DNA of 64,000 bases. Origin: Pelagicoccus sp. SDUM812003 (GTDB lineage Bacteria > Verrucomicrobiota > Verrucomicrobiia > Opitutales > Opitutaceae). The position numbers and the translations under genes were made by a program. How positions within the stretch are numbered: position 1 is the first letter of the stretch; each line of letters begins with the position of its first letter. The notes beneath the pieces are model-generated. The model saw only the letters and a program-made list of their open reading frames with translations, ran no database searches and had not been told where the DNA came from. Location: contig NZ_JARXHY010000003.1 of assembly GCF_031127815.1 (NCBI RefSeq), positions 310,001 through 374,000 on the forward strand. Direction: 5' to 3'. Of the stretch, positions 1 through 64,000 are shown in pieces.

Positions 1-1703
1 AGCTCGAAGTGGTGGGCGAAGACATTCACGCCATTTCTCAGCTGCTGCGGGCCTACGCCCTTTACGAAAAGGATGTGGAATACGTGGTGCAGGAAGGAAA
101 GGTGGTCATCGTCGACGAGAATACCGGTCGCGTGATGCCGGGACGTCGCTGGGGCGACGGGCTGCATCAAGCGGTGGAGGCCAAGGAAAACGTCACCATC
201 GAGCGCGAGACGCGCACCTACGCCACCATCACGGTGCAAAACTATTTCCGACTCTACGATAAGCTCGCCGGCATGACCGGCACCGCCGAAACCGAGGCGA
301 CCGAGTTTCATGATATCTACAAGCTCGGCGTGGCGGTTATCCCGACCAACAAGCCCTGCATTCGCATCGACGAGAACGATGTCATCTACAAGTCCCGCCG
401 AGAGAAGTACAACGCGGTGGTGGACGAGGTGGAAGCCGCCCATAAGAAGGGTCAGCCTGTGCTGGTGGGCACGGTGTCGGTGGAAGCTTCCGAGCTCGTC
501 GGACGCATGCTGCGCCGCAAGAACATCCCGCACAACGTGTTGAACGCAAAGTTTCACCAGCAGGAAGCGGAGATCGTCGCCCGGGCAGGGATCAAAGGCG
601 CCGTGACCATCGCCACCAACATGGCAGGCCGTGGTACCGACATCAAGCTGGGCGAAGGCGTGAAGGAGGTGGGCGGCTTGCTGGTGCTCGGCACCGAGCG
701 CCACGAATCGCGTCGCATCGACCGCCAGCTGCGCGGCCGCTGCTCTCGTCAAGGCGACCCGGGCCGTTCGAAGTTCTACATCTCGCTGGAAGACGACTTG
801 ATGCGTCTTTTCGCCAATTCCGGTTTCATGGCCAAGGTGCTGCACGGCTCCATGGTCGAAGGCGAGCCGTTGGAGCACGCCTTGCTGAATCGTTCCATCG
901 AGACCGCTCAAAAGAAGGTAGAGGAGAGCAACTACTCCGTGCGCAAGCGCCTCCTCCAGTACGACGACGTGCTGAACAAGCAGCGAGAGATCATTTATGG
1001 GATCCGCAACGACGCGCTGCATAGCGACGCCCCATTGGACGCCATCTTTGATCTGATCGAGGAAGAGGTGGCGGAGCGTTTGGAGGAAAGCGGATCGGAT
1101 CTCTCCGTATTCGTGACCTGGGTGAATTCGCATTTTCCCATTGGCCTCGCTGAAGAGGACCTAGCCGGCAAGGGCTTCGAAGAGCAAAGCGGCGTCGTCC
1201 TGGACAAGATTCGGGAAGCCTACCGCATCAAGAAGACCGCGGAAAACGAGGACGCCTTGGCCCACCTCGAGCGCTTCGTGCTGCTCAGCGCCATCGATGG
1301 CCGCTGGCAGGAGCACCTGACGGAAATGGAGGACCTGCGCCGCAACGTGGGCCTGCGCAGCTACGGACAGAAGGATCCGCTCAACGAGTACAAGAACGAG
1401 GCCTACACCTACTTCGAGGAGCTCATGAAGAACGTGCGTCTTCAGGTCTGCTCGCGTCTCTTCCGCACCGCCACCAACGTGGCGGCCATCGAAAACGTGA
1501 AGATGATGCTCGCCCGCCAGGCGGTGGCCGAGGGAGGAGGCGCTGGTTCCTCGCCGTCTCTTGGCGTCTCAGCTGGGGCCAAAGCGAAGAAGGAGGTCAA
1601 GCTCCCCAAGGTCTCGGTGAAGCGAAATCTGCCAAAGGTCGGCCGAAACGATCCCTGTCCTTGCGGGAGCGGCAAGAAGTTCAAGCAGTGCTGCGGCCGA
1701 TGA
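1..1703 (+). CDS. secA: Protein translocase subunit SecA (C-terminal part, 5' end outside window)
   Basis: SecA is the ATPase motor that pushes unfolded preproteins through the SecYEG channel. The reading frame is open to the left edge, so this is the C-terminal ~565 residues of a protein normally of 830-1000; the apparent GTG at position 9 is not a real start. Seen: the helicase-like motif MTGTAETE, the second ATPase domain with [13 protein letters not shown] and the arginine-finger motif [14 protein letters not shown], then the helical scaffold and wing. It ends in the zinc-binding tail [15 protein letters not shown], which in this family binds SecB and phospholipid. A low-complexity Gly/Ser/Ala/Lys linker precedes the tail. 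No clear terminator follows. Confidence 0.98.
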
Positions 1704-2089
1704 CGCCTTAGCAGGTCGTATCGTTCCTTCCGCCGGATTTCTTCGAGGTTTTCGTCCCACTTTGCGGGATCTGCAGCGATCTGGCGCATGAGGGATTGCA
1801 GGCCGTTTTAGACGCGCGCCAAATTTCCTTTCAACCCCGTTTGCCAAACGATGGGGGATTTGCCTCCATGGCGGTGAGCAATTCCCCGATCTCGTTTGTG
1901 AAAAAGAAGCCATTTCTCCCCGAATTTGTACAAATTTCCGACTTTTGCTGTATCAGTTGTCGCAGGCTGCCGATTGGGATTCTCGAAGCTGAATTTTAGA
2001 ATAAACTCGGCGAATTTGACACTTGATGCATCCGTAATCGTCTCTAGTCTCGTAACGTTTCGTATTATCTCCCCACTCATTAGAAAATC
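1704..2089. other. Intergenic region between secA and the TIGR02597-like gene
   Basis: 386 bases without a convincing gene. It is more AT-rich towards its 3' end, which suggests that a promoter for the downstream secreted-protein pair lies here. A TTGACA at 2016-2021 has no acceptable -10 at normal spacing, so no promoter is called. No terminator hairpin, RNA or repeat was recognised. Confidence 0.5.
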
Positions 2090-3178
2090 ATGAACATAAA
2101 GGTGCCTTCATACTTAAAACGCTTGGCGACCTTGGCTCTTGCCTCTGCCCCGTTCGCGGGTCCGCAACTTCAGGCGGAAGAAGTCTATTCTCAGATCGTC
2201 GGAGCTATTGCGTTGGATATCCCCGCTGATTCCGACGTGGTCGTCTCATTTCCTTTCAAGCAATCATCGAGCTATGGGGGCCGCGTTCACAGCGTTTCTG
2301 GCGCCGAGCTCGATGTCGGAGACGGGGTTTCGATCCTTTCTTCTGGCGACTTCGATGCCGTCGGTGGCCAAGCGACGCACTATGTGCTCGTGGAAGACGG
2401 TAGTCTCGAGGGGCGTCACTTCGATATCGTATCCAACACCGACCAGAAGATCACCCTGGATACCTCGGAGAACCTGAGCGGCCTCGACCAGGCCATCATC
2501 ACGGTTCGCGAGCATTGGACGCTTGGCGAAGCGTTCCCCAACGGGATCGGCTCCAACGCCGTCTTCGAGGCGAGCGGTCCTCAGGTTCAGTTGCTGGTGC
2601 CCGAGGAGGTGAAGGTTGGCGGCGGCTTCGACGTGGCAAGTCTCTATTACTTCTACCAAGGCGCGTGGCGAGCGGTCGGCGAAAAGCTGGATCTCGAAGC
2701 GAACGGCGCCAACTCGAACGATGACGTGATTGCCCCAGGGGCGTCGGTCATGGTGCGCAACAACAGCATGGACGACATTCGCACGTACTTCTTCGGCGAA
2801 GTGGTCACCTCCCCAATCGCCATTCCGATCGAGTCCTCCTCTTCGGACGTCGTCGACAACTACGTCAGCGTCTCTCGTCCGCTCGGATTGACTCTGGCCG
2901 AGTTCGGTCTCTCCGCTGGCGGCGCCTTCACGGCTTCCACCAGTTTGGCGGAAGTTGATCGAGGGGACCTGCTGCTGGTTTACTCCTACACCGAGAGCGG
3001 CAAGAACAAGACCGCTGACCAGTACTTTTTGTACAACAACGAGTGGTACCTCGCCGGAGGCGATGGAACGCCAGTGAGCGATACCGTCATCAAGGCAGGC
3101 CAGGGCGTGGTCATTCGAAAGAAGGCCGGCGAAGATGGCGTTAACTACTGGACAAACAACTGGAGCCTCGACTCATGA
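2090..3178 (+). CDS. Secreted TIGR02597-like protein
   Basis: A 362-residue protein with a Sec signal peptide (basic start, hydrophobic residues about 10-27, likely cleavage after LQA near residue 29). The mature part is beta-rich, with the GGRVHSVSGAELDV type segment and a length typical of the Verrucomicrobia-associated TIGR02597 family, whose role is unknown. Two segments resemble each other: YYFYQGAWRAVG...IAPGASVMVRN and YFLYNNEWYLAGG...IKAGQGVVIRK. This suggests an internal duplication of a small beta domain. The stop codon overlaps the start of the next gene (ATGA), so the two are almost certainly co-transcribed and translationally coupled. Family assignment is from pattern memory; a cell-surface location is inferred from the signal peptide. 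Confidence 0.7.
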   Translation: MNIKVPSYLKRLATLALASAPFAGPQLQAEEVYSQIVGAIALDIPADSDVVVSFPFKQSSSYGGRVHSVSGAELDVGDGVSILSSGDFDAVGGQATHYVLVEDGSLEGRHFDIVSNTDQKITLDTSENLSGLDQAIITVREHWTLGEAFPNGIGSNAVFEASGPQVQLLVPEEVKVGGGFDVASLYYFYQGAWRAVGEKLDLEANGANSNDDVIAPGASVMVRNNSMDDIRTYFFGEVVTSPIAIPIESSSSDVVDNYVSVSRPLGLTLAEFGLSAGGAFTASTSLAEVDRGDLLLVYSYTESGKNKTADQYFLYNNEWYLAGGDGTPVSDTVIKAGQGVVIRKKAGEDGVNYWTNNWSLDS

Positions 3179-4965
3179 AAACTTTAGCAGCACTTACAAT
3201 CGGCACAGGGCTTCTTGCCAGCTCCGCGTTCGGAGCCGTCTCATTCAATCTTTACGTTGACGCGATCGCGGAAAGCGATGGTTCGACGTTGATAAGCGAT
3301 GAAGGCTTGCTCGTTCTGGTGGTAGATACCGGGAGCGATGGATTCTCTCTTCCCAGCGCAGGCAGTCTGGTGAACGGCAACGATGAGATCGTTACCTACT
3401 GGGACTTGGCGGAGGAAGGCGTGGGCGATGCCTACATTTCCTTGGCGTCGGACCTCGTTGAGTGGCAAGCTGGCTGGACTGAAGGCAGCGACCTCGCTCT
3501 TTTCTGGTTCCCCGATCTGAGCAAGGACAACATGACGCCTACTGCGGACACGGCCTATGGCGTGTTTTCGGATGCGGCTGGTTTGACTAGCGGCGATGGC
3601 TGGGAACTGCCCTCGGACGGAGAGATCATGCACCGCTTGGCGATGTTCACCACTGCGGCGACCAAGTTCTCCTCCCTCGCGTCGCTTCCAGCGGATGTTG
3701 GCGTGACCTCCTACGCGGTGAGCAATCCGCCGTCGACGACGGCACCATCGGTGCCAAGCGTCGATGTGGTCAATGGGGGTGGCAAAAGCACTTTGACCTG
3801 GACCTCCACCGGAACGACGGGTGGATACATCGTTCAGCGTAAGAAAGGCGATGGCGCCTGGGAAACGATCGGTTTCGCCTCTGCTGGTACCACCAGCTAC
3901 GAGGACACCGACGTGAAGCCGGGTCGCGAATACGATTATCGTCTCTATTCCGTAGGAGCCTTCGCCGTCGCTCTGCAGGACGAGCTGCCGGTAATCACCT
4001 CCGAACGCTCCATTTTCGCTAACATCTCTTCCCGTGCCTCCGTGAACAACGATGACGGGATCCGTGCTTACGAGCTCCTCAACGTTGGCGCTCAGCTTCA
4101 GGGCAACGATCCTACCAAGCGCATCATGGCGCTGGGATTCGGTCCGTACAACAATGAGAAGAACGACCGTACCACCTGGGTGTCGGATACCTTCCTCGAG
4201 TATGAATTTGGAGGCGACATCATCGCTTACAATGACAACTGGATGCAAGATCCGGAGAACGCTGGTCAAGTTGACCCCGACGCGGAAGCGATCCTCGCTA
4301 CCATGGGCGCTGTGGGAGCTCCCGTCTTCTTCCAGGACGATCCGGATAACAACTACGTTTCTCGCGACTCGGCTATTTTGGAAGATGTACCCGTCAACAC
4401 ACCGGTTCTGTTCAGAGCGACCTCGCTCGATGACAGTGGATTCATCGCGGTGGGACTGTTCGATGGCGAGTACGAAGCTCCCATTCATGACAATCGCATC
4501 GTGAACCTATCCACTCGTGGGTACCTCGAAGAAGACGGTATCTTCAACGGTGGTGTGATCATCACGGGAACCGTTCCCAAGGAAGTGCTCGTTGTCGCGG
4601 CGGGCCCATACCTGCGAGACGGACGTGGCGCTAACGCGAACTTCGTGCTCCAGAACCCTCAACTGCGTGTTCAGAGAACCGCGGTCCCTGGCAACCCGAT
4701 CATTCTCTACAACGACCAGTGGGATGTTCAGGACGGAGTGGCAGATCCGGACAACGGATTGCTGGCAGTGGAAACGGATATGGATCGTTTGACGGCGGTT
4801 CTCGAAGCCAAGAACTTCGATACCACCCACATGAGTCTGGACGCTGCGGCCTTGCTCACGCTGGAGCCTGGAAACTACCTGTTCCGCGTTTTCGCTGAAG
4901 ACGATGGAACGAGCCGACCGGATGGCTTCGCTCAGATCGCCCTTTGGGAGATCGAGATGGACTAG
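3175..4965 (+). CDS. Large secreted surface protein with FN3-like domain and two STRG-type repeats
   Basis: A 596-residue protein with a signal peptide (residues 1-20, ending SSAFGA). A first domain of unknown type spans about 21-180, with many Asp/Gly/Ser. A fibronectin-III-like domain follows (about 185-265: LTWTSTGTTGGYIVQRKK...YDYRLYSVGA). Two diverged copies of a longer repeat then fill about 280-430 and 441-596: each has N(I/L)S(S/T)R, a hydrophobic GPY segment and an YNDxW segment. This resembles repeats common in secreted Verrucomicrobiota proteins. No PEP-CTERM or other C-terminal sorting motif is visible. It overlaps the upstream gene by 4 bases and is closed by a strong terminator. 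A structural or adhesive surface role is plausible but inferred. Confidence 0.65.
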   Translation: MKTLAALTIGTGLLASSAFGAVSFNLYVDAIAESDGSTLISDEGLLVLVVDTGSDGFSLPSAGSLVNGNDEIVTYWDLAEEGVGDAYISLASDLVEWQAGWTEGSDLALFWFPDLSKDNMTPTADTAYGVFSDAAGLTSGDGWELPSDGEIMHRLAMFTTAATKFSSLASLPADVGVTSYAVSNPPSTTAPSVPSVDVVNGGGKSTLTWTSTGTTGGYIVQRKKGDGAWETIGFASAGTTSYEDTDVKPGREYDYRLYSVGAFAVALQDELPVITSERSIFANISSRASVNNDDGIRAYELLNVGAQLQGNDPTKRIMALGFGPYNNEKNDRTTWVSDTFLEYEFGGDIIAYNDNWMQDPENAGQVDPDAEAILATMGAVGAPVFFQDDPDNNYVSRDSAILEDVPVNTPVLFRATSLDDSGFIAVGLFDGEYEAPIHDNRIVNLSTRGYLEEDGIFNGGVIITGTVPKEVLVVAAGPYLRDGRGANANFVLQNPQLRVQRTAVPGNPIILYNDQWDVQDGVADPDNGLLAVETDMDRLTAVLEAKNFDTTHMSLDAAALLTLEPGNYLFRVFAEDDGTSRPDGFAQIALWEIEMD

Positions 4966-4993
4966 TTCGCTTCCTAAGAAACTCTTTTAAACA

Positions 4994-5028
4994 GAACGCC
5001 CGCTCCGCTTGGAGCGGGCGTTCTTTTG
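4994..5028 (+). terminator. Rho-independent terminator after the secreted-protein pair
   Basis: A perfect 13-bp stem (GAACGCCCGCTCC at 4994-5006 with its complement at 5011-5023), loop GCTT, followed by TTTT. It ends the 2090-4965 operon and separates it from the convergent glycan operon. Confidence 0.93.
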
Positions 5029-5155
5029 TGTAATCGTGTTTCGGCTGGTGGCATCTAAGAGGTCCAGCTGGAGTGACTAAGCCTCGTCTGAGGCTAGAGT
5101 GTGAGGTCTTGGGGAGGGGCGAATGCCGGCTTGCCGCTAGCGGCTCATTTGCGAA

Positions 5156-6562
5156 TCAGTCGACAAAGCGAATAAGGGAAGCGGAGTTGACCTTAACGGG
5201 TTGTCTCTCTCCTTGGATGGACAAGGTCGATCGAAGAGCTGAGCCGCTTTCAAGGTAGATGGTGATCTCGCCTTCATCGATCTCGATCTCATAGGTGGAG
5301 CCGCTTTCATTCGCTTCGAGGCGTTGCGCGATGGGGCTGAAGAGTTCGACTTTCAACAAGGCGGGGCTCGTTCGAGGGGTACTGCTTTGGATATGGTTGG
5401 GAGCGGAGATTGTCGTTTCCAATCCGTCCGATTCGATGCGTAGCTCCACGCTGGTTGAGTAGGAAGGATTGAGCTGGGCGCTCCGGTCGTTAGTCCAGGT
5501 TGCCAGAAAGTGTTTGGAGGCTTCCTGTCGCAGCGTTTTCAAGTGCTGGTCTATGGTCGTTTTCGAAACTCGGACCCCGAATCCATCGCTTTGCGAATGC
5601 TCGCTCGAAAGAGATGTTAGAATCGCCTCGCCGACTTCCGCAGTGAAGTGGCTGGTATCGTACCAGTAGTTCCAAGCGGTCGTGTAGTTGTTGAACGCGG
5701 TGAAATCGTGGTATGGCATCTCTTCGGCAAGGGCTTGTTTGAATGATTCTACGATGCGTCGATCCCTAGCGTAGTAGGTTTTCAAATACCGAGGAGATAC
5801 GAACGCGTCGAACTCGATTCCTTCGCTGCGACAGAGTTCGCGCATCTCTTTCAAAGCCGACACGGCAAAATCGATTCGCGGTATCTGATGAAGTAGGTGC
5901 AGCCCATGGGGCGGTAGCTGGCGAAGGCGTTTCTGCCAGCTCTCCTGCGAAGCGGAGGCAGGCAGCTCGACCCCTTGATTGAAGAACCGCTTTATGATCC
6001 AGTCGTATTTCTTGCGCTCTACCTCGCCTCGTAAGATGGAGAGCTCGTCGAAGGTGACCGGTTTGAAAAGATAGAATTGGTAGAACCGTATCCAGTCAGT
6101 GGTAGACAGGGGGTAGGGGTGGAAATTGTATAGCGCCTCGTCGTTTCGGAAACGATAGATATCCGCGTCGTCGATACCGACGAGGACGCGCTTTATCTGA
6201 ACCCCATTGGCAAGCAGCGCCTTGAGATTGTGCAAGTGCTCGTAAGGAGCGCCGCCAGGGTAGGTGAGCTTATACCACTTGCCTCCGAGTTTCTCGTTGA
6301 GGGAATTGGTGCCAAAGCCATGGAACACCCTCGAGGAGCCGAAGATGACGCTATCGTAGTCCTCCTTGTTTTCGATCAGATGCGCGACTCTGAGGAAGGC
6401 GGCGTTCACTCTTGGATGAGGCGTCTCGATATCGTAGGCGGTGGTGTAATCCCTCTTCAGCGTTCCCCAACGATCGATCCCTAGGTTGATCGCCGGTAGG
6501 AGCGAAAGTCCGACTCCGGTGGAGAGGGCGAGGACGCAGATAAAGGTGAGAGGACGTTTCAA
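5156..6562 (-). CDS. SGNH/AlgX-like membrane-anchored protein, partner of MBOAT acyltransferase
   Basis: A 468-residue protein with one N-terminal membrane anchor (residues 5-25) and an extracytoplasmic domain. The SGNH nucleophile motif appears as FGSSR (residues 74-78) and the catalytic Asp-x-x-His as D302-T-S-H305, so an esterase/acyltransferase triad is plausible. Known family context: such proteins follow MBOAT enzymes and move acyl (often acetyl) groups onto exported polysaccharide. Here the MBOAT gene lies 4 bases upstream, which supports that role. The last ~130 residues are beta-rich and not recognised. It is the last gene of a minus-strand operon that begins at 13032. Confidence 0.8.
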   Translation of the reverse strand: MKRPLTFICVLALSTGVGLSLLPAINLGIDRWGTLKRDYTTAYDIETPHPRVNAAFLRVAHLIENKEDYDSVIFGSSRVFHGFGTNSLNEKLGGKWYKLTYPGGAPYEHLHNLKALLANGVQIKRVLVGIDDADIYRFRNDEALYNFHPYPLSTTDWIRFYQFYLFKPVTFDELSILRGEVERKKYDWIIKRFFNQGVELPASASQESWQKRLRQLPPHGLHLLHQIPRIDFAVSALKEMRELCRSEGIEFDAFVSPRYLKTYYARDRRIVESFKQALAEEMPYHDFTAFNNYTTAWNYWYDTSHFTAEVGEAILTSLSSEHSQSDGFGVRVSKTTIDQHLKTLRQEASKHFLATWTNDRSAQLNPSYSTSVELRIESDGLETTISAPNHIQSSTPRTSPALLKVELFSPIAQRLEANESGSTYEIEIDEGEITIYLESGSALRSTLSIQGERQPVKVNSASLIRFVD

Positions 6563-6566
6563 GGGC

Positions 6567-8051
6567 TCAGAAGTTGAAATAGATAAAGCTGCTTCCTTTG
6601 TTCGCTAGCATGAAGGTGATCGCGATTCCGAGCGTCAGTCCAATGACGACCGCAGCTGAAAGAAAGACGCTGGGAGAGCGACGATCTAGGTAGGCAAGTT
6701 TCGCTCCGAGCGAGTGCGAGCTTGGAAGCAGAAAGGTCAGCGCGGCGACGGCGAAGAAAGCTTCGAGAGGAATGAGCTCGGTCGTATTGGTGATGAAATT
6801 GGAATGGTAGAGGAAATAGACGGATTGGGAAGCGAGTTCGCTGTGGAAGGAAACGGAAGAGCCGGAATCCTCCAGACCGATCATTTTTGCGATCATCGTT
6901 AGAGCTGTGGCGACGTCGGGCGAGCGGAAGAAGACCCAAGTCAGACAGAGAAATCCGAATGTCAGTGGCCATGCTAGAAGGCCGGGTAGAGGCGTTTTCG
7001 CCTTTTCCCATGCTTTGTTTACAAGGACTGCCAAGCCGTGGGCGACGCCCCATATAATGAACGTCCAACCCGCTCCATGCCAAAGTCCGCTCAAAGCGAA
7101 GACGATGAGGATGTTTATCGAAGCTCGCGAGAATCCGTTTCGGTTTCCTCCCAGCGGGATGTAGAGGTACTTGAAGAACCACCGAGATAGAGTGATGTGC
7201 CAATGCTTCCAGAATTTCGAAATCGATAGCGATTTATAGGGAGAATCGAAATTGATTGGGAGATCGATATTGAAAAGCCTGGCGCTTCCGCGGGCGATGT
7301 CCGTGTATCCAGAAAAGTCGTAATAGATTTGAAAGGTGAAACCAATGGCGCAGATCCAGGCGTCTGTGGCGCTGAGGCTTAAAGCATTGTTGTATCCACT
7401 ATCGACGACGAGCGAAAGGGAGTCTGCCAATACCGATTTCTTGAATAGTCCGATGCCGATCAAGGCCATCCCATGGCTCACTGAATGAAGAGTGATCCTA
7501 GCCTTTGCGAAGCCTCGAAGCTGAGGAGAAATTTCCGAATGGTGGACGATGGGACCCGCTATCAGCTGAGGAAAGAAACTGACGAACAGCGCGTAGTGCA
7601 GGAGACTTTCTTCCGCGGATCCGCTTTTGTAGGTGTCTATCAAATACGCGATTTGCTGAAAGGTGAAAAAGCTGATCGCCAGTGGGAGCACGGCCGATGC
7701 TAAGGAAAAGCTTGGCGAAGCTTGGCTCGATACGATTTGCAAAGCGAAGTCGACGTACTTGTAGAAGAACAGCGGGAGCAGGTTGGCTATGATGCCGAGG
7801 CAAAGCGCGGCCTTTCTGGATCGCGGTCCAAAATTTCCAGCTATGAAGTATTTCGCTGCGGCGAAATTGAAAAGAATCGTTCCGACCAGAAGGGCGAGGT
7901 AGGGCGGGTTCCAGTAGGCGTAGAAAACGAGGGAGGCGAGCAGGAGCCAGGAAAGGGCAAAAGTCCTTTGGGGATGACGCTTCGCTAGAACGAACCCGAA
8001 GAAGCAAATCGGGAGGAAAACGAAAAGGTAGAGCGGCGTGTTGAAAAGCAT
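6567..8051 (-). CDS. MBOAT family membrane-bound O-acyltransferase (AlgI-like)
   Basis: A 494-residue polytopic membrane protein of normal AlgI/DltB-family length. The diagnostic block FWKHWHITLSRWF...YIPLGGN (about 280-303) is followed by SGLWHGAGW with the conserved H325 and a second histidine at H338, the expected catalytic pair. MBOAT proteins carry acyl groups across the membrane to polysaccharide or cell-wall acceptors, here probably together with the SGNH-like protein encoded 4 bases downstream. The start at 8051 gives the usual MLFNTPLYLFVFLP N-terminus. The gene lies 15 bases after a sulfotransferase gene, so the exported glycan may be both acylated and sulfated. Confidence 0.94.
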   Translation of the reverse strand: MLFNTPLYLFVFLPICFFGFVLAKRHPQRTFALSWLLLASLVFYAYWNPPYLALLVGTILFNFAAAKYFIAGNFGPRSRKAALCLGIIANLLPLFFYKYVDFALQIVSSQASPSFSLASAVLPLAISFFTFQQIAYLIDTYKSGSAEESLLHYALFVSFFPQLIAGPIVHHSEISPQLRGFAKARITLHSVSHGMALIGIGLFKKSVLADSLSLVVDSGYNNALSLSATDAWICAIGFTFQIYYDFSGYTDIARGSARLFNIDLPINFDSPYKSLSISKFWKHWHITLSRWFFKYLYIPLGGNRNGFSRASINILIVFALSGLWHGAGWTFIIWGVAHGLAVLVNKAWEKAKTPLPGLLAWPLTFGFLCLTWVFFRSPDVATALTMIAKMIGLEDSGSSVSFHSELASQSVYFLYHSNFITNTTELIPLEAFFAVAALTFLLPSSHSLGAKLAYLDRRSPSVFLSAAVVIGLTLGIAITFMLANKGSSFIYFNF

Positions 8052-8066
8052 CTCGTTGCGGCGCGA

Positions 8067-8837
8067 TCAAAGTCCCTTGGCGAAGGTGGATTCCTCTTTC
8101 AGCTCGAAGAGCGCCTGCGTTTCCCGCTCGTCCAGCTTCCGGTTCGCAGTCTCTTCCTCATGGGTGTAGTTGTATGTTGGCGACAACGGGGGAAGGTGGT
8201 AGCTGCTCAGTCTAACGTTGATCTGCTCAGGCAACTCCAGCTGCAGGGTCGACAGTATGGTTTTTATGCTGTCGCTGGGATTCTCGCAGAGGTTTTTATG
8301 AGACACCATGTGAATGTCGCCACTGCCATTCGCAAGGGCGCTTCTAACCGAGGATACGTAGCGACGGTAGCGAGCGATGAATCGGTCCAGCGGGACTTGG
8401 CGCTTCTTGTAGGAGAGGTACAGCAGTTTGGGATCCTTGTGGATCAGAAAAACCGGGCAACCAGGCGCTTTTGCCATAATCGACTCAAGCGCGTAGCAGT
8501 AGGCTGGGGTTTTATCCAGGATTTGTTGTCCGCTCTTGATTGCGGGACTGCATTGGGAAAGTCGTAGATAGAATTCGCTCCAGGAGTCGGTGTCGCACGC
8601 CCACTCTCTTTGCTCGCTCGTCAGTCCCCATTGGCCGCTCTCCAAAGGCATGCAGAGCCATTCGTAAAACGGTTTCACGCGGTGAAAGTTGCGTGGTGAT
8701 TCTTCGGAAAGAAGGATGCCGCATTCGAAACCGCTATTCAAGCAGGGAGCATTCTCCTTTAGCAGGTTTGCCAAAAAGGTGGTTCCGGAGTGCTCCATTC
8801 CGGTGACGATGACGAAGGGCTGTCGCGTTTGGCTCAC
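8067..8837 (-). CDS. Sulfotransferase family protein
   Basis: A 256-residue protein. The N-terminal VIVTGMEHSGTTFLANLL (residues 9-26) is the P-loop-like 5'-phosphosulfate-binding motif of PAPS-dependent sulfotransferases (xRSGTT type, here HSGTT). A downstream segment with FIARYRRYVSSVRSAL could supply the 3'-phosphate-binding Arg/Ser. The likely reaction is transfer of sulfate from PAPS to a carbohydrate hydroxyl; the substrate cannot be read from sequence. It lies 6 bases after another sulfotransferase-like gene and 15 bases before the MBOAT gene, in an operon with a large glycosyltransferase. Confidence 0.8.
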   Translation of the reverse strand: MSQTRQPFVIVTGMEHSGTTFLANLLKENAPCLNSGFECGILLSEESPRNFHRVKPFYEWLCMPLESGQWGLTSEQREWACDTDSWSEFYLRLSQCSPAIKSGQQILDKTPAYCYALESIMAKAPGCPVFLIHKDPKLLYLSYKKRQVPLDRFIARYRRYVSSVRSALANGSGDIHMVSHKNLCENPSDSIKTILSTLQLELPEQINVRLSSYHLPPLSPTYNYTHEEETANRKLDERETQALFELKEESTFAKGL

Positions 8838-8843
8838 TTGCTC

Positions 8844-9785
8844 CTATTGGATCGTTCGAGGACTGTTCCGAAGCTCGATTCCCGTGGCGGCGAATCTCAC
8901 CGAAACCCTATCCCCGCGTTTCAGCGTGGCCTTGTCTGGGTAGGGTTGATGAAACCCGCATTCCCCGGTGGGGTGCAGTCCCTTCGACCTGATATCTTCT
9001 CGGAGGGAGCGAGGGGTGAAGGCGCAGATGGGCTGATCGTTGATCAGCAGTTGCAGTTCGACCGGAGAGTCGGTCTTCTGGAAGGCGGCCCAGCCCGCGA
9101 ATTCGCGTTCATTTGCGAGGTCTAGATAGCCGTAGTAGTTCACGGCGCTTGTATTCACCAGATAGTCCTTGGGACTGGGGCTTATCGATTCGATGGCGGC
9201 GCTTCGCATCTCCGCGCTGCAAGACGCTGCGATTCCGGAAAACGCGACCAGCTGGTCGACAAAGGCTTCCTTTTCCCTCAACGCTTTTTCATAGGAAACG
9301 AAAAGAGCAGGCGGGCTGTGCTTGGTCAGGAAGGCCAAAATCTTTTGGTAGTCGCTCAGGGCGCTTTGCATGGTTTTGAGCGTGTCGACGCCCATGGATA
9401 GCGCGTTGCGATTGGCGATAGCGAGGATGTCTCGAAAGACCACGAGGTAGATGGGATTTCGTGTTAAGCGATGAAGCTCCTCGATGGTGTCGTTGGTGGT
9501 CGGACGCTTGAATGCCCAAAGATCGTGCAGGTTGTTGTATTCGTTTATCAATGACCGGGCAGATTCGAAGTCGTGATCCTCCAGGGCTTTGCTTAGCGGG
9601 ATGTCCTCGTAAATGGGAGGTCGGCTGTCCTTTCCGGTGAATATCCCCAGGGCGTTGATGGCTTTGGAGCAAAGCGAGGTGCCGCCTCTGCCTACGCCTA
9701 GGACGATCAAGGTTCGCGGACCGGAGGGAAGCGGGGTCTCGTTGCGCACGATGCCCTTGTTGATGAGGTGCTCAGTGGGTTCCAT
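8844..9785 (-). CDS. Sulfotransferase-like protein with a C-terminal beta domain
   Basis: A 313-residue protein. It carries LIVLGVGRGGTSLCSKAINALGI early (about residues 27-48), a P-loop of the RxGTS sulfotransferase type. The sulfotransferase-like fold appears to end near residue 210. It is followed by a separate ~90-residue segment (YYGYLDLANEREFAGWAAF...VSVRFAATGIEL) resembling the small Gly-Trp-Ala beta domain seen attached to some multi-domain glycosyltransferases; its function is unknown. Its first 14 bases overlap the end of the upstream 1086-residue glycosyltransferase gene, so translation is probably coupled. Sulfotransferase activity is inferred from the P-loop only. Confidence 0.68.
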   Translation of the reverse strand: MEPTEHLINKGIVRNETPLPSGPRTLIVLGVGRGGTSLCSKAINALGIFTGKDSRPPIYEDIPLSKALEDHDFESARSLINEYNNLHDLWAFKRPTTNDTIEELHRLTRNPIYLVVFRDILAIANRNALSMGVDTLKTMQSALSDYQKILAFLTKHSPPALFVSYEKALREKEAFVDQLVAFSGIAASCSAEMRSAAIESISPSPKDYLVNTSAVNYYGYLDLANEREFAGWAAFQKTDSPVELQLLINDQPICAFTPRSLREDIRSKGLHPTGECGFHQPYPDKATLKRGDRVSVRFAATGIELRNSPRTIQ

Positions 9786-12700
9786 AGAGAGATGGACTCG
9801 AGATATAGCTAAAGTCTTCGCGGTCTCTGGTGAGGTTTGGATTGTAGTAGGGGTCGCGAGTGATCACCGCGGACCACTTTTGGCGCATGTAGGCGATTTC
9901 GTTTTCGAACTGACTTTTATCCTTCGCGTCGGCAGTTGGGTCGCCTCGCGATTCGGATTCTTTGTGGTAGAGCAAGGCGAATGGGGTGGCGATGACGCGT
10001 TTCCCGATCGCTCCCGTGCGCAGGCAAAAGTCGACGTCGTTGTAGGAGATAGGTAGGTTGACTTCGTCGAAACCGCCCAGGCTTCGCCAAAGATCCTTGG
10101 AGAAGACCATACATGCTCCGGTCACGGCGGAATAGCCGCTTACGAGATGAGCTCGGTGGATATGGCCGTCGTCGTCGCGATGGAGATATTTGAAGGCGTG
10201 AGCGGCGACTCCGCCGATGCCCATGATCACTCCGCCATGCTGTACATGATCATGTGGATACAAGAGCTTGGCCCCGACTACGCCGATTTCATTTCGGCAA
10301 GCGTGGCTCATCATCTCGCTTAGCCAGTTTTCGGAAATGACTTCGATGTCATTGTTGAGCAGGCAAACGTAGTCGCTTTGGCAGGTCTCGATCGTCCGAT
10401 TGTTGATGCGAGAAAAATTGAAGGCGCCGTCCACGGCGACGACTCGGACATTGCTGAGCTGCACGAGATCCTTGAGGTAGTCGAGTGTTTCCGGATCTCG
10501 GCTTTCATTGTCCGCGATTAAGATTTCGTAGTTCGGATAATCGGTCTTTTGTATGATCGATTGGATACAACTTTCGAGGAGCTCCTTCCGATCGCGCGTG
10601 GGGATGATGATCGATACGGATGGAGCGGGCTTGGGAATCGGGTAGTTAACTTTCCAGTCGAAGCCATCCACGCTCTCTAGGTTCGCGGCGACTCCGACGC
10701 GTTCGAGGTGGGACTCGATCGCTCTCTTCTGGGCCGCGTTCGCGTAGTCCTTGTGATCCAGGTCGTGAGCGGTGGAGCCTTCGATGTTTCGCCAATGATA
10801 TAGGATGTCGGGAATATGGAGGATTTCCGAAGGGTCGATTTTCTCGATCACTCTCAGAGCGAGGTCCCAATCCTGAGCTCCCTCGTATCCGACCCGGAAC
10901 CCGCCTACGGCTTCGAAAACGTCGCGTCGATAGACGCCAAGGTGGCTGATCATGTTGCAGCCTAGGAACAGTTCGTAATTCCAGTCGCATTTGAAGTGAG
11001 GCCCGTGGCGTAGGCCGTTTTCGTCGATCTTGTCCTCGTCGGAATAGATGAGCTTGGCAGCGGGAACTTCTCTGATCGCCTCGACCAGTCGAGCCAAGGC
11101 GTGCGGAGCCAGCTCGTCGTCGTGATCGAGCAGAGCGATGTAGTCGCCGCTGGACAAGGTGAACGCCGAATTCGTGGCTTGTGAAATGTGTCCGTTGCTT
11201 TCGCGAAAGATGCAACGGATCCGTTGGTCGGTCCGCTGGTACTGCTCGATAACGGATCGTACGTGGGGAGCGTCGGAACAGTCGTCGGCGATGCAAAGTT
11301 CCCAATTCGGGTAGGCCTGTTCCAAGACGGAGTCGATGCAGCGACGTAACCATTTTTCCGCTACATTGTAGACGGGCAGCAAGATGGAGATGAGCGGGCC
11401 GTCGGCGCTTCGGTCGAAGTTGGCGAGATAGCTGGCGATCGCCTCCTGATGGCTTTGCACGAATTTGTAGTACTCCTTGTGATACGACGGGTGGCCTTCA
11501 GGAGGAAGTTTTCGCTGGTCGCTTGTTGCTGAAGCGCTCGGGCTCGGCTCGCTCCGCGGAGATGCAGTGATGGAGTTGGCCTTGCGAAAGGGATCCACGA
11601 AAGCCCGTCTGAGCGATCGTAGCGGCGAGGTGAGTTTCCAGGAGGCGGTGGATTTGATTCTCTGTACGCGCTCGCTCTGGTTCGCCAGGGATTGGCAAAG
11701 CTCGTCCACCTTTGCCTCCAGCCTTCGAATGGCGTGATTCGCGTCTCTCAGTTCATCGCTTGCGCCCGCAAGCCGCGACTCGAGGCGCTCTCGTTGAAGG
11801 CGCAGCTCCTGCAGCTCGGCTTTGAAATTCTCCTGCCGGTAGGCGACTCCTTTGCGGTCTCGGGAAGGGGCATTGAGGATCCGTTGGTAGAAGTCCAACA
11901 ATTGCTGATAGTTCTTCGCGCGATCGAAGCGGTCGGCGACATAGGACCTAGCGTTTTCGCCGAGGGAGCGGGCCAGTTCGGGATCCTCGAAGATCCGTTT
12001 AGCCTGATCGGCGATTTCGCGAGGATCGCTTCGGTCGAGAAAGAGGCAGTACGGCTCGCTGGGATCGTTGTCCAGCTGGTAGATTCTTGGAAGGATGCAC
12101 GGACGACCGGACGCCAGGAAGTCTGGTATCTTGCACGGGAACCGGTCCCGGTTGAACTGATTGTTCTGTCCGGGCTGGATCAATACGTCCGCGATCGCGA
12201 GGAGCTCTGGCACCTTTTCGATATTGATCGTTCCGATGTCAGTGCAGATTTCCTCGAGCGGAAAGGCGAAACTCTTTTCGAAGTCAGAACAGCTTGTGCC
12301 CGCTTTTATGATACGTGTGGGAATTCCCTCCTGGTTCAGCAGTCTGACGGCGAGGTAGAGATCGCGAATGTCAGCGCGATTGCTCGATGTAATTCCCCCT
12401 GGATACACGATGACTTTGCTCGTTTGATCCAGTCCCAGCCGTTTCTTGACGAACGATGCGTCTTCCGGTTTTCCCAGCGGTGGAAGCTTGAGAATAGGAG
12501 AAATCCATTGCATGGGTTTCGGCACCGGCACCAGATCGGCTAGAGAGGGAACGAGCACTGAAACACCATCAGCGGACGAAAGAAAGTTAAGGAATTCGAT
12601 CGGATGGCAAAGTCGCTGATTCCATGGGCGATTCGGTTCGTCCAAGCTCAGTTGCTGGAGTGTGGCAAGGTCTCTTTGGTAAGCGCTCTCTAGAATCGAG

Positions 12701-13032
12701 ACCTCATTGTCCTCAAGGTGAATGATGAGTCGAGCTGAGGGGAACCGGCTTTGGTAAACTTGGACCACGCGGCGAACGTTCTCTCGGGGCGTCCAGGCGT
12801 GAACGATGTCGGCGGGCTTGGCGTTGGGGAAAAGCTCGGCTCCATCCAGCAGCTGCTCGTAATTGTAGTGAGCGAAGAGAAAGCTGGATCGGTCCACGCC
12901 TTGCTCTTCGGGGCCCGCTTCGGTCACCACGGAGCTGGCATGTCCGTGGATACAGAGCTCGTTGGCGAACGGGACGATGTGCACCATGCTGTTCGACCGG
13001 AGGTGGCTGTAGTTGACGAAGAGAATGTTCAA
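9772..13032 (-). CDS. Triple-domain glycosyltransferase (GT4-like + coiled coil + two GT2)
   Basis: A 1086-residue fusion. Residues 1-385 form a GT-B (GT4-like) glycosyltransferase with the late conserved region KIPDFLASGRPCILP and a C-terminal RFDRAKNYQQLLDFY helix. About 400-465 is a coiled coil. Two GT-A (GT2) domains follow: about 540-790 (ISILLPVYNVAEKWLRRCID, acidic LDHDDE metal motif) and 820-1070 (VSIIIPTRDRKELLESCI, NNDIEV). The three domains probably add successive sugars to a surface glycan or protein-linked glycan. It is the first gene of the minus-strand operon running to 5156, and a sulfotransferase gene overlaps its 3' end. The start at 13032 gives a typical MNILFVNYSHLRSNS N-terminus. 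Confidence 0.9.
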   Translation of the reverse strand: MNILFVNYSHLRSNSMVHIVPFANELCIHGHASSVVTEAGPEEQGVDRSSFLFAHYNYEQLLDGAELFPNAKPADIVHAWTPRENVRRVVQVYQSRFPSARLIIHLEDNEVSILESAYQRDLATLQQLSLDEPNRPWNQRLCHPIEFLNFLSSADGVSVLVPSLADLVPVPKPMQWISPILKLPPLGKPEDASFVKKRLGLDQTSKVIVYPGGITSSNRADIRDLYLAVRLLNQEGIPTRIIKAGTSCSDFEKSFAFPLEEICTDIGTINIEKVPELLAIADVLIQPGQNNQFNRDRFPCKIPDFLASGRPCILPRIYQLDNDPSEPYCLFLDRSDPREIADQAKRIFEDPELARSLGENARSYVADRFDRAKNYQQLLDFYQRILNAPSRDRKGVAYRQENFKAELQELRLQRERLESRLAGASDELRDANHAIRRLEAKVDELCQSLANQSERVQRIKSTASWKLTSPLRSLRRAFVDPFRKANSITASPRSEPSPSASATSDQRKLPPEGHPSYHKEYYKFVQSHQEAIASYLANFDRSADGPLISILLPVYNVAEKWLRRCIDSVLEQAYPNWELCIADDCSDAPHVRSVIEQYQRTDQRIRCIFRESNGHISQATNSAFTLSSGDYIALLDHDDELAPHALARLVEAIREVPAAKLIYSDEDKIDENGLRHGPHFKCDWNYELFLGCNMISHLGVYRRDVFEAVGGFRVGYEGAQDWDLALRVIEKIDPSEILHIPDILYHWRNIEGSTAHDLDHKDYANAAQKRAIESHLERVGVAANLESVDGFDWKVNYPIPKPAPSVSIIIPTRDRKELLESCIQSIIQKTDYPNYEILIADNESRDPETLDYLKDLVQLSNVRVVAVDGAFNFSRINNRTIETCQSDYVCLLNNDIEVISENWLSEMMSHACRNEIGVVGAKLLYPHDHVQHGGVIMGIGGVAAHAFKYLHRDDDGHIHRAHLVSGYSAVTGACMVFSKDLWRSLGGFDEVNLPISYNDVDFCLRTGAIGKRVIATPFALLYHKESESRGDPTADAKDKSQFENEIAYMRQKWSAVITRDPYYNPNLTRDREDFSYISSPSLYGTH

Positions 13033-13230
13033 GGGACTGCGAGAGTTTTGTGAAACGCGGCCGTTGCTGCGAAGCCTCTTTGGTTAGCTGACCGAAGGGG
13101 GATGTCCACCGTAATTCGCCATGTTGTAACCTGCCCGAATCGGGAAATGGGTGGACAAGGAGCGTTTGGCCGCTAGTCAAAGGTTCTTCTAGGTTGGTGG
13201 GCGCCATCCCCAGAGTAAACCACGTATCGC

Positions 13231-13932
13231 ATGCCCCAGTTATCTATCATCATTCCAGTTTTCAACGAAGTGTCGACGCTATCGACCGTGATCGACTCCG
13301 TGAGATCGGCGAAGTTGCCCGATATCCAGATCGTAGTGGTGGACGACTTTTCGACCGATGGCACCCGCGAGCTCCTGCAGGGACCGTTGGGTGACGAGAT
13401 CGATCTGGTGGTGGAGCACGTGAAAAACCGGGGCAAAGGCGCGGCGCTTCGTACCGGGATCAAGGCCGCTACCGGAGACTATGTGGTCTTTCAGGACGCC
13501 GATTTGGAATACGATCCGAAGGACTTGCTGCGCATGCTGGAGATTTTGAAGACGGGCGCGGTGGACGTGGTCTACGGATCCCGTTTTCTCAACCCGAACA
13601 TCCGCCAGATCAGCCCCTTCTGGCACCGAGTGGTGAATCGAGGTCTGACGGCGTATTCAAATTTTTATACGGGGTTGAAACTCACCGACATGGAAACGTG
13701 CTACAAGATGTTTCCTCGCGAGATCCTGCAGAGCATCGAACTCACCGAAGATCGTTTTGGCGTTGAACCGGAGCTGACGGCGAAGGCGGCGGCCAAGGGA
13801 CTGCGTTTTCAGGAGATCCCCATCGAATACAATCGACGAACCTTTGATGAAGGGAAGAAGATCGGGGCTCGCGACGGGGTTCGGGCCTTGTACGTGATTA
13901 GCAAATACGGATTCGTCGGATCGGACTCCTAA
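13231..13932 (+). CDS. GT2 family glycosyltransferase, polyprenyl-phosphate sugar synthase type
   Basis: A 233-residue single-domain GT-A enzyme. It starts MPQLSIIIPVFNEVSTL and has the nucleotide-binding VVVDDFSTDGTREL, the metal-binding QDADLEYDP (DxD-type) and the late DRFGVEPELTAKAA...IEYNRR block typical of DPM1/ArnC-like enzymes without a membrane domain. Such enzymes make dolichyl- or undecaprenyl-phosphate sugars for use on the outer face of the membrane. It is divergent from the large glycosyltransferase operon and ends 3 bases from the convergent 872-residue glycosyltransferase. The donor sugar is unknown. Confidence 0.88.
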   Translation: MPQLSIIIPVFNEVSTLSTVIDSVRSAKLPDIQIVVVDDFSTDGTRELLQGPLGDEIDLVVEHVKNRGKGAALRTGIKAATGDYVVFQDADLEYDPKDLLRMLEILKTGAVDVVYGSRFLNPNIRQISPFWHRVVNRGLTAYSNFYTGLKLTDMETCYKMFPREILQSIELTEDRFGVEPELTAKAAAKGLRFQEIPIEYNRRTFDEGKKIGARDGVRALYVISKYGFVGSDS

Positions 13933-13935
13933 GCA

Positions 13936-16554
13936 TTACCAAAGGGCGATCGAGCGCAGGCGCCGTCGATACAGGTCGGCCACACGGGTCGGCGAGCAAA
14001 GCCCGGTGATGTCCTTTTTCGCCTGCTTGCCCAGCTTCGCCGCGTAGTCGGAATCATCGATCAGGCGTCGCATATGTTTCGCCGCGTCCAGCGGGTCCGG
14101 ATCCGCCCAGATCTGTCCCCCTTTGTAAGGACCGTGGCTCTTTTCCAGCGGGATGAGCTTGTAGTCGACCGGACAGCCGTTCGATTCGGTGACGAATTCC
14201 GCGGTGGCGGACCAGTTGGTCGAAATCACCGGTCTCTCCAGATACATGCTTTCCGCCACGGTCAGGCCGAAGCCTTCGGACCGATGCAGCGAGATGTAGG
14301 CGTCGCAGGCTTTCATCAATCCGTAGGTCATTTCGCGCGAGAGCGTGCGATCGATCAGGTAGTAATTGGGCACGTCCTTGAGTAGCTCAAGCAGCTCCTG
14401 GTAGGACTCCTGATTGTTGCCTTTGGAGTGGATCTTGATGACCAAGGCGGCGTCGTTCAAACGATCCGTGCCACAGAACGCCGCTTTGAAGGCTTCGATA
14501 GCTGCACGTGGGTTCTTGCGCTCCTGATAGCTGTTCAAATCATAAGCGAAGGTGTAGAGAAACTTGTCCTTGGGCAGGCCAAGCTCCTGTCGGTAGTCCC
14601 GATCTGGTATGGTAAAGTGGATACAATGGGGGACGGTCAGCACTGGAATCGGCGCTTTCATAGCGACGGCCTCACGCACGAAGTTGGAAGGCGTCCAGAC
14701 TTCGTCGAAATACTGGAAGTGCTTGGTCCAATGGTCTGGGAAATCCGGCAGCTCCCACGCCCAGTAGGCGATGTTATATCTGTCCCGGCGAAAGGACTTC
14801 CCGTGATAGTGATCGATATCCGGGCTTTGCGGGGCGTCGAGGTGGAAGATGTTTACCGGATGCGGGTTCTTGTCGCTTAGCTCGTCCGCGTAGGTCTGGT
14901 CGCCTTGCGAAGCCAGGCAGTTGACCTTGAGGTTTACCAGCGAGTAGGGCAGTCCGCTTTCCTTGGCGGCTTTGGCGGCCAGGCGTGCAGATTCCCCGAT
15001 GCCTAGTTCAGCCTTGAACCAGCCGACGATGTTGACGCCCAGATGAGCGTGGCGCAGCACGTACTCGGTATTGAGTGGATTCGCTCCGTCTTTGGCGAAG
15101 TTGAAAACGTCCTCGCCATTGATGTGGATACTGTGGATGGCGAAACGCTTATTCAGGCGCTGGGCTCGGAATTTCGAAAGGTGTTTCCTTACGGGTCGTG
15201 GAATGATGGATACGCTGGAAAGCTTGCGTCCCAAGTAGGCGTAGGTGTTGCTTCGCTCTACGCCGAGAAGCTTGATCTGAATCTGCGTATTGTCCTGGGC
15301 GCGGGCTGGGATGTTGTCGAATTCCAAGGAAAACGCTCCCTCGTCCACTGGAAACTTTGAGCTGATGGCGGCGTCGTTGACTTTGATGGCGATGCCGAGC
15401 CTGCCCGCTTCTTCCTTCATGATAGGGTTGGCTTCGTGGAGCTGCCCTTTGAGGGTGATGGAAGAGACGAGCGCTCCTCGCGGAATGGTCAGGGTGGCTG
15501 TCTCGCGTATCCACGCTCCGGCGACTGAGGTGGAGTCGGTGTAGAGGCCGCTGAATTCGTATCGATCTTTCAAGGGAGTGGCGTGGGTGTTGCGTTCTTC
15601 GTTTTTTATTTGTTCGTCGTTCCATCCGTCGAGGATGGATTTCCAGTGGCGCTCGTTTCGCTCTTGTTCGCAGTAGGCGTTGTAGAGGCCGGCGGGGGCG
15701 GGGCCTTTTTTCAGCATGAGAAATCGGCTCAGGGCATCGCGCAGCAGTTTGGCGTCGAGAGCTCGGGGGTGCGGGACCTGTCGAGCCTCGGCGAGGTAGC
15801 GGTCCGGCCAGGAGGAGGCTGCGAGGCTGGCGAGCTGGTCGCTCCATCGCTTCTGCAGCAAGCGGCTGTTCCACTCGTCGTTTGCATTCGGATCGCGCCG
15901 GGTGGCGCTCACATGGTGCAGCACCACGCTGCGATTCGCGACCAGAACCTTGTAGCCGAGCTTGGCCAGTCGGAGGCAGAGGTCGACATCCTCGCCCCCG
16001 TTCACAAACGCTTCGTCGAAGCCGCCGAGGCGCAGGTAGAGGTCGCGCGGAATGGCGCAGCAGGCTCCGGTGACGATTGGCGAGCGCGAGTAGGCGGGGA
16101 CCCGAAAGAATCCGCGGTTTTCCTCGCGACGATGGCTGATGGTGCCTTTGGGGGAAACGAAGGTTCCAGCATGGTCGATCTCGCCGGTGGCCACGCTGCG
16201 TTGCACGTTTCCCACCATGCCGACCTTCTTGTGGCGCGAGAACGCTTCCAGCATGGGCTCCAGCCAGCCCGCTTGGAAGACGAGGTCGTTGTTGACCAGA
16301 AACAGCAGTTCCCCGCTGGCGTGCATGGCGCCGACATTGTTGGAGTGGGCGAAGCCTTGGTTGCCGGCGTTTTCCAGCACGGTGGTCCGGTCGTCCCTCA
16401 AATCTCTTAGGCCTTGGGTGGTGGCTTCGTCGCAGCCGTCGTTGACCAGCGCGATCTCGTAGTCCTGCTGCCCCACCGTTTCCCGCAGGGTCCGCAGACA
16501 CTCCTGCGTCAGGTCGAGATGGTTGTAGACGGGAATAATGAAGGACAGCTTCAT
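13936..16554 (-). CDS. Bifunctional glycosyltransferase (GT2 + GT4)
   Basis: An 872-residue fusion. Residues 1-~260 are a GT2 domain (LSFIIPVYNHLDLTQECL, LVNDGC, LVNNDL, then GGFDEAFVNGGEDVDLCLRL, the ED acid-base region). About 270-480 is a linker with a beta-rich segment of unknown function. About 495-870 is a GT4-like GT-B domain starting VNIVGWFKAELGIGESARLA and including LHRSEGFGLTVAESMYLERPVI, the conserved E-x7-E donor-binding block. This GT2-linker-GT4 layout is known from O-antigen, capsule and cell-surface glycan loci. It converges on the 13231 GT2 gene (3-base gap), and slyX lies 27 bases upstream. Confidence 0.9.
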   Translation of the reverse strand: MKLSFIIPVYNHLDLTQECLRTLRETVGQQDYEIALVNDGCDEATTQGLRDLRDDRTTVLENAGNQGFAHSNNVGAMHASGELLFLVNNDLVFQAGWLEPMLEAFSRHKKVGMVGNVQRSVATGEIDHAGTFVSPKGTISHRREENRGFFRVPAYSRSPIVTGACCAIPRDLYLRLGGFDEAFVNGGEDVDLCLRLAKLGYKVLVANRSVVLHHVSATRRDPNANDEWNSRLLQKRWSDQLASLAASSWPDRYLAEARQVPHPRALDAKLLRDALSRFLMLKKGPAPAGLYNAYCEQERNERHWKSILDGWNDEQIKNEERNTHATPLKDRYEFSGLYTDSTSVAGAWIRETATLTIPRGALVSSITLKGQLHEANPIMKEEAGRLGIAIKVNDAAISSKFPVDEGAFSLEFDNIPARAQDNTQIQIKLLGVERSNTYAYLGRKLSSVSIIPRPVRKHLSKFRAQRLNKRFAIHSIHINGEDVFNFAKDGANPLNTEYVLRHAHLGVNIVGWFKAELGIGESARLAAKAAKESGLPYSLVNLKVNCLASQGDQTYADELSDKNPHPVNIFHLDAPQSPDIDHYHGKSFRRDRYNIAYWAWELPDFPDHWTKHFQYFDEVWTPSNFVREAVAMKAPIPVLTVPHCIHFTIPDRDYRQELGLPKDKFLYTFAYDLNSYQERKNPRAAIEAFKAAFCGTDRLNDAALVIKIHSKGNNQESYQELLELLKDVPNYYLIDRTLSREMTYGLMKACDAYISLHRSEGFGLTVAESMYLERPVISTNWSATAEFVTESNGCPVDYKLIPLEKSHGPYKGGQIWADPDPLDAAKHMRRLIDDSDYAAKLGKQAKKDITGLCSPTRVADLYRRRLRSIALW

Positions 16555-16581
16555 CCGGCGAAGGGGAGGTCGGGGCGCGGA

Positions 16582-16788
16582 TCAATAGTGAGGCGGGCGC
16601 TCGTCTGCGGAGAATTCGTCGGAGTCGGAGCGGTTCGATTCCTCCAAGCGGTTCTCCAGGTGCACGATCTTGCGCTGCAGCTTATCGATCTCGCCGCGCA
16701 TCGCGTAGATGGTCTTGTCCTGCTCCTCGAGGTGTCGCTCGAGGAAGGCGAGTTTAATTTGGAAATCTTCGTTCGATAAGTTGCTCAT
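16582..16788 (-). CDS. slyX: SlyX family protein
   Basis: A 68-residue protein with the SlyX layout: a short N-terminus, a heptad-rich coiled coil (FQIKLAFLERHLEEQDKTIY... through about residue 50), an acidic linker and the hallmark C-terminal PPHY. The biochemical role of SlyX is not established. It lies just upstream of the GT2+GT4 gene on the same strand and may be co-transcribed with it. It is divergent from the acidic transmembrane protein gene. Confidence 0.85.
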   Translation of the reverse strand: MSNLSNEDFQIKLAFLERHLEEQDKTIYAMRGEIDKLQRKIVHLENRLEESNRSDSDEFSADERPPHY

Positions 16789-16838
16789 TTCAAATGCTTA
16801 AGAAGCGTCAAACGGCTATCGCCGCCAAACAAAAATCT

Positions 16839-16865
16839 TAAATGCGCCTGTTCCGAAGCCGATAC
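16839..16865 (+). promoter_or_regulatory. Candidate sigma-28 (FliA) promoter before the acidic transmembrane protein
   Basis: TAAATGCG at 16839-16846, an 11-base spacer, then GCCGATAC at 16858-16865. This fits TAAA-N15-GCCGATAA with one mismatch in the -10, and places a transcription start near 16872, about 47 bases before the ATG at 16919. The only other site found with the same spacing lies before motA. The match is by eye and the -35 outer half is not conserved. Confidence 0.45.
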
Positions 16866-16918
16866 TAGAATTGCGGAACCCACGCAGTTTGCAGTCCGCT
16901 TTTCCGGAATAAATTCAA

Positions 16919-19900
16919 ATGACTCAATCGGAATCTCCAGACTTCGAGTTCGATCCTACGGACTTGGAAGTCGAGGGCGAAGACGCCCCGACTCCCGAGC
17001 AAGGGGGAGATGTGTCCGATGAGAGCGAATCGAACGAACCCGACTATTCGAGCGAAGTCTCTGAAGACAAGTCGCTTAGGGAGGATTCGAGCGAAGATGA
17101 TCCATCGGACGACGAGCTGTCGGGATTTGATATCGATTCCTTGCCTGATGCGTTTTCCCCATCGGAACCATCCGCGAGCGACGACGGAGCGGATTCCTCT
17201 CGGGATCCGGCAGACAGGCCGACATCGTCCGAAACGGTCGCCAATTCCCAGACCGAGGATGAATCGGTTGGGGCGGTCGAGAAGATGCCAAAGGAGCCGC
17301 CGGAACGTTCCATGAGAGATCTTGGACCCGATGACTTGGGTGCGGACGTTTTTTCCGAAATGTTCGAAGACGAGGAGGCGGTCAGTTTCGATGACGTACT
17401 GGATGACTTGATGGAGCAGGTCGAGGCTTTCGAAGCAGGTGGCGTGATCGACATGGACGAGCAGGAGGGCGATGGCGACTCGCGAGCGTCCGAAACGCCT
17501 GACATCTTTAAGTTGGACGATCCCGACGATTCCCTGCAGCGCTCGGTCGATCCGAACGCCGAAGCCCCGTCCAGAGCGAAAAAGCCTCAAGCTCCACCGC
17601 CCGTCGAGGTCGAGCAGTCGAAGCCCCTTGCGGATACGCCTTCCCCGGACCCTCGGTCGATCGCAGCCAGCGAGCCGCCCGCGCCGTCGGAGACTTCCCA
17701 ATCGTCGCCCCCTGCGGAAGCGAAGGCGGACGTCGAGCCGCCGCGACCCGTTTCCCCTGACCTCGAGATTCCAGCTGATCCGGAACTAAGCGGTCCGAAG
17801 GCCCCGCAGGCCTCGTCGCAGGTGACTCCTTCGTCCGCTCCCGCGCCTGAACCCGTCGAATCGCAGGCGGCGGAGAGCGAACCCGTTTCGCCGCGCCGCG
17901 CTACTGAAACCAAAGGCGCGACTGGCGCCGCGGCGTCGCCCCCGCCATCCCCTGACATGGAGATTCCAGCTGATCCGGTGCAGGCTGAGGAGCCTCCTGT
18001 CGAGCAGACGTCCGAGAAGGAGCCCCGCGAAGAGCAGGTTCCGGAAGAGACCGCTCAGCCTTCGGGATCTCAGGCCGACTCGCCCGATCGCGGGCAGCCG
18101 AACTCAGAACGGGCTCCGGCGGAAGGCCGCGAACGGGTTTTCTATCAGGCCGAGCCGGAAGCGCCTGCCAACGAGCAGGAAAATGACACGTCAGCGGAGG
18201 AACCGGTTTCCGAAGGAACCGAGCCTGTTGCCGAAACCCCGTCAGAGGGCCCGCTGGAGCAGGAGTCCGAAGCCGATGCGAGCGTCAAAGACGAGGAATT
18301 TCAGGTAGATCAAACTGAGGCTGTGGCCTCCGAACTCAGCGATTCACGGAGCGCGGAATTCGAGGCCGAAGCAGCGGAGACGGAGCAGGATCTGTCCGAC
18401 AGCGTGGAAGCCCTTTTCGAAGAAGCCGACGAGGAACCGGTCGAGCTGGAGAACGCGGCAGCGGGTGAGGACGAGGCTCCTGAAGCCGTCGAGCAGACCA
18501 ACGCGTTGGATGAAGAGGAGAGCGTCGCCTCCGAACTCGAGGAGATCGCGGAGGAAACACCCGCTTCTGAAACGCCCGATGACCCGCAATCCGAGAATCC
18601 TTCGGCAGAAGCTGAAGAGGACGAGGATGCCGATTTGTCGGATATCGAAGCGATTTTCGAGGAGGAGGATATCGAGAATCCAGATGCGGTTTCCGACGAT
18701 GGGTCGGCGCCTGTCGAGCAGGAGGAAACCGAGCAAGCGGACCAGCTAGAAGCGGAGGAGGAAATCGAGCAGGACAGCGTTGCCGATGCCGCGGTGGAAG
18801 ATGGATTTGGCGAGGAAGAGGACGAGGATGCCGATTTGTCGGATATCGAAGCGATCTTTGAGGATGAGGCTGAAGAAGACTCGACTCCGGAGGAGATGGT
18901 CGATGAAAGCGCTGCCGCCGCTTCTGAGGAGACGGTTTCCGACGCGGAGCAAGAGGGGAATACGGAGACGGTTTCCCAGGATGCCCAGTTGGAATCGGAT
19001 GAAGAGGAAACGAGTGACCAAGGGGAAGAGCTCGATACCGAGCTGTCTGAGGATTTAGACGCCGAAGAGGAGGATCTTTCGGATATCGCGGCCGCTTTTG
19101 AGGAAGCTGAGGATGAGTCTTCGGCAGAGCCGGAGGGGGCTTCGGAAGCGCTCGATGAGGCGGAGCAGGATGACGACGAGGAGGAGATCGCTCTGCCCGA
19201 CGACCAGGAACTGACTGATGAGGTTGCCGACGAGGCTCCCTCGGATCCAGCTGCTCCCGGCCTGGAGATTTTGGACGACGACGACGAAGAGGAGACGCTG
19301 GATGACGACGAGGAAGAAATCGCCGCTATGCCATCGCCCCTGGATTTGATGTCTGAGGCATCCGGAGATTCCGACGAGGACGAGCCGGAAGAGACCATCG
19401 AGGACGATGACGAGGAGGAGGCGAAGGCGGTAGCCATGCCGACGGCCGAGGATTTGCTCAAACGGGCAGGCAGCTTGCTCAATGGCGACAAGCCGATCGA
19501 TGGAGCGAACGAGCTTTTGGACGACTTGGACGACGAGGAGGAGATCACTGCCATGCCGTCGCCGCAGGATCTCATGGCCGAGGCCGCCCCCGAAGGCTCC
19601 GAAGACATTTCCGACGCTCCTGAAGCTGAGGATGGCATCATCGAGGATGATGAAGAAGGACTGGTCGCCATGCCGGATCCGTCTAGCTTGATGGAGTCCG
19701 CATCGGAGGGCGAGTCGGAGCAGCAGGAGGAAAAGAAGTCTGGCGACGTCGCCGACCGAGCAGGCGATTTGCCCCCGCCGCCTCCGGCTCCGGTGGAAAT
19801 CATCGATGACGATCCGTTGGACGAGGACGAGATCGCCGACTCGGAAGAGTCGGGATCGGAAATGATCGAGGACGACGAGGATCCGGAGGCGATCCTAGCG

Positions 19901-21253
19901 AAAGTCACCGGACAGACTATCCAAGCGGATGGCGACGAGATTGCGGATCCGTTCGACTCGGAGATTTCGATCGACGATTTCGATGATGACGGAGCTTTGG
20001 AAGACGCCCTTTCGGCGAGCGAGGACGCTGGCGAGCTGGACGCTCTGGCGAGCGACGCTGGCGAAAAGGCGCCGACCAAGGTGGTGGAGAAGGTTATCGA
20101 AATGCCCAAGCCAAGTTTGCTTTGGCGCCTAACTCACTCTTTGACGGTCGCCGCGGGTCTGGTCCTGATCGGCGCCGCCTGGTTGCTGACCTCTTGGAAG
20201 CAGGAGATCACCGAATACCTCGACGGTCGCGACCTCGATGGATCGGCGTTGATCCAGCAGATCAAGAGCATCGGAAGCCACGCTTTGGAGGAATTCGACG
20301 AAAACGGTCTCTATCGCATGCAGTGGGTGGACAGTGAAATCCGCCGCGTCGCCCACAATGAAATTCGCCTGCATGCCCTGGTGGGAGCGCAGCTTCGCGA
20401 AAACCTATACTTGCCGGTGCATGAGTCGGAGATCGACGGCAAGCAGGGCTACGATGAGGAGGAGCTCCTGAACGCTCTGACCTATGCCCAGCAGAATTTT
20501 CCCGAGCAGATCGGAAACTTCCCCGAGAAGCCTTGGCGGGCGCTCTATCGCATGTCAGCGTCGCGAAACGAAGTGCTGCCGCTGCGCATCACCTACAGCC
20601 TGACGCGCGATTCCGAGAAGTCGGATTGGGAGCTGGCGGGCATCAAGGTGAAGGGCCACAAGAAGGAGCTCGAGTGGCCGCAGGGCAAGCCGGCCTATGC
20701 CTACGGAGATCATGCCTACGACGTGGATTCGGACCAGTTCAGGCGCCTGTTGGCGAAGTACCAGGAATCCTCGAGCCAGTTCGTGGCCAGCATCGACTCC
20801 TTGAAGGGCAGCTATGAGGAAAAACTGGCCTCGCTGCAGCGAGAGAACGACAAACGGCGCGAGCGCGTGATGATGGCCCTTTCCCCCGGAAACTTTTATG
20901 ACGGTCTGGCCATCGTGGGCGAGGATGCCGCGGTCTCGCAGGGCGTCACCATTGTGATCACCGAGACGCGGGAGCGTGGCTCGCTGGTGAAGGGAGTCTT
21001 TCAGGTCCGCGAGGAGGGAGGTTCCGTTTCCAAGATGTTTGTGGGTTCGGTCGATTTCGAGACCTTGCCCAGCGGTCGTGAGCAAGGCGTTCTCAACCTG
21101 CGCACAGTGGCGGTTCAGGAAGCGGAAGCGCCCGAAACCGAGGCTAGATTCTTCAAGCCGGAGAGCGTTTCCAGCATTCGCCTCAAGACGGACGGATTCC
21201 GGATCGAGGGCGATACTCGAGATTTTTCGCTGCGTTTGACGCGTCACATGTAG
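16919..21253 (+). CDS. Very large acidic repeat protein with a single transmembrane helix, function unknown
   Basis: 1444 residues, not recognised. Residues 1 to ~1065 are extremely rich in Glu/Asp/Ser/Pro/Ala and probably disordered. One membrane helix follows (about 1070-1092, VAAGLVLIGAAWLLTSW), then a ~350-residue C-terminal domain with mixed helices, a short coiled coil (SLKGSYEEKLASLQREN) and a beta-rich end. With no signal peptide, the acidic arm is probably cytoplasmic and the C-terminal domain outside the inner membrane. The arm holds repeated short motifs: DLSD(I/S)xAxFEE about four times (near 18390, 18630, 18835, 19075), D(D/E)EExxAMPxxxxLM about four times (near 19310, 19410, 19535, 19650), and (L/M)EIPADP twice (near 17765 and 17960). 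Such spaced motifs usually act as docking sites. A sigma-28-like promoter precedes the gene. Confidence 0.85.
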   Translation: MTQSESPDFEFDPTDLEVEGEDAPTPEQGGDVSDESESNEPDYSSEVSEDKSLREDSSEDDPSDDELSGFDIDSLPDAFSPSEPSASDDGADSSRDPADRPTSSETVANSQTEDESVGAVEKMPKEPPERSMRDLGPDDLGADVFSEMFEDEEAVSFDDVLDDLMEQVEAFEAGGVIDMDEQEGDGDSRASETPDIFKLDDPDDSLQRSVDPNAEAPSRAKKPQAPPPVEVEQSKPLADTPSPDPRSIAASEPPAPSETSQSSPPAEAKADVEPPRPVSPDLEIPADPELSGPKAPQASSQVTPSSAPAPEPVESQAAESEPVSPRRATETKGATGAAASPPPSPDMEIPADPVQAEEPPVEQTSEKEPREEQVPEETAQPSGSQADSPDRGQPNSERAPAEGRERVFYQAEPEAPANEQENDTSAEEPVSEGTEPVAETPSEGPLEQESEADASVKDEEFQVDQTEAVASELSDSRSAEFEAEAAETEQDLSDSVEALFEEADEEPVELENAAAGEDEAPEAVEQTNALDEEESVASELEEIAEETPASETPDDPQSENPSAEAEEDEDADLSDIEAIFEEEDIENPDAVSDDGSAPVEQEETEQADQLEAEEEIEQDSVADAAVEDGFGEEEDEDADLSDIEAIFEDEAEEDSTPEEMVDESAAAASEETVSDAEQEGNTETVSQDAQLESDEEETSDQGEELDTELSEDLDAEEEDLSDIAAAFEEAEDESSAEPEGASEALDEAEQDDDEEEIALPDDQELTDEVADEAPSDPAAPGLEILDDDDEEETLDDDEEEIAAMPSPLDLMSEASGDSDEDEPEETIEDDDEEEAKAVAMPTAEDLLKRAGSLLNGDKPIDGANELLDDLDDEEEITAMPSPQDLMAEAAPEGSEDISDAPEAEDGIIEDDEEGLVAMPDPSSLMESASEGESEQQEEKKSGDVADRAGDLPPPPPAPVEIIDDDPLDEDEIADSEESGSEMIEDDEDPEAILAKVTGQTIQADGDEIADPFDSEISIDDFDDDGALEDALSASEDAGELDALASDAGEKAPTKVVEKVIEMPKPSLLWRLTHSLTVAAGLVLIGAAWLLTSWKQEITEYLDGRDLDGSALIQQIKSIGSHALEEFDENGLYRMQWVDSEIRRVAHNEIRLHALVGAQLRENLYLPVHESEIDGKQGYDEEELLNALTYAQQNFPEQIGNFPEKPWRALYRMSASRNEVLPLRITYSLTRDSEKSDWELAGIKVKGHKKELEWPQGKPAYAYGDHAYDVDSDQFRRLLAKYQESSSQFVASIDSLKGSYEEKLASLQRENDKRRERVMMALSPGNFYDGLAIVGEDAAVSQGVTIVITETRERGSLVKGVFQVREEGGSVSKMFVGSVDFETLPSGREQGVLNLRTVAVQEAEAPETEARFFKPESVSSIRLKTDGFRIEGDTRDFSLRLTRHM
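18614..18855 (+). repeat. 41-bp exact direct repeat inside the acidic protein gene
   Basis: Bases 18614-18654 and 18815-18855 are identical over 41 bases and lie 201 bases (67 codons) apart, in frame. Both encode the EEDEDADLSDIEAI motif. DNA identity, beyond what the protein motif requires, points to a recent internal duplication or gene conversion. Confidence 0.85.
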
Positions 21254-21298
21254 CTTTGGGATCGCCAGAGCGATGCGAGGCGCCTTGGTTTAGGCCCG

Positions 21299-21754
21299 AT
21301 GAGCTCGACGTCTCTTAATCCGGAATTCTCGAAAGCATTGGATGCCAAGGTAGGCTCGGCCCGCTCCGCCAGAATGGCATGGGAGCGTGCTGCGGAGAAG
21401 GCGGTATCGGCCGGACTTTCCGAGGCCAACGCGCTGCGGCTGCTCGCTCTCTTCAGCAGTCCCCGCCACATGGAGCATCTCGTGCAAGGCGCGGCGCGGG
21501 CGGGCTCCTCTCCGGACCAGACCCTGGAAGCGTTTTTCCAGCGCGTGGACGAGCTGCCCTTTTCGGTGGAGGATTGGTTCGCCGCCTTCGAAGTCGTGCT
21601 GGCGAGGCTCATTCGAGACTCCCGCAGCGTGAAGCCCGAGGTCATCGCAGGTTACCTCAGTTGCTGCGCGGAATTTGCTGGAAACAACGAAGCAGGGCAG
21701 AGCCTGCGCGAGATCGTCAGCGAAATGATCGAGCGCTACGGTTTCGACGGATAA
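21299..21754 (+). CDS. Hypothetical helical cytoplasmic protein
   Basis: A 151-residue protein that is not recognised. It has no signal peptide or membrane segment; the sequence is Ala/Leu/Glu/Arg-rich and predicted helical throughout (for example SARMAWERAAEKAVSAGLSEANALRLLALF). It starts 45 bases after the acidic transmembrane protein and is probably co-transcribed with it, so it could be a cytoplasmic partner of the acidic arm. That is inference from position only. Codon use looks normal for the window. Confidence 0.7.
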   Translation: MSSTSLNPEFSKALDAKVGSARSARMAWERAAEKAVSAGLSEANALRLLALFSSPRHMEHLVQGAARAGSSPDQTLEAFFQRVDELPFSVEDWFAAFEVVLARLIRDSRSVKPEVIAGYLSCCAEFAGNNEAGQSLREIVSEMIERYGFDG

Positions 21755-21970
21755 CGCCGACTGCGGCCTTGCGTAGCGTTCGGTAGGGGAGACGGGATAG
21801 GCAGCTCAGGGCTGCGATGAGCGTTTGGGCTCACCGTGTGGCTCGGTTTTGAGGGATCGACGCGTAATCCGCTAGACAGGCTCAGAGCGAGCGGAAAGGG
21901 GCGATGCAACAGTCCATAGCCGTTGTTTCGGCCTGGAAGTCATCAACCTCAACCGCGAGTTAGCAATACC

Positions 21971-22432
21971 ATGATCAATCGAAGCCGCCCTCTCTCCCGA
22001 ATCCTTGCCGCGTTATCCATTTTCAGTTTCCTAGCAGCAGGGGCGACGCTCGCTTGCGACGAGAAGGGGGAGGACGTTGCCGTCGAGCTCGCTGACAGCG
22101 ACTGCGGCAGCGCTTGCGTGATGGTTTTTGGCACAGTGGGCGAACCGTTTCATGTCGATCTGGCAGGAGGGAAACAGGCCCGCGGAGCCCAGTATGTGAG
22201 TGGTCCGAATGCCCTCGGGGAGCCTTGCGAGCTGCCCGAGGGTATCGCTTTCGACGAAACGTCCTTGTCCTTGGAGGGCGTGCCCTCGCGGCCTGGGTTT
22301 CACGAGTTCGTCCTGCTGGAAACCAAGCGCGGCATCACGACCGAACGAGTGGTGCTCATCGACATCCAAGCCCCGGTAGAGGCTCGGAGCTTGCAGAGCT
22401 ACGCTTCCTATTTTCTGGGCGGCATCCGCTAG
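21971..22432 (+). CDS. Small secreted protein with a putative Ig-like (He_PIG type) domain
   Basis: A 153-residue protein. The ATG at 21971 gives a proper signal peptide (MINRSRPLSRILAALSIF..., cleavage near ALA|CDE or GAT), whereas the TTG 48 bases upstream would not, so the ATG is chosen. The mature part contains LPEGIAFDETSLSLEGVPSRPGFHEFVL, which fits the LPxGLxxD...GxPxxxGxYxF pattern of putative Ig (He_PIG) domains. Cys30 lies close to the end of the hydrophobic core (ATLACDEK), so a lipoprotein is possible, though the lipobox is not canonical. Two further cysteines (DCGSAC) may form a disulfide. Function unknown. Confidence 0.65.
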   Translation: MINRSRPLSRILAALSIFSFLAAGATLACDEKGEDVAVELADSDCGSACVMVFGTVGEPFHVDLAGGKQARGAQYVSGPNALGEPCELPEGIAFDETSLSLEGVPSRPGFHEFVLLETKRGITTERVVLIDIQAPVEARSLQSYASYFLGGIR

Positions 22433-22846
22433 CCCATGCGAGCTCCTCTCTCGGCAGCTCGAGGATCAGGCGTTTCGCTGCACTCGAAGGCGCTTGCGCA
22501 AAGCGCCGCGACAGTGGCGTTTCGCTTCTTCCTGCAAGCGGCTTCTCATGGTATGGCGCCGAGCTCCTAGTGGAAAGGAGCTAGGGTTGCTGGGTGAAAG
22601 CGATACGATCGCGTAAAAATGAATGGCATTCATCGTTTACGTGCGACTTTTAGAAACGCGGCATGCGAAATGCTCTAGTGGATACGCACGCCTGAAGCGC
22701 TTGGTATCGGCGATAGACTATTGTCGAGGCCTTCTTGCGGAACCGCTTTTACTGATATCGATTTGTCACAGATTCTGCGCGTAAAAGAATCTCTTCACTA
22801 AATTATTAGTGGACAAATCGGTCCCGTGTATTAGTTTATTCGTTAC
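22433..22846. other. Intergenic region upstream of phoH
   Basis: 414 bases without a convincing gene. It becomes AT-rich over the last ~120 bases before phoH, as expected for a promoter, but no clear -35/-10 pair is called. It contains one copy of the over-represented GTGGATAC word (22678-22685) and a 15-bp dyad (22619-22633). No RNA structure was recognised. Confidence 0.5.
22619..22633. promoter_or_regulatory. 15-bp dyad, possible operator
   Basis: ATGAATG-G-CATTCAT, a perfect inverted repeat with 7-base arms around one base, about 215 bases before the phoH start. A few such dyads are expected by chance in 64 kb, so only position supports it. Confidence 0.2.
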
Positions 22847-24334
22847 ATGGAGATTCCTTCTGGTTCTTCTAAAATAAAGCAGAACGGCGAAGTCGCCAGC
22901 CGTGTTAAGACATACGTTTTGGATACGAATGTTCTCATTCACGACCCCCACTGCCTTTATAAATTCGACGACAACAATCTGGTTATTCCCATCGAGGTTT
23001 TGGAGGAACTGGATTCTATCAAGATGGAGCAATCCTCTGAGCGAGGGCGAAACGCCCGGCGCGTGCACAGGATGCTAAGGGAGCTTCTCCCTGACTCGCG
23101 CTCCATGGCGGAGGGGGTGAAGCTCGATACGGGCGGCACGCTGACGGTTGTCATCAATAAATACCTACAAGGCGGTTCTTTCGAGCTCCCGCCTAATCTG
23201 GCCCAGTTGAGGTCGGTGCTGGACTTCGACAAGAAGGACAATCGAATCATCGCCGCGGCCCTGTTCGTGCAGGAGAATCTTCCTCCCCCGACCATTCTTG
23301 TATCCAAAGATGTGAACGTGCAGCTCAAAGCTCGAGCTGTCGGCTTGGAGGCTGAGGACTATCTCAACGACAAGGCTCCTGAGGAGCCGGAGTATCAGTC
23401 CTATCGAAGGATAGATGTATCCAAATATGAGTTACAAAGATTCGCTTCCGAAGGGGAGTTCGAGCTGGCGGAGGAAGTGGGCTCGAAGCTTTTCGTGAAC
23501 GAGTACGTTCTTTTGGCCTCGGTTGAGGGCAAGACGATGCCCGCGCGCCATTATGGTGACGGTGTATTGAGAAAGTTGATATTCCCGGAGTATGTCAAGG
23601 CGCCCGGCGGAGTTCCCATCCGCCCGAGGAATCTAGAGCAGCGTTTCTTCATGGACGCCTTGCTGGACGATTCCGTGTCTTTGATTACATGCTATGGAAA
23701 GGCTGGTACCGGTAAGACCCTTCTTTCCACGGTGTGCGCCATCTATCAGACCACGGCGTCGCACGACTGCAAGTATGATGGAGTATCGATTTCTCGCCCC
23801 GTCATCGGTGTGGGCAAGGAGATCGGGTTCCTTCCGGGAACCTTGGAAGAAAAGATGAATCCTTGGTTGCAGCCCTATTACGATGCCCTCGAGGTGCTCG
23901 TGCCGGCGAACAAGCCCAAGGATCCTCAATTCGAGAACAAGCGGCAGCGTCGCAAGGGCAAGGAGAAGGAGGATGCGACGGGCCCTGCCAAGGCTCCGAA
24001 GCCATACGAGAAGCTGCTGGAAAGCGGCCTGGTGGAAATCGAGGCTCTTTGCTTCATTCGCGGCCGCTCGATCTCACGTCGTTTCTTCATCCTGGACGAA
24101 GCTCAGCAGCTCACGCCACATGAGGTGAAGACGGTGATCACTCGAATCTCCGAGGGGTCGAAGATCGTCTTGATCGGCGATCCCGCCCAGATCGATAATC
24201 CCTATGTGGATTCTCGCAGCAACGGGCTGGTCTACTGCTCGAATCGCATGAAGGGCCAGGCGATCGCCGCCCATGTGCAACTGACCAAGGGAGAGCGCTC
24301 CTTGCTTGCGGAACTCGCGGCGGATTTGCTCTAG
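22847..24334 (+). CDS. phoH: PIN domain - PhoH ATPase fusion protein
   Basis: A 495-residue protein of the PhoH2/YlaK type. The N-terminal PIN ribonuclease domain (about 21-155) starts TYVLDTNVLIHDP with the first catalytic Asp (D26), followed by the conserved acidic VLEELD. The C-terminal PhoH ATPase has Walker A YGKAGTGKTLL (about 282-292), Walker B FFILDEAQQL (about 413-422) and the SKIVLIGDPAQIDNP sensor block. In this family the ATPase is thought to unwind RNA for the PIN nuclease. An insertion rich in Lys/Arg (KNKRQRRKGKEKE, about 364-376) lies in the ATPase domain. No Shine-Dalgarno is visible before the ATG. A terminator follows the gene. Confidence 0.93.
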   Translation: MEIPSGSSKIKQNGEVASRVKTYVLDTNVLIHDPHCLYKFDDNNLVIPIEVLEELDSIKMEQSSERGRNARRVHRMLRELLPDSRSMAEGVKLDTGGTLTVVINKYLQGGSFELPPNLAQLRSVLDFDKKDNRIIAAALFVQENLPPPTILVSKDVNVQLKARAVGLEAEDYLNDKAPEEPEYQSYRRIDVSKYELQRFASEGEFELAEEVGSKLFVNEYVLLASVEGKTMPARHYGDGVLRKLIFPEYVKAPGGVPIRPRNLEQRFFMDALLDDSVSLITCYGKAGTGKTLLSTVCAIYQTTASHDCKYDGVSISRPVIGVGKEIGFLPGTLEEKMNPWLQPYYDALEVLVPANKPKDPQFENKRQRRKGKEKEDATGPAKAPKPYEKLLESGLVEIEALCFIRGRSISRRFFILDEAQQLTPHEVKTVITRISEGSKIVLIGDPAQIDNPYVDSRSNGLVYCSNRMKGQAIAAHVQLTKGERSLLAELAADLL

Positions 24335-24371
24335 ACCGTTTCGGGCCAAAAGACGTTTTCTTTTACTCTGA

Positions 24372-24398
24372 AGCTCCGCAGGGCCCTGCGGGGCTTTT
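24372..24398 (+). terminator. Rho-independent terminator between phoH and def
   Basis: A GC-rich stem AGCTCCGCAGG / CCTGCGGGGCT (one mismatch pair) followed by TTTTCC on the plus strand, between two convergent genes. It ends phoH transcription and could also slow read-through from def. Confidence 0.85.
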
Positions 24399-24426
24399 CC
24401 TTTGCGTCCAGCGAGAGCGCGTGGCG

Positions 24427-24999
24427 CTACGACTCGCGCTTGAGGCGCTGCTGGGTGCGAGCCTTGAGCTGGTTGATCGGCAGTTGGATCTTTTTGAGCA
24501 CCCGCTTTTTCATACGGTCGGTGAAAAGGATGCCATTGAGGTGGTCGACTTCGTGCTGGATGCATCGCCCCAGCAGACCGTTGCATTCGATGATGTGGGG
24601 CGCTCCGTCGATGTCTTGGTATTCGCAGCGGATCCAGTCCGGGCGATCGACATCGCCTCGGATGTCGGGGAAGGAGAGGCAGCCCTCCTCGTAGGTGGTT
24701 TCCGGCGACTCGATGGGAGTCACCTTCGGGTTGCATAGGCCCATGGGCATGAAGAGCTCCATCGGGGGCGTCGCTCCGTCCAGCGTGTATTCGAAATCCG
24801 GATCCGCTCCTTGCAGGTCGACGACGCAGAACTGCAGCGCCTTTCCGATCTGCTGGGCGGCTAGGCCGATACCCTCCGCCTCGTACATGGTGTCGACCAT
24901 GTCTTCGAATAGCTCGGCCAGCTCGTCGTCGAAGGAGGTGACGGGCTCGCCGCTTTGGTGGAGGACTTTTTCCCCGTATTGAACTATTTGTAGAACCAT
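24427..24999 (-). CDS. def: Peptide deformylase
   Basis: A 190-residue protein of normal length that removes the formyl group from the N-terminal Met of new proteins. All three family motifs are present: GIGLAAQQIG (43-52), EEGCLSFPD (104-112, metal ligand C107) and QHEVDHLNG (148-156, ligands H149 and H153 and catalytic E150). It converges on phoH and is a single-gene unit here, since the fmt gene that often accompanies def is not adjacent. The start at 24999 gives MVLQIVQYGEKVLHQ, the usual N-terminus. Confidence 0.97.
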   Translation of the reverse strand: MVLQIVQYGEKVLHQSGEPVTSFDDELAELFEDMVDTMYEAEGIGLAAQQIGKALQFCVVDLQGADPDFEYTLDGATPPMELFMPMGLCNPKVTPIESPETTYEEGCLSFPDIRGDVDRPDWIRCEYQDIDGAPHIIECNGLLGRCIQHEVDHLNGILFTDRMKKRVLKKIQLPINQLKARTQQRLKRES

Positions 25000-25071
25000 G
25001 GGTCTTCGTTTTTGACCTAGCCAACACTTGCGCCAATTCTAGTTCAATTCCTTTCTTCGCTGCCCGTTTTC

Positions 25072-26763
25072 ATGTCTAAACAAGATAAATCCGTCAAAGC
25101 GATGCCGATAAGCGCCTGGCTGCTCGTCATTTGCGGCTGCATAGTCATCGCGTTTGGCTGGATGGTGCCGTCGCGCTTCAAGTCGGTGCCTTTCGGCGTG
25201 GTCAGGCAGGCTGGGGTGGAGGGGAGCTCCCTGGCGGATATCGCCCGCGAGCAGTTTATGGACGGAAACTTCTCGGCAGCTCGCTCGTTGGCGGAGGCGG
25301 CTAGCTCCTTAGGCGACAAGAAGGCCGCTTTGACGCTTTCGCAGGTGACGATGGAGTTGGAGGCCAGCGCGCAGCTGGCTCGCTGGGGGGCTTGGGACCC
25401 GTTTCTCGAAGCGGCGTTGGATGCGGTGCCCTTGGAGGCTTATTCCTCCGAGCCGGGCTTGCTTGGCATATTGATAGCCGAAGCCTGCCGCCAGCCCGTC
25501 GCGGCTCTGTTGGAGAATTCCCGCAATCCCTTGGTCGGCTCCTTGCTGGAGAGCGGAGCGTTTACCACCTACAAGCGTTTGTTTCCTGTATCCAGTTCTT
25601 CGGGACGCCCATTGGAGGTGACTTTGCTGGGGTTGGGCTTGCTGGCGCAAGGGGACCATTTCTCCAGCGAGTTTAGACAGGAACTGCGCGATTTGTTGAT
25701 GCAGGCCAAGGCGACTGGCGATGTCGGCGCTCTGGAGGACGTCTATCTTGATAGCTTGTCTCTAATGCGGATTTTCGATTGGGGACAATTCTCGGAGGTC
25801 GCCTCGCGCCTGCGCTCCAGCCAGGACCTACAGCGCTTGCGCTATCTGCTGCACCGCCGCTCGGAGAACCAGGCCTTGGTATTCGCGATGACGCTCGCGA
25901 GCGAACGTCCGGCGGAACTGTTCGACTATTTGGAAGCTTATGGTGACGAAGGCTTCGAGCGTTTGCGCTTCGCGCTGGGGACCGGCGTGGGTGGCTACCG
26001 TCTGGCCCTGCGCGAGCAACTGCCCATCGAGCTGGCTAAGCTCGAATCGGCGGGCTCGTATGTGGAAACCCTGCAGAACGCCATGGCGCCATACAGTCTG
26101 CGGCAGCCGCGCCTGTCGTTGGCCATCAAATACGGATGCTTCTTCGTGGGCTCGTTTATCGCCCTGTTCGGCCTGAGCAGATTCGGCCAGTTCTACAAGG
26201 AACGCGCCTCGCCCGCTCTCGCCTTCACGCAACGCTTCTTCGGCGCCTCGGCCTCCGTGCTGGTGTTCGCCGTACTGAGCGAACCCTACCTCGCGAACGC
26301 TGGAGCGTTCGAGGGATACTCCTTTCGGTTTGTCATGCCCGTTCTCGCCAACGTGGATGGCGAACTTCAAGTCGTCGAAACCACTCCTACTATATCTATG
26401 GAACCAGCAACCCTACTCTCGATAGCGTTCTTCCTCCTTCTGCAGGTGCTCGTCTTTTTGATCTGCCTGCTCAAGGTGAGGGAAATCGAACGCCGCGAAC
26501 TCGACCCTCTCGTGAAGCTGAAGCTGATGGAAAACGAGGAAAACCTGTTCGATAGCGGGCTTTATGTCGGCATCGCGGGCACCTGTATTTCCTTGGTCAT
26601 GCAGGTTATCCATCTGGTGGAGGCGAACTTGCTCGCGGCATATTCCTCCAACCTGTTTGGCATCCTCTGCGTGGCGATCGTCAAGATTCGCTTGGTGCGT
26701 CCCTACAAGACCAAGCTGATCATGGCAGGCCAGAGCCAAATCGCTAAGCTGGTGAAGGAGTAG
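25072..26763 (+). CDS. Polytopic membrane protein of unknown function
   Basis: A 563-residue protein, not recognised. One N-terminal membrane helix (about 14-33) is followed by a ~310-residue helical region that looks like short alpha-helical repeats (DIAREQFMDGNFSAARSLAEAAS...). About five membrane helices then follow near 350-370, 390-408, 446-467, 493-513 and 523-541. The helical region should therefore lie on one side of the membrane and end in a membrane bundle. The gene is 21 bases upstream of a coiled-coil membrane protein gene, and the two form an apparent operon. The TPR-like reading of the helical part is tentative. Confidence 0.75.
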   Translation: MSKQDKSVKAMPISAWLLVICGCIVIAFGWMVPSRFKSVPFGVVRQAGVEGSSLADIAREQFMDGNFSAARSLAEAASSLGDKKAALTLSQVTMELEASAQLARWGAWDPFLEAALDAVPLEAYSSEPGLLGILIAEACRQPVAALLENSRNPLVGSLLESGAFTTYKRLFPVSSSSGRPLEVTLLGLGLLAQGDHFSSEFRQELRDLLMQAKATGDVGALEDVYLDSLSLMRIFDWGQFSEVASRLRSSQDLQRLRYLLHRRSENQALVFAMTLASERPAELFDYLEAYGDEGFERLRFALGTGVGGYRLALREQLPIELAKLESAGSYVETLQNAMAPYSLRQPRLSLAIKYGCFFVGSFIALFGLSRFGQFYKERASPALAFTQRFFGASASVLVFAVLSEPYLANAGAFEGYSFRFVMPVLANVDGELQVVETTPTISMEPATLLSIAFFLLLQVLVFLICLLKVREIERRELDPLVKLKLMENEENLFDSGLYVGIAGTCISLVMQVIHLVEANLLAAYSSNLFGILCVAIVKIRLVRPYKTKLIMAGQSQIAKLVKE

Positions 26764-26784
26764 GGGAAAAGTAAATACGATCTC

Positions 26785-28266
26785 ATGAATAAGACGCTAC
26801 TGCTCATTCTTTGCGACTTTCTTCTACTGACGATTCTCTCCATGTGGAAGATGGAGGAGGAGGCTCCCCCTCCGAATGAAAGCTCGTCCGATAGTCCGGA
26901 GGAAGCGAGTGTGGCGGCCATGGCCATGATGGAGCAGGATCTGTTGGATACGCTGCAGTATTCGCTCGAAGAGGAGCAGGCGGAGCAGGCCTCGCTTTCT
27001 GAGGACTTGGCGGAAAAGGCGGCCGAGCTCGAACGCCAGCAGCGGGAACTGGCGGAAAGGGAAAGTCGTATCCAGAATCTGGAAAGTACGCTCACCGACG
27101 CGGAACGGCGGGAGCAAGAGCTACAGCGACAGCGCGAGCGGCTTGCCGAAGAGAAAAGCAGCTTGGAGCAAACGGTGGCCAGCGTGCAGGAAAACTACCA
27201 GCAGGTGTCTCGGCGCTTGGAGCAAACCGAGTCGGAGGCGCTGCAGAGCCAGGCTCAAGCGCGTTTGCTGCAGGAGGAGCTACAGCAGAAACTCAAGGAA
27301 ATCGAATCCAAGGAGCAGGCCTTGGCCAAGACGGCTCAAGAGCTGAACTCGACCAAGCAGCAGGTGCAGGAGCTGGACATGAAGGTGAAGATGAGCCAGC
27401 AGGAGAACGCGTTTCTGCAGGAGTCGGTGACGGAGCTAAAGGGAGCGGTTGTGGAGGAGCGCTCGGAGCGGCAACGTCTCCAGGAGCAGGCAGGCGTGCT
27501 AGCTCAGGGCGTCAGCGATCTGGCGGCGAGCTCTCAGGATATCCGACAGGAGATCCGGTCCAGCTTCGAGATCAACGCGAATCAGCTTTTCAGCGATTTC
27601 GTGAACAACCAGGTGGTGGCCCAGATCGACGCGGTGAAGTATAGCCGTAACCGATACGTGAATACGAGAGATCGAGTTTCGACGGTGCTCGTTTCCGATG
27701 GCGAGCAAGTGTACGCTCTGATGCATGTGGAGAGCGGACCGTTCGATCTCGGTACCAACCCCGCATTTATTCGCTCGATGCAGCTGACGCTGAATCGAAG
27801 AGGCTCCAGCGTCACTCCGTCTCACATGAACTTTCTCGCTTTGGATCCACGCGTGGTGGCGATGCCCTTGAGCAAGTCTCAGGTGGAGAGCTTGGGCAGC
27901 AAGCCTTACCTCACGGCCCTGAACCCGTTCAAGTTCCCCGAAGCGGTGCTGGTGAACCGACAGGGCGACTACTATGGCGAGGTCGAGTTCAAGCTTGATT
28001 CCGACACGCCGGGCTTCGTGAAGATGCAAAACAAGATCTTCAGCTCCTTGTTCGGAGAATTCTCGCCCTCGACCGGTGACATCGTTCTCTCCAAGACCGG
28101 CGAGTTGCTCGGCATCATGGTGAACAAGCGCTATTGCGCTCTGGTGAACAACTTCGTGAGCGCCGCGAGGTACGAGGCTCAGGGAGCGGTGGACGAAGAC
28201 GCTCTACGCAGGGTTCTGCGCATCCTCAACAACACTGTGGACTCCTTTCCTCGGGAGCTTCGTTAG
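26785..28266 (+). CDS. Membrane-anchored coiled-coil protein with a degenerate protease-like C-terminal domain
   Basis: A 493-residue protein. Residues 4-20 (TLLLILCDFLLLTILSM) form a membrane anchor of a kind repeatedly seen at the start of Verrucomicrobiota and Planctomycetes proteins. A long coiled coil follows (about 50-250, Gln/Glu-rich). The C-terminal ~240 residues look like a trypsin-fold domain by the segment STGDIVLSKTGELLGIMVN, which matches the GxSGxPVxxxxGxVIGI block except that the serine position is Asp, so peptidase activity is unlikely. It is co-oriented with, and 21 bases from, the 563-residue membrane protein, suggesting a joint envelope complex. Function unknown. Confidence 0.72.
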   Translation: MNKTLLLILCDFLLLTILSMWKMEEEAPPPNESSSDSPEEASVAAMAMMEQDLLDTLQYSLEEEQAEQASLSEDLAEKAAELERQQRELAERESRIQNLESTLTDAERREQELQRQRERLAEEKSSLEQTVASVQENYQQVSRRLEQTESEALQSQAQARLLQEELQQKLKEIESKEQALAKTAQELNSTKQQVQELDMKVKMSQQENAFLQESVTELKGAVVEERSERQRLQEQAGVLAQGVSDLAASSQDIRQEIRSSFEINANQLFSDFVNNQVVAQIDAVKYSRNRYVNTRDRVSTVLVSDGEQVYALMHVESGPFDLGTNPAFIRSMQLTLNRRGSSVTPSHMNFLALDPRVVAMPLSKSQVESLGSKPYLTALNPFKFPEAVLVNRQGDYYGEVEFKLDSDTPGFVKMQNKIFSSLFGEFSPSTGDIVLSKTGELLGIMVNKRYCALVNNFVSAARYEAQGAVDEDALRRVLRILNNTVDSFPRELR

Positions 28267-28877
28267 CCTCGCTTTTCCCAGAGCTCGCTGAAGACGAGCC
28301 CACCCAAGGCTTCGGTCCGATGCCGTCGGATCGCCCAGGGCGTGAAGTCGACGGCGGGAAGCCAGCTCGTGGTCAGGCCAGCGGTGACGCGGAAGCTGAA
28401 ATACAGGCATTTCACGAAAAATCGCTGCCAATGTCGGTGGGCTGAGAAGTCGCTATAGGCGAGAAGTCCTCCAGCGCGGGTAGCGGATCGGATCCGAGAC
28501 AGAAGCGCGTCGCACTGCTCTTGCTCGAAACAGTCGAGAACGAAATGCAGGCCGACGAAGTCGAAACCGTCGGCGGGAAGGGAACTCTTCAGGACGTTTG
28601 AAGTTGCAAAGTGGATACGGTCGAGGTGATTTCGACATCGTTTGCGAGCTAGCTCGATCATCTTTTCGCTGGTATCGATGCTGGTGATACGAATGCCAGT
28701 ATTGGTCTCTAGCAGAGCGTGGGAGAAGCGGCCGTCGCCGTCACCGATCAGGAGAGCCTCCTCGCAGGGACCGATTTCGGGAAGCCAGGCATGCCTCATG
28801 CGCTCAAGGGCGTCTCCGAAGTAGAAGTGCTCCAGGCTCTCGTAGGGTCTTGCGATGAGGTCGAAGGACCGTTTCAT
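28263..28877 (-). CDS. Class I SAM-dependent methyltransferase
   Basis: 204 residues when started at the ATG at 28877, which overlaps the stop of the upstream gene in an ATGA arrangement. A longer reading frame upstream lies inside that gene and is rejected. Seen: the SAM-binding loop ALLIGDGDGRFSHAL, the acidic ITSIDTSEKMIELAR, and the post-I motif around DFVGLHFVLDCF. The substrate is unknown. Because it is translationally coupled to a UbiA-like membrane protein, a lipophilic substrate such as a quinone-like or isoprenoid compound is possible; this is inference. Its end overlaps by 4 bases the end of the convergent 26785 gene. Confidence 0.82.
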   Translation of the reverse strand: MKRSFDLIARPYESLEHFYFGDALERMRHAWLPEIGPCEEALLIGDGDGRFSHALLETNTGIRITSIDTSEKMIELARKRCRNHLDRIHFATSNVLKSSLPADGFDFVGLHFVLDCFEQEQCDALLSRIRSATRAGGLLAYSDFSAHRHWQRFFVKCLYFSFRVTAGLTTSWLPAVDFTPWAIRRHRTEALGGLVFSELWEKRG

Positions 28878-29653
28878 GGAACGAGTAGAAAAGGCAGTGG
28901 CGCAAGCAGGCAGATGTCCGCTAGGGCCCGCGATGCGATCGGGCCAAACGAAGAACGAAAACGATGCACGAAACCTAGCAAAAGCAGGGAGGCCAGCGCG
29001 CTGAGACCAAATGACCACTGATCGGGATGGAGGATCAGTCCGAGCGCGGCGCTGAGGGCGGTGATGGGTATGAGAAACCGGTTTGCCGGTTTCGCGTAGG
29101 AGTGGCGTTTTTCCCAGCTTCGGATGAGCAAGCAGTTGCACGCGTATAGCAGGGCCGTTGTCGCGAGAACGTGGATACTAAGCGCGTTGAAAGACCAGAC
29201 ATCCTTCACGAAGAGGGCCGCGCTGGCGCTAACCAGAGCGGCGACGAGGAATCCTTTGATGACGCCGTAGGCGGGGAGGGAGCGACCCTTCTGGGCGAAG
29301 GTCGTGTAGAGGAGCGCAGCGGCCACAAGGGCAGTTCCTCTGGTCCATTCGGTAGGTTCGAGACGCGCCCAGGCCAAGGCCAGCGAGAGCAGCAGGACGG
29401 CGCTCCAGACCGCGACGTAGGGCTTTGCGAAGCGACGCATATAGCGATGCTGGGCGCTGGGGGCCTGCGGATTGAGCAGGGAGTCGAACCATCGGTCGGC
29501 CGCGTATCCAAGCCACACCGACGAAAAGACTAACGCCCGGTGATGCCAGTGGATGACCCCGCCGAGGGTCTGAGCCAGCATGGCTTGCCAGACCACGGCC
29601 ACCAATGGGGCGTCGAGGGAGAGGAGCGTGAGCCATTTCAGCGAAGCGAGCAT
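28874..29653 (-). CDS. UbiA-like polytopic membrane protein with altered Asp-rich motif
   Basis: A 259-residue protein with about eight hydrophobic segments. The region GYAADRWFD (49-57) sits where UbiA prenyltransferases have NDxxDxxxD: the last two Asp (D53, D57) are kept while Asn-Asp are replaced by Gly-Tyr. The second Asp-rich motif is not seen; the region around CNCLLIRSWEKRHSY may correspond. If it is a UbiA relative its chemistry is altered or lost. Its stop overlaps the start of the methyltransferase gene, so the two are coupled. The assignment is tentative. Confidence 0.55.
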   Translation of the reverse strand: MLASLKWLTLLSLDAPLVAVVWQAMLAQTLGGVIHWHHRALVFSSVWLGYAADRWFDSLLNPQAPSAQHRYMRRFAKPYVAVWSAVLLLSLALAWARLEPTEWTRGTALVAAALLYTTFAQKGRSLPAYGVIKGFLVAALVSASAALFVKDVWSFNALSIHVLATTALLYACNCLLIRSWEKRHSYAKPANRFLIPITALSAALGLILHPDQWSFGLSALASLLLLGFVHRFRSSFGPIASRALADICLLAPLPFLLVP

Positions 29654-29692
29654 GCGAGGCTACGACCATGGCCGCGGACGGGATTCGGGCAA

Positions 29693-29719
29693 AGAAAAAG
29701 CGCCCGTTGCCGGGCGCTT
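29693..29719 (-). terminator. Rho-independent terminator after mscS
   Basis: On the minus strand AAGCGCCCG-GCAA-CGGGCGCTT is followed by TTTCTTT. The perfect 9-bp stem lies between the mscS stop (29751) and the next minus-strand gene start (29653), so mscS is transcribed separately. Confidence 0.92.
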
Positions 29720-29750
29720 GAAGAAAGGGGGGGAGGCGGGCCGAGCCGAC

Positions 29751-30638
29751 CTACGCTTCCTTGAAGAGATGTACGTCGCGTTGAGGGAAGGGGATGGTGA
29801 TGTCTTCCTCGTCGAAGCGCAGTTTGATCTGTTCGTTGAACTTGAAGTAGAGGGGCCAGTAGTCCTCCACCTTGACCCACGGGCGAAAGGCGAAGTTGAC
29901 GCTGCTGTCGGCCATTTCCAGCACGCCCACGAAAGGAGCGGGTTCGGCCAGCACTTTCGGTTCTTTGGAGATGATGTCTTCCAGCACCTGTTTCACCTTG
30001 CGAATGTCATCCCCATAGCTCACGCCGGGAACGAGATCGAGACGGCGAATGCCTTTTTTAGTATAGTTTTCGATCACTCCGCTAGTCGCCACCGAGTTTG
30101 GGATGATTTGCGTGCGGTGGTCGAGCGTCACCACGGTGGTGGTGAAAATGCCGATGTCCTCCACTACGCCCTCGGCTCCGCCGGCGACCACATAGTCGCC
30201 CACGCGAAACGGTTTGAAGAGGATGATCAGCACGCCGGCGGCGAAGTTGGACAGGGATCCTTGCAGCGCCAGGCCGACGGCCAGTCCCGCGGCGCCGATC
30301 ACCGCCACCAGGGAGGTGGTTTGAATGCCGATGCGGCTGAGGGCGGCGATGATGACGAAGGTGATGAGCAAGGCGTGCACTAGACCGGTGGCGAAACCGA
30401 TTAGCGACGCGTCGATCTTTCGTCCTTCCATCAGCTTGCGGAGACCGCCGGTGACGAGACCCGCCACGAAGCGCCCCACGATGAAGATGACGATCGCTGC
30501 AATGATGTTGAGTCCGTAGAGGGAGACGAGCTCCGCGGCTTTGTGGCCGATTTGTTCAAGGTCGATCCCGAGGAAGGTGGATACGACGTCTTCGCTTTCC
30601 GCAGCGCTGCTGGCTGCGGCGTCAGTTGATTCTGCCAT
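29751..30638 (-). CDS. mscS: Small-conductance mechanosensitive channel, MscS family
   Basis: A 295-residue protein of E. coli MscS size. MscS channels open under membrane tension to release solutes on osmotic downshock. Seen: an N-terminal Ala/Ser-rich extension, three membrane helices (about 40-65, 80-105 and the pore helix near 110-130), the Gly/Ala-packed pore helix with VAVIGAAGLAVGLALQGSLSNFAAG, then the beta domain starting FKPFRVGDYV and including VEDIGIFTTTVVTLDHRTQIIPN. It stands alone, with a terminator directly downstream. Confidence 0.95.
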   Translation of the reverse strand: MAESTDAAASSAAESEDVVSTFLGIDLEQIGHKAAELVSLYGLNIIAAIVIFIVGRFVAGLVTGGLRKLMEGRKIDASLIGFATGLVHALLITFVIIAALSRIGIQTTSLVAVIGAAGLAVGLALQGSLSNFAAGVLIILFKPFRVGDYVVAGGAEGVVEDIGIFTTTVVTLDHRTQIIPNSVATSGVIENYTKKGIRRLDLVPGVSYGDDIRKVKQVLEDIISKEPKVLAEPAPFVGVLEMADSSVNFAFRPWVKVEDYWPLYFKFNEQIKLRFDEEDITIPFPQRDVHLFKEA

Positions 30639-30820
30639 GTTGGTCCTAGTAGAAGGTTGGAGGAGATTGGAGGAGTTCCCTTGGGAGGGAATGTCCCTAG
30701 AATCTGCTCTGCTTTTATGCTCGGCAATTCCAATTTTCTCTCGGTGGATCTTTGTAACGGAAAGCGCTGCGGGATTGGGCTGGATTTTTCGATCGCAACC
30801 GCAAGCGTAACCCCATCTCT

Positions 30821-32053
30821 ATGGCCGCACAGACGAAATCGACCCAGCCGGACGTGCTAGTGGTGATGGCCACCCAATGGCGCGGCAGCGCCCTCGGCGT
30901 GGCAGGGGATCCGAATGCCCGCACGCCGCACCTTGACGCCTTGGCCAGGCAGAGCGTCTACCTCCGACAAGCGGTGACGCCGCATCCGTTCGGCGTTTTC
31001 GCTCGCGCCGCTTTCCTGACTGGAAAATCCTGCCCAGCCAACGGGGTGCGCGACTACTTCGATCCCCTGCCTAGCCGGAGCGAGACGCTGGCTCGCGCCT
31101 TCGCCCGGTCGGGCTACCAGAGCGCGTTTTTCGGCAAGTGGCAGCTCTATCGGCGCGATCCTGCGGCGCCCGTGGTGGGAGAGGCTCACGCCCGCATCGT
31201 GGTGCCGGAGGACTGCCGCGGAGGCTTTGACTATTGGGAAGGCTTCGAATCGGGTTTCCTGCTAAACGACCCTCTGCTTCACGGCACGGATCTCCCCGAA
31301 CCGACGCGGTTTTCCGGCTACCAAAGCGACGTGCTGGTCGAGCGCATGGTTGAGTTTCTTGGCCGCCGAGACGAGGCGAAACCCTTGTTCGCCTGGCTCA
31401 GCCTCGACGCCCCGCACCCTCCTTACGCGTCGCCAGCGTCTGGGATCGATCGCTACCCCGAAGAGGGCTTGCGCCTTTTAGGCGAAACGACGCTCGACCC
31501 GGAGCAGCGAAGGATCGCATTGCGAGAGCTTTCCGGATACTACGCTCACGTCGAAGCAACCGATAGGTCGATCGCCCGATTGATCGCGACGCTCAAGGAA
31601 AGAGGCCAGTGGGAGAACACTGTGTTTGTCTTCACCTCGGCCCACGGAGACATGCATGGCTCCCACGGGCATTTTCGGAAGGGGTGGCCGCATGAGCAGT
31701 CGGTGCGAGTGCCGTTGATGGTTTCCTGGCCGCAGGCCTTGCCGGCTCGCTGCGACGACCGGACCTTGATCAGCCTCTTGGATCTGGGGCCGACCTTGTT
31801 GGGGCTGTCTGGGGCGGACTCGAGCTGGAAAGCCGAGGGGCTCGACCTGTCGGATTGCCTCAAGGGCGGCGCCGCCGGACCGATCCAGCAGGAGCTCTCC
31901 ATGCCTAGCGTGCCGCCATTCGAAAAGCAATGCCCGTATCCCTGGCGAGCCCATCGCAACGAGGAGCGAACGACGGTGTTTCCCGAAGGGGCGAAGAGCT
32001 TCGTCATCCATCACCTCGACGAAGACCGCTGGGAGAACGCCGAGCTGCGGTGA
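30821..32053 (+). CDS. Sulfatase-fold protein lacking catalytic residues (probable pseudoenzyme)
   Basis: A 410-residue, intact sulfatase (alkaline phosphatase superfamily) fold without a signal peptide. Its landmarks are easily aligned with active sulfatases but the key residues are changed. The N-terminal metal Asp of the (T)DQQR block is Thr (VMATQWRGSAL, T18). The Cys/Ser that becomes formylglycine in CxPxR is Gly58 (PFGVFARAAFLTG). The His of GKWHLG is Gln108 (FGKWQL). The metal Asp of SDHGD is Ala274 (TSAHGDMHGSHG). The surrounding fold motifs (TPHLDALA, WLSLDAPHPPY, SVRVPLMVSWP) are kept, so the gene is under selection but not for hydrolysis. It lies just upstream of the flagellar cluster on the same strand. 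Confidence 0.88.
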   Translation: MAAQTKSTQPDVLVVMATQWRGSALGVAGDPNARTPHLDALARQSVYLRQAVTPHPFGVFARAAFLTGKSCPANGVRDYFDPLPSRSETLARAFARSGYQSAFFGKWQLYRRDPAAPVVGEAHARIVVPEDCRGGFDYWEGFESGFLLNDPLLHGTDLPEPTRFSGYQSDVLVERMVEFLGRRDEAKPLFAWLSLDAPHPPYASPASGIDRYPEEGLRLLGETTLDPEQRRIALRELSGYYAHVEATDRSIARLIATLKERGQWENTVFVFTSAHGDMHGSHGHFRKGWPHEQSVRVPLMVSWPQALPARCDDRTLISLLDLGPTLLGLSGADSSWKAEGLDLSDCLKGGAAGPIQQELSMPSVPPFEKQCPYPWRAHRNEERTTVFPEGAKSFVIHHLDEDRWENAELR

Positions 32054-32232
32054 GATCCGTGCCTCCTGCCGCGGCGTGGAAACCATGATCTCCCGTCCGG
32101 TTGGAGCCTCGAGAAGCAGGGCAGCCAAGCTCTAGGCAAAATGTTCCTCGGCTGTCCGTCAGTGAACCTTAGAAGAAAATAGAAATTTTTAAGAGTCTAA
32201 TGGTCAGTCTCTTATGATGGTTTGGTAGCTCG

Positions 32233-32250
32233 TGGGCATGGCCTTTGCTC
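32233..32250 (+). promoter_or_regulatory. Sigma-54 promoter of the flgB operon
   Basis: TGGGCATGGCCTTTGCTC has GG and GC at exact 10-base spacing and fits TTGGCAC-N5-TTGCT. The start of transcription is expected near 32260, directly at the flgB ATG (32261). It should need RpoN plus an enhancer-binding activator, not encoded in this window. Confidence 0.78.
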
Positions 32251-32260
32251 TGTGCCACGC

Positions 32261-32644
32261 ATGATTGATGAACTCATGCAACGCGAGAACTACGTGCTAG
32301 CGAAGAAGCTGCTGGACGTTTCGCATGCGAAGCATCAGGCCCTGGCCGGCAATTTGGCCAACGTGGAGACGCCTGGCTACAAGCGGCAGGACATCTCCAC
32401 CAGTTTCGAGTCGCAGCTTCGCCGTGTGGCGGCGACCAACGACGTGGAGCAGATCCGCCAGCTCGATGCGAAGATCGTCACCGATCTCAATTCCCCGAGC
32501 GTGCGTGCGGACGGCAACAACGTGCAGCTCGATCAGGAACTGCTCAAGATGAAGGAGAACGCGGTGCACTACGAATTTCTCGCGGAATACACCTCAGGTT
32601 CTCTGAGGCGCCTGCAAACCGCCATTTCCGGCCGCATATCGTAA
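32261..32644 (+). CDS. flgB: Flagellar basal-body rod protein FlgB
   Basis: A 127-residue proximal rod protein. The ATG at 32261 is chosen because it gives MIDELMQRENYVLAKKLL, the normal FlgB N-terminus, and because the longer frame from 32222 would run through the sigma-54 promoter. The rod signature LAGNLANVETPGYKRQD follows, and the C-terminus ENAVHYEFLAEYTSGSLRRLQTAI is the usual rod helix. No Shine-Dalgarno is seen, and the predicted mRNA start lies within one or two bases of the ATG. First gene of the largest flagellar operon. Confidence 0.95.
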   Translation: MIDELMQRENYVLAKKLLDVSHAKHQALAGNLANVETPGYKRQDISTSFESQLRRVAATNDVEQIRQLDAKIVTDLNSPSVRADGNNVQLDQELLKMKENAVHYEFLAEYTSGSLRRLQTAISGRIS

Positions 32645-32668
32645 CCCTAGAAGAGGAGATACCGAGCG

Positions 32669-33097
32669 ATGAACATAATGCCAGGACTTGAATCCACTTC
32701 CTCTGCTCTGCAGGCGGAGAAGTTGCGCATGGACATCATTGGGCAGAACATCGCCAATGCCCACACCACCTCCGGACCGGACGGCAAGCCCTACGCCCGT
32801 CAGATGGTTCAGTTCGAGTCGGAGCTGCTCAAGGTTGGGGAACGTCAGGACGGCACGCCGGCCATGCTCCAAGGGGTGAAGGTCAAGGATATCGTCTCCG
32901 ACAAGACACCCGGGCAGCTGATCTACAACCCGGGCCATCCGGACGCCGATGAAAAGGGCATGGTCCGCCTCCCCAACGTCAATCTCACCCACGAGATGGT
33001 GGACCTCATCACCGCCTCCCGCTCCTACGAAGCCAATCTGCAGGTCGTTCGCACCTCCAAGCAAATGGCTCAGCAAGCCCTCAAGATCGGCAAGTAA
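32669..33097 (+). CDS. flgC: Flagellar basal-body rod protein FlgC
   Basis: A 142-residue rod protein of normal length. It has the N-terminal rod motif (MDIIGQNIANAHTT), a middle RQMVQFESELL region and the C-terminal rod helix LTHEMVDLITASRSYEANLQVV. A clear Shine-Dalgarno (AGAGGAGAT) lies about 10 bases before the ATG. It is 24 bases after flgB and builds the proximal rod together with FlgB, FlgF and FliE. Confidence 0.96.
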   Translation: MNIMPGLESTSSALQAEKLRMDIIGQNIANAHTTSGPDGKPYARQMVQFESELLKVGERQDGTPAMLQGVKVKDIVSDKTPGQLIYNPGHPDADEKGMVRLPNVNLTHEMVDLITASRSYEANLQVVRTSKQMAQQALKIGK

Positions 33098-33137
33098 TCC
33101 TTTCTCTCATTTCCTACACCACTAGCGCCAGACTCCC

Positions 33138-33482
33138 ATGATTGACTCAGTTTCCCACTTAGCAGCTCAGCAAGTTTTCAAGCAAAACGCCATCGAGCAC
33201 GCCAAGCTAAAGAGCGTGGAATTCCCGCAAGGAGCGCCAGGGATCCAGCAGCCCAGCGAAACGAAGTCCTTCGACAATGTAGTGGGAAAATTTATACAGG
33301 AGGTCGACCAGAAGCACAAGGCCTCCGCCGCAGAGGCAAATCGAGTGCTGCTCGGCGAGACGGACAACATCCACCAGTCCATGATCGCCGCCCAGGAAGC
33401 GGGGCTTGCCTTCAATCTCATGGTGGAAGTCCGAAACAAGCTGATGAACTCCTACCAGGAGCTCATGAAGATGCCAGTGTAA
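33138..33482 (+). CDS. fliE: Flagellar hook-basal body protein FliE
   Basis: A 114-residue protein that joins the MS ring to the rod. The C-terminal half carries the family pattern: FIQEVDQKHKASAAEANRVL, then AAQEAGLAFNLMVEVRNKLMNSYQELMKMPV, the helix similar to rod proteins that ends in a short hydrophobic tail. The N-terminal ~45 residues are variable. It lies between flgC and fliF, as in Bacillus and many other flagellar operons. Confidence 0.94.
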   Translation: MIDSVSHLAAQQVFKQNAIEHAKLKSVEFPQGAPGIQQPSETKSFDNVVGKFIQEVDQKHKASAAEANRVLLGETDNIHQSMIAAQEAGLAFNLMVEVRNKLMNSYQELMKMPV

Positions 33483-33514
33483 GCTCCTAGCGAATACAAC
33501 CCCCAATAACCTCC

Positions 33515-35089
33515 ATGCTTACACAATTTAAGGAAATCTGGTCTTCCCTCGGCGCCAACCAGCGCATCTCTCTCATCTTGGCTGGCGGCCTCGTGGTACT
33601 CGCCATGATCGGCATGATGATCTGGGCGGCTCAGCCTGACATGCAGCTGCTCTACGGAAAGCTTTCCCCGGAGGAAGCGGGCAAGATCATCGCCAAGCTC
33701 GAGCAGAAGAGCATCCCTTTCGAAACGGGTAGCGGGGGAAACTCCATCTATGTGGAGTCGTCCCAGGTGCATCGCCTGCGCATGGAGCTGGCTACCGAAG
33801 GCATCCCGGCGGGGGGCAGCGGCCCTGGCTTCGAGCTCTTCGACGAAGGCAGCTTCGGCATCAGCGACTTCGTGCAGCGCACCAATTTTCTCCGCGCCGT
33901 GCAAGGCGAGCTCGCCCGCACCATCTCCCAGTTTGACGGAGTGGAGTCCGCTCGCGTGATGGTGGTGATGCCGGAAAACCGCCTCCTTTCCTCCCGCGAA
34001 GGGCGCGACCGCCCGACCGCATCCGTGTTTGTCAACGCTTCCGGGTCGCTGAGCTCCAGCGCCGTCAACTCCATCCGCCATCTGGTGGCCAACGCCATCC
34101 AGCGCCTCGATGTCAACGACGTGGTCGTGGTCGATAGCATGGGAACTGTATTGAGCGAATCACTACGCAGCGACGGCATCGGAAGCGGCATCAGCAACGA
34201 CGTCATTCGCTACCGCAAGTCGCTCGAGTCCTATTTCACCGGCAAAGTGCAGACCATGCTCGATCGCGTGCTCGGTCCAAACCAGTCCGAAGTGCGCGTG
34301 GCGGTGGATGTCGAGACCGCTTCGGTGCAGACCACGGAAAAGATCTTCGATCCGGAGAGCCAGGTCGCTCGCAGCTTCACCACCGGCGAGGACAAGCAGA
34401 TCGAGCGTGAGACCAGCGGAGAGCAGGGCGGCGCGGCAGGCGTCACCGCCAATACGCCGGCAAACGCCACCGCCCCGAACGTTTCCAATCTAAAGGAGCG
34501 CGAGGACAGCAAGAAGACGCGAACCGAAAGCTACGAGATCAACGAGCGCGTGGTCAGCAGCGTGCAAAACCCAGGCTCCATCAAGCGACTGACCGCTTCC
34601 CTTCTGGTGGCCCGTCGCATGGAGGTCAGCGGAAACGAAAGCCGCCCCGTCGAGCGCACCCCGCAAGAGCTCGAGGAGCTTCGAGACATCGTGGTGAACG
34701 CTCTCGGCATCCAGCTCGCCCCTGGCCAGAGCTCGGCAGACTTCGTCACCGTCAAGGAAATGACCTTCGCCGCGGATCCCTTCATGATCAAGGAGGAGGT
34801 TCTGGAGCAGGATGCCAACATCCAGCGTTGGATCGAGATCGGCCGCAGCGGCGTCGGCGCCATTCTCGGCATCGGGGTGATCCTCTTCTTCCTGCAGATG
34901 CTCAAGCGCCACAAGCCGGAAAAAATTTCCATCGAAGTCATGCAGCCGGAGCAAATGCTGCAAAGCCGCAAGATGGAGGACACCAGCGTGGTTACTCCGG
35001 AGATGCTCAACGAGCTCATCCGCCAGAAGCCGGCCAACATCGGTGTCTCCCTCCGCGAATGGATCGATCAGGAGGTCGCTAAAAAGTAG
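33515..35089 (+). CDS. fliF: Flagellar MS-ring protein FliF
   Basis: A 524-residue integral membrane ring protein. The first membrane helix is near residues 21-44 (SLILAGGLVVLAMIGMMIW). The periplasmic ring-building motifs follow, including GGNSIYVESSQVHRLRMELA, SDFVQRTNFLRAVQGELARTI and the RPTASVFVN block. The second membrane helix lies near 445-465 (GVGAILGIGVILFFLQML). The cytoplasmic C-terminus that binds FliG ends at REWIDQEVAKK. Length and order of parts match the family. The fliG ATG begins 5 bases after the stop. Confidence 0.96.
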   Translation: MLTQFKEIWSSLGANQRISLILAGGLVVLAMIGMMIWAAQPDMQLLYGKLSPEEAGKIIAKLEQKSIPFETGSGGNSIYVESSQVHRLRMELATEGIPAGGSGPGFELFDEGSFGISDFVQRTNFLRAVQGELARTISQFDGVESARVMVVMPENRLLSSREGRDRPTASVFVNASGSLSSSAVNSIRHLVANAIQRLDVNDVVVVDSMGTVLSESLRSDGIGSGISNDVIRYRKSLESYFTGKVQTMLDRVLGPNQSEVRVAVDVETASVQTTEKIFDPESQVARSFTTGEDKQIERETSGEQGGAAGVTANTPANATAPNVSNLKEREDSKKTRTESYEINERVVSSVQNPGSIKRLTASLLVARRMEVSGNESRPVERTPQELEELRDIVVNALGIQLAPGQSSADFVTVKEMTFAADPFMIKEEVLEQDANIQRWIEIGRSGVGAILGIGVILFFLQMLKRHKPEKISIEVMQPEQMLQSRKMEDTSVVTPEMLNELIRQKPANIGVSLREWIDQEVAKK

Positions 35090-35094
35090 TCGCC

Positions 35095-36105
35095 ATGCCA
35101 GCTCTTGAATACAAAGGAATGAATCGTATCCAGCGTTTGGCGACGTTTCTCGTCGTCATCGGACCGGAAGCGGCCGCTCATATTCTCAAGGAGTTCGACG
35201 ACGAATCCATCGAGCTGATCTGTAAGGAGATGACCTCCATCAGCGCCATCGAGGAATCGACGCAAAAGGCCGCGGTGGAGGAGTTTTCCAGCTTCATCCT
35301 TTCCAGCTACGGATCGCTTTTGGGCGGACCGCTCTACACCCGCCGAGCGCTGGAAATCGCCAAGGGCGACTTCAAGGCGACCAGCATTTTGGAACGTATC
35401 GCTCCGACCAGCAACTCGGCGGAGGTGATCAAGGAAATCGAACAGATGGAGCCGCGTCAGATCTTCAACATGATCAAGACCGAGCAGGCTCAGACCATCG
35501 CCTTCGTGCTGTCCTACCTGGAACGCGACAAGGCGGGCCCGATCATTGGCATGTTCAACCAGGAGGTGCGCGAGGAGGTTATCGAGCGCTTGGGCATCAT
35601 GGAGCCGACCTCGCTGGAGCTGATCAACAAGGTGGCGAACACGCTGAGCAAGAATTTGGATACCAAGCAGAAGACCACCCTCAACAAGAGCGGCGGCATT
35701 CGCATGGTGGCCGACTTGCTCAACACCTTGGAGAAGGAGGACAGCAAGCACATCCTGGCCAACATCGAGGAAAGAAATCCAAGCCTCGGAGCGGAGATTC
35801 GCAAGAAGATGTTCAGCTTCGAAGACCTGGTCCGCCTGGAGCTGCCAGACCTGCAGCGCATCATGCGCGAAGTGGATTCGGGAGATCTGATCATCGCCCT
35901 CAAGTCCGCCACCGAAGCCCTCAAGGAGGCAGTCATGGGCGCGGTTTCCAAGCGGGCCGCGGAAACCTTGGCGGAAGAACTCGAAATGATGGGCCCGGTC
36001 AAGCTGACCGAAGTCGAAGCAGCTCAGGAACGCGTGATCCAAGTGGTGCGCCGCCTGGAAGAACAGGAGGAGATCAGCCTAGATGGTGGCGGAGCAACAG
36101 TCTAA
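35095..36105 (+). CDS. fliG: Flagellar motor switch protein FliG
   Basis: A 336-residue switch protein. The N-terminal domain starts with IQRLATFLVVIGPEAAAHILKEFDDESIELI. The middle armadillo domain has EMEPRQIFNMIKTEQAQTIAFVLSYL (the EHPQ-like motif reads MEPRQ). The C-terminal torque domain has the charged helix around MFSFEDLVRLELPDLQRIMREVD, the face that meets MotA. Its end overlaps fliH by 23 bases. Rotor torque generation and FliF binding are the known roles. Confidence 0.96.
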   Translation: MPALEYKGMNRIQRLATFLVVIGPEAAAHILKEFDDESIELICKEMTSISAIEESTQKAAVEEFSSFILSSYGSLLGGPLYTRRALEIAKGDFKATSILERIAPTSNSAEVIKEIEQMEPRQIFNMIKTEQAQTIAFVLSYLERDKAGPIIGMFNQEVREEVIERLGIMEPTSLELINKVANTLSKNLDTKQKTTLNKSGGIRMVADLLNTLEKEDSKHILANIEERNPSLGAEIRKKMFSFEDLVRLELPDLQRIMREVDSGDLIIALKSATEALKEAVMGAVSKRAAETLAEELEMMGPVKLTEVEAAQERVIQVVRRLEEQEEISLDGGGATV

Positions 36106-36679
36106 GATGCATCGATTGGTGCTCGATCAGCCGCTCGTCTCCTTGTCCATCAGCTATGATGGTCAGGAGAAAGTCGCGACCGCCCGTCACAAGGCGGAAG
36201 TCGACGCGTCCTACAAGTCTGGATACGAAGACGCGAGCTCGCAGTACAATCAGCAGATCCTCGACTTCCGTTCCGAGATCAACGCCCTGCGCGAAGGAAC
36301 GTTTTCGCAGCTCGAACAGAAGTTTCAAACCATCGTCTCCGAAGCTCGCGAAGCTCTCATGACGCTGACCTACGAGTGCGTGAAGCAGACGCTCGGCGGC
36401 TTCGAGATGGTGCCGGAGGCAGTGGAGAAGATCGTTGAATCCGTAGTGGAGGAATCCGGTCTAAACGAAGAGCAGATGATCGTGCGTCTCCATTCCTCGG
36501 ATATCGCTTTGCTGGAGGACCTCGAGAAGGACCTAAAAGCTCGGCACCCAGGTCTCGAGTTTGTAGCAGACGACACGCTTTCTCGCGGGGATTGCATGCT
36601 CAGCAGCCGGTTCGGAAAGATTGACGGGCTGATGTCCACCAAGCTCGAAAAGCTGCAAGGAGGGCTGACCCCATCATGA
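36083..36679 (+). CDS. fliH: Flagellar assembly protein FliH
   Basis: A 198-residue stator-like regulator of the export ATPase FliI. The sequence shows a charged N-terminus, an Ala/Gln-rich helix (about 35-85) and the FliH/V-ATPase E-subunit-like C-terminal half with VLRLHSSDIAL-type strand MIVRLHSSDIALLEDLEKDL and the GDCMLSSRFGKIDG block. The start is ambiguous: the ATG at 36083 has an AGGAGGAG box 10-15 bases upstream inside fliG, while an in-frame ATG at 36107 lies just after the fliG stop. Its stop overlaps the fliI start (ATGA). Confidence 0.88.
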   Translation: MVAEQQSKMHRLVLDQPLVSLSISYDGQEKVATARHKAEVDASYKSGYEDASSQYNQQILDFRSEINALREGTFSQLEQKFQTIVSEAREALMTLTYECVKQTLGGFEMVPEAVEKIVESVVEESGLNEEQMIVRLHSSDIALLEDLEKDLKARHPGLEFVADDTLSRGDCMLSSRFGKIDGLMSTKLEKLQGGLTPS

Positions 36680-37998
36680 ACCGCATGCTGCCAACCTGGG
36701 CCTCCGACATCGGAATGCGGGTCGGAGCCGTGGAAAGCCTCAACCATCTAGGCAAGGTCGCTCAGGTGACGGGCTTGATCATCGAGTCCGAAGGTCCGCA
36801 AGCGAGCTTGGGCGACATCTGCGAAATTTCCTCTCCAGGGGCCGCGCTGAGCGTGATGGCGGAGGTGGTCGGGTTCCGCGAGCACCGCATCCTGCTCATG
36901 CCGCTTGACGATATGGCGGGCGTGCATCCGGGATGTCATGTGAAATTGAGTACAGGGCTGAACAAGGTGCCGATGGGCAACGAGGTGCTGGGCCGCGTGC
37001 TGGATGGCATGGGCCGCCCTATCGATGGCCTCAACTCCATCCACTACCGCCAGACCAGTAGCATGAAGGGAAACGTGCCCAATCCTCTGCTACGCAAACG
37101 CATCACCGAACCGTTCAACACCGGCGTCAAATCCATCGACCTCTTCTCGCCAGTGGGCGAGGGACAGCGCATGGGCATTTTCGCCGGTTCGGGTGTGGGC
37201 AAGTCCACCTTGCTCGGCATGTTGGCCCGAGGATCCAATGCCGATGTCAACGTCATCGCCCTGGTGGGCGAGCGTGGTCGAGAGCTGCGCGAGTTCATCG
37301 AAAAGGATCTCGGACCGGAAGGCATGGCCCGCACCGTGGTGGTGGTGGCGACTTCGGATCAATCGGCGCCCTTGCGTCTGCGAGCCGCTAATCTGGCCAC
37401 CAGCATCGCTGAAAACTTTCGCGACGCGGGCAAGCGGGTGCTGCTGCTCATGGATTCGGTGACTCGTTTCGCCATGGCCCAACGCGAGGTCGGCCTCGCG
37501 GTCGGGGAGCCGCCTGCCAGCCGAGGGTACACGCCATCGGTTTTCTCGACGCTGCCACGTCTGCTGGAACGCTCCGGCAACTCCGAGCACGGCTCCATCA
37601 CCGCTTTCTACACCGTGCTGGTGGAGGGGGACGACTTGAACGAACCGATTTCCGATACCGTTCGCGGTATCCTCGACGGACACATCGTGCTGTCGCGGCA
37701 GCTGGCTACCGCCAACCATTTCCCGGCGGTTGACGTCCTAGAGAGTATCAGTCGTTTGAGGACGGATATCTCGTCGGAGCGGGAGCTCGAAATCGCCGCG
37801 GTCGCTCGCGACTTTCTCGCTCTGTATCGAAAGAATGAGGACATCGTGAATCTCGGAGCCTACGCCCCGGGCACCAATCCTCGCATCGATGCGGCCATCC
37901 GCGTGAACGAGCGCGTCATGTCCTATCTGAAACAGGGCCACCTAGAGATGGTCGCCCGCGATGAAAGCTACCAAACCCTGGCCAAACTGCTGAAATGA
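36676..37998 (+). CDS. fliI: Flagellum-specific ATP synthase FliI
   Basis: A 440-residue export ATPase related to F1-beta. The Walker A FAGSGVGKSTLLG is near residues 169-181. Walker B is LLLMDSVTRFAMAQREVGL, followed by the GEPPASRGYTPSVF loop specific to flagellar and type III ATPases. It energises unfolding and chaperone release at the flagellar export gate. It has ATGA overlaps with both fliH and fliJ, indicating tight translational coupling of the FliH-FliI-FliJ complex. Confidence 0.97.
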   Translation: MNRMLPTWASDIGMRVGAVESLNHLGKVAQVTGLIIESEGPQASLGDICEISSPGAALSVMAEVVGFREHRILLMPLDDMAGVHPGCHVKLSTGLNKVPMGNEVLGRVLDGMGRPIDGLNSIHYRQTSSMKGNVPNPLLRKRITEPFNTGVKSIDLFSPVGEGQRMGIFAGSGVGKSTLLGMLARGSNADVNVIALVGERGRELREFIEKDLGPEGMARTVVVVATSDQSAPLRLRAANLATSIAENFRDAGKRVLLLMDSVTRFAMAQREVGLAVGEPPASRGYTPSVFSTLPRLLERSGNSEHGSITAFYTVLVEGDDLNEPISDTVRGILDGHIVLSRQLATANHFPAVDVLESISRLRTDISSERELEIAAVARDFLALYRKNEDIVNLGAYAPGTNPRIDAAIRVNERVMSYLKQGHLEMVARDESYQTLAKLLK

Positions 37999-38432
37999 AG
38001 AAGTTTCGATTCAATCTGGAATCCCTCCTTCAGATCCGTGAATGGGAGGAGCGAAAGGCCCAGCAAGCGTTCGCTGAGGCCATCGCTCGCGTCACCGAGG
38101 CTCAACGAGCCATCGAGTCCGCTCAGGGAGAAAAGGAAAACGCCTACCTTGCCTGGCAAACCGTAGGCGATCGCCGTTTCTCGCCGGCGGAACGCATCGC
38201 TTTGCAAGCCCAGGTCGCGGAGGTCGAAGGGCGCATCGCCCAGGCCGAGCAGCGCCTGGCCGAGCTGGAGGAAGCCCGCAGGGAGACGATGGAGGCTCTG
38301 AAGGTGGCCTCGCGCAACAAGCGGGTTGTGGAGAATCTGAAGGAAAAGCGGTTGCAGGAGTATCGAGCCGAATCGCTGAAACAAGAATCGATGGAGATTG
38401 AAGACATCTTCAATGGGCGGAGGAGCGCCTAG
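37995..38432 (+). CDS. fliJ: Flagellar export protein FliJ
   Basis: A 145-residue, almost wholly coiled-coil protein beginning MKKFRFNLESLLQIREWEERKAQQAF, the standard FliJ start. It forms the central stalk of the export ATPase. The heptad pattern runs to about residue 135 and the C-terminus is short. It overlaps fliI by 4 bases and lies 8 bases before the ylxF/motE-like gene, as in Bacillus. Confidence 0.92.
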   Translation: MKKFRFNLESLLQIREWEERKAQQAFAEAIARVTEAQRAIESAQGEKENAYLAWQTVGDRRFSPAERIALQAQVAEVEGRIAQAEQRLAELEEARRETMEALKVASRNKRVVENLKEKRLQEYRAESLKQESMEIEDIFNGRRSA

Positions 38433-38440
38433 TAGTTATC

Positions 38441-39064
38441 ATGCAAATACTATCGAAACCATGGTTCATCGCGCTTTTAGGCCTGATCCTAGCGATCGGG
38501 ACCCAACTGATTGCCCTCAAGCTTTCCTGGCAGGAGCTCTTCCCGGAGAAAAAGCACAAGGCGGTGGTGGTGACGCGTGAGGAGCCGAAAGCCTACGAGT
38601 GGGGCTTTTCGTCAGACTACATCATGCAGCTCAAAAACGAGCTGGAGAACCGTTTGCTGGCCTTGGATGCCCGCGAGCAGGATCTGGTCGCCTACGAAGG
38701 ACGCTTGGCCGCCGACCGGGCGGAGATCGAAGACATCAAGAAGCAGGTCGAGCTGATGCGCGACGAATTGATGGACGGGGTGGTGAAGCTCGAGGCGGAC
38801 GAGCAGGACAACCTCAAGCGTCTGGCCAAAACCTACTCCACCCTGACTCCCGACGCCGCGGTTAACATCTTTCGCGAACTCGACGACTCCACCGTGGTGA
38901 AGATCCTTTTCTTTATGAAAACCGACACCGTGGGCGCCATTCTGCAGGAGATGGCCACCGCGAACGGTGCCACCGCCGACCAGCTGCGTCGGGCGGCCAA
39001 AATTTCGGACATGCTGCGGCTGTTTACCGATAATACCAAAAACAATCTTCAACAAAACATATAA
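38441..39064 (+). CDS. MotE/YlxF-like membrane protein with MgtE-N-type domain
   Basis: A 207-residue protein with one N-terminal membrane helix (about 8-28), a coiled coil (about 60-115) and a C-terminal helical domain (LAKTYSTLTPDAAVNIFRELDDSTVVKILFFM, about 125-200) like the intracellular N domain of MgtE. This layout and its place between fliJ and fliK match Bacillus YlxF and the MotE family; MotE is known in alphaproteobacteria as a chaperone for a periplasmic motor protein. Its precise role here is not known. Its stop shares one base with the fliK start (TAATG). Confidence 0.8.
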   Translation: MQILSKPWFIALLGLILAIGTQLIALKLSWQELFPEKKHKAVVVTREEPKAYEWGFSSDYIMQLKNELENRLLALDAREQDLVAYEGRLAADRAEIEDIKKQVELMRDELMDGVVKLEADEQDNLKRLAKTYSTLTPDAAVNIFRELDDSTVVKILFFMKTDTVGAILQEMATANGATADQLRRAAKISDMLRLFTDNTKNNLQQNI

Positions 39065-41565
39065 TGCCAATAGAGCCATCCAGCGTATCGAAACCGGTGA
39101 TACGCGAAGTTGAACAGACAGCCGGAAGCGCAGCTTACCGGAATTCGATGCAAGGAAGCTCTACCGGAGGCAAGGATCGCCACCTTAGCAGCATCTGGGA
39201 AAAAGCCATCTCCGGCGCCCAGAAGCTTTTCGGATTGGATTCGTCCAAGCCGCAGGAAACGGACGAACACGCGGATCGCGAAGACCAAAGCGAAACAACC
39301 ACGCGAAGCGCCCGTCAGGAATCTCTGAATACGACGCCTGGCTTTGCGAACCACTCCTTTGGCCGATTTGGACGAAACTCGTTTTCAAGCAGCGCGTTTA
39401 GCTCTGTATCCGCAAACCAATCGCGCTACAGCGCGGAAGACGGCGCGGGCGACGATCTGTCCTTGCCCTCGTTCGAGGCCAGCGAGCAGCGCCCTCGCGA
39501 AGGCGAACGAAGCGATTTCGCGGCAGCCAAGGAGTCGCCCCAGCCCAAGGAGAAAGCGAATGCCGATACCGAGCTGGAAGACGAGGCGGACGAAGAAAGC
39601 AAGGCTGCCAAGAGCAAGCCGGTGGCTGCTCCTTTGCCGGCGATGAGCGCCAGCCGAACCCATCTTGCCCAGGCCACTCAGGCCGCCGCATCCTCCACCG
39701 TTCAGCAATCCAGTTCGGAGACGCCGGTTCCGGCCGCCGCCGATGCGAGCGCGGCTTCTGACGCGACAAAGGCGAACGTGGCCAACGCCCCAGCGGCTAC
39801 CCCAAATCAATCTCCGAGCGCGACTCCGGCAGTCGCGACCGCCCAGCCGACCGCTTCCAACGCTGGTCCCGCGTCGGCCCAAGCCGCCGCCCAAGCCTCA
39901 GAGGCAAGCGCCAACGTCGTCCCGACGCCGGCCGCTTCCGCTCAGGCCCTCGCCGATGGCAGCTCCACCGCGAAAGTCGCTCGCGAGTCGACCCCCAGCC
40001 GTTCGACGTTGGACAAGCCTTTGGTGGACGCCAAGCCCATCGCCCCGGCGCCAACGGAGTCCAAGCCTGCTGCTCAAGCGTCCGTTCCTTCTGCCGCTGC
40101 TGATGCGGCTCTGAAGACCGACGCTACCGCGAAACCGGCTCCTGTTTCGGGCCAGACCGTGGATGCGGGCGCGAAGGCTGCGGATGCGAAATCGGCTAGT
40201 CTCTTGGCCGCTGATTCGCTGAGCATCGACGCCGACAAGGCGAAGGGAGCGATCTCCGCCGCCATGGAACGCGGCGCCGCCAGCACGAGACCGCAGGCTG
40301 CTCCGGCGAGCGAAACCCCATTGCAGACCGCCCAGTTCGGCCAGCCAGCGAACGCTGACGCCAAGGCCCCTGCCTCCGCATCGGCGCCTCGCGTAGGCGC
40401 CCCGACTGGTGAGGCCGCGCGTGCCGTGGAAACGAATACGACCGCAGAGACGGCCAAGGATTCCGCGACCGCCGCAGCGGACGCTTCGCGCAAGGAAGCA
40501 TCGGCCCACGGAGCATCCCGGGCCGCTGCCGCTCGCGCTCATGTTTCTGAAAACGGCTTGGCGAATCGCTCTCAGACCGCTGCGGAAAACGCTGCAGCGG
40601 GAGAGGCGGCGAATGCTGCCGCTAACGCCAAAGCTCAGAGTTCTGCCGCCACCGGTTTGCGTGACGCTATTGCAGGCGCCGCCAATCGCCCTGTGGCAAA
40701 CGGAAACGCCGCTCGTTCCGCCACTCCCAACGGAGCTGCGAACGCCGGCCAAGTGAATGGCGTTTCAAATGCCCAAGGGGCGACTGCCCAAGCGGCTCCG
40801 GGCGCCATGAACGTCACCCCAGGGCAGCAAGGTCAAGGACAGTCGGGCCAGCAGGGTGGATCTGACACCGCCGCCAAGCAGGAGCTCGGCGCCGCCATGA
40901 AACAGGCCGCCTCGGCCAAGGGGGGCGAAAAGCTCTCCGGCGACGATTCGCAAGCCTTTGAATTGAAGTCGAATGCGGCCGATGGCAGCAGACGAGCGGA
41001 AGCCGCGGCCAAAACCAAGCAGACGTCGTACGTCAGCAAGACCGCCGAGGAGATGAAGGAGGTGATCAGCGCCATGACCAAGAGCATCGATCGCCTGACC
41101 AGCAACAAGGCGGGCGTGATGAATCTGCGCATCAACTTCGACCAGGGCGGCAGCATGACGCTGAAGATTTCCATGGAGGGCGGTCAGGTGACCACCAACA
41201 TGCAAACCGACGTGCAAGGACTGGAATCCGCGATCAAAGCCCATTGGCCTGAGCTCGCCAACGACTGGAGCCAGAAGGGCGTTCGCCTGAACATGCCTCA
41301 CTTCCAGCAGGCCCCCGGCCAACAGCAGAACGGTCCCGGCGGCAGTTTCGAATCCTGGAACGACGCCAATCAGCAGCAGGATCGCCAGTACGCGTCCTTC
41401 AATTCCAACGAACGAGGAGCAAACGGCCAGTCCGGCTCCGGAAATCGATCCGCCACAGGTCGCGCCAACCCGTCCGCTGGAGCGGAAACGGAGATCGCTT
41501 CCCAGCCCGCACAGTCCGATGCGGACGAGGCGAGCGGCGAACGCGAACTGAAGACCTACGCATAG
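39064..41565 (+). CDS. fliK: Flagellar hook-length control protein FliK (unusually long)
   Basis: An 833-residue molecular ruler that stops hook growth and switches export to filament-type substrates. It is identified by position and by the C-terminal Flg_hook domain (about 660-755: MNLRINFDQGGSMTLKISME...GLESAIKAHWPELANDW). The rest is low-complexity: an acidic stretch near 150-190, then about 400 residues dominated by Ala, Ser, Thr, Pro and Asn. It is roughly twice the length of E. coli FliK, which may reflect a longer ruler or simple-sequence growth. It starts with a one-base stop-start overlap and is followed by a strong terminator. Confidence 0.93.
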   Translation: MPIEPSSVSKPVIREVEQTAGSAAYRNSMQGSSTGGKDRHLSSIWEKAISGAQKLFGLDSSKPQETDEHADREDQSETTTRSARQESLNTTPGFANHSFGRFGRNSFSSSAFSSVSANQSRYSAEDGAGDDLSLPSFEASEQRPREGERSDFAAAKESPQPKEKANADTELEDEADEESKAAKSKPVAAPLPAMSASRTHLAQATQAAASSTVQQSSSETPVPAAADASAASDATKANVANAPAATPNQSPSATPAVATAQPTASNAGPASAQAAAQASEASANVVPTPAASAQALADGSSTAKVARESTPSRSTLDKPLVDAKPIAPAPTESKPAAQASVPSAAADAALKTDATAKPAPVSGQTVDAGAKAADAKSASLLAADSLSIDADKAKGAISAAMERGAASTRPQAAPASETPLQTAQFGQPANADAKAPASASAPRVGAPTGEAARAVETNTTAETAKDSATAAADASRKEASAHGASRAAAARAHVSENGLANRSQTAAENAAAGEAANAAANAKAQSSAATGLRDAIAGAANRPVANGNAARSATPNGAANAGQVNGVSNAQGATAQAAPGAMNVTPGQQGQGQSGQQGGSDTAAKQELGAAMKQAASAKGGEKLSGDDSQAFELKSNAADGSRRAEAAAKTKQTSYVSKTAEEMKEVISAMTKSIDRLTSNKAGVMNLRINFDQGGSMTLKISMEGGQVTTNMQTDVQGLESAIKAHWPELANDWSQKGVRLNMPHFQQAPGQQQNGPGGSFESWNDANQQQDRQYASFNSNERGANGQSGSGNRSATGRANPSAGAETEIASQPAQSDADEASGERELKTYA

Positions 41566-41618
41566 AAACCAGCTTTCAAACGACGCTTTTCGAACACGCG
41601 TACACTGTTCGAGACAAG

Positions 41619-41649
41619 AAGCGAGTCCCGGTTAGGGGCTCGCTTTTTT
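41619..41649 (+). terminator. Rho-independent terminator after fliK
   Basis: AAGCGAGTCCC / GGGGCTCGCTT stem (41619-41629 with 41635-41645, one mismatch) followed by TTTT. It ends the flgB-fliK operon. Confidence 0.92.
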
Positions 41650-41847
41650 GCGTTCTGACGCCGCCCGGTCCCTAGCTCGATCGACTGCGTGAAGACGCAT
41701 GGCGGAGCGCGCTCGCCTTGCAGCGGCGCAAAGCTTTCCCGGCGCCGGGGGCAAATATTGCCGTGCCCGATTAGCAGGGTAGGCGAGGAATAAAAAACGG
41801 TTTTTATAGCGTTCAAGAACAACGACTTAAGCTGCGGTGTGGTTGGA

Positions 41848-41865
41848 TTGGCATCGCCGTTGCTT
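41848..41865 (+). promoter_or_regulatory. Sigma-54 promoter of the flgD operon
   Basis: TTGGCATCGCCGTTGCTT has the full TTGGCA half, GG-N10-GC spacing and TTGCT. The start is expected near 41875, giving a 56-base leader before flgD. Confidence 0.88.
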
Positions 41866-41930
41866 AGATGGGTCCTGTCTCGAAACAAGTACGCGTAACT
41901 CAGACAACCCAAACCGATCCAATCCCATAA

Positions 41931-42437
41931 ATGGCCATCGAAGCGACAAGCACCGGAGCTCAAGGACTCGAGAACGTTATCACGTCGAGAGACCCGCGGT
42001 CGACCGAACAAAGAGTCGAGCAAAAGCAGCTCGGACAGGAGGACTTCTTCAAGCTCCTCACCACCCAGCTCTCCTCTCAGGACCCTCTCAAGCCGATGGA
42101 GGACACCGCTTTCATCGCCCAGATGGCGAACTTCAGCCAACTGGAAATGACTTCCCAGCTCACCTCGAGTTTCGAGAAGTTCACCAGCATCCAGCAGTTC
42201 GCCGCCGCCCAGAACTACATCGGCAAGACGGTGAGCCTTTCCACCGGCGAGGTCGGGCAGGTGACGGCGGTCGAGAATAAGGACGACCAGACGCTGCTCT
42301 TCTTTGACGGCAAGAACACCGATGGCCGCGATGTGAATACGGTCTACAAGGTCGAGGCTGGCAACGCCTCCAGCGACGGCGGATCCAACGCCGGCGGCGA
42401 CGACGGCGCTTCGGACGATACCACCGCCGACGGCTAA
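41931..42437 (+). CDS. flgD: Flagellar hook assembly scaffold FlgD
   Basis: A 168-residue hook cap protein. The N-terminal FlgD motif LGQEDFFKLLTTQLSSQDPLKPMEDTAFIAQMANFSQLE is clear. A beta domain of about 60 residues follows (IGKTVSLSTGEVGQVTAVEN), and the C-terminus is a Gly/Asp/Ser-rich tail. It is shorter than E. coli FlgD (231) and nearer the Bacillus form, lacking the second beta domain. It caps the growing hook and is shed at completion. First gene of a sigma-54 operon with flgE, fliL, fliM and fliN. Confidence 0.93.
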   Translation: MAIEATSTGAQGLENVITSRDPRSTEQRVEQKQLGQEDFFKLLTTQLSSQDPLKPMEDTAFIAQMANFSQLEMTSQLTSSFEKFTSIQQFAAAQNYIGKTVSLSTGEVGQVTAVENKDDQTLLFFDGKNTDGRDVNTVYKVEAGNASSDGGSNAGGDDGASDDTTADG

Positions 42438-42495
42438 CCCAATTTCCTCCCACCCATTTCCAACTAAAAACCAATTTAAGAGAGACTAAACTATC

Positions 42496-44295
42496 ATGGC
42501 ATTCGGAGCACTCAGCAGCGGAATCAGCGCCCTCACCAGCTTTTCTAAGGGCATGGAGGTGATCGGAAACAACATCGCGAACGTGAACACGGTTTCCTTC
42601 AAATCCTCCCGTATCAAATACTCGGAAACCTTCAACCAGGTGCTGCAGCAGTCCGCGCCATCGCCAAACGGCACCGAGGGTTCCAACGTCCAGGCCTCCC
42701 AAGTCGGTCTCGGTGTGCAGGTTGAGGGTATCGTGGGCCAGTTCCACCAGGGCGGCCTCTCCGCGACCAACCAGCTCACCGACCTCGCCATCTCCGGCGA
42801 AGGCTTCTTCCTCGTCAACGATCCGCGAAACAACGATGCCGAGTACGCCACCCGCGGCGGCGACTTCCGTATCGACGACAACGGCTACCTCGTCACTTCC
42901 AGCGGCATGCGCGTCCAGGGCATGACTGGCGGATCCATCGGCTTCGAGGTGGACGTCAACGCGGACGGCGAATGGTCCTTCGTGCCGAATCTCGACTCTC
43001 AAACCGGCACCATCGATCCCTTCGAGATCGGCGACATTCGCCTCGACTACAACAAGGACGACGCCGGCGTGGTTGGTTCCCAGCACTTGGAAGGAAACAT
43101 GCCTCGCGAAGCGGTCATGTTCACCAACGAACTCATTTCCCACAACGCTAACGAAGTGGCCACCTGGGGCTCCATCGGCGTTGACGACGCCACGGGCGAC
43201 ATGAAATTCATCTACGGCGCCGACGAGCTCTCGGCCCATCGCGTGGGCGCTTTCGTCATGAGCGAAGACGGCGGAAACATCGAAGGCGTCACCGGCTGGC
43301 ACGCCTTCATGGAAAGCGCCGTGGCGGACCTGACCGCCTTGCGCAACAAGAGCGTGGAAGGCGTCAACGGCGGAGGCGTGGTCACCGACGCCGAGATCAA
43401 GCAGGCCGTGAGCAGCGACTTCTTCTACCGCATGTTCAGTGGTCAGATCGAAACCCAGAACACCGCCAACGCGGCCAACGCAGACAACGTGATCGCGGCC
43501 TACAACGCGGCCAACGGTACCACGCATACCGCCGCCGACATGCTGGCCGACGCCAGCTTGGAAACGGCCGCCCTGGCAGCTTACAACCCCTCCGAGGCCA
43601 ATCTCGCCGCGGCCTACAACACCGCGAACGGCACCAGCATCACCGCCGCGGACTTCGCCACCGATCCCTCTCTTCGAGCCGGGGCCATCACCGCCTGGAA
43701 CGCGGCCAATCCCGGTTCTCCCTACCTGTCGCAGATGAACGTGCGACCCATCGAGATCGACGGAAATGCCGTGCAGCACCTCTTTGTGGACAATGGCGAC
43801 TTGAGCTGGGACTCGACCATCGATTTCCAAGGCACCGTCAACAACGTCGTCTCCACCTACCCGAATAGTCTGAGCGAGGCCGAGGCCCTCATCGCCCAGG
43901 TCCGGGCCGACAAGACGCCTGACCTGAGCCGCTTCGCCATCGACTCCGAAGGCAGCATCAAGTACTTCCTTTCCAACGGTGACAGCTTCGAGCGCGGACG
44001 CGTCATGCTGGTCGACTTCAACGACAAGACCGCCCTCATCCGCGAAGGCCAGAACCTCTACAGCAGCTTCGGAGCGGCCGGTCTGAAGGCGGCGGCCGAC
44101 AACAACGACGGCTTGCACGTGGCGGGCCGCAACGGTCTCGGCCTCATCAAGCAGGGCGCCCTCGAGCTCTCCAACGTGGATCTCACCAACGAGTTCGCCA
44201 ACATGATCACCACCCAGCGTGGCTTCCAGGCTGGCTCGCGCATCATCACCGTTTCGGACGACATCCTGCAGGAAGTCGTGAACCTGAAGCGATAG
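42496..44295 (+). CDS. flgE: Flagellar hook protein FlgE
   Basis: A 599-residue hook subunit, longer than the ~400 of E. coli. The N-terminal rod/hook motif GMEVIGNNIANVNTVSFKSSRI and the C-terminal NVDLTNEFANMITTQRGFQAGSRII and VVNLKR are canonical. The central part (about 60-520) is expanded. It includes a duplicated segment (about 330-415) with AYN-A-ANGT-x-TAAD motifs: AYNAANGTTHTAADMLADAS and AYNTANGTSITAADFATDPS. Such surface-exposed domains vary widely between species. It lies 58 bases after flgD. Confidence 0.95.
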   Translation: MAFGALSSGISALTSFSKGMEVIGNNIANVNTVSFKSSRIKYSETFNQVLQQSAPSPNGTEGSNVQASQVGLGVQVEGIVGQFHQGGLSATNQLTDLAISGEGFFLVNDPRNNDAEYATRGGDFRIDDNGYLVTSSGMRVQGMTGGSIGFEVDVNADGEWSFVPNLDSQTGTIDPFEIGDIRLDYNKDDAGVVGSQHLEGNMPREAVMFTNELISHNANEVATWGSIGVDDATGDMKFIYGADELSAHRVGAFVMSEDGGNIEGVTGWHAFMESAVADLTALRNKSVEGVNGGGVVTDAEIKQAVSSDFFYRMFSGQIETQNTANAANADNVIAAYNAANGTTHTAADMLADASLETAALAAYNPSEANLAAAYNTANGTSITAADFATDPSLRAGAITAWNAANPGSPYLSQMNVRPIEIDGNAVQHLFVDNGDLSWDSTIDFQGTVNNVVSTYPNSLSEAEALIAQVRADKTPDLSRFAIDSEGSIKYFLSNGDSFERGRVMLVDFNDKTALIREGQNLYSSFGAAGLKAAADNNDGLHVAGRNGLGLIKQGALELSNVDLTNEFANMITTQRGFQAGSRIITVSDDILQEVVNLKR

Positions 44296-44353
44296 GCTTT
44301 CCCAACCAACTAACCTAGTAGTAAGTAGTAACTAACCCGCAACGACTGAGAAT

Positions 44354-44881
44354 ATGGCAGAAGAAACAGAAGCTTCAGAAGCCCCAAAACAGTCCGCGAA
44401 GGGTGGAGGAGGTAGCGGGATGCTTCCCGCCCTCCTCGTTATCGTGCTCATGCCGATAATCTCCTTTGCGATGTTTAAGTTTATGATCATCCCCATGATC
44501 AAGGCTGAGCTGCCTGAACCGGGCATGGAGCCGGAGTTGACGGCGGAGGATTTGGATATCTCCTACGACACCTCGGGCGAGGAGTACAAAGTGACCTTCG
44601 AGCCGGTGGTGACCAACGTGAAAGGCACCAGCCAGACCCGCTTCGTGCAGGTGATCTTTTCGGTCTACAGCGCCAATCCGCACCTTCAGGAAGAGGTCGA
44701 CAAGAAAACCGACCGCATGAAGGACGTGGCGATCAGCGTCTTGGGCAACCTCACGCTGGCCGACTTGGAGCGACGCGAGATGAAGAACATCGTGCGCAAC
44801 CAGCTCAAGCAAGGGTTCAACCACGTGCTGGGCGAGCCGCTTGTCGAGGACATCTCCTTTTCCCAATTCGTAGTTCAATAG
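44354..44881 (+). CDS. fliL: Flagellar basal body-associated protein FliL
   Basis: A 175-residue inner-membrane protein that surrounds and supports the stator. It has a short Ala/Glu/Gly-rich cytoplasmic tail, one membrane helix (about 21-45, MLPALLVIVLMPIISFAMF), a linker and a periplasmic domain with the family pattern RFVQVIFSVYSANPHLQEEVDKKTDRMKDVAISVLGNLT and a C-terminal VEDISFSQFVVQ strand. It lies 58 bases after flgE and 10 before fliM. Confidence 0.92.
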   Translation: MAEETEASEAPKQSAKGGGGSGMLPALLVIVLMPIISFAMFKFMIIPMIKAELPEPGMEPELTAEDLDISYDTSGEEYKVTFEPVVTNVKGTSQTRFVQVIFSVYSANPHLQEEVDKKTDRMKDVAISVLGNLTLADLERREMKNIVRNQLKQGFNHVLGEPLVEDISFSQFVVQ

Positions 44882-44891
44882 GATTCCTGTC

Positions 44892-45911
44892 ATGAGTGGC
44901 GAAACGGACGAGAACGGGGAACTTCTAAACCAAACCGACATCGACGCTCTCATCGCGGAGGCGATGGAGGAGCCCGAGGAGATCATCTACGATCCCGAAG
45001 GCAACAAGGTGAAGGCTCCCAAGGGCACGCGCATCGAGCCCTACGACTTCCGCAACCCCATCTTCCTCACCGAAGTGGAGCTGCGCCGCGTCCGTATCCG
45101 CCACGAGGAGTTCATCCGCTACCTGGCGGCCCGACTTTCCATCTTCCTGCGCCTGGAATACTCGCTGAAGATGTCGCGCCTCTCCACGCTGACCTACAGC
45201 AAGTTTACCGAAACCATCCCCAATCCCGCCCACGTGGTGCTCTTCAAGATCGAGCAGCTCTTCGGGGTGGGCGTCATCGACATCAACCCCCGCCTGGCCC
45301 TCACCATGGTGGACCGCATGCTAGGCGGCAAGGGCCACTCCGTGCAGGGCGAGCGCTACCTCACCGAGATCGAGACCAACCTGGTCGACGACGTGGTGGG
45401 CATCGTGCTGGAGGAATGGTGCCGCCAGTGGAAGACCGAGCAGGAGCTCGACACCTCCATCATCGGCCATGAGAGCAACGGCCGCTTCCTGGAAACCTCG
45501 CCCGCGGACGCCATCATGCTGGTGCTGTCCATGGAAGCTGGAGTGGGGGACTGCTCCGAAACCATCCAGATCGGCCTGCCCTACTACACGCTCGAGCCCA
45601 TCATCAAGAAGATGCACGAGGCCAAAGAGCGCGATCTGGGGCTCGACAACTCCGGAGCCGAAAGCTCCTGGCAATCCAGTTTCAACGACATCAGCATCCC
45701 GGTGCAGGCTGAGTGGGACGGCGACAGCCTCACCACCAAGGAAGTGCTCAATCTTCGCCCCGGGGATGTCATCCGTTTTCCCAAGACAGTTTTGAAAAAC
45801 ACCCGCGTTCGCTTGGCCAACACCGTCCGATTCACCGGAGAGATCGGCCTGGAGAACAATCGGGTAGCCGTGAAAATTAACAAGAAGGTGGAGGAAGAAT
45901 CCGAAGAATGA
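44892..45911 (+). CDS. fliM: Flagellar motor switch protein FliM
   Basis: A 339-residue switch protein. The N-terminal LNQTDIDALIAEA is a recognisable form of the CheY-P binding peptide (LSQDEIDALL). The middle CheC-like domain begins around YDFRNPIFLTEVELRRVRIRHEEF and contains INPRLALTMVDRMLGGKG. The C-terminal SpoA domain contains PVQAEWDGDSLTTKEVLNLRPGDVIRF. Retention of the N-terminal peptide implies chemotaxis control, although no che genes are in the window. It overlaps fliN by 4 bases (ATGA). Confidence 0.96.
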   Translation: MSGETDENGELLNQTDIDALIAEAMEEPEEIIYDPEGNKVKAPKGTRIEPYDFRNPIFLTEVELRRVRIRHEEFIRYLAARLSIFLRLEYSLKMSRLSTLTYSKFTETIPNPAHVVLFKIEQLFGVGVIDINPRLALTMVDRMLGGKGHSVQGERYLTEIETNLVDDVVGIVLEEWCRQWKTEQELDTSIIGHESNGRFLETSPADAIMLVLSMEAGVGDCSETIQIGLPYYTLEPIIKKMHEAKERDLGLDNSGAESSWQSSFNDISIPVQAEWDGDSLTTKEVLNLRPGDVIRFPKTVLKNTRVRLANTVRFTGEIGLENNRVAVKINKKVEEESEE

Positions 45912-46162
45912 ACATGTTGGAAGAGACAAAGGACCTTGGGCTCCTGATGGACGTGCGCGTCAAGCTGACGGTGCGTCTGGGTTCCTGCAGAATGCCCATG
46001 AAGGAAGTTATGGAGCTGACCCCCGGCTCCGTCATCCAGCTCAACCAGGAAGCCAAAGATCCTGTCGGGCTGTACGTGAACGAGAAGCTCATCGCCTACG
46101 GCGAAGTAGTGGTGGTCGAGGACAACTTCGGCATCAAGATCACCGAAATGGCCAGCGGCTAG
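45908..46162 (+). CDS. fliN: Flagellar motor switch protein FliN (short)
   Basis: An 84-residue protein consisting of little more than the SpoA domain: DVRVKLTVRLGSCRMPMKEVMELTPGSVIQLNQEAKDPVGLYVNEKLIAYGEVVVVEDNFGIKITEM. It lacks the N-terminal extension of longer FliN proteins. It forms the base of the C ring with FliM, and the ATGA overlap supports coupled synthesis. It is followed by a terminator. Confidence 0.95.
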   Translation: MNMLEETKDLGLLMDVRVKLTVRLGSCRMPMKEVMELTPGSVIQLNQEAKDPVGLYVNEKLIAYGEVVVVEDNFGIKITEMASG

Positions 46163-46210
46163 CCGCTTGCCGAGCTCTCAGAGGAATTTGGAGAGCAACT
46201 GACTTTAGAG

Positions 46211-46245
46211 AAAAGGCCGCCCTGCGTTTGGGGCGGCCTTTTTTC
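46211..46245 (+). terminator. Rho-independent terminator after fliN
   Basis: AAGGCCGCCC / GGGCGGCCTT perfect stem with a T-rich tail (TTTTTT) ends the flgD-fliN operon. Confidence 0.94.
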
Positions 46246-46435
46246 ATGCTCCCGGACCCCGAGGGCCGGATCTCCTCGATGTCCGCCCCGACCTACCCCG
46301 TAGGGAAAATTAGGAATTTGAGGACTAGACCCCAGTGGGAAACTTCTGCCTAGTCGGCAGGCGGAGGGGGAACTTAAATAAAAAAAGCACTTTTATCGCT
46401 TTGATCTACAGTGGCTTACGTTCGGTGAAAACTCG

Positions 46436-46453
46436 TTGGCACCTAGGTTGCTA
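46436..46453 (+). promoter_or_regulatory. Sigma-54 promoter of the fliO operon
   Basis: TTGGCACCTAGGTTGCTA is a near-perfect -24/-12 element (TTGGCAC-N5-TTGCT). The start is expected near 46463, 24 bases before the fliO ATG. Confidence 0.92.
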
Positions 46454-46486
46454 AGTTCGAGGCGCACCAACCACCGCTTACATCCT

Positions 46487-46978
46487 ATGTCCACTCGTAC
46501 CATTCTTGCTGCCCTTTGTTTCCTCGCAGCGACCGCTTTCGATGCCCCGCTCTGGGCAGCCATCGATGCGGACCAGATCATCGAGCCGCGTCAGTCGACG
46601 GAGGCGGCCGGACAGGGGGCTCAAGACGACGAAGCGATGCAGGGGCTCTTCTCCAATGGGGACGCCTCTTTCGGAGCGATGATTTCCATCCTGGGTTACG
46701 TTCTGATCGTAGGGGCGCTCGCGGTGGCGGTTTGGTATCTCTTCAAGCGCGGCATGATCCGCAAGCCCTTCGCCAAAGGAGAGGGCAAGCTGAAGATCGC
46801 GGAAACCCGCATGCTGGGCAATCGCCAGTTCATCATGGTGGTGGAATACGAGCAGCAGAAGCTTCTGCTTGGAGTGGGTCCGGGCAAGATCGACTACCTG
46901 ACCAACCTCAGCGGCGTGCCGGCGGACTTCTCGCAGCTCGATCAGATGCAGGTGAAGAACGAAGGAGGAGCTCAGTGA
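46487..46978 (+). CDS. fliO: Flagellar protein FliO
   Basis: A 163-residue membrane protein that helps assemble FliP in the export gate. The ATG at 46487 gives a signal sequence (MSTRTILAALCFLAATAF). An upstream in-frame start at 46436 would overlap the sigma-54 promoter and is rejected. The second hydrophobic segment (about 63-86, MISILGYVLIVGALAVAVWYLF) and the following basic strand-rich region (KIAETRMLGNRQFIMVVEYEQQKLLLGVG) fit FliO. Its stop overlaps the fliP GTG start. Confidence 0.9.
   Translation: MSTRTILAALCFLAATAFDAPLWAAIDADQIIEPRQSTEAAGQGAQDDEAMQGLFSNGDASFGAMISILGYVLIVGALAVAVWYLFKRGMIRKPFAKGEGKLKIAETRMLGNRQFIMVVEYEQQKLLLGVGPGKIDYLTNLSGVPADFSQLDQMQVKNEGGAQ
46962..46977 (+). promoter_or_regulatory. 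Strong ribosome-binding site setting the fliP GTG start
   Basis: AAGGAGG at 46962-46968 is 6 bases before the GTG at 46975, inside the end of fliO. It decides the fliP start in favour of GTG rather than codons further upstream in the same open frame. Confidence 0.8.
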
Positions 46979-47745
46979 GCCGCCTCGGAGCAATCGTTTT
47001 GCTTTTTCTCGGCCTTTCGTGCTTCGGCGTGAACGCGGTCGCCCAGACGGCTCCCGCCGCTCCCTCGGGGCCAGGTCTGCAGCTGAGCGTGAACATGGGC
47101 GGCGAGGACTCCCAGCAAGATGTAGGGGCCGCCATTCAGGTCGTCCTCTTGATGACTCTGCTCACGCTGGGACCCTCCATTGTGGTTCTGATGACCAGCT
47201 TCACCCGCATCATCATCGTGCTGGGCTTCGTTCGCACCGCCATGGGCGTACATCAGGCGCCCTCCAATCAGATCATCGTCGGTCTGGCGTTGGTCATCAC
47301 CTTCTTCATCATGCAGCCGATTCTCACCGAGGTGAACGAGAACGCCCTGCAGCCGCTGATGGCCAAGGAGATCACCACCGCGGAAGCCTTCGAAGTCGGA
47401 GCCGCTCCGCTGCGCGAGTTCATGCTCAACCAAACCAAGCTCAGCGACGTGGAGTTCTTTCTCGACCTCTCTTCCGCCGGTCCCACCGCCGCTTCCGAAC
47501 TGCCCATGCGCGTAGTGGTGCCCGCCTTCGTGATGAGCGAGATCCGCACCGCGTTCCAGATGGGCTTTCTCATCTTCCTACCCTTCATCATGATCGACTT
47601 CCTGGTCGGCACCACGCTGATGGCCATGGGTATGATGATGATGCCTCCGGTGGTCATTTCCCTTCCTTTCAAGCTGCTGCTCTTCGTTCTCGTGGACGGG
47701 TGGACGCTTGTAATCAAATCCTTGGTACAAAGCTTCAACATATGA
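46975..47745 (+). CDS. fliP: Flagellar export gate protein FliP
   Basis: A 256-residue membrane protein of normal size. The GTG at 46975 overlaps the fliO stop and has a strong Shine-Dalgarno; it yields a cleavable signal sequence (residues 1-24, ending NAVAQ). The mature region carries the family blocks VVLLMTLLTLGPSIVVLMTSFTRIIIVL, VVPAFVMSEIRTAFQMGFLIFLPF and FKLLLFVLVDGW. It forms the core of the export gate with FliQ and FliR. The frame stays open far upstream but that part is a shadow of fliO. Its stop overlaps the fliQ start (ATGA). Confidence 0.96.
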   Translation: MSRLGAIVLLFLGLSCFGVNAVAQTAPAAPSGPGLQLSVNMGGEDSQQDVGAAIQVVLLMTLLTLGPSIVVLMTSFTRIIIVLGFVRTAMGVHQAPSNQIIVGLALVITFFIMQPILTEVNENALQPLMAKEITTAEAFEVGAAPLREFMLNQTKLSDVEFFLDLSSAGPTAASELPMRVVVPAFVMSEIRTAFQMGFLIFLPFIMIDFLVGTTLMAMGMMMMPPVVISLPFKLLLFVLVDGWTLVIKSLVQSFNI

Positions 47746-48011
47746 ATCTCGAAACCGCTATCGAACTCTTCCGCCAGGCGGTGACCAACGCCCTTATGCT
47801 GGTGGCTCCTATCTTGATCACCACCATTGTGGTCGGTCTGGTCATCAGCCTGTTCCAATCGGTCACTAGCATCCAGGAGCAGACCCTGTCGTTCGCTCCC
47901 AAGCTCTTCGCCGTCGGCGGCGTGCTCATCGTCGGGTCGGCTTGGCTGATGCGCACCCTCATGAGCTTCACCATCGAGGTGTACCAGAAGATTCCCGAAA
48001 TCGGATTCTAA
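47742..48011 (+). CDS. fliQ: Flagellar export gate protein FliQ
   Basis: An 89-residue protein with two membrane helices (about 15-38 and 53-75) and the family blocks LVAPILITTIVVGLVISLFQ and TSIQEQTLSFAPKL. The ATG at 47742 overlaps the fliP stop, which fixes the start; the frame is open upstream only as a shadow of fliP. Confidence 0.96.
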   Translation: MNLETAIELFRQAVTNALMLVAPILITTIVVGLVISLFQSVTSIQEQTLSFAPKLFAVGGVLIVGSAWLMRTLMSFTIEVYQKIPEIGF

Positions 48012-48033
48012 TACCTTTCACCGACGTATCCAA

Positions 48034-48804
48034 ATGTTCACTATAGGAGACATACTCGTTTTCATGATGGTCCTGGCCCGAGTGCTGGGCATGTTCATGA
48101 TCGCGCCCGTCTTCTCGCATAAGACCATACCAGCCATCGCCAAGGTCACTCTCGCGGCGGCCTTCGGCTTCATGGCGATGCCGCTGGTAGGGGATCTGGA
48201 TACGCAACCGATATCGATTCTCGAACTGGTTGTTTGGACCGCCAAGGAGATCGCGGTCGGGCTGAGCATCGGCATCGCCATCCGCATGATCTTCTTCGTT
48301 CTGGATTTCGCGGCCCATGTCTTGACCATGCAGATCGGCTTGATGCCAGGGCCTGAGTTCGACCCGTCCAGCGCCTCCAGCCAAGGCAATCCACTGGGGA
48401 CCATCATCTATTTCTTCGGATTGATGATGCTGCTCTCCGGCACCGAATACGACATCCTGCGCGCCTTCATCATGAGCTTCGAAGTCGCCCCGATCGGCTA
48501 CTTCACTCCCAACAGCTTCGCCGCGGATACGCTCGTGCTCAAAACGGCCGACATCTTCAAGATCGGCGTGCTCATGAGCGCTCCGGTCATCGCGGTGAAC
48601 TTCCTTATCAATCTCATTTTCGCCACCCTAGGAAAGGTGGTGCCCAAGCTGAACGTTTTCATTCTCAGCTTCTCGGTGAGAATCTTCATCGGAACGTCGG
48701 TGCTGGTGGTGACGATCGGACTGATCGCCCACTACGCGATGAACTACCTGCACGAAACCCCTGAGATGATGCTGCGCTTCATCTTCTTCAGACCGGAGGC
48801 CTAG
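48034..48804 (+). CDS. fliR: Flagellar export gate protein FliR
   Basis: A 256-residue polytopic protein of normal length with the FliR pattern: RVLGMFMIAPVFSHKTIPAIAKVTLA, MQIGLMPGPEFDPSSASSQGNPLG and VLMSAPVIAVNFLINLIFATLGKVVPKLNVFILSFSVRI. It completes the FliP-FliQ-FliR gate. It starts 22 bases after fliQ and ends 5 bases before flhB. One copy of GTATCCA lies 11 bases before the ATG. Confidence 0.96.
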   Translation: MFTIGDILVFMMVLARVLGMFMIAPVFSHKTIPAIAKVTLAAAFGFMAMPLVGDLDTQPISILELVVWTAKEIAVGLSIGIAIRMIFFVLDFAAHVLTMQIGLMPGPEFDPSSASSQGNPLGTIIYFFGLMMLLSGTEYDILRAFIMSFEVAPIGYFTPNSFAADTLVLKTADIFKIGVLMSAPVIAVNFLINLIFATLGKVVPKLNVFILSFSVRIFIGTSVLVVTIGLIAHYAMNYLHETPEMMLRFIFFRPEA

Positions 48805-48809
48805 ACGAC

Positions 48810-49919
48810 ATGGCAGACGCTGACAAAGAATCGAAGACAGAGGATCCAACAGCCAAGCGCCTCAGCGAGGCCATGAAGGAGGGTAACTTCGCCAAGGCCC
48901 AGGAGATTGGCACGACCTTTACCCTGCTTGCCGCCTTGCTGGTGGTGATGCTGGTCGGGGAACGCGTGGCCTCGGGCGCCTTCGATATCAGCTCCTTGGT
49001 TTGGGGAAATCTGGGAAATATCAGCCTGCGGGCCGACAACATTGCCTTCTTCTCGAAAGAGGTCCTCATCGCTCTGGGCAAGCTCAGCGCTCCCTTTCTC
49101 ATCGCAGGTTTCGTCGCCGCTGTATTGGCTGGTGGTCTACAGTCCGGCTTCCGTCTTACGCCCAAGGCCCTGAAGGTCAGCTTCAACAAGCTCAACCCCA
49201 TCAACGGCGCCAAGCAGCTCGTTTCAAAGGACGTGCTGGTCAAGTTTGGCATCGACCTGCTCAAACTCGCAGCCATCGCTCTGGTGCTTTGGGTGGCCAT
49301 CAAGAAGATCGTAGCGGACCCGATTTTCTACGCGGCCATCGATATCCGCCACGTCGGGGAGTTTATCACCGAAACCTTCATCTACGTTTTCATCCGTCTC
49401 ACCGCTTTGGTCGGCATCATCGCCATCATCAGCTTCCTCTACCAGAAGCACAAGACCAAGGAGCAGATGAAGATGACCAAGGAGGAAGTGAAGCAGGAGC
49501 GCAAGGACCAGGACATGAGCCCCGAGGTGCGCAAGGCCCGTATGCAGATGGCCATGCGTTTGATGCAAGGGCAGATGCTGGAGGATGTTGAGACTGCCGA
49601 TGTTGTAGTGACAAATCCAACACACTACGCCGTGGCCTTGAAGTACGAGCGTGGCGTGGATCAGGCTCCGGTGGTTTTGGCTAAGGGCGAAAACGCCTTC
49701 GCTCGAAGAATCAAGGAAGTCGCTGCCTCGCATGGCGTGCCCGTCGTGGAAAACAAGATGGTCGCTCGCATGCTGTACAAGGTGGCTCAGGTCGGCTCGG
49801 CCATTCCGGTCGAGATGTTCCAATCGGTAGCGGAGATTCTGGCCTTCGTCTACAAGACCCATCGTTACTATTTCCACCAGCTTAAGCGCCGCCGCGCAGA
49901 AAAGAGGGCAGCTAAATGA
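48810..49919 (+). CDS. flhB: Flagellar export switch protein FlhB
   Basis: A 369-residue protein with four membrane helices in the first ~210 residues and a cytoplasmic domain carrying the self-cleaving NPTH motif (about 269-272, VVTNPTHYAVALKYE). The N-terminus DKESKTEDPTAKRLSEAMKEGN is typical. It controls the switch from rod/hook to filament export together with FliK. Its stop overlaps the flhA start (ATGA). Confidence 0.97.
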   Translation: MADADKESKTEDPTAKRLSEAMKEGNFAKAQEIGTTFTLLAALLVVMLVGERVASGAFDISSLVWGNLGNISLRADNIAFFSKEVLIALGKLSAPFLIAGFVAAVLAGGLQSGFRLTPKALKVSFNKLNPINGAKQLVSKDVLVKFGIDLLKLAAIALVLWVAIKKIVADPIFYAAIDIRHVGEFITETFIYVFIRLTALVGIIAIISFLYQKHKTKEQMKMTKEEVKQERKDQDMSPEVRKARMQMAMRLMQGQMLEDVETADVVVTNPTHYAVALKYERGVDQAPVVLAKGENAFARRIKEVAASHGVPVVENKMVARMLYKVAQVGSAIPVEMFQSVAEILAFVYKTHRYYFHQLKRRRAEKRAAK

Positions 49920-52147
49920 GTGACTCGAATGGGGTAAGTTTCAAGGGCGTCTTCTCCATGATGAAGCGCGGCGAAACCGCGGTGGTTTTCGGCCTCTTCG
50001 GCACTATCATGCTGTTGGTCCTGCCGTTGCCCGCGATCATGCTGGACATGCTGCTGGCGGCGAGCATCGGCTCCTCCTTGCTGATTCTTTTGATCATCGT
50101 CTACGTCAAGGAACCGTCAGAGTTCTCCGGCTTTCCAACGGTTTTGCTGGCGATCACCCTGTTCCGGCTGGGGCTCAACGTGGCGTCGACGCGACTTATC
50201 CTACTGGATGGATACGCGGGCAACGTGATCGAATCCTTCGGCTCCTTTGTAGTGAGAAACAACTACGTCGTGGGCACGGTGGTCTTCCTGATCCTTGTCG
50301 CCATCAACTTCATCGTCATCACCAAGGGTTCCGGCCGTATCGCGGAAGTGGCCGCTCGCTTCACCTTGGATGCCATGCCGGGAAAGCAGATGGCAATCGA
50401 TGCCGAGTTGAACGCCGGTATCATCGACGAAGTCAAGGCCACCCAGCGCCGCGAAAAGGTGCAGAAGGAGGCCGACTTCTACGGTTCGATGGACGGCGCC
50501 AGCAAGTTCGTGCGAGGCGACGCCACGGCGGGTATCTTGATCACTGTGATCAACGTGCTGGGAGGTATCGCCATCGGCATGTGGCAGCAGGAGCTCGGCT
50601 TTCAGGAAGCCCTGCAGAAGTTCACCTTGCTCTCCATTGGAGACGGTCTGGTCAGCCAAATTCCGGCGCTGATCATCTCCATGGCGGCTGGTTTGCTGGT
50701 CACGCGCAACTCTGGCGAGGACGAGGATCTCGGCTCGCAAATCGGTGGGCAAGTCGCCGCGTATCCCAAGGCTTTGGGCGTGTTGGCGGCCATGCTCGCG
50801 ATCTTCGGTCTTATCCCAGGCATGCCGCTGCTGCCGTTTCTCGCGATGTCGCTGCTGTGCGGCGGCGGGGCCTACGCCATGCAGCAGCTGCAGGGGAAGC
50901 GCAGGATCGCGGAAAAACAGAAAGAGCTGGAGGAGGCGAATCGAGCGAAAGCCGCTGGCCGCTCCCAAGGAGCGTCGGGCGGTGACCCGCAATCGGATTC
51001 CAAGCACCTTCCGGCTGAATTTGAAAAACTAATCGAAGTAGACGTGTTTGCTCTAGAAATCGGATTCAATCTTCTCTCATTGGCGGACAAGGCCCAAGGC
51101 GGCGATCTGCTGGAACGTGTCACCGGCGTGCGCAAGACCATCGCTGGCGAACTGGGCATCGTGGTGCCGCCCATCGCGGTGCGCGACAACATGGAGCTGG
51201 AAGGGCAGGAGTACCGCTTCCTGCTGCACAACAAGGAGATCGCTCGCGGCGAAGTGGTGACCAGTCGCTGGATGGCCATGAACGTTTCCGGCAGCGAGGT
51301 GGAGCTCAACGGCATCCCGACCAAGGAGCCGGTCTTCGGTATCGACGCGGTCTGGATCGACGAAGACGAGAAGAAGACGGCCGAGATCAATGGCTATTCC
51401 GTGGTGGACGCCGCTTCGGTTTTGATCACCCATCTCTCGGAAGCCCTCAAGAATCACGCCCACCACCTGCTGTCTCGTCAGGATGTGCAGAAGCTGGTCG
51501 ACCACGTGCAGGAGTCCCACCCAGCTCTGGTGTCGGAGCTGATCCCTGATCTTGTATCCGTAGGGATAATACATCGCGTGTTGCAGAACCTTTTGAAGGA
51601 AAACGTCGGTATCCGAAATCTCACGCTGATCCTGGAGGCCATAGGCGACTTCGCTCACATTTCCAAGAATCCGGACGATCTTTCCGAATACGTGCGTCGC
51701 CGCACGGGCGAGTTCTTCGTCTCCGACTATGAAGCGGAGAAGGGCGTGTTGAAAGCGATCACCATGGATCCCCGTCTCGAGCAGATTCTTGCTACGAAGA
51801 TCCAAAGAACGAATACGGACTACACGCTGTCGCTGGATCCCCAGATGGCCCAATATCTTCTACGGGAGCTAGCCATCAAGGCTAACGATCAGATCGAAAA
51901 CGGCTACCTGCCCATCCTGGTGACCGCGGCCGAGATCCGTCTTCCCTTCAAGCGCTTCTTCGAGCCGTCGCTGCCGAAGCTGAACATCCTTTCCTATCAG
52001 GAGCTCCCGTCGAGCACCGAGATCAACAACCACGCGATCATCCTCTTCCCGGACTTCGCCCAGCAGAACTTGCAGAAGCAGATGAGAGCGGAAGGGGCCT
52101 CGGCCTCGGCCCAGGCAGGTCCTTTCGCCGCCGCCCAAGCGAACTAG
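49916..52147 (+). CDS. flhA: Flagellar export gate protein FlhA
   Basis: A 743-residue protein, slightly longer than usual. The N-terminal ~335 residues contain about eight membrane helices and the conserved FHIPEP-type loop (VAARFTLDAMPGKQMAIDAELNAG). A charged linker (about 325-360, Lys/Glu/Ala/Gly) leads to the cytoplasmic ring domain (AKAQGGDLLERVTGVRK..., VPPIAVRDNMELEGQEYRF). It docks export substrates and chaperones. Translationally coupled to flhB. Confidence 0.97.
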   Translation: MSDSNGVSFKGVFSMMKRGETAVVFGLFGTIMLLVLPLPAIMLDMLLAASIGSSLLILLIIVYVKEPSEFSGFPTVLLAITLFRLGLNVASTRLILLDGYAGNVIESFGSFVVRNNYVVGTVVFLILVAINFIVITKGSGRIAEVAARFTLDAMPGKQMAIDAELNAGIIDEVKATQRREKVQKEADFYGSMDGASKFVRGDATAGILITVINVLGGIAIGMWQQELGFQEALQKFTLLSIGDGLVSQIPALIISMAAGLLVTRNSGEDEDLGSQIGGQVAAYPKALGVLAAMLAIFGLIPGMPLLPFLAMSLLCGGGAYAMQQLQGKRRIAEKQKELEEANRAKAAGRSQGASGGDPQSDSKHLPAEFEKLIEVDVFALEIGFNLLSLADKAQGGDLLERVTGVRKTIAGELGIVVPPIAVRDNMELEGQEYRFLLHNKEIARGEVVTSRWMAMNVSGSEVELNGIPTKEPVFGIDAVWIDEDEKKTAEINGYSVVDAASVLITHLSEALKNHAHHLLSRQDVQKLVDHVQESHPALVSELIPDLVSVGIIHRVLQNLLKENVGIRNLTLILEAIGDFAHISKNPDDLSEYVRRRTGEFFVSDYEAEKGVLKAITMDPRLEQILATKIQRTNTDYTLSLDPQMAQYLLRELAIKANDQIENGYLPILVTAAEIRLPFKRFFEPSLPKLNILSYQELPSSTEINNHAIILFPDFAQQNLQKQMRAEGASASAQAGPFAAAQAN

Positions 52148-52175
52148 CCGAAGTCCATAGAGTCACCGAATTTCC

Positions 52176-53546
52176 ATGAGCCAGAATCAGCCCAGCCCAA
52201 CCACACAGATAAAGCTTCTCGTGAACAGCGCCAGCGAAGCGGTGAGCGTGCTGCGTGAACGCTACGGCGACGCGGCTCGCGTGCTCTCGGTGAAGCAGGT
52301 GGAAGTCGGGGGGCTGAAGCGACTCATCAGCAAGCCGCGCCTGGAGGTCATTGTCGAAGTGCCTTCGCAGGAGAAGGCGGTTCCAGCGACCAAGCCGCAG
52401 AAAGCGTCGACCCCAGCTCCCTCCCAGCACGCCGCTCCCAAGGCCGAAACTCCCAAGCCCGCTGAGGCCAAGGAGCAGCGACCTGAGCAGGTCGGCCAGG
52501 GTGACGAGAGGTCGCATGAGGATGCTCCTCAGCCCAAAGGCAAGGCACTGGGAAACCTTTACGCCAAGCGAAACGTCCCGGAAAAGCCCGCCAGCAGCGG
52601 CTATTTTTCCGACTTCGAAGACAGCGCCCCGCCAGCGACCGAGGAGCCGCAGGCGAGCGCGGCCAGCCCTGCGGAAGCCCCGCTAGGCAGCGCCGCCAAT
52701 CCGGTGAAGCGCGGAACCTTGGACGCGGTCAAGCGCGCCACCTCCATGCTGGAGTCGGTCGGCTTCGATCGTACCTTGATCGAGCGCATGCGCAGCGAGA
52801 TCGATTTCAAGGATGTCGGATCCCAGTCCGCCATGGATCTCTATGCCAAGATCTGCGATTGGCTACGTAGTCGTTTTCCGAATACGAAGAACGATGCAGT
52901 CGGGACGCGACGCGCGTTTTTCGGTTGTAGTGGCGTGGGTAAGACAGCGGCGTTGAGCAAAATGCTTTCAGGCGACGTTTTCGCCAGAGGATTGACGCCG
53001 ACGGTGCTCAAGGTGGATTCCGATCTGCCCAATCCCAGCGATGCGCTGGAGGTCTTTTGCGAGATCATGGGAGCCACCTTGGCCCGGTCTTTGGAAGAGG
53101 TGGAAACGGTGTCCGAAGAGTCGCCTCTCCTGATCGACATGCCAGGCTTTTCGCTCTCCAGTCAGGACTCTATCAATACATGCAGAGATACCTTAGACGA
53201 GCTTGAGGTCGATGAGCGCATCCTCGTGGTCAATGCTGCCTACGAAGCGGAATTGATTGCCGAGATGATGTCGGCAGGCGAGATGGTCGGCGCGACGCGC
53301 GTGGTCTTCACTCATCTAGAGGAAACGCGGAAGGTGGGCAAACTGTGGAAGTTTTTGTTAAACGGAAGGATCAAACCGCTTTTCTTTTGCGTAGGTCCGA
53401 ATCCAGCTGGTGAATACACCATGGAACCATTCAGCTACTTGCTCGAGCGTTCGTTTCCGAATGGACGTCAACTCGCTTCGGCGGGGCGGCGCGGCAGGAG
53501 CGAGGCGGATCGGTCGGAGGCCCGGGAGGCGCCGGTTAGTCGATGA
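52176..53546 (+). CDS. flhF: FlhF-like flagellar SRP-type GTPase with degenerate nucleotide motifs
   Basis: A 456-residue protein. The N-terminal B domain (IKLLVNSASEAVSVLRERYGDAARVLSVKQV) and a long Pro/Ala/Glu-rich linker are typical of FlhF, as is the position after flhA. The GTPase domain keeps the P-loop (FGCSGVGKTAALSKM, near 249-263), but other motifs deviate: the DTFR/DTYR loop is replaced by VDSDLPNPSD, DTAGR reads DMPGF, and the guanine-specificity TKxD reads THLEE. GTP binding is therefore doubtful, though a structural role at the pole may remain. FlhF normally places the polar flagellum. A small membrane protein gene overlaps its stop by 4 bases. Confidence 0.88.
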   Translation: MSQNQPSPTTQIKLLVNSASEAVSVLRERYGDAARVLSVKQVEVGGLKRLISKPRLEVIVEVPSQEKAVPATKPQKASTPAPSQHAAPKAETPKPAEAKEQRPEQVGQGDERSHEDAPQPKGKALGNLYAKRNVPEKPASSGYFSDFEDSAPPATEEPQASAASPAEAPLGSAANPVKRGTLDAVKRATSMLESVGFDRTLIERMRSEIDFKDVGSQSAMDLYAKICDWLRSRFPNTKNDAVGTRRAFFGCSGVGKTAALSKMLSGDVFARGLTPTVLKVDSDLPNPSDALEVFCEIMGATLARSLEEVETVSEESPLLIDMPGFSLSSQDSINTCRDTLDELEVDERILVVNAAYEAELIAEMMSAGEMVGATRVVFTHLEETRKVGKLWKFLLNGRIKPLFFCVGPNPAGEYTMEPFSYLLERSFPNGRQLASAGRRGRSEADRSEAREAPVSR

Positions 53547-53815
53547 AATATATGATGTTACTTGGAGGAATGTTCGGATTCGTCGGCATGTTCGTCGTCG
53601 GTCTGGCAGTGGGAAAGCATCCGCTTTCCGCTCTGACGCAAGCGAGCGTGGGAAGCGTCGCTGGCGGGCTGCTGTTCTTCTGGGTCTCAGGAATTTGGAT
53701 AAGGAATGTAAGGCAAATGCTCATGGAGAAGCGTCAGGCTGCCGTCGCGGCGGTGGCAGAAGCCGAAGAGAGAAAACGGCATGACGCTAAAGAGCGCGGA
53801 TCGAAACCCGTATAA
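53543..53815 (+). CDS. Small two-helix membrane protein in the usual flhG position
   Basis: A 90-residue protein, not recognised. Two membrane helices (about 4-24 and 34-54) joined by a short loop are followed by a charged, helical cytoplasmic tail (VRQMLMEKRQAAVAAVAEAEERKRHDAKE). The ATG overlaps the flhF stop (ATGA) and fliA starts 15 bases later, so it is translated with both. In many genomes flhG (fleN), the MinD-like regulator of flagellar number, lies here; this protein has no relation to it. A link to FlhF localisation is possible but is inference. Confidence 0.75.
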   Translation: MKYMMLLGGMFGFVGMFVVGLAVGKHPLSALTQASVGSVAGGLLFFWVSGIWIRNVRQMLMEKRQAAVAAVAEAEERKRHDAKERGSKPV

Positions 53816-53829
53816 ATACCCAACCAACC

Positions 53830-54645
53830 ATGAATGATGTTAGCGTGAAGGAGAGAAAGAAGGACAGTTCAAATGGAAAGAAGGCCCGCGCCGCGAAAGC
53901 GTACGCGGCGTCGGATGCGTCCAAGCCCCCTGTCCAGCAGGCGGAGCTTTTCGAGACGTACATGCCCTTGGTGCGCTCGATTGTGGCCCGCATCAAAATC
54001 AATCTCCCCCCTCATATCGACGAGCAGGATCTGCACAGCGTCGGTATCACTGGCTTGATCAACGCTCTTAAGAAGTACGACCCTGCCCAGAAGAAGTCTT
54101 TCGGTTCCTATGCCGCCATGCGCATTCGAGGAGCCATCCTCGACGAGCTGCGCCGCATGGACTGGATGCCCCGCAACGCCCGTACCAATTTCAAGAAGCT
54201 GCGCAAGACCGTCGACGAGCTGGAGCAGCGCCTTGGCCGTCCAGCGAAGGAGGAGGAGGTCCGCAAGGAGCTCGGTCTCACCCACAAGGAGTACGAGGCC
54301 CTCATGGCGGAAACTCGTCCAGTGAGCTTCCTGCCGCTCGACAACCCGGCCTCCGCCGGCGGCGACGATGGCGAAGGGGCGGACCTCTACGAGGTGATTC
54401 CCGACGATTCGGTGGTGCCGGTGACCTCCAAGATGGAGAAGGACGAGGTGACTCGTCTGGTGGCGGAGCGCATCAACCAGTTGCCCGAGACGCCGAGAAA
54501 GGTTTTGGCCATGTATTACTTCCAGGACATGCGCCTGGCGGAAATCGCGGAAGTCTTTGGCCTGACGGAATCTCGCATCTGCCAGATCCACTCACAGGCC
54601 ATCATAAGCCTTAGAAGCTACATCACCAGCGTGATGCATAAGTAA
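53830..54645 (+). CDS. fliA: RNA polymerase sigma factor FliA (sigma-28)
   Basis: A 271-residue sigma-70 family factor of group 3. Region 2 (FETYMPLVRSIVARIKINLPPHIDEQDLHSVGITGLINALKKYDP...FGSYAAMRIRGAILDELRRMDW) and region 4 (INQLPETPRKVLAMYYFQDMRLAEIAEVFGLTESRICQIHSQAI) match FliA/WhiG factors, with region 3 between them. The N-terminus has an extra ~35 Lys/Ser/Ala-rich residues. It is co-transcribed with the export genes from the fliO sigma-54 promoter and should read the motA promoter just downstream. The anti-sigma factor FlgM is not in the window. Confidence 0.96.
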   Translation: MNDVSVKERKKDSSNGKKARAAKAYAASDASKPPVQQAELFETYMPLVRSIVARIKINLPPHIDEQDLHSVGITGLINALKKYDPAQKKSFGSYAAMRIRGAILDELRRMDWMPRNARTNFKKLRKTVDELEQRLGRPAKEEEVRKELGLTHKEYEALMAETRPVSFLPLDNPASAGGDDGEGADLYEVIPDDSVVPVTSKMEKDEVTRLVAERINQLPETPRKVLAMYYFQDMRLAEIAEVFGLTESRICQIHSQAIISLRSYITSVMHK

Positions 54646-54663
54646 TTTTCTCCACCGAGAGAG

Positions 54664-54690
54664 TAAAGTTATCCCGCAAGACTCCGATAG
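54664..54690 (+). promoter_or_regulatory. Sigma-28 (FliA) promoter of motAB
   Basis: TAAAGTTA at 54664-54671, an 11-base spacer, then TCCGATAG at 54683-54690. This matches TAAAGTTT-N11-GCCGATAA at 13 of 16 positions. The start is expected near 54697, about 9 bases before the motA ATG. Confidence 0.85.
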
Positions 54691-54705
54691 CAGAGTCCTG
54701 AAGTC

Positions 54706-55563
54706 ATGTTTGTAATCATAGGAGGTGTAATTGTTGTCGCCGCGGCCATCGGAGCGTTTCTGATGTCCGGAGGAAGCTTGCTGCTCCTGTGGCACCCTGC
54801 GGAAATCATCGCCATCGGCGGGATCACGGTTGGGGTGGCGATCATCAGCGCTCCGAAGGATGTGCTTATCCATACCATTCATGCGGTGCTGGGCACCTTG
54901 AAGGGAAACGGTCCCGGCAAGGATGACTACCTCGATCTGATGAAGATCATGTACGAGCTCTTCATGCTCGGCCGCCGAAACGGACTGCTGGCTCTGGACG
55001 AGCACGTGAGCTCCCCCGAATCGAGCTCCATCTTCCAGAACTACCCCAAGTTTCTGGCCGACAAGGACAAGGTGACCTTTCTCTGCTCGGCCCTGCGGCC
55101 CATCATCGACGGCAAGATCAAGCCCGACCAGCTCGAGCCGCTGCTCAAGGCGGAAATCGATGCCAAGAAGCAGGCGGCCCATGGCCCCATCAACGTGCTC
55201 CACCTGTTGGGCGACTCCCTCCCTGGAATCGGGATCGTGGCGGCGGTTATGGGTATCATCCTGACCATGAGCTTCCTTGACCAAGGGGTGATGGTGATCG
55301 GTGGCAAGATTTCCGCGGCTCTCTCGGGTACCTTCCTGGGGATCTTCGCAGCGTACGGATTTATTAACCCGCTCTGCAACATCATCGAGTTCGGAAACGA
55401 AGCCGAAGAGGCCTACTACATTTGCATGTCCCGCTCCATCGGTGCCTTCGCTCGCGGACTGGCCCCCATCATGGCGGTCGAGCTCGCTCGTCGCAGCCTC
55501 GAGGCGAGCCTAGTGCCGAGCGCGGATGATTTGGAAAACATCCTCAAGTCGTCGACCTCCTAG
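54706..55563 (+). CDS. motA: Flagellar motor stator protein MotA
   Basis: A 285-residue proton-channel subunit with four membrane helices (about 2-22, 28-48, 164-188, 200-222). The cytoplasmic loop lies between helices 2 and 3 and carries the charged rotor-facing segment. The conserved DSLPGIGIVAAVMGI marks helix 3. No Shine-Dalgarno is obvious; the sigma-28 promoter is directly upstream. The motB gene follows after 14 bases. Confidence 0.96.
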   Translation: MFVIIGGVIVVAAAIGAFLMSGGSLLLLWHPAEIIAIGGITVGVAIISAPKDVLIHTIHAVLGTLKGNGPGKDDYLDLMKIMYELFMLGRRNGLLALDEHVSSPESSSIFQNYPKFLADKDKVTFLCSALRPIIDGKIKPDQLEPLLKAEIDAKKQAAHGPINVLHLLGDSLPGIGIVAAVMGIILTMSFLDQGVMVIGGKISAALSGTFLGIFAAYGFINPLCNIIEFGNEAEEAYYICMSRSIGAFARGLAPIMAVELARRSLEASLVPSADDLENILKSSTS

Positions 55564-55577
55564 TTGGAATCGAGCGT

Positions 55578-56357
55578 ATGAAGCAGCTTGGCACACACCA
55601 CGGCGGAGCATGGAAGGTGGCGTACGCGGACTTCGTGACCGCGATGATGGCTCTTTTCATGGTGCTTTGGCTGACCTCGCAGGACGAGAGCCTCAAGCGC
55701 GACCTGGCCAAGTATTTCCAGGATCCCTACAATACGCCGATGGACAACTCCATGGGGGTCTTGAACAACAAGGCCAACGACGGAGGTGTGAAAAAGGAGC
55801 AGGCCGGCCAGGCCAAGGGCAAGGCGGAGATCTCCGATTTCAAGGTGCTCTACGAGATGGCTCAAGAGTTCATGCGCCTGCTCAACATCGACAGCGTCAA
55901 CCCGGACCAGAAGCCGGTGGACCTGGATGTGACCAGCGATGGCCTGCGCGTCACGCTCTACGACCGCGACGCCCATCCCTTTTTCGTGGAAAACACCGCC
56001 GACTACACGCCCTGGGGCTCTTTCGTGATCGAGACGCTCGCTTGGCTGGTGCAGCGACACAATTTCATGGTGCGGGTCGACGGCTACGTTTCCGAAGGAT
56101 TTCAAGGCGACGGCTGGGAATACACCGCCTGGGAGCTTTCCAGCGACCGAGCCAATAGCACGCGCCGCCTTCTGGAGCGCTACGGGGTGCGCGCCGGCCA
56201 GTTTAAAAGCGTCACCGCTCACGGCACGCGGGAGCCGCTGCCATTCATGCACCCCACTGCTGAAGCCAACGACCGCGTCTCGATAAGCCTTGTCTTGTCG
56301 GAGGTCTTCAACATCTTGGATGCCCGCCAGAAGGAGGCCGAGGAGTTCGGCCGGTAG
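55578..56357 (+). CDS. motB: Flagellar motor stator protein MotB
   Basis: A 259-residue stator subunit. The N-terminal helix WKVAYADFVTAMMALFMVLWL (about 11-31) contains the proton-carrying Asp of the YADF motif. A linker with the plug region follows, and then a C-terminal OmpA-like peptidoglycan-binding domain (about 130-250, MVRVDGYVSEG...WELSSDRANSTRRLLERYGV). The acidic carboxyl in an Ala-Asp-Phe context fits a proton- rather than sodium-driven motor, but the ion is not proven by this. Confidence 0.95.
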   Translation: MKQLGTHHGGAWKVAYADFVTAMMALFMVLWLTSQDESLKRDLAKYFQDPYNTPMDNSMGVLNNKANDGGVKKEQAGQAKGKAEISDFKVLYEMAQEFMRLLNIDSVNPDQKPVDLDVTSDGLRVTLYDRDAHPFFVENTADYTPWGSFVIETLAWLVQRHNFMVRVDGYVSEGFQGDGWEYTAWELSSDRANSTRRLLERYGVRAGQFKSVTAHGTREPLPFMHPTAEANDRVSISLVLSEVFNILDARQKEAEEFGR

Positions 56358-56365
56358 ACTTTCAA

Positions 56366-56617
56366 ATGGATAGCTATCTATCAGGTAGAGAACGTGTTGG
56401 AGATTCCCCGAAATCGAGGGAAGACCCCAAGCAACTCGGGCAGAAGCCCCTGGGCGAGCTTGTGCTGCCCGAAGCGGCCGACGCCGAGCTCAAGGAGGAC
56501 TGCGGAGAGGGCGGCAGTCGCGTGGCCTACGTCACCGAAAACGGCCGCGTGACCAAGATCGTGGTCACCTGCAACTGCGGGCAGGTCACCGAAATCGATT
56601 GCCGCTACGAGGACTAG
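56366..56617 (+). CDS. Small cysteine-containing protein after motB, unknown
   Basis: An 83-residue soluble protein, not recognised. The N-terminal half is charged and probably disordered. The C-terminal half forms a compact strand-rich unit with four cysteines: one in EDCGEGG, two in VTCNCGQ and one in EIDCRYED. The CxC pair plus two flanking Cys could bind zinc. It begins 8 bases after motB and is probably co-transcribed with motAB from the sigma-28 promoter. A motor- or C-ring-linked role is only inferred from position. Confidence 0.72.
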   Translation: MDSYLSGRERVGDSPKSREDPKQLGQKPLGELVLPEAADAELKEDCGEGGSRVAYVTENGRVTKIVVTCNCGQVTEIDCRYED

Positions 56618-56708
56618 CTCCTGCAGAAGCTGCCCCACGGATGGAGGCAATATTTGCCCCACGACGAGATGTGTTTTGTAAGGCGATGCTTATGAGGTAG
56701 TTGTGCAG

Positions 56709-56726
56709 TTGGCATATGCGATGCTT
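56709..56726 (+). promoter_or_regulatory. Sigma-54 promoter of the flgF operon
   Basis: TTGGCATATGCGATGCTT has the full TTGGCA half and GG-N10-GC spacing; the -12 half is ATGCTT rather than TTGCTT. The start is expected near 56736-56738, only 2-4 bases before the flgF ATG at 56740. Confidence 0.8.
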
Positions 56727-56739
56727 TGGAAGCGTCCAA

Positions 56740-57492
56740 ATGCTAAACGGTGTCTATCAGAATGCGGCTGCGATGACGGGTCTTGAGGCCTGGAACAATT
56801 CCATCGCCCAAAACATCGCCCAATCTTCGACTCCTGGCTACAAGAAGGCCGAAATCTCCTTCGATGGCGTGGAGAGCGGAAAGATTGGAGTGAAAGGCGC
56901 TTTCGGCGACGTCTTGCAGCGCGCTTCGATCCAGACCCGCGGGGTCAGCTCGGTGGACTTCACCAGCGGAAACATCAAGATCACCAACAGCGAGTTCGAT
57001 TTCGCTCTAGAAGGAGATGGCTTCTTCGAACTCCGCGCCCCCGATGGCCAGCTCGTCTACACTCGCGATGGTCAGTTCAAGCTCAACGACGACGGAGAGC
57101 TGGTCAGCAAGCAAGGTTTCCACGTCATGTCGGACACCCGCAACATCATCCAGCTCGTGCCCGACGGAGGACGCCTGCAATCCGCGAAGGACGGGACGCT
57201 TCGCCAAAACGGCCAGAAGATCGCCGAGCTGAGCATTCGCGGCATCTCCGATCCGGAAAACCTGATCCGTTCCCACGGAGGTTTCGTGCTGGGACCGAAC
57301 AGCAACCAGATCACGCGCCACCTGGAAGATCCCTTCATTCGCCATGGCGCCCTCGAGCAGAGCAACGTCTCCTCCACAACCGAGATGATCAACCTGATCA
57401 ACGTCTCGCGCTCCTTCCAAGTAAACCAGAAAGTGATCCAGGAGCATGATTCCGTACTCGAAAAAGCGATACGAGCCCTAGGAGCTTCCTGA
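56740..57492 (+). CDS. flgF: Flagellar basal-body rod protein FlgF
   Basis: A 250-residue proximal rod protein. The ATG at 56740 gives MLNGVYQNAAAMTGLEAWNNSIAQNIAQSSTPGYKKAE, the normal FlgF/FlgG start; upstream in-frame starts would lie in the promoter. The middle FALEGDGFFELRAPDGQLVYTRDGQF block and the C-terminal SSTTEMINLINVSRSFQVNQKVIQEHDSVL rod helix are present. NIAQSST replaces the more usual NLANVNT. First gene of the operon that runs to flgL. Confidence 0.9.
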   Translation: MLNGVYQNAAAMTGLEAWNNSIAQNIAQSSTPGYKKAEISFDGVESGKIGVKGAFGDVLQRASIQTRGVSSVDFTSGNIKITNSEFDFALEGDGFFELRAPDGQLVYTRDGQFKLNDDGELVSKQGFHVMSDTRNIIQLVPDGGRLQSAKDGTLRQNGQKIAELSIRGISDPENLIRSHGGFVLGPNSNQITRHLEDPFIRHGALEQSNVSSTTEMINLINVSRSFQVNQKVIQEHDSVLEKAIRALGAS

Positions 57493-57541
57493 TAGGCTGT
57501 AACCATTTACCTGATACTAAATTCAACGGAACTAAACGACT

Positions 57542-58324
57542 ATGAGCATCTCACTTTACTCGGCAGCCAGTGGCATGGAGGCCCAGCAGACAAACCTCAA
57601 CGTCATTTCCAACAACATCGCCAACGTGAGCACCACCGGCTTCAAGAAGAGCAAGGTGGAGTTTCAGGACATGTTCTACCAGGTGCCCAAGTCGGTTGGA
57701 GCGGATTCGGGTGGCAACATTCTTCCCACGGGCATTCAGGTTGGTACCGGTACTCAAGTCGTATCCACTTCTAAAGTATTTACCCAAGGCCAGGTCAGTC
57801 AGACCGGCGACCAGATGGACGTGGCCATCGTAGGTGACGGCTTCTTCCGCATGACCGGTCCGGAAGGCGAAACGCTCTACACTCGCGACGGCGCCTTCAA
57901 GATCGGGCCGGAGGGCACCATCACCAACAGCCAAGGCATGGCCGCGCTCGACTTTCCCACGCCTCCCGCTGGCGCCACCAAGGTGGTGATCAACGAGTCC
58001 GGCGGCATCACCTTCCTCTCCGACAACGGCGAGGTGCAGGGCCGTGACCAGATCCAGCTGGCTCGATTCAGAAATCCGTCCGGCCTTTTGGGGCTGGGAG
58101 GAAACCTCTTCCGTGAAACCGAAGCCAGCGGCGCTCCCACCATCCAGGATCCAGGCGCCGATGGAACGGGGACCCTGCAGCAGGGCTATCTCGAAACCTC
58201 CAATGTCAATATCGTGGAGGAGATGGTTAACATGATCCTCGCTCAGCGAGCATATGAAATCAACTCCAAGTCCATTCAGACTTCCGATTCCATGATGCAG
58301 CAAGTCGCTCAGCTCAAGCGCTAG
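57542..58324 (+). CDS. flgG: Flagellar distal rod protein FlgG
   Basis: A 260-residue protein of exactly typical FlgG length. N-terminal YSAASGMEAQQTNLNVISNNIANVSTTGFKKSKVEFQDMFYQ, the VAIVGDGFFRMTGPEGETLYTRDGAFK block and C-terminal SNVNIVEEMVNMILAQRAYEINSKSIQTSDSMMQ are all canonical. It forms the distal rod. It lies 49 bases after flgF and 2 bases before flgA. Confidence 0.97.
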   Translation: MSISLYSAASGMEAQQTNLNVISNNIANVSTTGFKKSKVEFQDMFYQVPKSVGADSGGNILPTGIQVGTGTQVVSTSKVFTQGQVSQTGDQMDVAIVGDGFFRMTGPEGETLYTRDGAFKIGPEGTITNSQGMAALDFPTPPAGATKVVINESGGITFLSDNGEVQGRDQIQLARFRNPSGLLGLGGNLFRETEASGAPTIQDPGADGTGTLQQGYLETSNVNIVEEMVNMILAQRAYEINSKSIQTSDSMMQQVAQLKR

Positions 58325-58326
58325 TC

Positions 58327-59187
58327 ATGAAAAACTCGATACAGTTCAGGCTCATCTTCGGCGTCTGTCTCGCTTTCGCCATCTACGCGGCCGTTGCTCG
58401 CGCCTCTCTCGACGATATCCTCGCTCCGCTTCCAGTGGAGTCCGTGGCGCCCATCAGCAAGCAGTCGCTTTTCGTTCAGCGCGCTCAGCAGCCTGCCAAG
58501 GACGAGCTGGTAGAACGCCAGGTGGCCGCTCAGGAGCAGAATCCGAATTTCAGCGCCATCCTCACCGCCGACGTGCACGAGGCGGTGACTGTGGCCTTGG
58601 AGGACCGCCTTCGTCCCAATGGAGACATCACGCTGATCCCATTGCGCGACCTGCCGGACCTGACCAAGTACTCGCATCCTTTCAACGTGAATCTGATCAA
58701 CATCCCCAGCCGCCTCAACCGTGGAAACGTGCTCATTCGCTTCCAGGTGGAAAACGAGGAAGGCGTGCTGGGCGAATGGAGCATCCCGTTCCGGGCCCAC
58801 CTCTACACCGACGTTTGGTTTCCTCGAGCTCATCTGCGTCGCGGCGACATCGCTTCCGCCTCCGATTTCGAGGCCCGTCAGATCGACATGCTGGTCGAGC
58901 CGGACGCCGTGCCGGCCGCTCTCGAGTACCTGCTCCGGCACGAGTACGGACGCGACATCGTTCCGGGCAAGGCCTTGCAGTGGAACGACCTCGTCGAGCG
59001 CTCGCTTATCCGAAAGGGCGAGCTGGTCGAGGTGGTCGCGGTGAATGGACTGCTATCGATCTCCATGCGAGCGGTGGCGCGTCAGGATGGATCGAATGGA
59101 GATCTCATCGTGCTGCGAAACCTCGAGTCGTCCAAGGAGTTTTCAGCGAGAGTTGTCGGCGAGAATCGCGCCGAGGTCGTATTTTAA
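58327..59187 (+). CDS. flgA: Flagellar P-ring assembly protein FlgA
   Basis: A 286-residue periplasmic chaperone for P-ring formation. It has a signal peptide (about 1-26, ending ARAS), an N-terminal mixed domain and a C-terminal SAF domain beginning near residue 155 (WFPRAHLRRGDIASASDFEARQID), with the late blocks VPGKALQWNDLVERSLIRKGELVEVVA and DLIVLRNLESSKEFSARVVGENRAEV. It starts 2 bases after flgG. Confidence 0.93.
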   Translation: MKNSIQFRLIFGVCLAFAIYAAVARASLDDILAPLPVESVAPISKQSLFVQRAQQPAKDELVERQVAAQEQNPNFSAILTADVHEAVTVALEDRLRPNGDITLIPLRDLPDLTKYSHPFNVNLINIPSRLNRGNVLIRFQVENEEGVLGEWSIPFRAHLYTDVWFPRAHLRRGDIASASDFEARQIDMLVEPDAVPAALEYLLRHEYGRDIVPGKALQWNDLVERSLIRKGELVEVVAVNGLLSISMRAVARQDGSNGDLIVLRNLESSKEFSARVVGENRAEVVF

Positions 59188-59208
59188 GCAATCAATCCAA
59201 TCCATCTC

Positions 59209-59829
59209 ATGCGTATTTCAATTCTACTTACACTCGTACTCGCTTTTGCCGCGACAGGCTCTGCCAAGTCGCTTTGGACTTCCAAGAAGAACAACGAAGC
59301 TGGCATGTACGCCGATCGCCTCGCCACCCGCATCGGCGATATCCTGATGGTTCAAATCGACGAGGAGACCATCGTGAATCGTAGTTCATCCAAGAATACG
59401 TCTTCGACGACCAACGTCTCTCATGGCCTCTCCTCTCTCGTCATTCCAAACACCGTCAACGTGCCCGATCCAGCCGAAGGCGGCGCAGATCTGCCCAAGA
59501 TCGCGTTTTCGCCCACCGACTCCTTCAGCGGTACCGGCAGCGTGGCGGACTCCAACGTGATCGAAGCCAAGATCGCAGTCCTGGTGGTTGACGTGCTCCC
59601 TAACGGGAATCTGGTCATCGAAGGCGCTCGCAAGATGGAAACGTCAAAGGAAACTCAATACATCGTGATGCGCGGAATCGTGCGCGGCGATGACGTTTCC
59701 ACCAACAACACCGTCATGTCGTACAACGTCGTGAACGCTTCCATCGAAGTGATCGGCGACGGCGAGCTCATGACCGCCCAGCGCAAGGGTTGGATCAACC
59801 AGCTGCTTGACGCGGTGAACGTATTCTAG
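59209..59829 (+). CDS. flgH: Flagellar L-ring protein FlgH (without lipobox)
   Basis: A 206-residue L-ring subunit. The mature sequence fits FlgH (ATRIGDILMVQIDEETIVNRSSS, KIAVLVVDVLPNGNLVIEGARKM, VMRGIVRGDDVSTNNTV). The signal peptide (1-19) ends ATGSAKS and there is no Cys, so the lipid anchor normal for FlgH is absent; the ring must be held in the outer membrane another way. Its presence implies an outer membrane. It lies between flgA and flgI. Confidence 0.94.
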   Translation: MRISILLTLVLAFAATGSAKSLWTSKKNNEAGMYADRLATRIGDILMVQIDEETIVNRSSSKNTSSTTNVSHGLSSLVIPNTVNVPDPAEGGADLPKIAFSPTDSFSGTGSVADSNVIEAKIAVLVVDVLPNGNLVIEGARKMETSKETQYIVMRGIVRGDDVSTNNTVMSYNVVNASIEVIGDGELMTAQRKGWINQLLDAVNVF

Positions 59830-59867
59830 CCCGCATTCCTACAACCTACCTCATCTTTCTGCACACA

Positions 59868-60965
59868 GTGAACTTTCTAGCCCGCGCCATTGTCATTTTA
59901 TGCGTATCCGCCAGTGTCCTACACGCGGCTCGCGTCAAGGATCTGGTAACCGTCGAAGGAGGCCGAGACAACCAATTGGTCGGTTACGGTCTAGTGGTCG
60001 GTCTCGCCGGCGACGGCGATAGCGCCTCGCCCATGACCATAAACGCGGTGGCGAACTCTTTGAAGCGTTTCGGCCTCACGGTAGACCCCGAGGAATTGAA
60101 GGCGGACAACGTGGCTGCGGTGATGATCACAGCGGACATCCCTCCATTCGCTCGCGAGGGCACCCGCATCGACGTCACGGTCTCCTCCATTGGAGACGCC
60201 GAGAGCTTGCAAGGGGGCGTTCTTCTGCAGACCCCGCTGGTGGGCGCGGACGACGAAGTGTACGCGGTGGCCCAAGGGCAGATCGCGGTCGGCGGCTTCA
60301 TCGGTGGAGCCGCAGGTCCTGGAGGGGCCACGGTGCAGAAGAATCATCCGACGGTGGGCATGATCGCCAACGGGGCCATCGTGGAACGGTCCATTCCCAT
60401 GGAAGTGGGAGAGGGCGGCTTCGTGCGCTTCCTCTTGCGCAACCCCGACTACAGCACCGCGTCGCGTCTGGCGGAAGCCATCAACGTCATTTTCCCCACC
60501 AGCACCATCGCCTTGGACTCCGCTGCGGTGCAGGTGACCATCCCCGAGATCTACTTGGGTCGAGAGGTCGATTTCATTTCCTCCATCGGAGGCATCAACG
60601 TGGATCCGGACACGCCCGCTCGCATCGTGATCAACGAGCGGACCGGCACCATCGTGGCCACCGCTGGGGTGCGCATTTCGACGGTCGCGGTCAGCCACGG
60701 ATCGCTCAGCATCACTATCGCCCGTTCGCAAAACGTCTCTCAGCCAGGGGCCTTCGCGAACGTGGGCGACACGGTGGAGACCGAAGGTACCGAGGTGGAG
60801 GTGACCGAGGAGCTGGGCGCGTTTCACGTGATCCCGGAGTACCCGACCATCCAGCAGGTCACCGCGGCCCTGAACGCCATGGGCGTTTCCACCCGCGAGA
60901 TGATGTCGATCTTTCAAGCCATGAAAAGCGCCGGCGCCCTGCAGGCCGAGCTTGTCATCAAATAA
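59868..60965 (+). CDS. flgI: Flagellar P-ring protein FlgI
   Basis: A 365-residue periplasmic ring subunit. The start is GTG at 59868, giving a signal peptide (1-20, LHAA cleavage) and RVKDLVTVEGGRDNQLVGYGLVVGLAGDGD, the FlgI hallmark. Other family blocks are DIPPFAREGTRIDVTVSSIGDAESLQGGVLLQTPL and VINERTGTIVATAGVRISTVAVSHGSL. No in-frame ATG nearby would keep the signal peptide. It forms the bushing around the rod in peptidoglycan. Confidence 0.96.
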   Translation: MNFLARAIVILCVSASVLHAARVKDLVTVEGGRDNQLVGYGLVVGLAGDGDSASPMTINAVANSLKRFGLTVDPEELKADNVAAVMITADIPPFAREGTRIDVTVSSIGDAESLQGGVLLQTPLVGADDEVYAVAQGQIAVGGFIGGAAGPGGATVQKNHPTVGMIANGAIVERSIPMEVGEGGFVRFLLRNPDYSTASRLAEAINVIFPTSTIALDSAAVQVTIPEIYLGREVDFISSIGGINVDPDTPARIVINERTGTIVATAGVRISTVAVSHGSLSITIARSQNVSQPGAFANVGDTVETEGTEVEVTEELGAFHVIPEYPTIQQVTAALNAMGVSTREMMSIFQAMKSAGALQAELVIK

Positions 60966-60993
60966 TCACTACAAGGAACGAGAAAACGAGACT

Positions 60994-61329
60994 ATGGACG
61001 TAACAACTTCAGCGATGGCCGGTCTGACCGGTCAGCAGTGGAAGGAGCAGATGCTGACCGGCAACGCTTCCCGAAAAGAGCAGGTTGACCAGCTCGCTGC
61101 CGAGTTTGAGGGCGTCCTTATTCGCAACTTTCTTGACGAAGCATTGAAGCCCATGACCGAGGAAGCGGGCTTTTTCGGAGCCAAGGGCAGCCCGATGTAC
61201 GAACATTTGATCAAGGATTCGCTGGCCAACAGCATCACCCAGTCGGGCTCGCTCGGCTTCTCATCGGTGCTGCAAGCCACGTTGTTTCCAGAAAATCTAA
61301 ACGCGGAGGGAAACGATTCCCATGAGTAA
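60994..61329 (+). CDS. flgJ: FlgJ-like rod-binding protein (rod domain only)
   Basis: 111 residues from the ATG at 60994, which is preferred to a TTG at 60952 inside flgI. It carries the rod-binding (Rod-binding/FlgJ-N) pattern AAEFEGVLIRNFLDEALKPM...GSPMYEHLIKDSLANSITQSGSLGFSSVL. The peptidoglycan hydrolase domain of gammaproteobacterial FlgJ is missing, as in many other phyla, so a separate hydrolase must clear the wall. It overlaps flgN by 8 bases. Confidence 0.88.
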   Translation: MDVTTSAMAGLTGQQWKEQMLTGNASRKEQVDQLAAEFEGVLIRNFLDEALKPMTEEAGFFGAKGSPMYEHLIKDSLANSITQSGSLGFSSVLQATLFPENLNAEGNDSHE

Positions 61330-61834
61330 TGTAATTGAAGAAAAGGATTGGGATCCTCTGGTCGAGCTTTTGCGCCACGAAGTGCAGGAGTATGGAGGTT
61401 TGTATAATTTGCTGGAGCGTCAGCAGCAGGAGATCTTCAAGCGTGATCCGGAGCTGGTGATGAAGACCAACGAGGACATCGAGTCCTACATGACCAACAT
61501 GGGCGTCTTGCGCGAGCAGCGCGAGACCATGGTGCGCGGCATGGCTCGGGCTTGCAAGGTGGACGAGGAGCAGCCGCTCTCCCAGATGCTCGCTCACTTC
61601 CCGGATTTCATGCGCCCCATGCTGCAGGCCTTGGTGGACGAAGTGAACCACATGGTGCGTCGCACCCGCCAGAAGGCTCGACAGAACTTCATGCTGCTCT
61701 CCCGCACCATGGAGATTTCCCACGAAACCTTCCAGTCGCTGCAGCCGGAGAACTACAACAAGACCTACACCAAGAAGGGACGAGTCGGGGTCAAGACCGC
61801 CGCTCCGCCTTCTCGCTATCGAGCTTTTGTATAA
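61322..61834 (+). CDS. flgN: FlgN-like export chaperone for FlgK/FlgL
   Basis: A 170-residue helical protein of FlgN length and layout: LVELLRHEVQEYGGLYNLLERQQQEIFKRDPELVMKTNEDIESYM, then a long C-terminal helix (HMVRRTRQKARQNFMLLSRTMEIS). It is placed directly before flgK and flgL, the clients of FlgN in other bacteria. The C-terminal tail (KTYTKKGRVGVKTAAPPSRYRAFV) is basic and may contact the substrate or gate. Confidence 0.85.
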   Translation: MSNVIEEKDWDPLVELLRHEVQEYGGLYNLLERQQQEIFKRDPELVMKTNEDIESYMTNMGVLREQRETMVRGMARACKVDEEQPLSQMLAHFPDFMRPMLQALVDEVNHMVRRTRQKARQNFMLLSRTMEISHETFQSLQPENYNKTYTKKGRVGVKTAAPPSRYRAFV

Positions 61835-61873
61835 GCTTTTTCGCTACACCTGCACGCAACGACCCACTAACCC

Positions 61874-63544
61874 ATGTCCAACAACATTTTTGGCCAACTT
61901 TCAAACGCTACCAAGGCGCTCACCGCGCACCGGTACGGCGTGACGACTGCTGGTAACAACATGGCGAACGTAAACAATCCTGAATACGCTCGCCAGCGTG
62001 TCGTCATCGGCGAGGACGGGGTTGTGCAGACCTTGGCCGGCCCTCAGGGGACTGGTGTGGAGGTGCAGGGGTTCGAACACATGCGCGATTTGGTCCTGGA
62101 CCGCGAAGTGATGCGCGAAACCAGCCTGAACGCCTCGCTCGAAGCCCAGCAGTCAGCTCTGGCCAAGGCGGAAAGCGCCATCGGCCAGGAGATCACGCGA
62201 TCCGGCGACTCGGCGTTCATCGACGGGGCGACCTCCGACGGTGGCGGCTCGGGTGGCATCGCGGAAACGCTGAACAATTTCTTCAACGCCATGCACTCGC
62301 TCTCCGCCAATCCCGGTTCGGACGCGGAGAAGGAGGCCATGCTGCAGAAGGCCCAGATCCTTACGGAAAAGCTCAACGTCACCGCGGAGCGCTTCACCGA
62401 CCTGCAGGACGATCTCGAGCTTCAGATCAGCACCGATCTCGGCGAAGCGAATCAGTTGATCGAAGAGATCGCCCGTCTGAACACGGAGATCGCTCGGGCC
62501 GAATCCACCCAGCAGGGACAGGCCCTCAGCTTGCGCGACCATCGCCAGGCCCTTCTGGAGGACCTGTCCAGCAAGATGCAGGTGCGCTCCGAGGAGATCC
62601 CGGGAAGCAGCGGTCAGATTCGCGTCTACATACCCACCGTGGGCGGCAAGTCGCCCACCATAGACCTGGTGGAGCGAGGCCGCTTCAAGCAGGTTGAGAT
62701 GGATCTCAGCGGCATTTCTCCCAAGTTTGGCATCGTAGACGAGAATGTTGAGATCGACGTCAGAGGAGGAAGTATCCACGGATCCATACAAGCGATGGAA
62801 GGACCGATCTCCACCTATGCGCGCGGCCTCGACGACCTTGCGCTCGCGTTGGCTACCGAAGTGAACGGTCTCTATACCGGGGGAGATGTGACGCGCTCGA
62901 ATTTCTTCAACGAGACCAGCGTCGCCAGCATCGCGGAAACCATCGCCACGGAGCTCGGTGAATCCGTATCCGCCAGCGACCTGCAAACTGCCATCGATGC
63001 GGATGGCTCGACCGATGTGGACGGCCAAGTGGCGGCGGCAGCGGCTTACATCGTAGCCAACACCACCACCTCCTCCTCGGCGTCCACCATCGAGGGCATG
63101 ATCTCCAGCGTCCGCCGCAAGGAGCTCTCGGCCGCGAACATCCGGCTGGATGACGGACTCTCCGCCAGCACCATGCGCACGACCAACGACTCCGCCCAGG
63201 AGAAGGGCGACGGCTCGCTGATCCTCGCCATCGCGGAGCTGGACGAGACCCGCCTCGACGGAAGCAGCAGCCGCGGCAGCGATTTGCAGAACCGGACCAT
63301 GAGCTCCTTCTATCGTTCCATCGTCACCGATATGGGCGAAAGCTCGGCCAAGGTGGAAAGCCGCCTCGATGACGAGAAAATCGTTTTCAATCTGCTCAAG
63401 GAGCAGCGCGACTCCGTCTCCGGCGTCTCCCTCGACGAGGAAATGACCGACATGATGAAGTTTCAGCGCGCCTACGAAGCGACGGGTAAGCTGATCCGGG
63501 CCATCGACGAGATGCTCGATGTGATCGTGAACCGGCTGATCTAA
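61874..63544 (+). CDS. flgK: Flagellar hook-filament junction protein FlgK (HAP1)
   Basis: A 556-residue protein of normal length. The N-terminal LTAHRYGVTTAGNNMANVNNPEYARQRV (rod/hook/HAP motif) and the C-terminal SLDEEMTDMMKFQRAYEATGKLIRAIDEMLDVIVNRL are canonical. A helical D1-type region (about 80-210) precedes the central variable beta domains, where an Ala/Ser/Thr-rich segment (about 345-420) appears inserted. It lies 39 bases after flgN. Confidence 0.96.
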   Translation: MSNNIFGQLSNATKALTAHRYGVTTAGNNMANVNNPEYARQRVVIGEDGVVQTLAGPQGTGVEVQGFEHMRDLVLDREVMRETSLNASLEAQQSALAKAESAIGQEITRSGDSAFIDGATSDGGGSGGIAETLNNFFNAMHSLSANPGSDAEKEAMLQKAQILTEKLNVTAERFTDLQDDLELQISTDLGEANQLIEEIARLNTEIARAESTQQGQALSLRDHRQALLEDLSSKMQVRSEEIPGSSGQIRVYIPTVGGKSPTIDLVERGRFKQVEMDLSGISPKFGIVDENVEIDVRGGSIHGSIQAMEGPISTYARGLDDLALALATEVNGLYTGGDVTRSNFFNETSVASIAETIATELGESVSASDLQTAIDADGSTDVDGQVAAAAAYIVANTTTSSSASTIEGMISSVRRKELSAANIRLDDGLSASTMRTTNDSAQEKGDGSLILAIAELDETRLDGSSSRGSDLQNRTMSSFYRSIVTDMGESSAKVESRLDDEKIVFNLLKEQRDSVSGVSLDEEMTDMMKFQRAYEATGKLIRAIDEMLDVIVNRLI

Positions 63545-63586
63545 TCCATTTTCTGAATACGCAAGAACCATCTATTCCCACTAAAG

Positions 63587-64000
63587 ATGAGAGTCACCAC
63601 CAACACCTACCCTGATACGCTGCTGCGCCACCTGCAGCGGGTCACGAAGGACATGAATCACCTCAACGAGCAGGTGGCGACGGGGCAGCGCTTTTCCAAG
63701 GTTTCGGAGGACTCCGCGTCCGCCAACCGAGTGCTCGACATGCAGGAGGAGAAGGGAAAGATCACCCAGTTCTCTCGCAACGCAGCTCGAGCTCAGAACA
63801 TCAACAACACCACGATTTCGCAGCTGCAGAACTTCATCGACATATCCGACCGAGTGAGCGAGATCGCCACCCTTGCGGACGGGATCAAGGGGCCGGACGG
63901 CCTGAGGGCCTACGCGGAGGAAGTCGACGAGCTGATCGAGCACGCCATGCAGAGCGCCAACGCCAGCTTCAACGGGGAGTTCATCTTCGCTGGCACCGAC
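63587..64000 (+). CDS. flgL: Flagellar hook-filament junction protein FlgL (HAP3), 3' end outside window
   Basis: 138 codons from the ATG at 63587 to the window end without a stop. The flagellin-superfamily N-terminus is clear: MRVTTNTYPDTLLRHLQRVTKDMNHLNEQVATGQRFSKVSEDSASANRVLDM, and further on ANASFNGEFIFAGTD, typical of FlgL rather than filament flagellin. It lies 42 bases after flgK and is probably the next gene of the flgF operon. Confidence 0.93.
   Translation, partial: MRVTTNTYPDTLLRHLQRVTKDMNHLNEQVATGQRFSKVSEDSASANRVLDMQEEKGKITQFSRNAARAQNINNTTISQLQNFIDISDRVSEIATLADGIKGPDGLRAYAEEVDELIEHAMQSANASFNGEFIFAGTD

Follow-up and report, generated by a model that had tools for sequence, protein, structure and literature searches.

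Membrane-anchored scaffolds with acidic disordered regions already exist, and to our knowledge rather few bacterial scaffolds with disordered, motif-bearing arms have been described. Two of the systems on record come close in overall plan to the protein reported here. HubP/FimV of the Gammaproteobacteria is described as a large protein that crosses the membrane once and has an extended acidic region in the cytoplasm, mostly unstructured and variable in length, which can hold imperfect repeats (PMC12918733). MapZ of Streptococcus pneumoniae is described as having a disordered cytoplasmic part at its N-terminus, a single helix, and a folded extracellular domain at its C-terminus; the cytoplasmic part measures 159 residues and contains amphipathic-helix-prone regions and a conserved N-terminal stretch (PMC7055233).

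The protein under study is a giant single-pass membrane protein of 1444 amino acids from Pelagicoccus sp. SDUM812003, encoded at 16919..21253 of the window, by which we mean the whole 64,000-nucleotide stretch of DNA that was analysed; every feature given with window coordinates below lies on the + strand. The open reading frame, its coordinates and its lengths are as a preliminary description of this DNA had given them, and the architecture proposed there (some 1065 acidic residues, one membrane helix and a C-terminal domain) was borne out by composition, hydropathy and AlphaFold2 modeling. The acidic arm (residues 1-1065; 16919..20113) contains 35% D+E and 3.9% K+R, with a net charge of -326 and a pI of 3.0. 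It is followed by a single transmembrane helix (~1074-1092; 20138..20194), predicted from hydropathy and flanking charges at the sole hydrophobic peak of the protein (residue 1074), and by a folded C-terminal domain (~1108-1444; 20240..21250). The same plan of one hydropathy peak followed by ~350 residues was seen in whole giants (n=15, the window protein plus 14 orthologues), whose arms range ~3.4-fold in length (311-1065 residues) at 28-37% D+E and a pI of 2.8-3.4; in L025 and L028 the hydropathy maxima (1.60 and 1.53) left no segment above the cut used. From its composition and sequence drift we infer that the arm is disordered, and by genus alignment and identity comparison it consists of conserved islands between drifting linkers. 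A search of the 5.7 Mb genome for a paralogue found none, the giant itself being the sole match at E<=10. Nothing below rests on a scan for terminators and promoters, in which one terminator-like site fell within the 3' end of the coding region.

Like HubP/FimV, the giant has an acidic, length-variable and repeat-bearing region (35% D+E and pI 3.0 in the window arm, which is putatively cytoplasmic), but the order is reversed, with the acidic region N-terminal and the outside domain C-terminal, and both the outside domain and the phylum are different. No Pfam match to the periplasmic LysM-like domain of HubP/FimV was found in the giant at E<=1, nor any Pfam or NCBIfam match over cut-off to the cytoplasmic FimV/TPR domain at the C-terminus, and the C-terminus of the giant is predicted to lie outside. 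On its predicted topology and predicted disorder the giant would have the plan of MapZ, although the cytoplasmic part of MapZ has 159 residues vs ~1065 in the giant; no match pointed to MapZ in the Pfam and NCBIfam searches or in a PDB sequence search with the C-terminal domain (E<=1). The giant is therefore filed under neither HubP nor MapZ, and we describe it as analogous to both in plan, with no relation detected. What is new here is the motif set, the order reversed relative to HubP, a domain that also occurs in a cyclase protein, and the link to a small neighboring protein, p151. A narrow literature search found nothing on Pelagicoccus or on disordered proteins of Opitutales/Verrucomicrobia, and this counts as weak evidence of absence.

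By sequence search, the giant is a narrow family. Its C-terminal domain was detected in 17/200 genomes of the same family, its own included, representing 4/49 genera, and in 5/322, 5/384 and 5/387 genomes of the order, class and phylum draws, with the own genome counted each time. Named relatives belong to Pelagicoccus, Verrucomicrobiae bacterium DG1235 and Opitutaceae/Opitutales metagenome genomes. A search of contigs gave no relative when the C-terminal sequence was used alone, and 11 named loci when alignment A1 was used (from which L034 was left out; A3, A4 and A5 are subsets of the available sequences). The widest C-terminal profile gave a line at E<=1 in 8/248 genomes of an order draw, namely three family members with the giant, genome G475, the weak relative G629, and three that we judged to be chance: in G004 no open reading frame from a start codon matches at the site, and the lines in G690 and G344 fall in proteins that look like response regulators by eye. 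As these genome searches score only the best first-look candidates per genome (at most 19 in the family search for p151), weak relatives may have been missed.

Three of the more distant relatives carry the domain in informative settings. G475, from another family of the same order, encodes a diverged giant of 759 aa with the same succession of arm, helix and domain; its arm has 388 residues at 35% D+E, there is one hydropathy peak, and its domain is 20% identical to that of the window (hhalign E 1.9e-10). In G209, which belongs to another family of the same class, the domain ends a 624-residue protein (L050:4934-6805) whose N-terminal part matches class III adenylate/guanylate cyclases (Pfam PF00211, E 3.9e-23), with a hydrophobic stretch, noted by eye, ahead of the domain. 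This C-terminal domain aligns with that of the window at an hhalign E of 1.5e-16 over 291 columns, so that the G209 protein and the giant have it in common and differ in that G209 has a catalytic cyclase inside instead of an acidic arm, in a genome without detected p151. The relative in G629 is weak (E 0.002 genome-wide; hhalign E 1e-4, probability 57%), has no arm, and by eye has a start that resembles a signal peptide with a lipobox. Cyclase domains are cytoplasmic and lipoproteins are outside; since the domain follows a cyclase in G209 and, weakly, recurs in the lipoprotein-like G629 protein, it most likely lies outside, with the arm inside. The flanking charges were consistent with this orientation in most giants, K/R being more abundant on the flank that faces the arm in 11/15, tied in 2/15 and reversed in 2/15. 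The C-terminal domain is thus probably extracytoplasmic and the arm cytoplasmic.

That no known family had been recognised for this protein held up. Pfam searches with the whole giant and with its C-terminal part returned no match at E<=1, NCBIfam gave nothing above cut-off for the giant, and PDB sequences gave no match to the C-terminal domain at E<=1. One NCBIfam line, TIGR03439 (E 0.029, 13.2 bits), was far below its cut-off and was rejected. No family match over cut-off thus explains the protein through its C-terminal domain, and the structure search that had been suggested alongside gave a weak lead to GID4. An AlphaFold2 model of the last 379 residues, built with 15 orthologues, has a mean pLDDT of 78.9 and a pTM of 0.59; by block, pLDDT is low at the helix end, then mostly >70 with a dip to 59-63 near 331-350 of the model, and ranges over ~59-93 in the final 120 residues. 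The model shows an alpha/beta part and a helix of 49 residues, with a beta part at the end (~1323-1444; 20885..21250, from the model strands). The best Foldseek match in the PDB, at E 6.9e-4, was chain D of 7nsc, a module of the human CTLH E3 ligase, with a TM-score of 0.44 by target and of 0.23 by query. Numerous GID4 entries come next, and after them nitrobindin and lipocalin-like proteins. The top GID4 matches cover ~165 columns with TM-scores by target of 0.44-0.53; by eye, the resemblance was assigned to the beta part at the end of the domain, since the Foldseek output came without an aligned range. GID4, nitrobindin and lipocalin-like proteins are presumably to be grouped together as calycin-like. 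Set against the likeness are an identity of 13-16% and a single PDB match below E 1e-3, and on the strength of the model the beta part may be calycin-like, as a lead rather than a membership.

In another reading the giant is a positional landmark, whose outside domain would bind the wall or an envelope structure and so hold the protein at a pole or division site, while the arm would position cytoplasmic machines there in the manner of HubP/FimV or of MapZ, which binds FtsZ and marks midcell. We consider it unlikely. It draws on the MapZ-like overall plan (PMC7055233) and on the HubP-like acidic, length-variable, repeat-bearing region (PMC12918733), and is weakened by the absence of LysM and of TPR/FimV from the Pfam results, by the occurrence of the domain after a class III cyclase, which suggests sensing over anchoring, and by a presence in 17/200 family genomes, which is unlike a core division protein.

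In the arm of the window protein, three motif families had been named beforehand and were located with weight matrices. Two copies of (L/M)EIPADP lie at residues 282-288 (17762..17782) and 347-353 (17957..17977). Four DLSD-type copies begin at residue 491 (18389..18427), 572 (DLSDIEAIFEE; 18632..18664), 639 (DLSDIEAIFED; 18833..18865) and 719 (DLSDIAAAFEE; 19073..19105), of which the strict form DLSD[IS]xAxFE[ED] matches 3/4. Four AMPxxxxL[ML] copies are found at residue 803 (AMPSPLDLM; 19325..19351), at 839, where the copy is merged with a conserved AEDLLKRAGSLLNGD...ANELLDDL block (841-870; 19433..19528) identified by alignment, matrix and pattern, at 878 (AMPSPQDLM; 19550..19576) and at 917 (AMPDPSSLM; 19667..19693). 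The window counts of the strict forms were reached in 0/1000 whole-arm shuffles (10/1000 for a looser DLS form), and the window copies scored higher than 200 block shuffles and than the reversed arm; these tests are partly circular, as the motifs were picked in that very sequence.

The orthologues provide the independent test. Motifs were counted in the 14 orthologues whose arm is complete, taken from 16 fetched loci after L029 (arm ending at a contig end) and L034 (giant open reading frame in two pieces) were dropped; L032 and L033 are very similar and do not count as independent. The matrices were built on the window copies alone, with the cut at the 99th percentile of 200 block shuffles. 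AMPxxxxLM exceeded the cut in 14/14 orthologues, at 1-4 sites per arm, and EIPADP in 8/14, being absent from 6/14; DLSD exceeded it in 0/14. In the diverged giant of G475, the DLSD matrix gave one site and the AMP-LM matrix no score above cut. Core identity was further compared with that of residue-type-matched linkers between the window and 7 same-genus orthologues, giving values that are approximate because the alignment of such arms is uncertain: 0.86 vs 0.31 for EIPADP (p ~1e-4), 0.54 vs 0.33 for AMP-LM (p ~0.012), and 0.29 vs 0.30 for DLSD (p 0.58), whose cores are not above the linkers. The AMPxxxxLM family with its four copies and the (L/M)EIPADP pair were accordingly upheld, both in number and in conservation, and two of the three motifs are conserved over the linkers; for DLSD(I/S)xAxFEE the four copies in the window stand, three of them in strict form, while the core as written did not recur in orthologues. 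In an 8-sequence genus alignment, the first DLSD copy falls within residues 488-494, a conserved block of the EEEDLSx type, and looser DLS forms, such as DISELVAA, DLSALLDA and DISSLIES, repeat in same-genus relatives.

Further conserved blocks, none of them listed in the preliminary description, were obtained from the same 8-sequence genus alignment by majority identity. An N-terminal block, TQSESPDFEFDPTDLEVEG (residues 2-20; 16922..16978), has a majority identity of 0.95 and contains FEFDPTDLEV, with its core pattern present in 9/15 arms. It is followed by blocks with DDLGADVFSEM (133-148) and DDVLDDLMEQVEAFEAGG (158-180), together at 17315..17458, by KLDDPDDSLQRSVDPNA (198-214; 17510..17560) and by a GRERVF block (403-408; 18125..18142). 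Toward the membrane, and recovered by pattern search as well, lie the proline block GDVADRAGDLPPPPPAPVEIIDD (942-964; 19742..19810) and the DPFDSEISIDDF block (1010-1021; 19946..19981). Majority identities within the genus are 0.89 for DDLGADVF, 0.87 for DDVLDDLM, 0.83 for both DDPDDSL and GRERVF, 0.81 for AEDLLKRAGSLLNGD, 0.92 for RAGDLPPPPPAPV and 0.86 for DPFDSEISIDDF, and an EMPKPSL stretch directly before the membrane helix reaches 0.94. With the window counted, the pattern AExLLxxAGS(L/I)L occurs in 13/15 arms, as does the proline pattern, for which near-misses were seen by eye in the remaining two.

An arm of this composition might also be mainly a low-complexity acidic spacer, an ion buffer or a nucleic-acid mimic, with the repeats as by-products of expansion. 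The ~3.4-fold variation in arm length (311-1065) would fit such an arm, as would the lack of exact DLSD repeats in all 14 orthologues, the identity of two DLSD copies in the window at 14/14 residues over one stretch, which is like a recent duplication, and a proline/glutamine-rich stretch seen by eye in the N-terminal part of L028. A spacer would not be expected to keep the AMP-LM, proline and AExLLxxAGSLLNG blocks across genera at very different arm lengths, as is seen here, nor EIPADP cores so far above matched linker residues (0.86 vs 0.31 identical), and we regard this reading as distinctly improbable.

The G475 arm has a repeat of its own, DPExATADxxxxLxxxxGNF, which occurs three times (residues 48, 100 and 164) and is unlike the window motifs in detail. 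This repeat (in the form ADQLDVLxGMMGNF) and the LLNGD of the window resemble what we take to be the receiver-binding helices of FliM and CheZ, and the arm could on that basis be an array of docking helices that gathers phosphorylated CheY-like proteins. Short amphipathic helices are commonplace; moreover, phmmer with two arm pieces found no PDB match at E<=10, in a library without chains of <20 residues, and the letters of the CheZ peptide did not turn up in the literature searched. We therefore hold a receiver-docking array to be very improbable indeed.

The lead candidate for a partner of the arm is p151, a small helical protein encoded at 21299..21754, 45 bases downstream of the giant (gap 21254-21298), and suggested as one candidate from the outset. 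A p151 homologue is the next gene downstream, on the same strand, in 17/17 loci (16 fetched plus the window), and a p151 profile built from the giant loci themselves was found in exactly the same 17/200 family genomes as the giant; as these genomes are related, the co-occurrence does not amount to 17 independent events. G475 also has p151 (hhalign E 5.8e-10), on a contig other than that of its giant, and none was found at E<=10 in G209, whose assembly is 88% complete. A broader p151 profile detected the protein in 96/220 genomes of an order draw, 2 in the family and 94 outside; in a partly different order draw of 248 genomes, G475 and, weakly, G629 were the only genomes beyond the family in which the domain of the giant was detected. 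The domain was not found in 20/20 neighborhoods of p151 outside the family, of which L091 and some others end at contig ends. No consistent neighbor stands out there, the eight neighbors scanned including methionine synthase (3), ribonucleotide reductase, RpoD, Hsp33, Nudix and AhpC/TSA proteins. The presence of p151 in 94 genomes outside the family therefore points to a role without the giant, or to other giants too diverged to see, and on this distribution p151 is unlikely to be solely a servant of the giant.

The model of p151 is a confident helical bundle (pLDDT 92.3), for which a structure search of the PDB and of viral models gave nothing at E<=0.001 (best E 0.29 and 0.22), and no sequence family was over cut-off. 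Lines to Mei4, RMD1-3, Transglut_core2 and five NCBIfam entries were all weak and were set aside. The protein is acidic in 14/14 cases, with a pI of 4.0-5.0; a simple charge rationale therefore does not fit p151, and charge-driven docking on the acidic arm is not supported. As a candidate partner, p151 is favored by its adjacency in 17/17 loci and its occurrence in the same 17/200 genomes, with its acidity and its spread to genomes where no giant was detected on the other side, and we put forward direct binding to the giant tentatively, as a possibility that falls short of an even chance.

The linkage of the giant and p151 by adjacency and co-occurrence would also suit a sensor with p151 as its output, in which an outside ligand alters the availability or clustering of p151 and most of the arm is a tether. 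The 94 genomes outside the family make it probable that p151 has an independent activity on which regulation could act, and G209, where p151 was not found at E<=10 in the 88% complete assembly, couples this domain to a cyclase. A tether, however, leaves the conservation of several separate motif families in the arm unexplained, and neither the family searches (over cut-off) nor the structure searches with p151 gave a relative that would identify an effector. We think this reading improbable.

The next gene after p151 encodes another small protein, p169 (21923..22432), with an N-terminus that looks like a signal peptide by eye and no Pfam match; its homologues occur in 7/16 relatives, all of the same genus. 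Farther downstream, homologues of a PhoH-like protein (Pfam) are found in 15/16 loci (missing from L030), as are those of a peptide deformylase (by eye) on the opposite strand and of p563 and p493, each in 15/16; within its fetched stretch, L025 is without peptide deformylase, p563 and p493. Upstream of the giant are glycosyltransferase-like genes, one assigned by Pfam and two by eye.

Of the readings weighed, we prefer that of a transmembrane recruitment scaffold at the inner membrane with its N-terminus inside, to which we give about an even chance. In such a scaffold, the outside domain (the alpha/beta part, the long helix and the perhaps calycin-like beta part) would be the receiving end for a ligand or for an anchor in the envelope, a single helix would cross the inner membrane, and the disordered inside arm would present motifs of the AMPxxxxLM, AExLLxxAGSLLNG, EIPADP and DLS types to soluble partners. 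The conserved proline block and the N-terminal peptide may also help to collect partners at the membrane, and p151, encoded alongside, would be the leading candidate as the arm's partner or regulator. Scaffolding, an outside ligand and p151 binding are all steps that we infer. The AMP-LM, proline and AExLLxxAGSLLNG blocks, kept across genera despite very different arm lengths, and the overall plan fit the earlier proposal of a scaffold at the inner membrane, whose partners remain candidates.

More speculatively, and with a low probability, the giant could belong to a modular family of bacterial transmembrane signaling proteins that couples a common outside domain to a cyclase in one form and to a disordered multi-motif array in the other. 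The array itself would be the output. An outside signal would then set the number of copies of p151 or other clients at the membrane, through multivalent and possibly condensate-forming recruitment, and the p151 family would be an order-wide reader of such arms. A recruitment scaffold of the kind preferred here would be one from the Verrucomicrobia group, with defined motifs, a candidate partner encoded next to it and an outside domain that is elsewhere coupled to a cyclase. The giant would allow a direct test of whether bacterial sensors can work through disordered docking arrays in place of enzymatic outputs, and it would offer a way into p151, a small helical protein detected in 96/220 genomes of the order draw.

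Homologues of p151, the small helical protein encoded downstream of the giant membrane protein, were found in 96 of the 220 genomes drawn from the order, with a single match per genome in 95 of these 96. The gene surroundings of these homologues vary and include housekeeping genes (L091-L110); one family member lies at L070:8210-8683. Searches with p151 yielded no known family in Pfam or NCBIfam and no structural relative in the PDB or among viral models.

The C-terminal domain of the giant is also carried by a class III cyclase (L050:4934-6805), where it presumably forms the outside part of the protein. In a diverged giant from another family of the same order (L060:2549-4825), the acidic arm contains three copies of the repeat DPExATADxxxxLxxxxGNF. 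Among the orthologous loci, the L028 giant (4829-9190) is, as judged by eye, locally rich in proline and glutamine towards the N-terminal side of its arm. Both the giant and PhoH-like open reading frames of L034 are fragmented (7170-9370 and 4921-6389), and the PhoH-like frame of L032 is in pieces (9003-10481), reflecting either decay or sequencing error.

Opposite the acidic arm, a serine-rich antisense open reading frame of 599 codons (window 18310-20109, minus strand) is most likely not a gene, arising instead from the Asp/Glu codons of the arm. By eye, the small protein p169 (window 21923-22432, plus strand) has a signal-peptide-like start and a sequence that looks Ig-like; of the 16 relatives, 7 were found to have a homologue, and these 7 all belong to the genus of the window.

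Further downstream, the adjoining genes for p563 and p493 (window 25072-28266) have homologues at 15 of the 16 giant loci, and neither protein has a credible Pfam or NCBIfam match. There are multiple hydrophobic stretches in p563, and an N-terminal hydrophobic stretch, a long coiled-coil-like part and a conserved C-terminal part in p493. The arrangement is reminiscent of membrane protein pairs like MotA/MotB or ExbB/ExbD.
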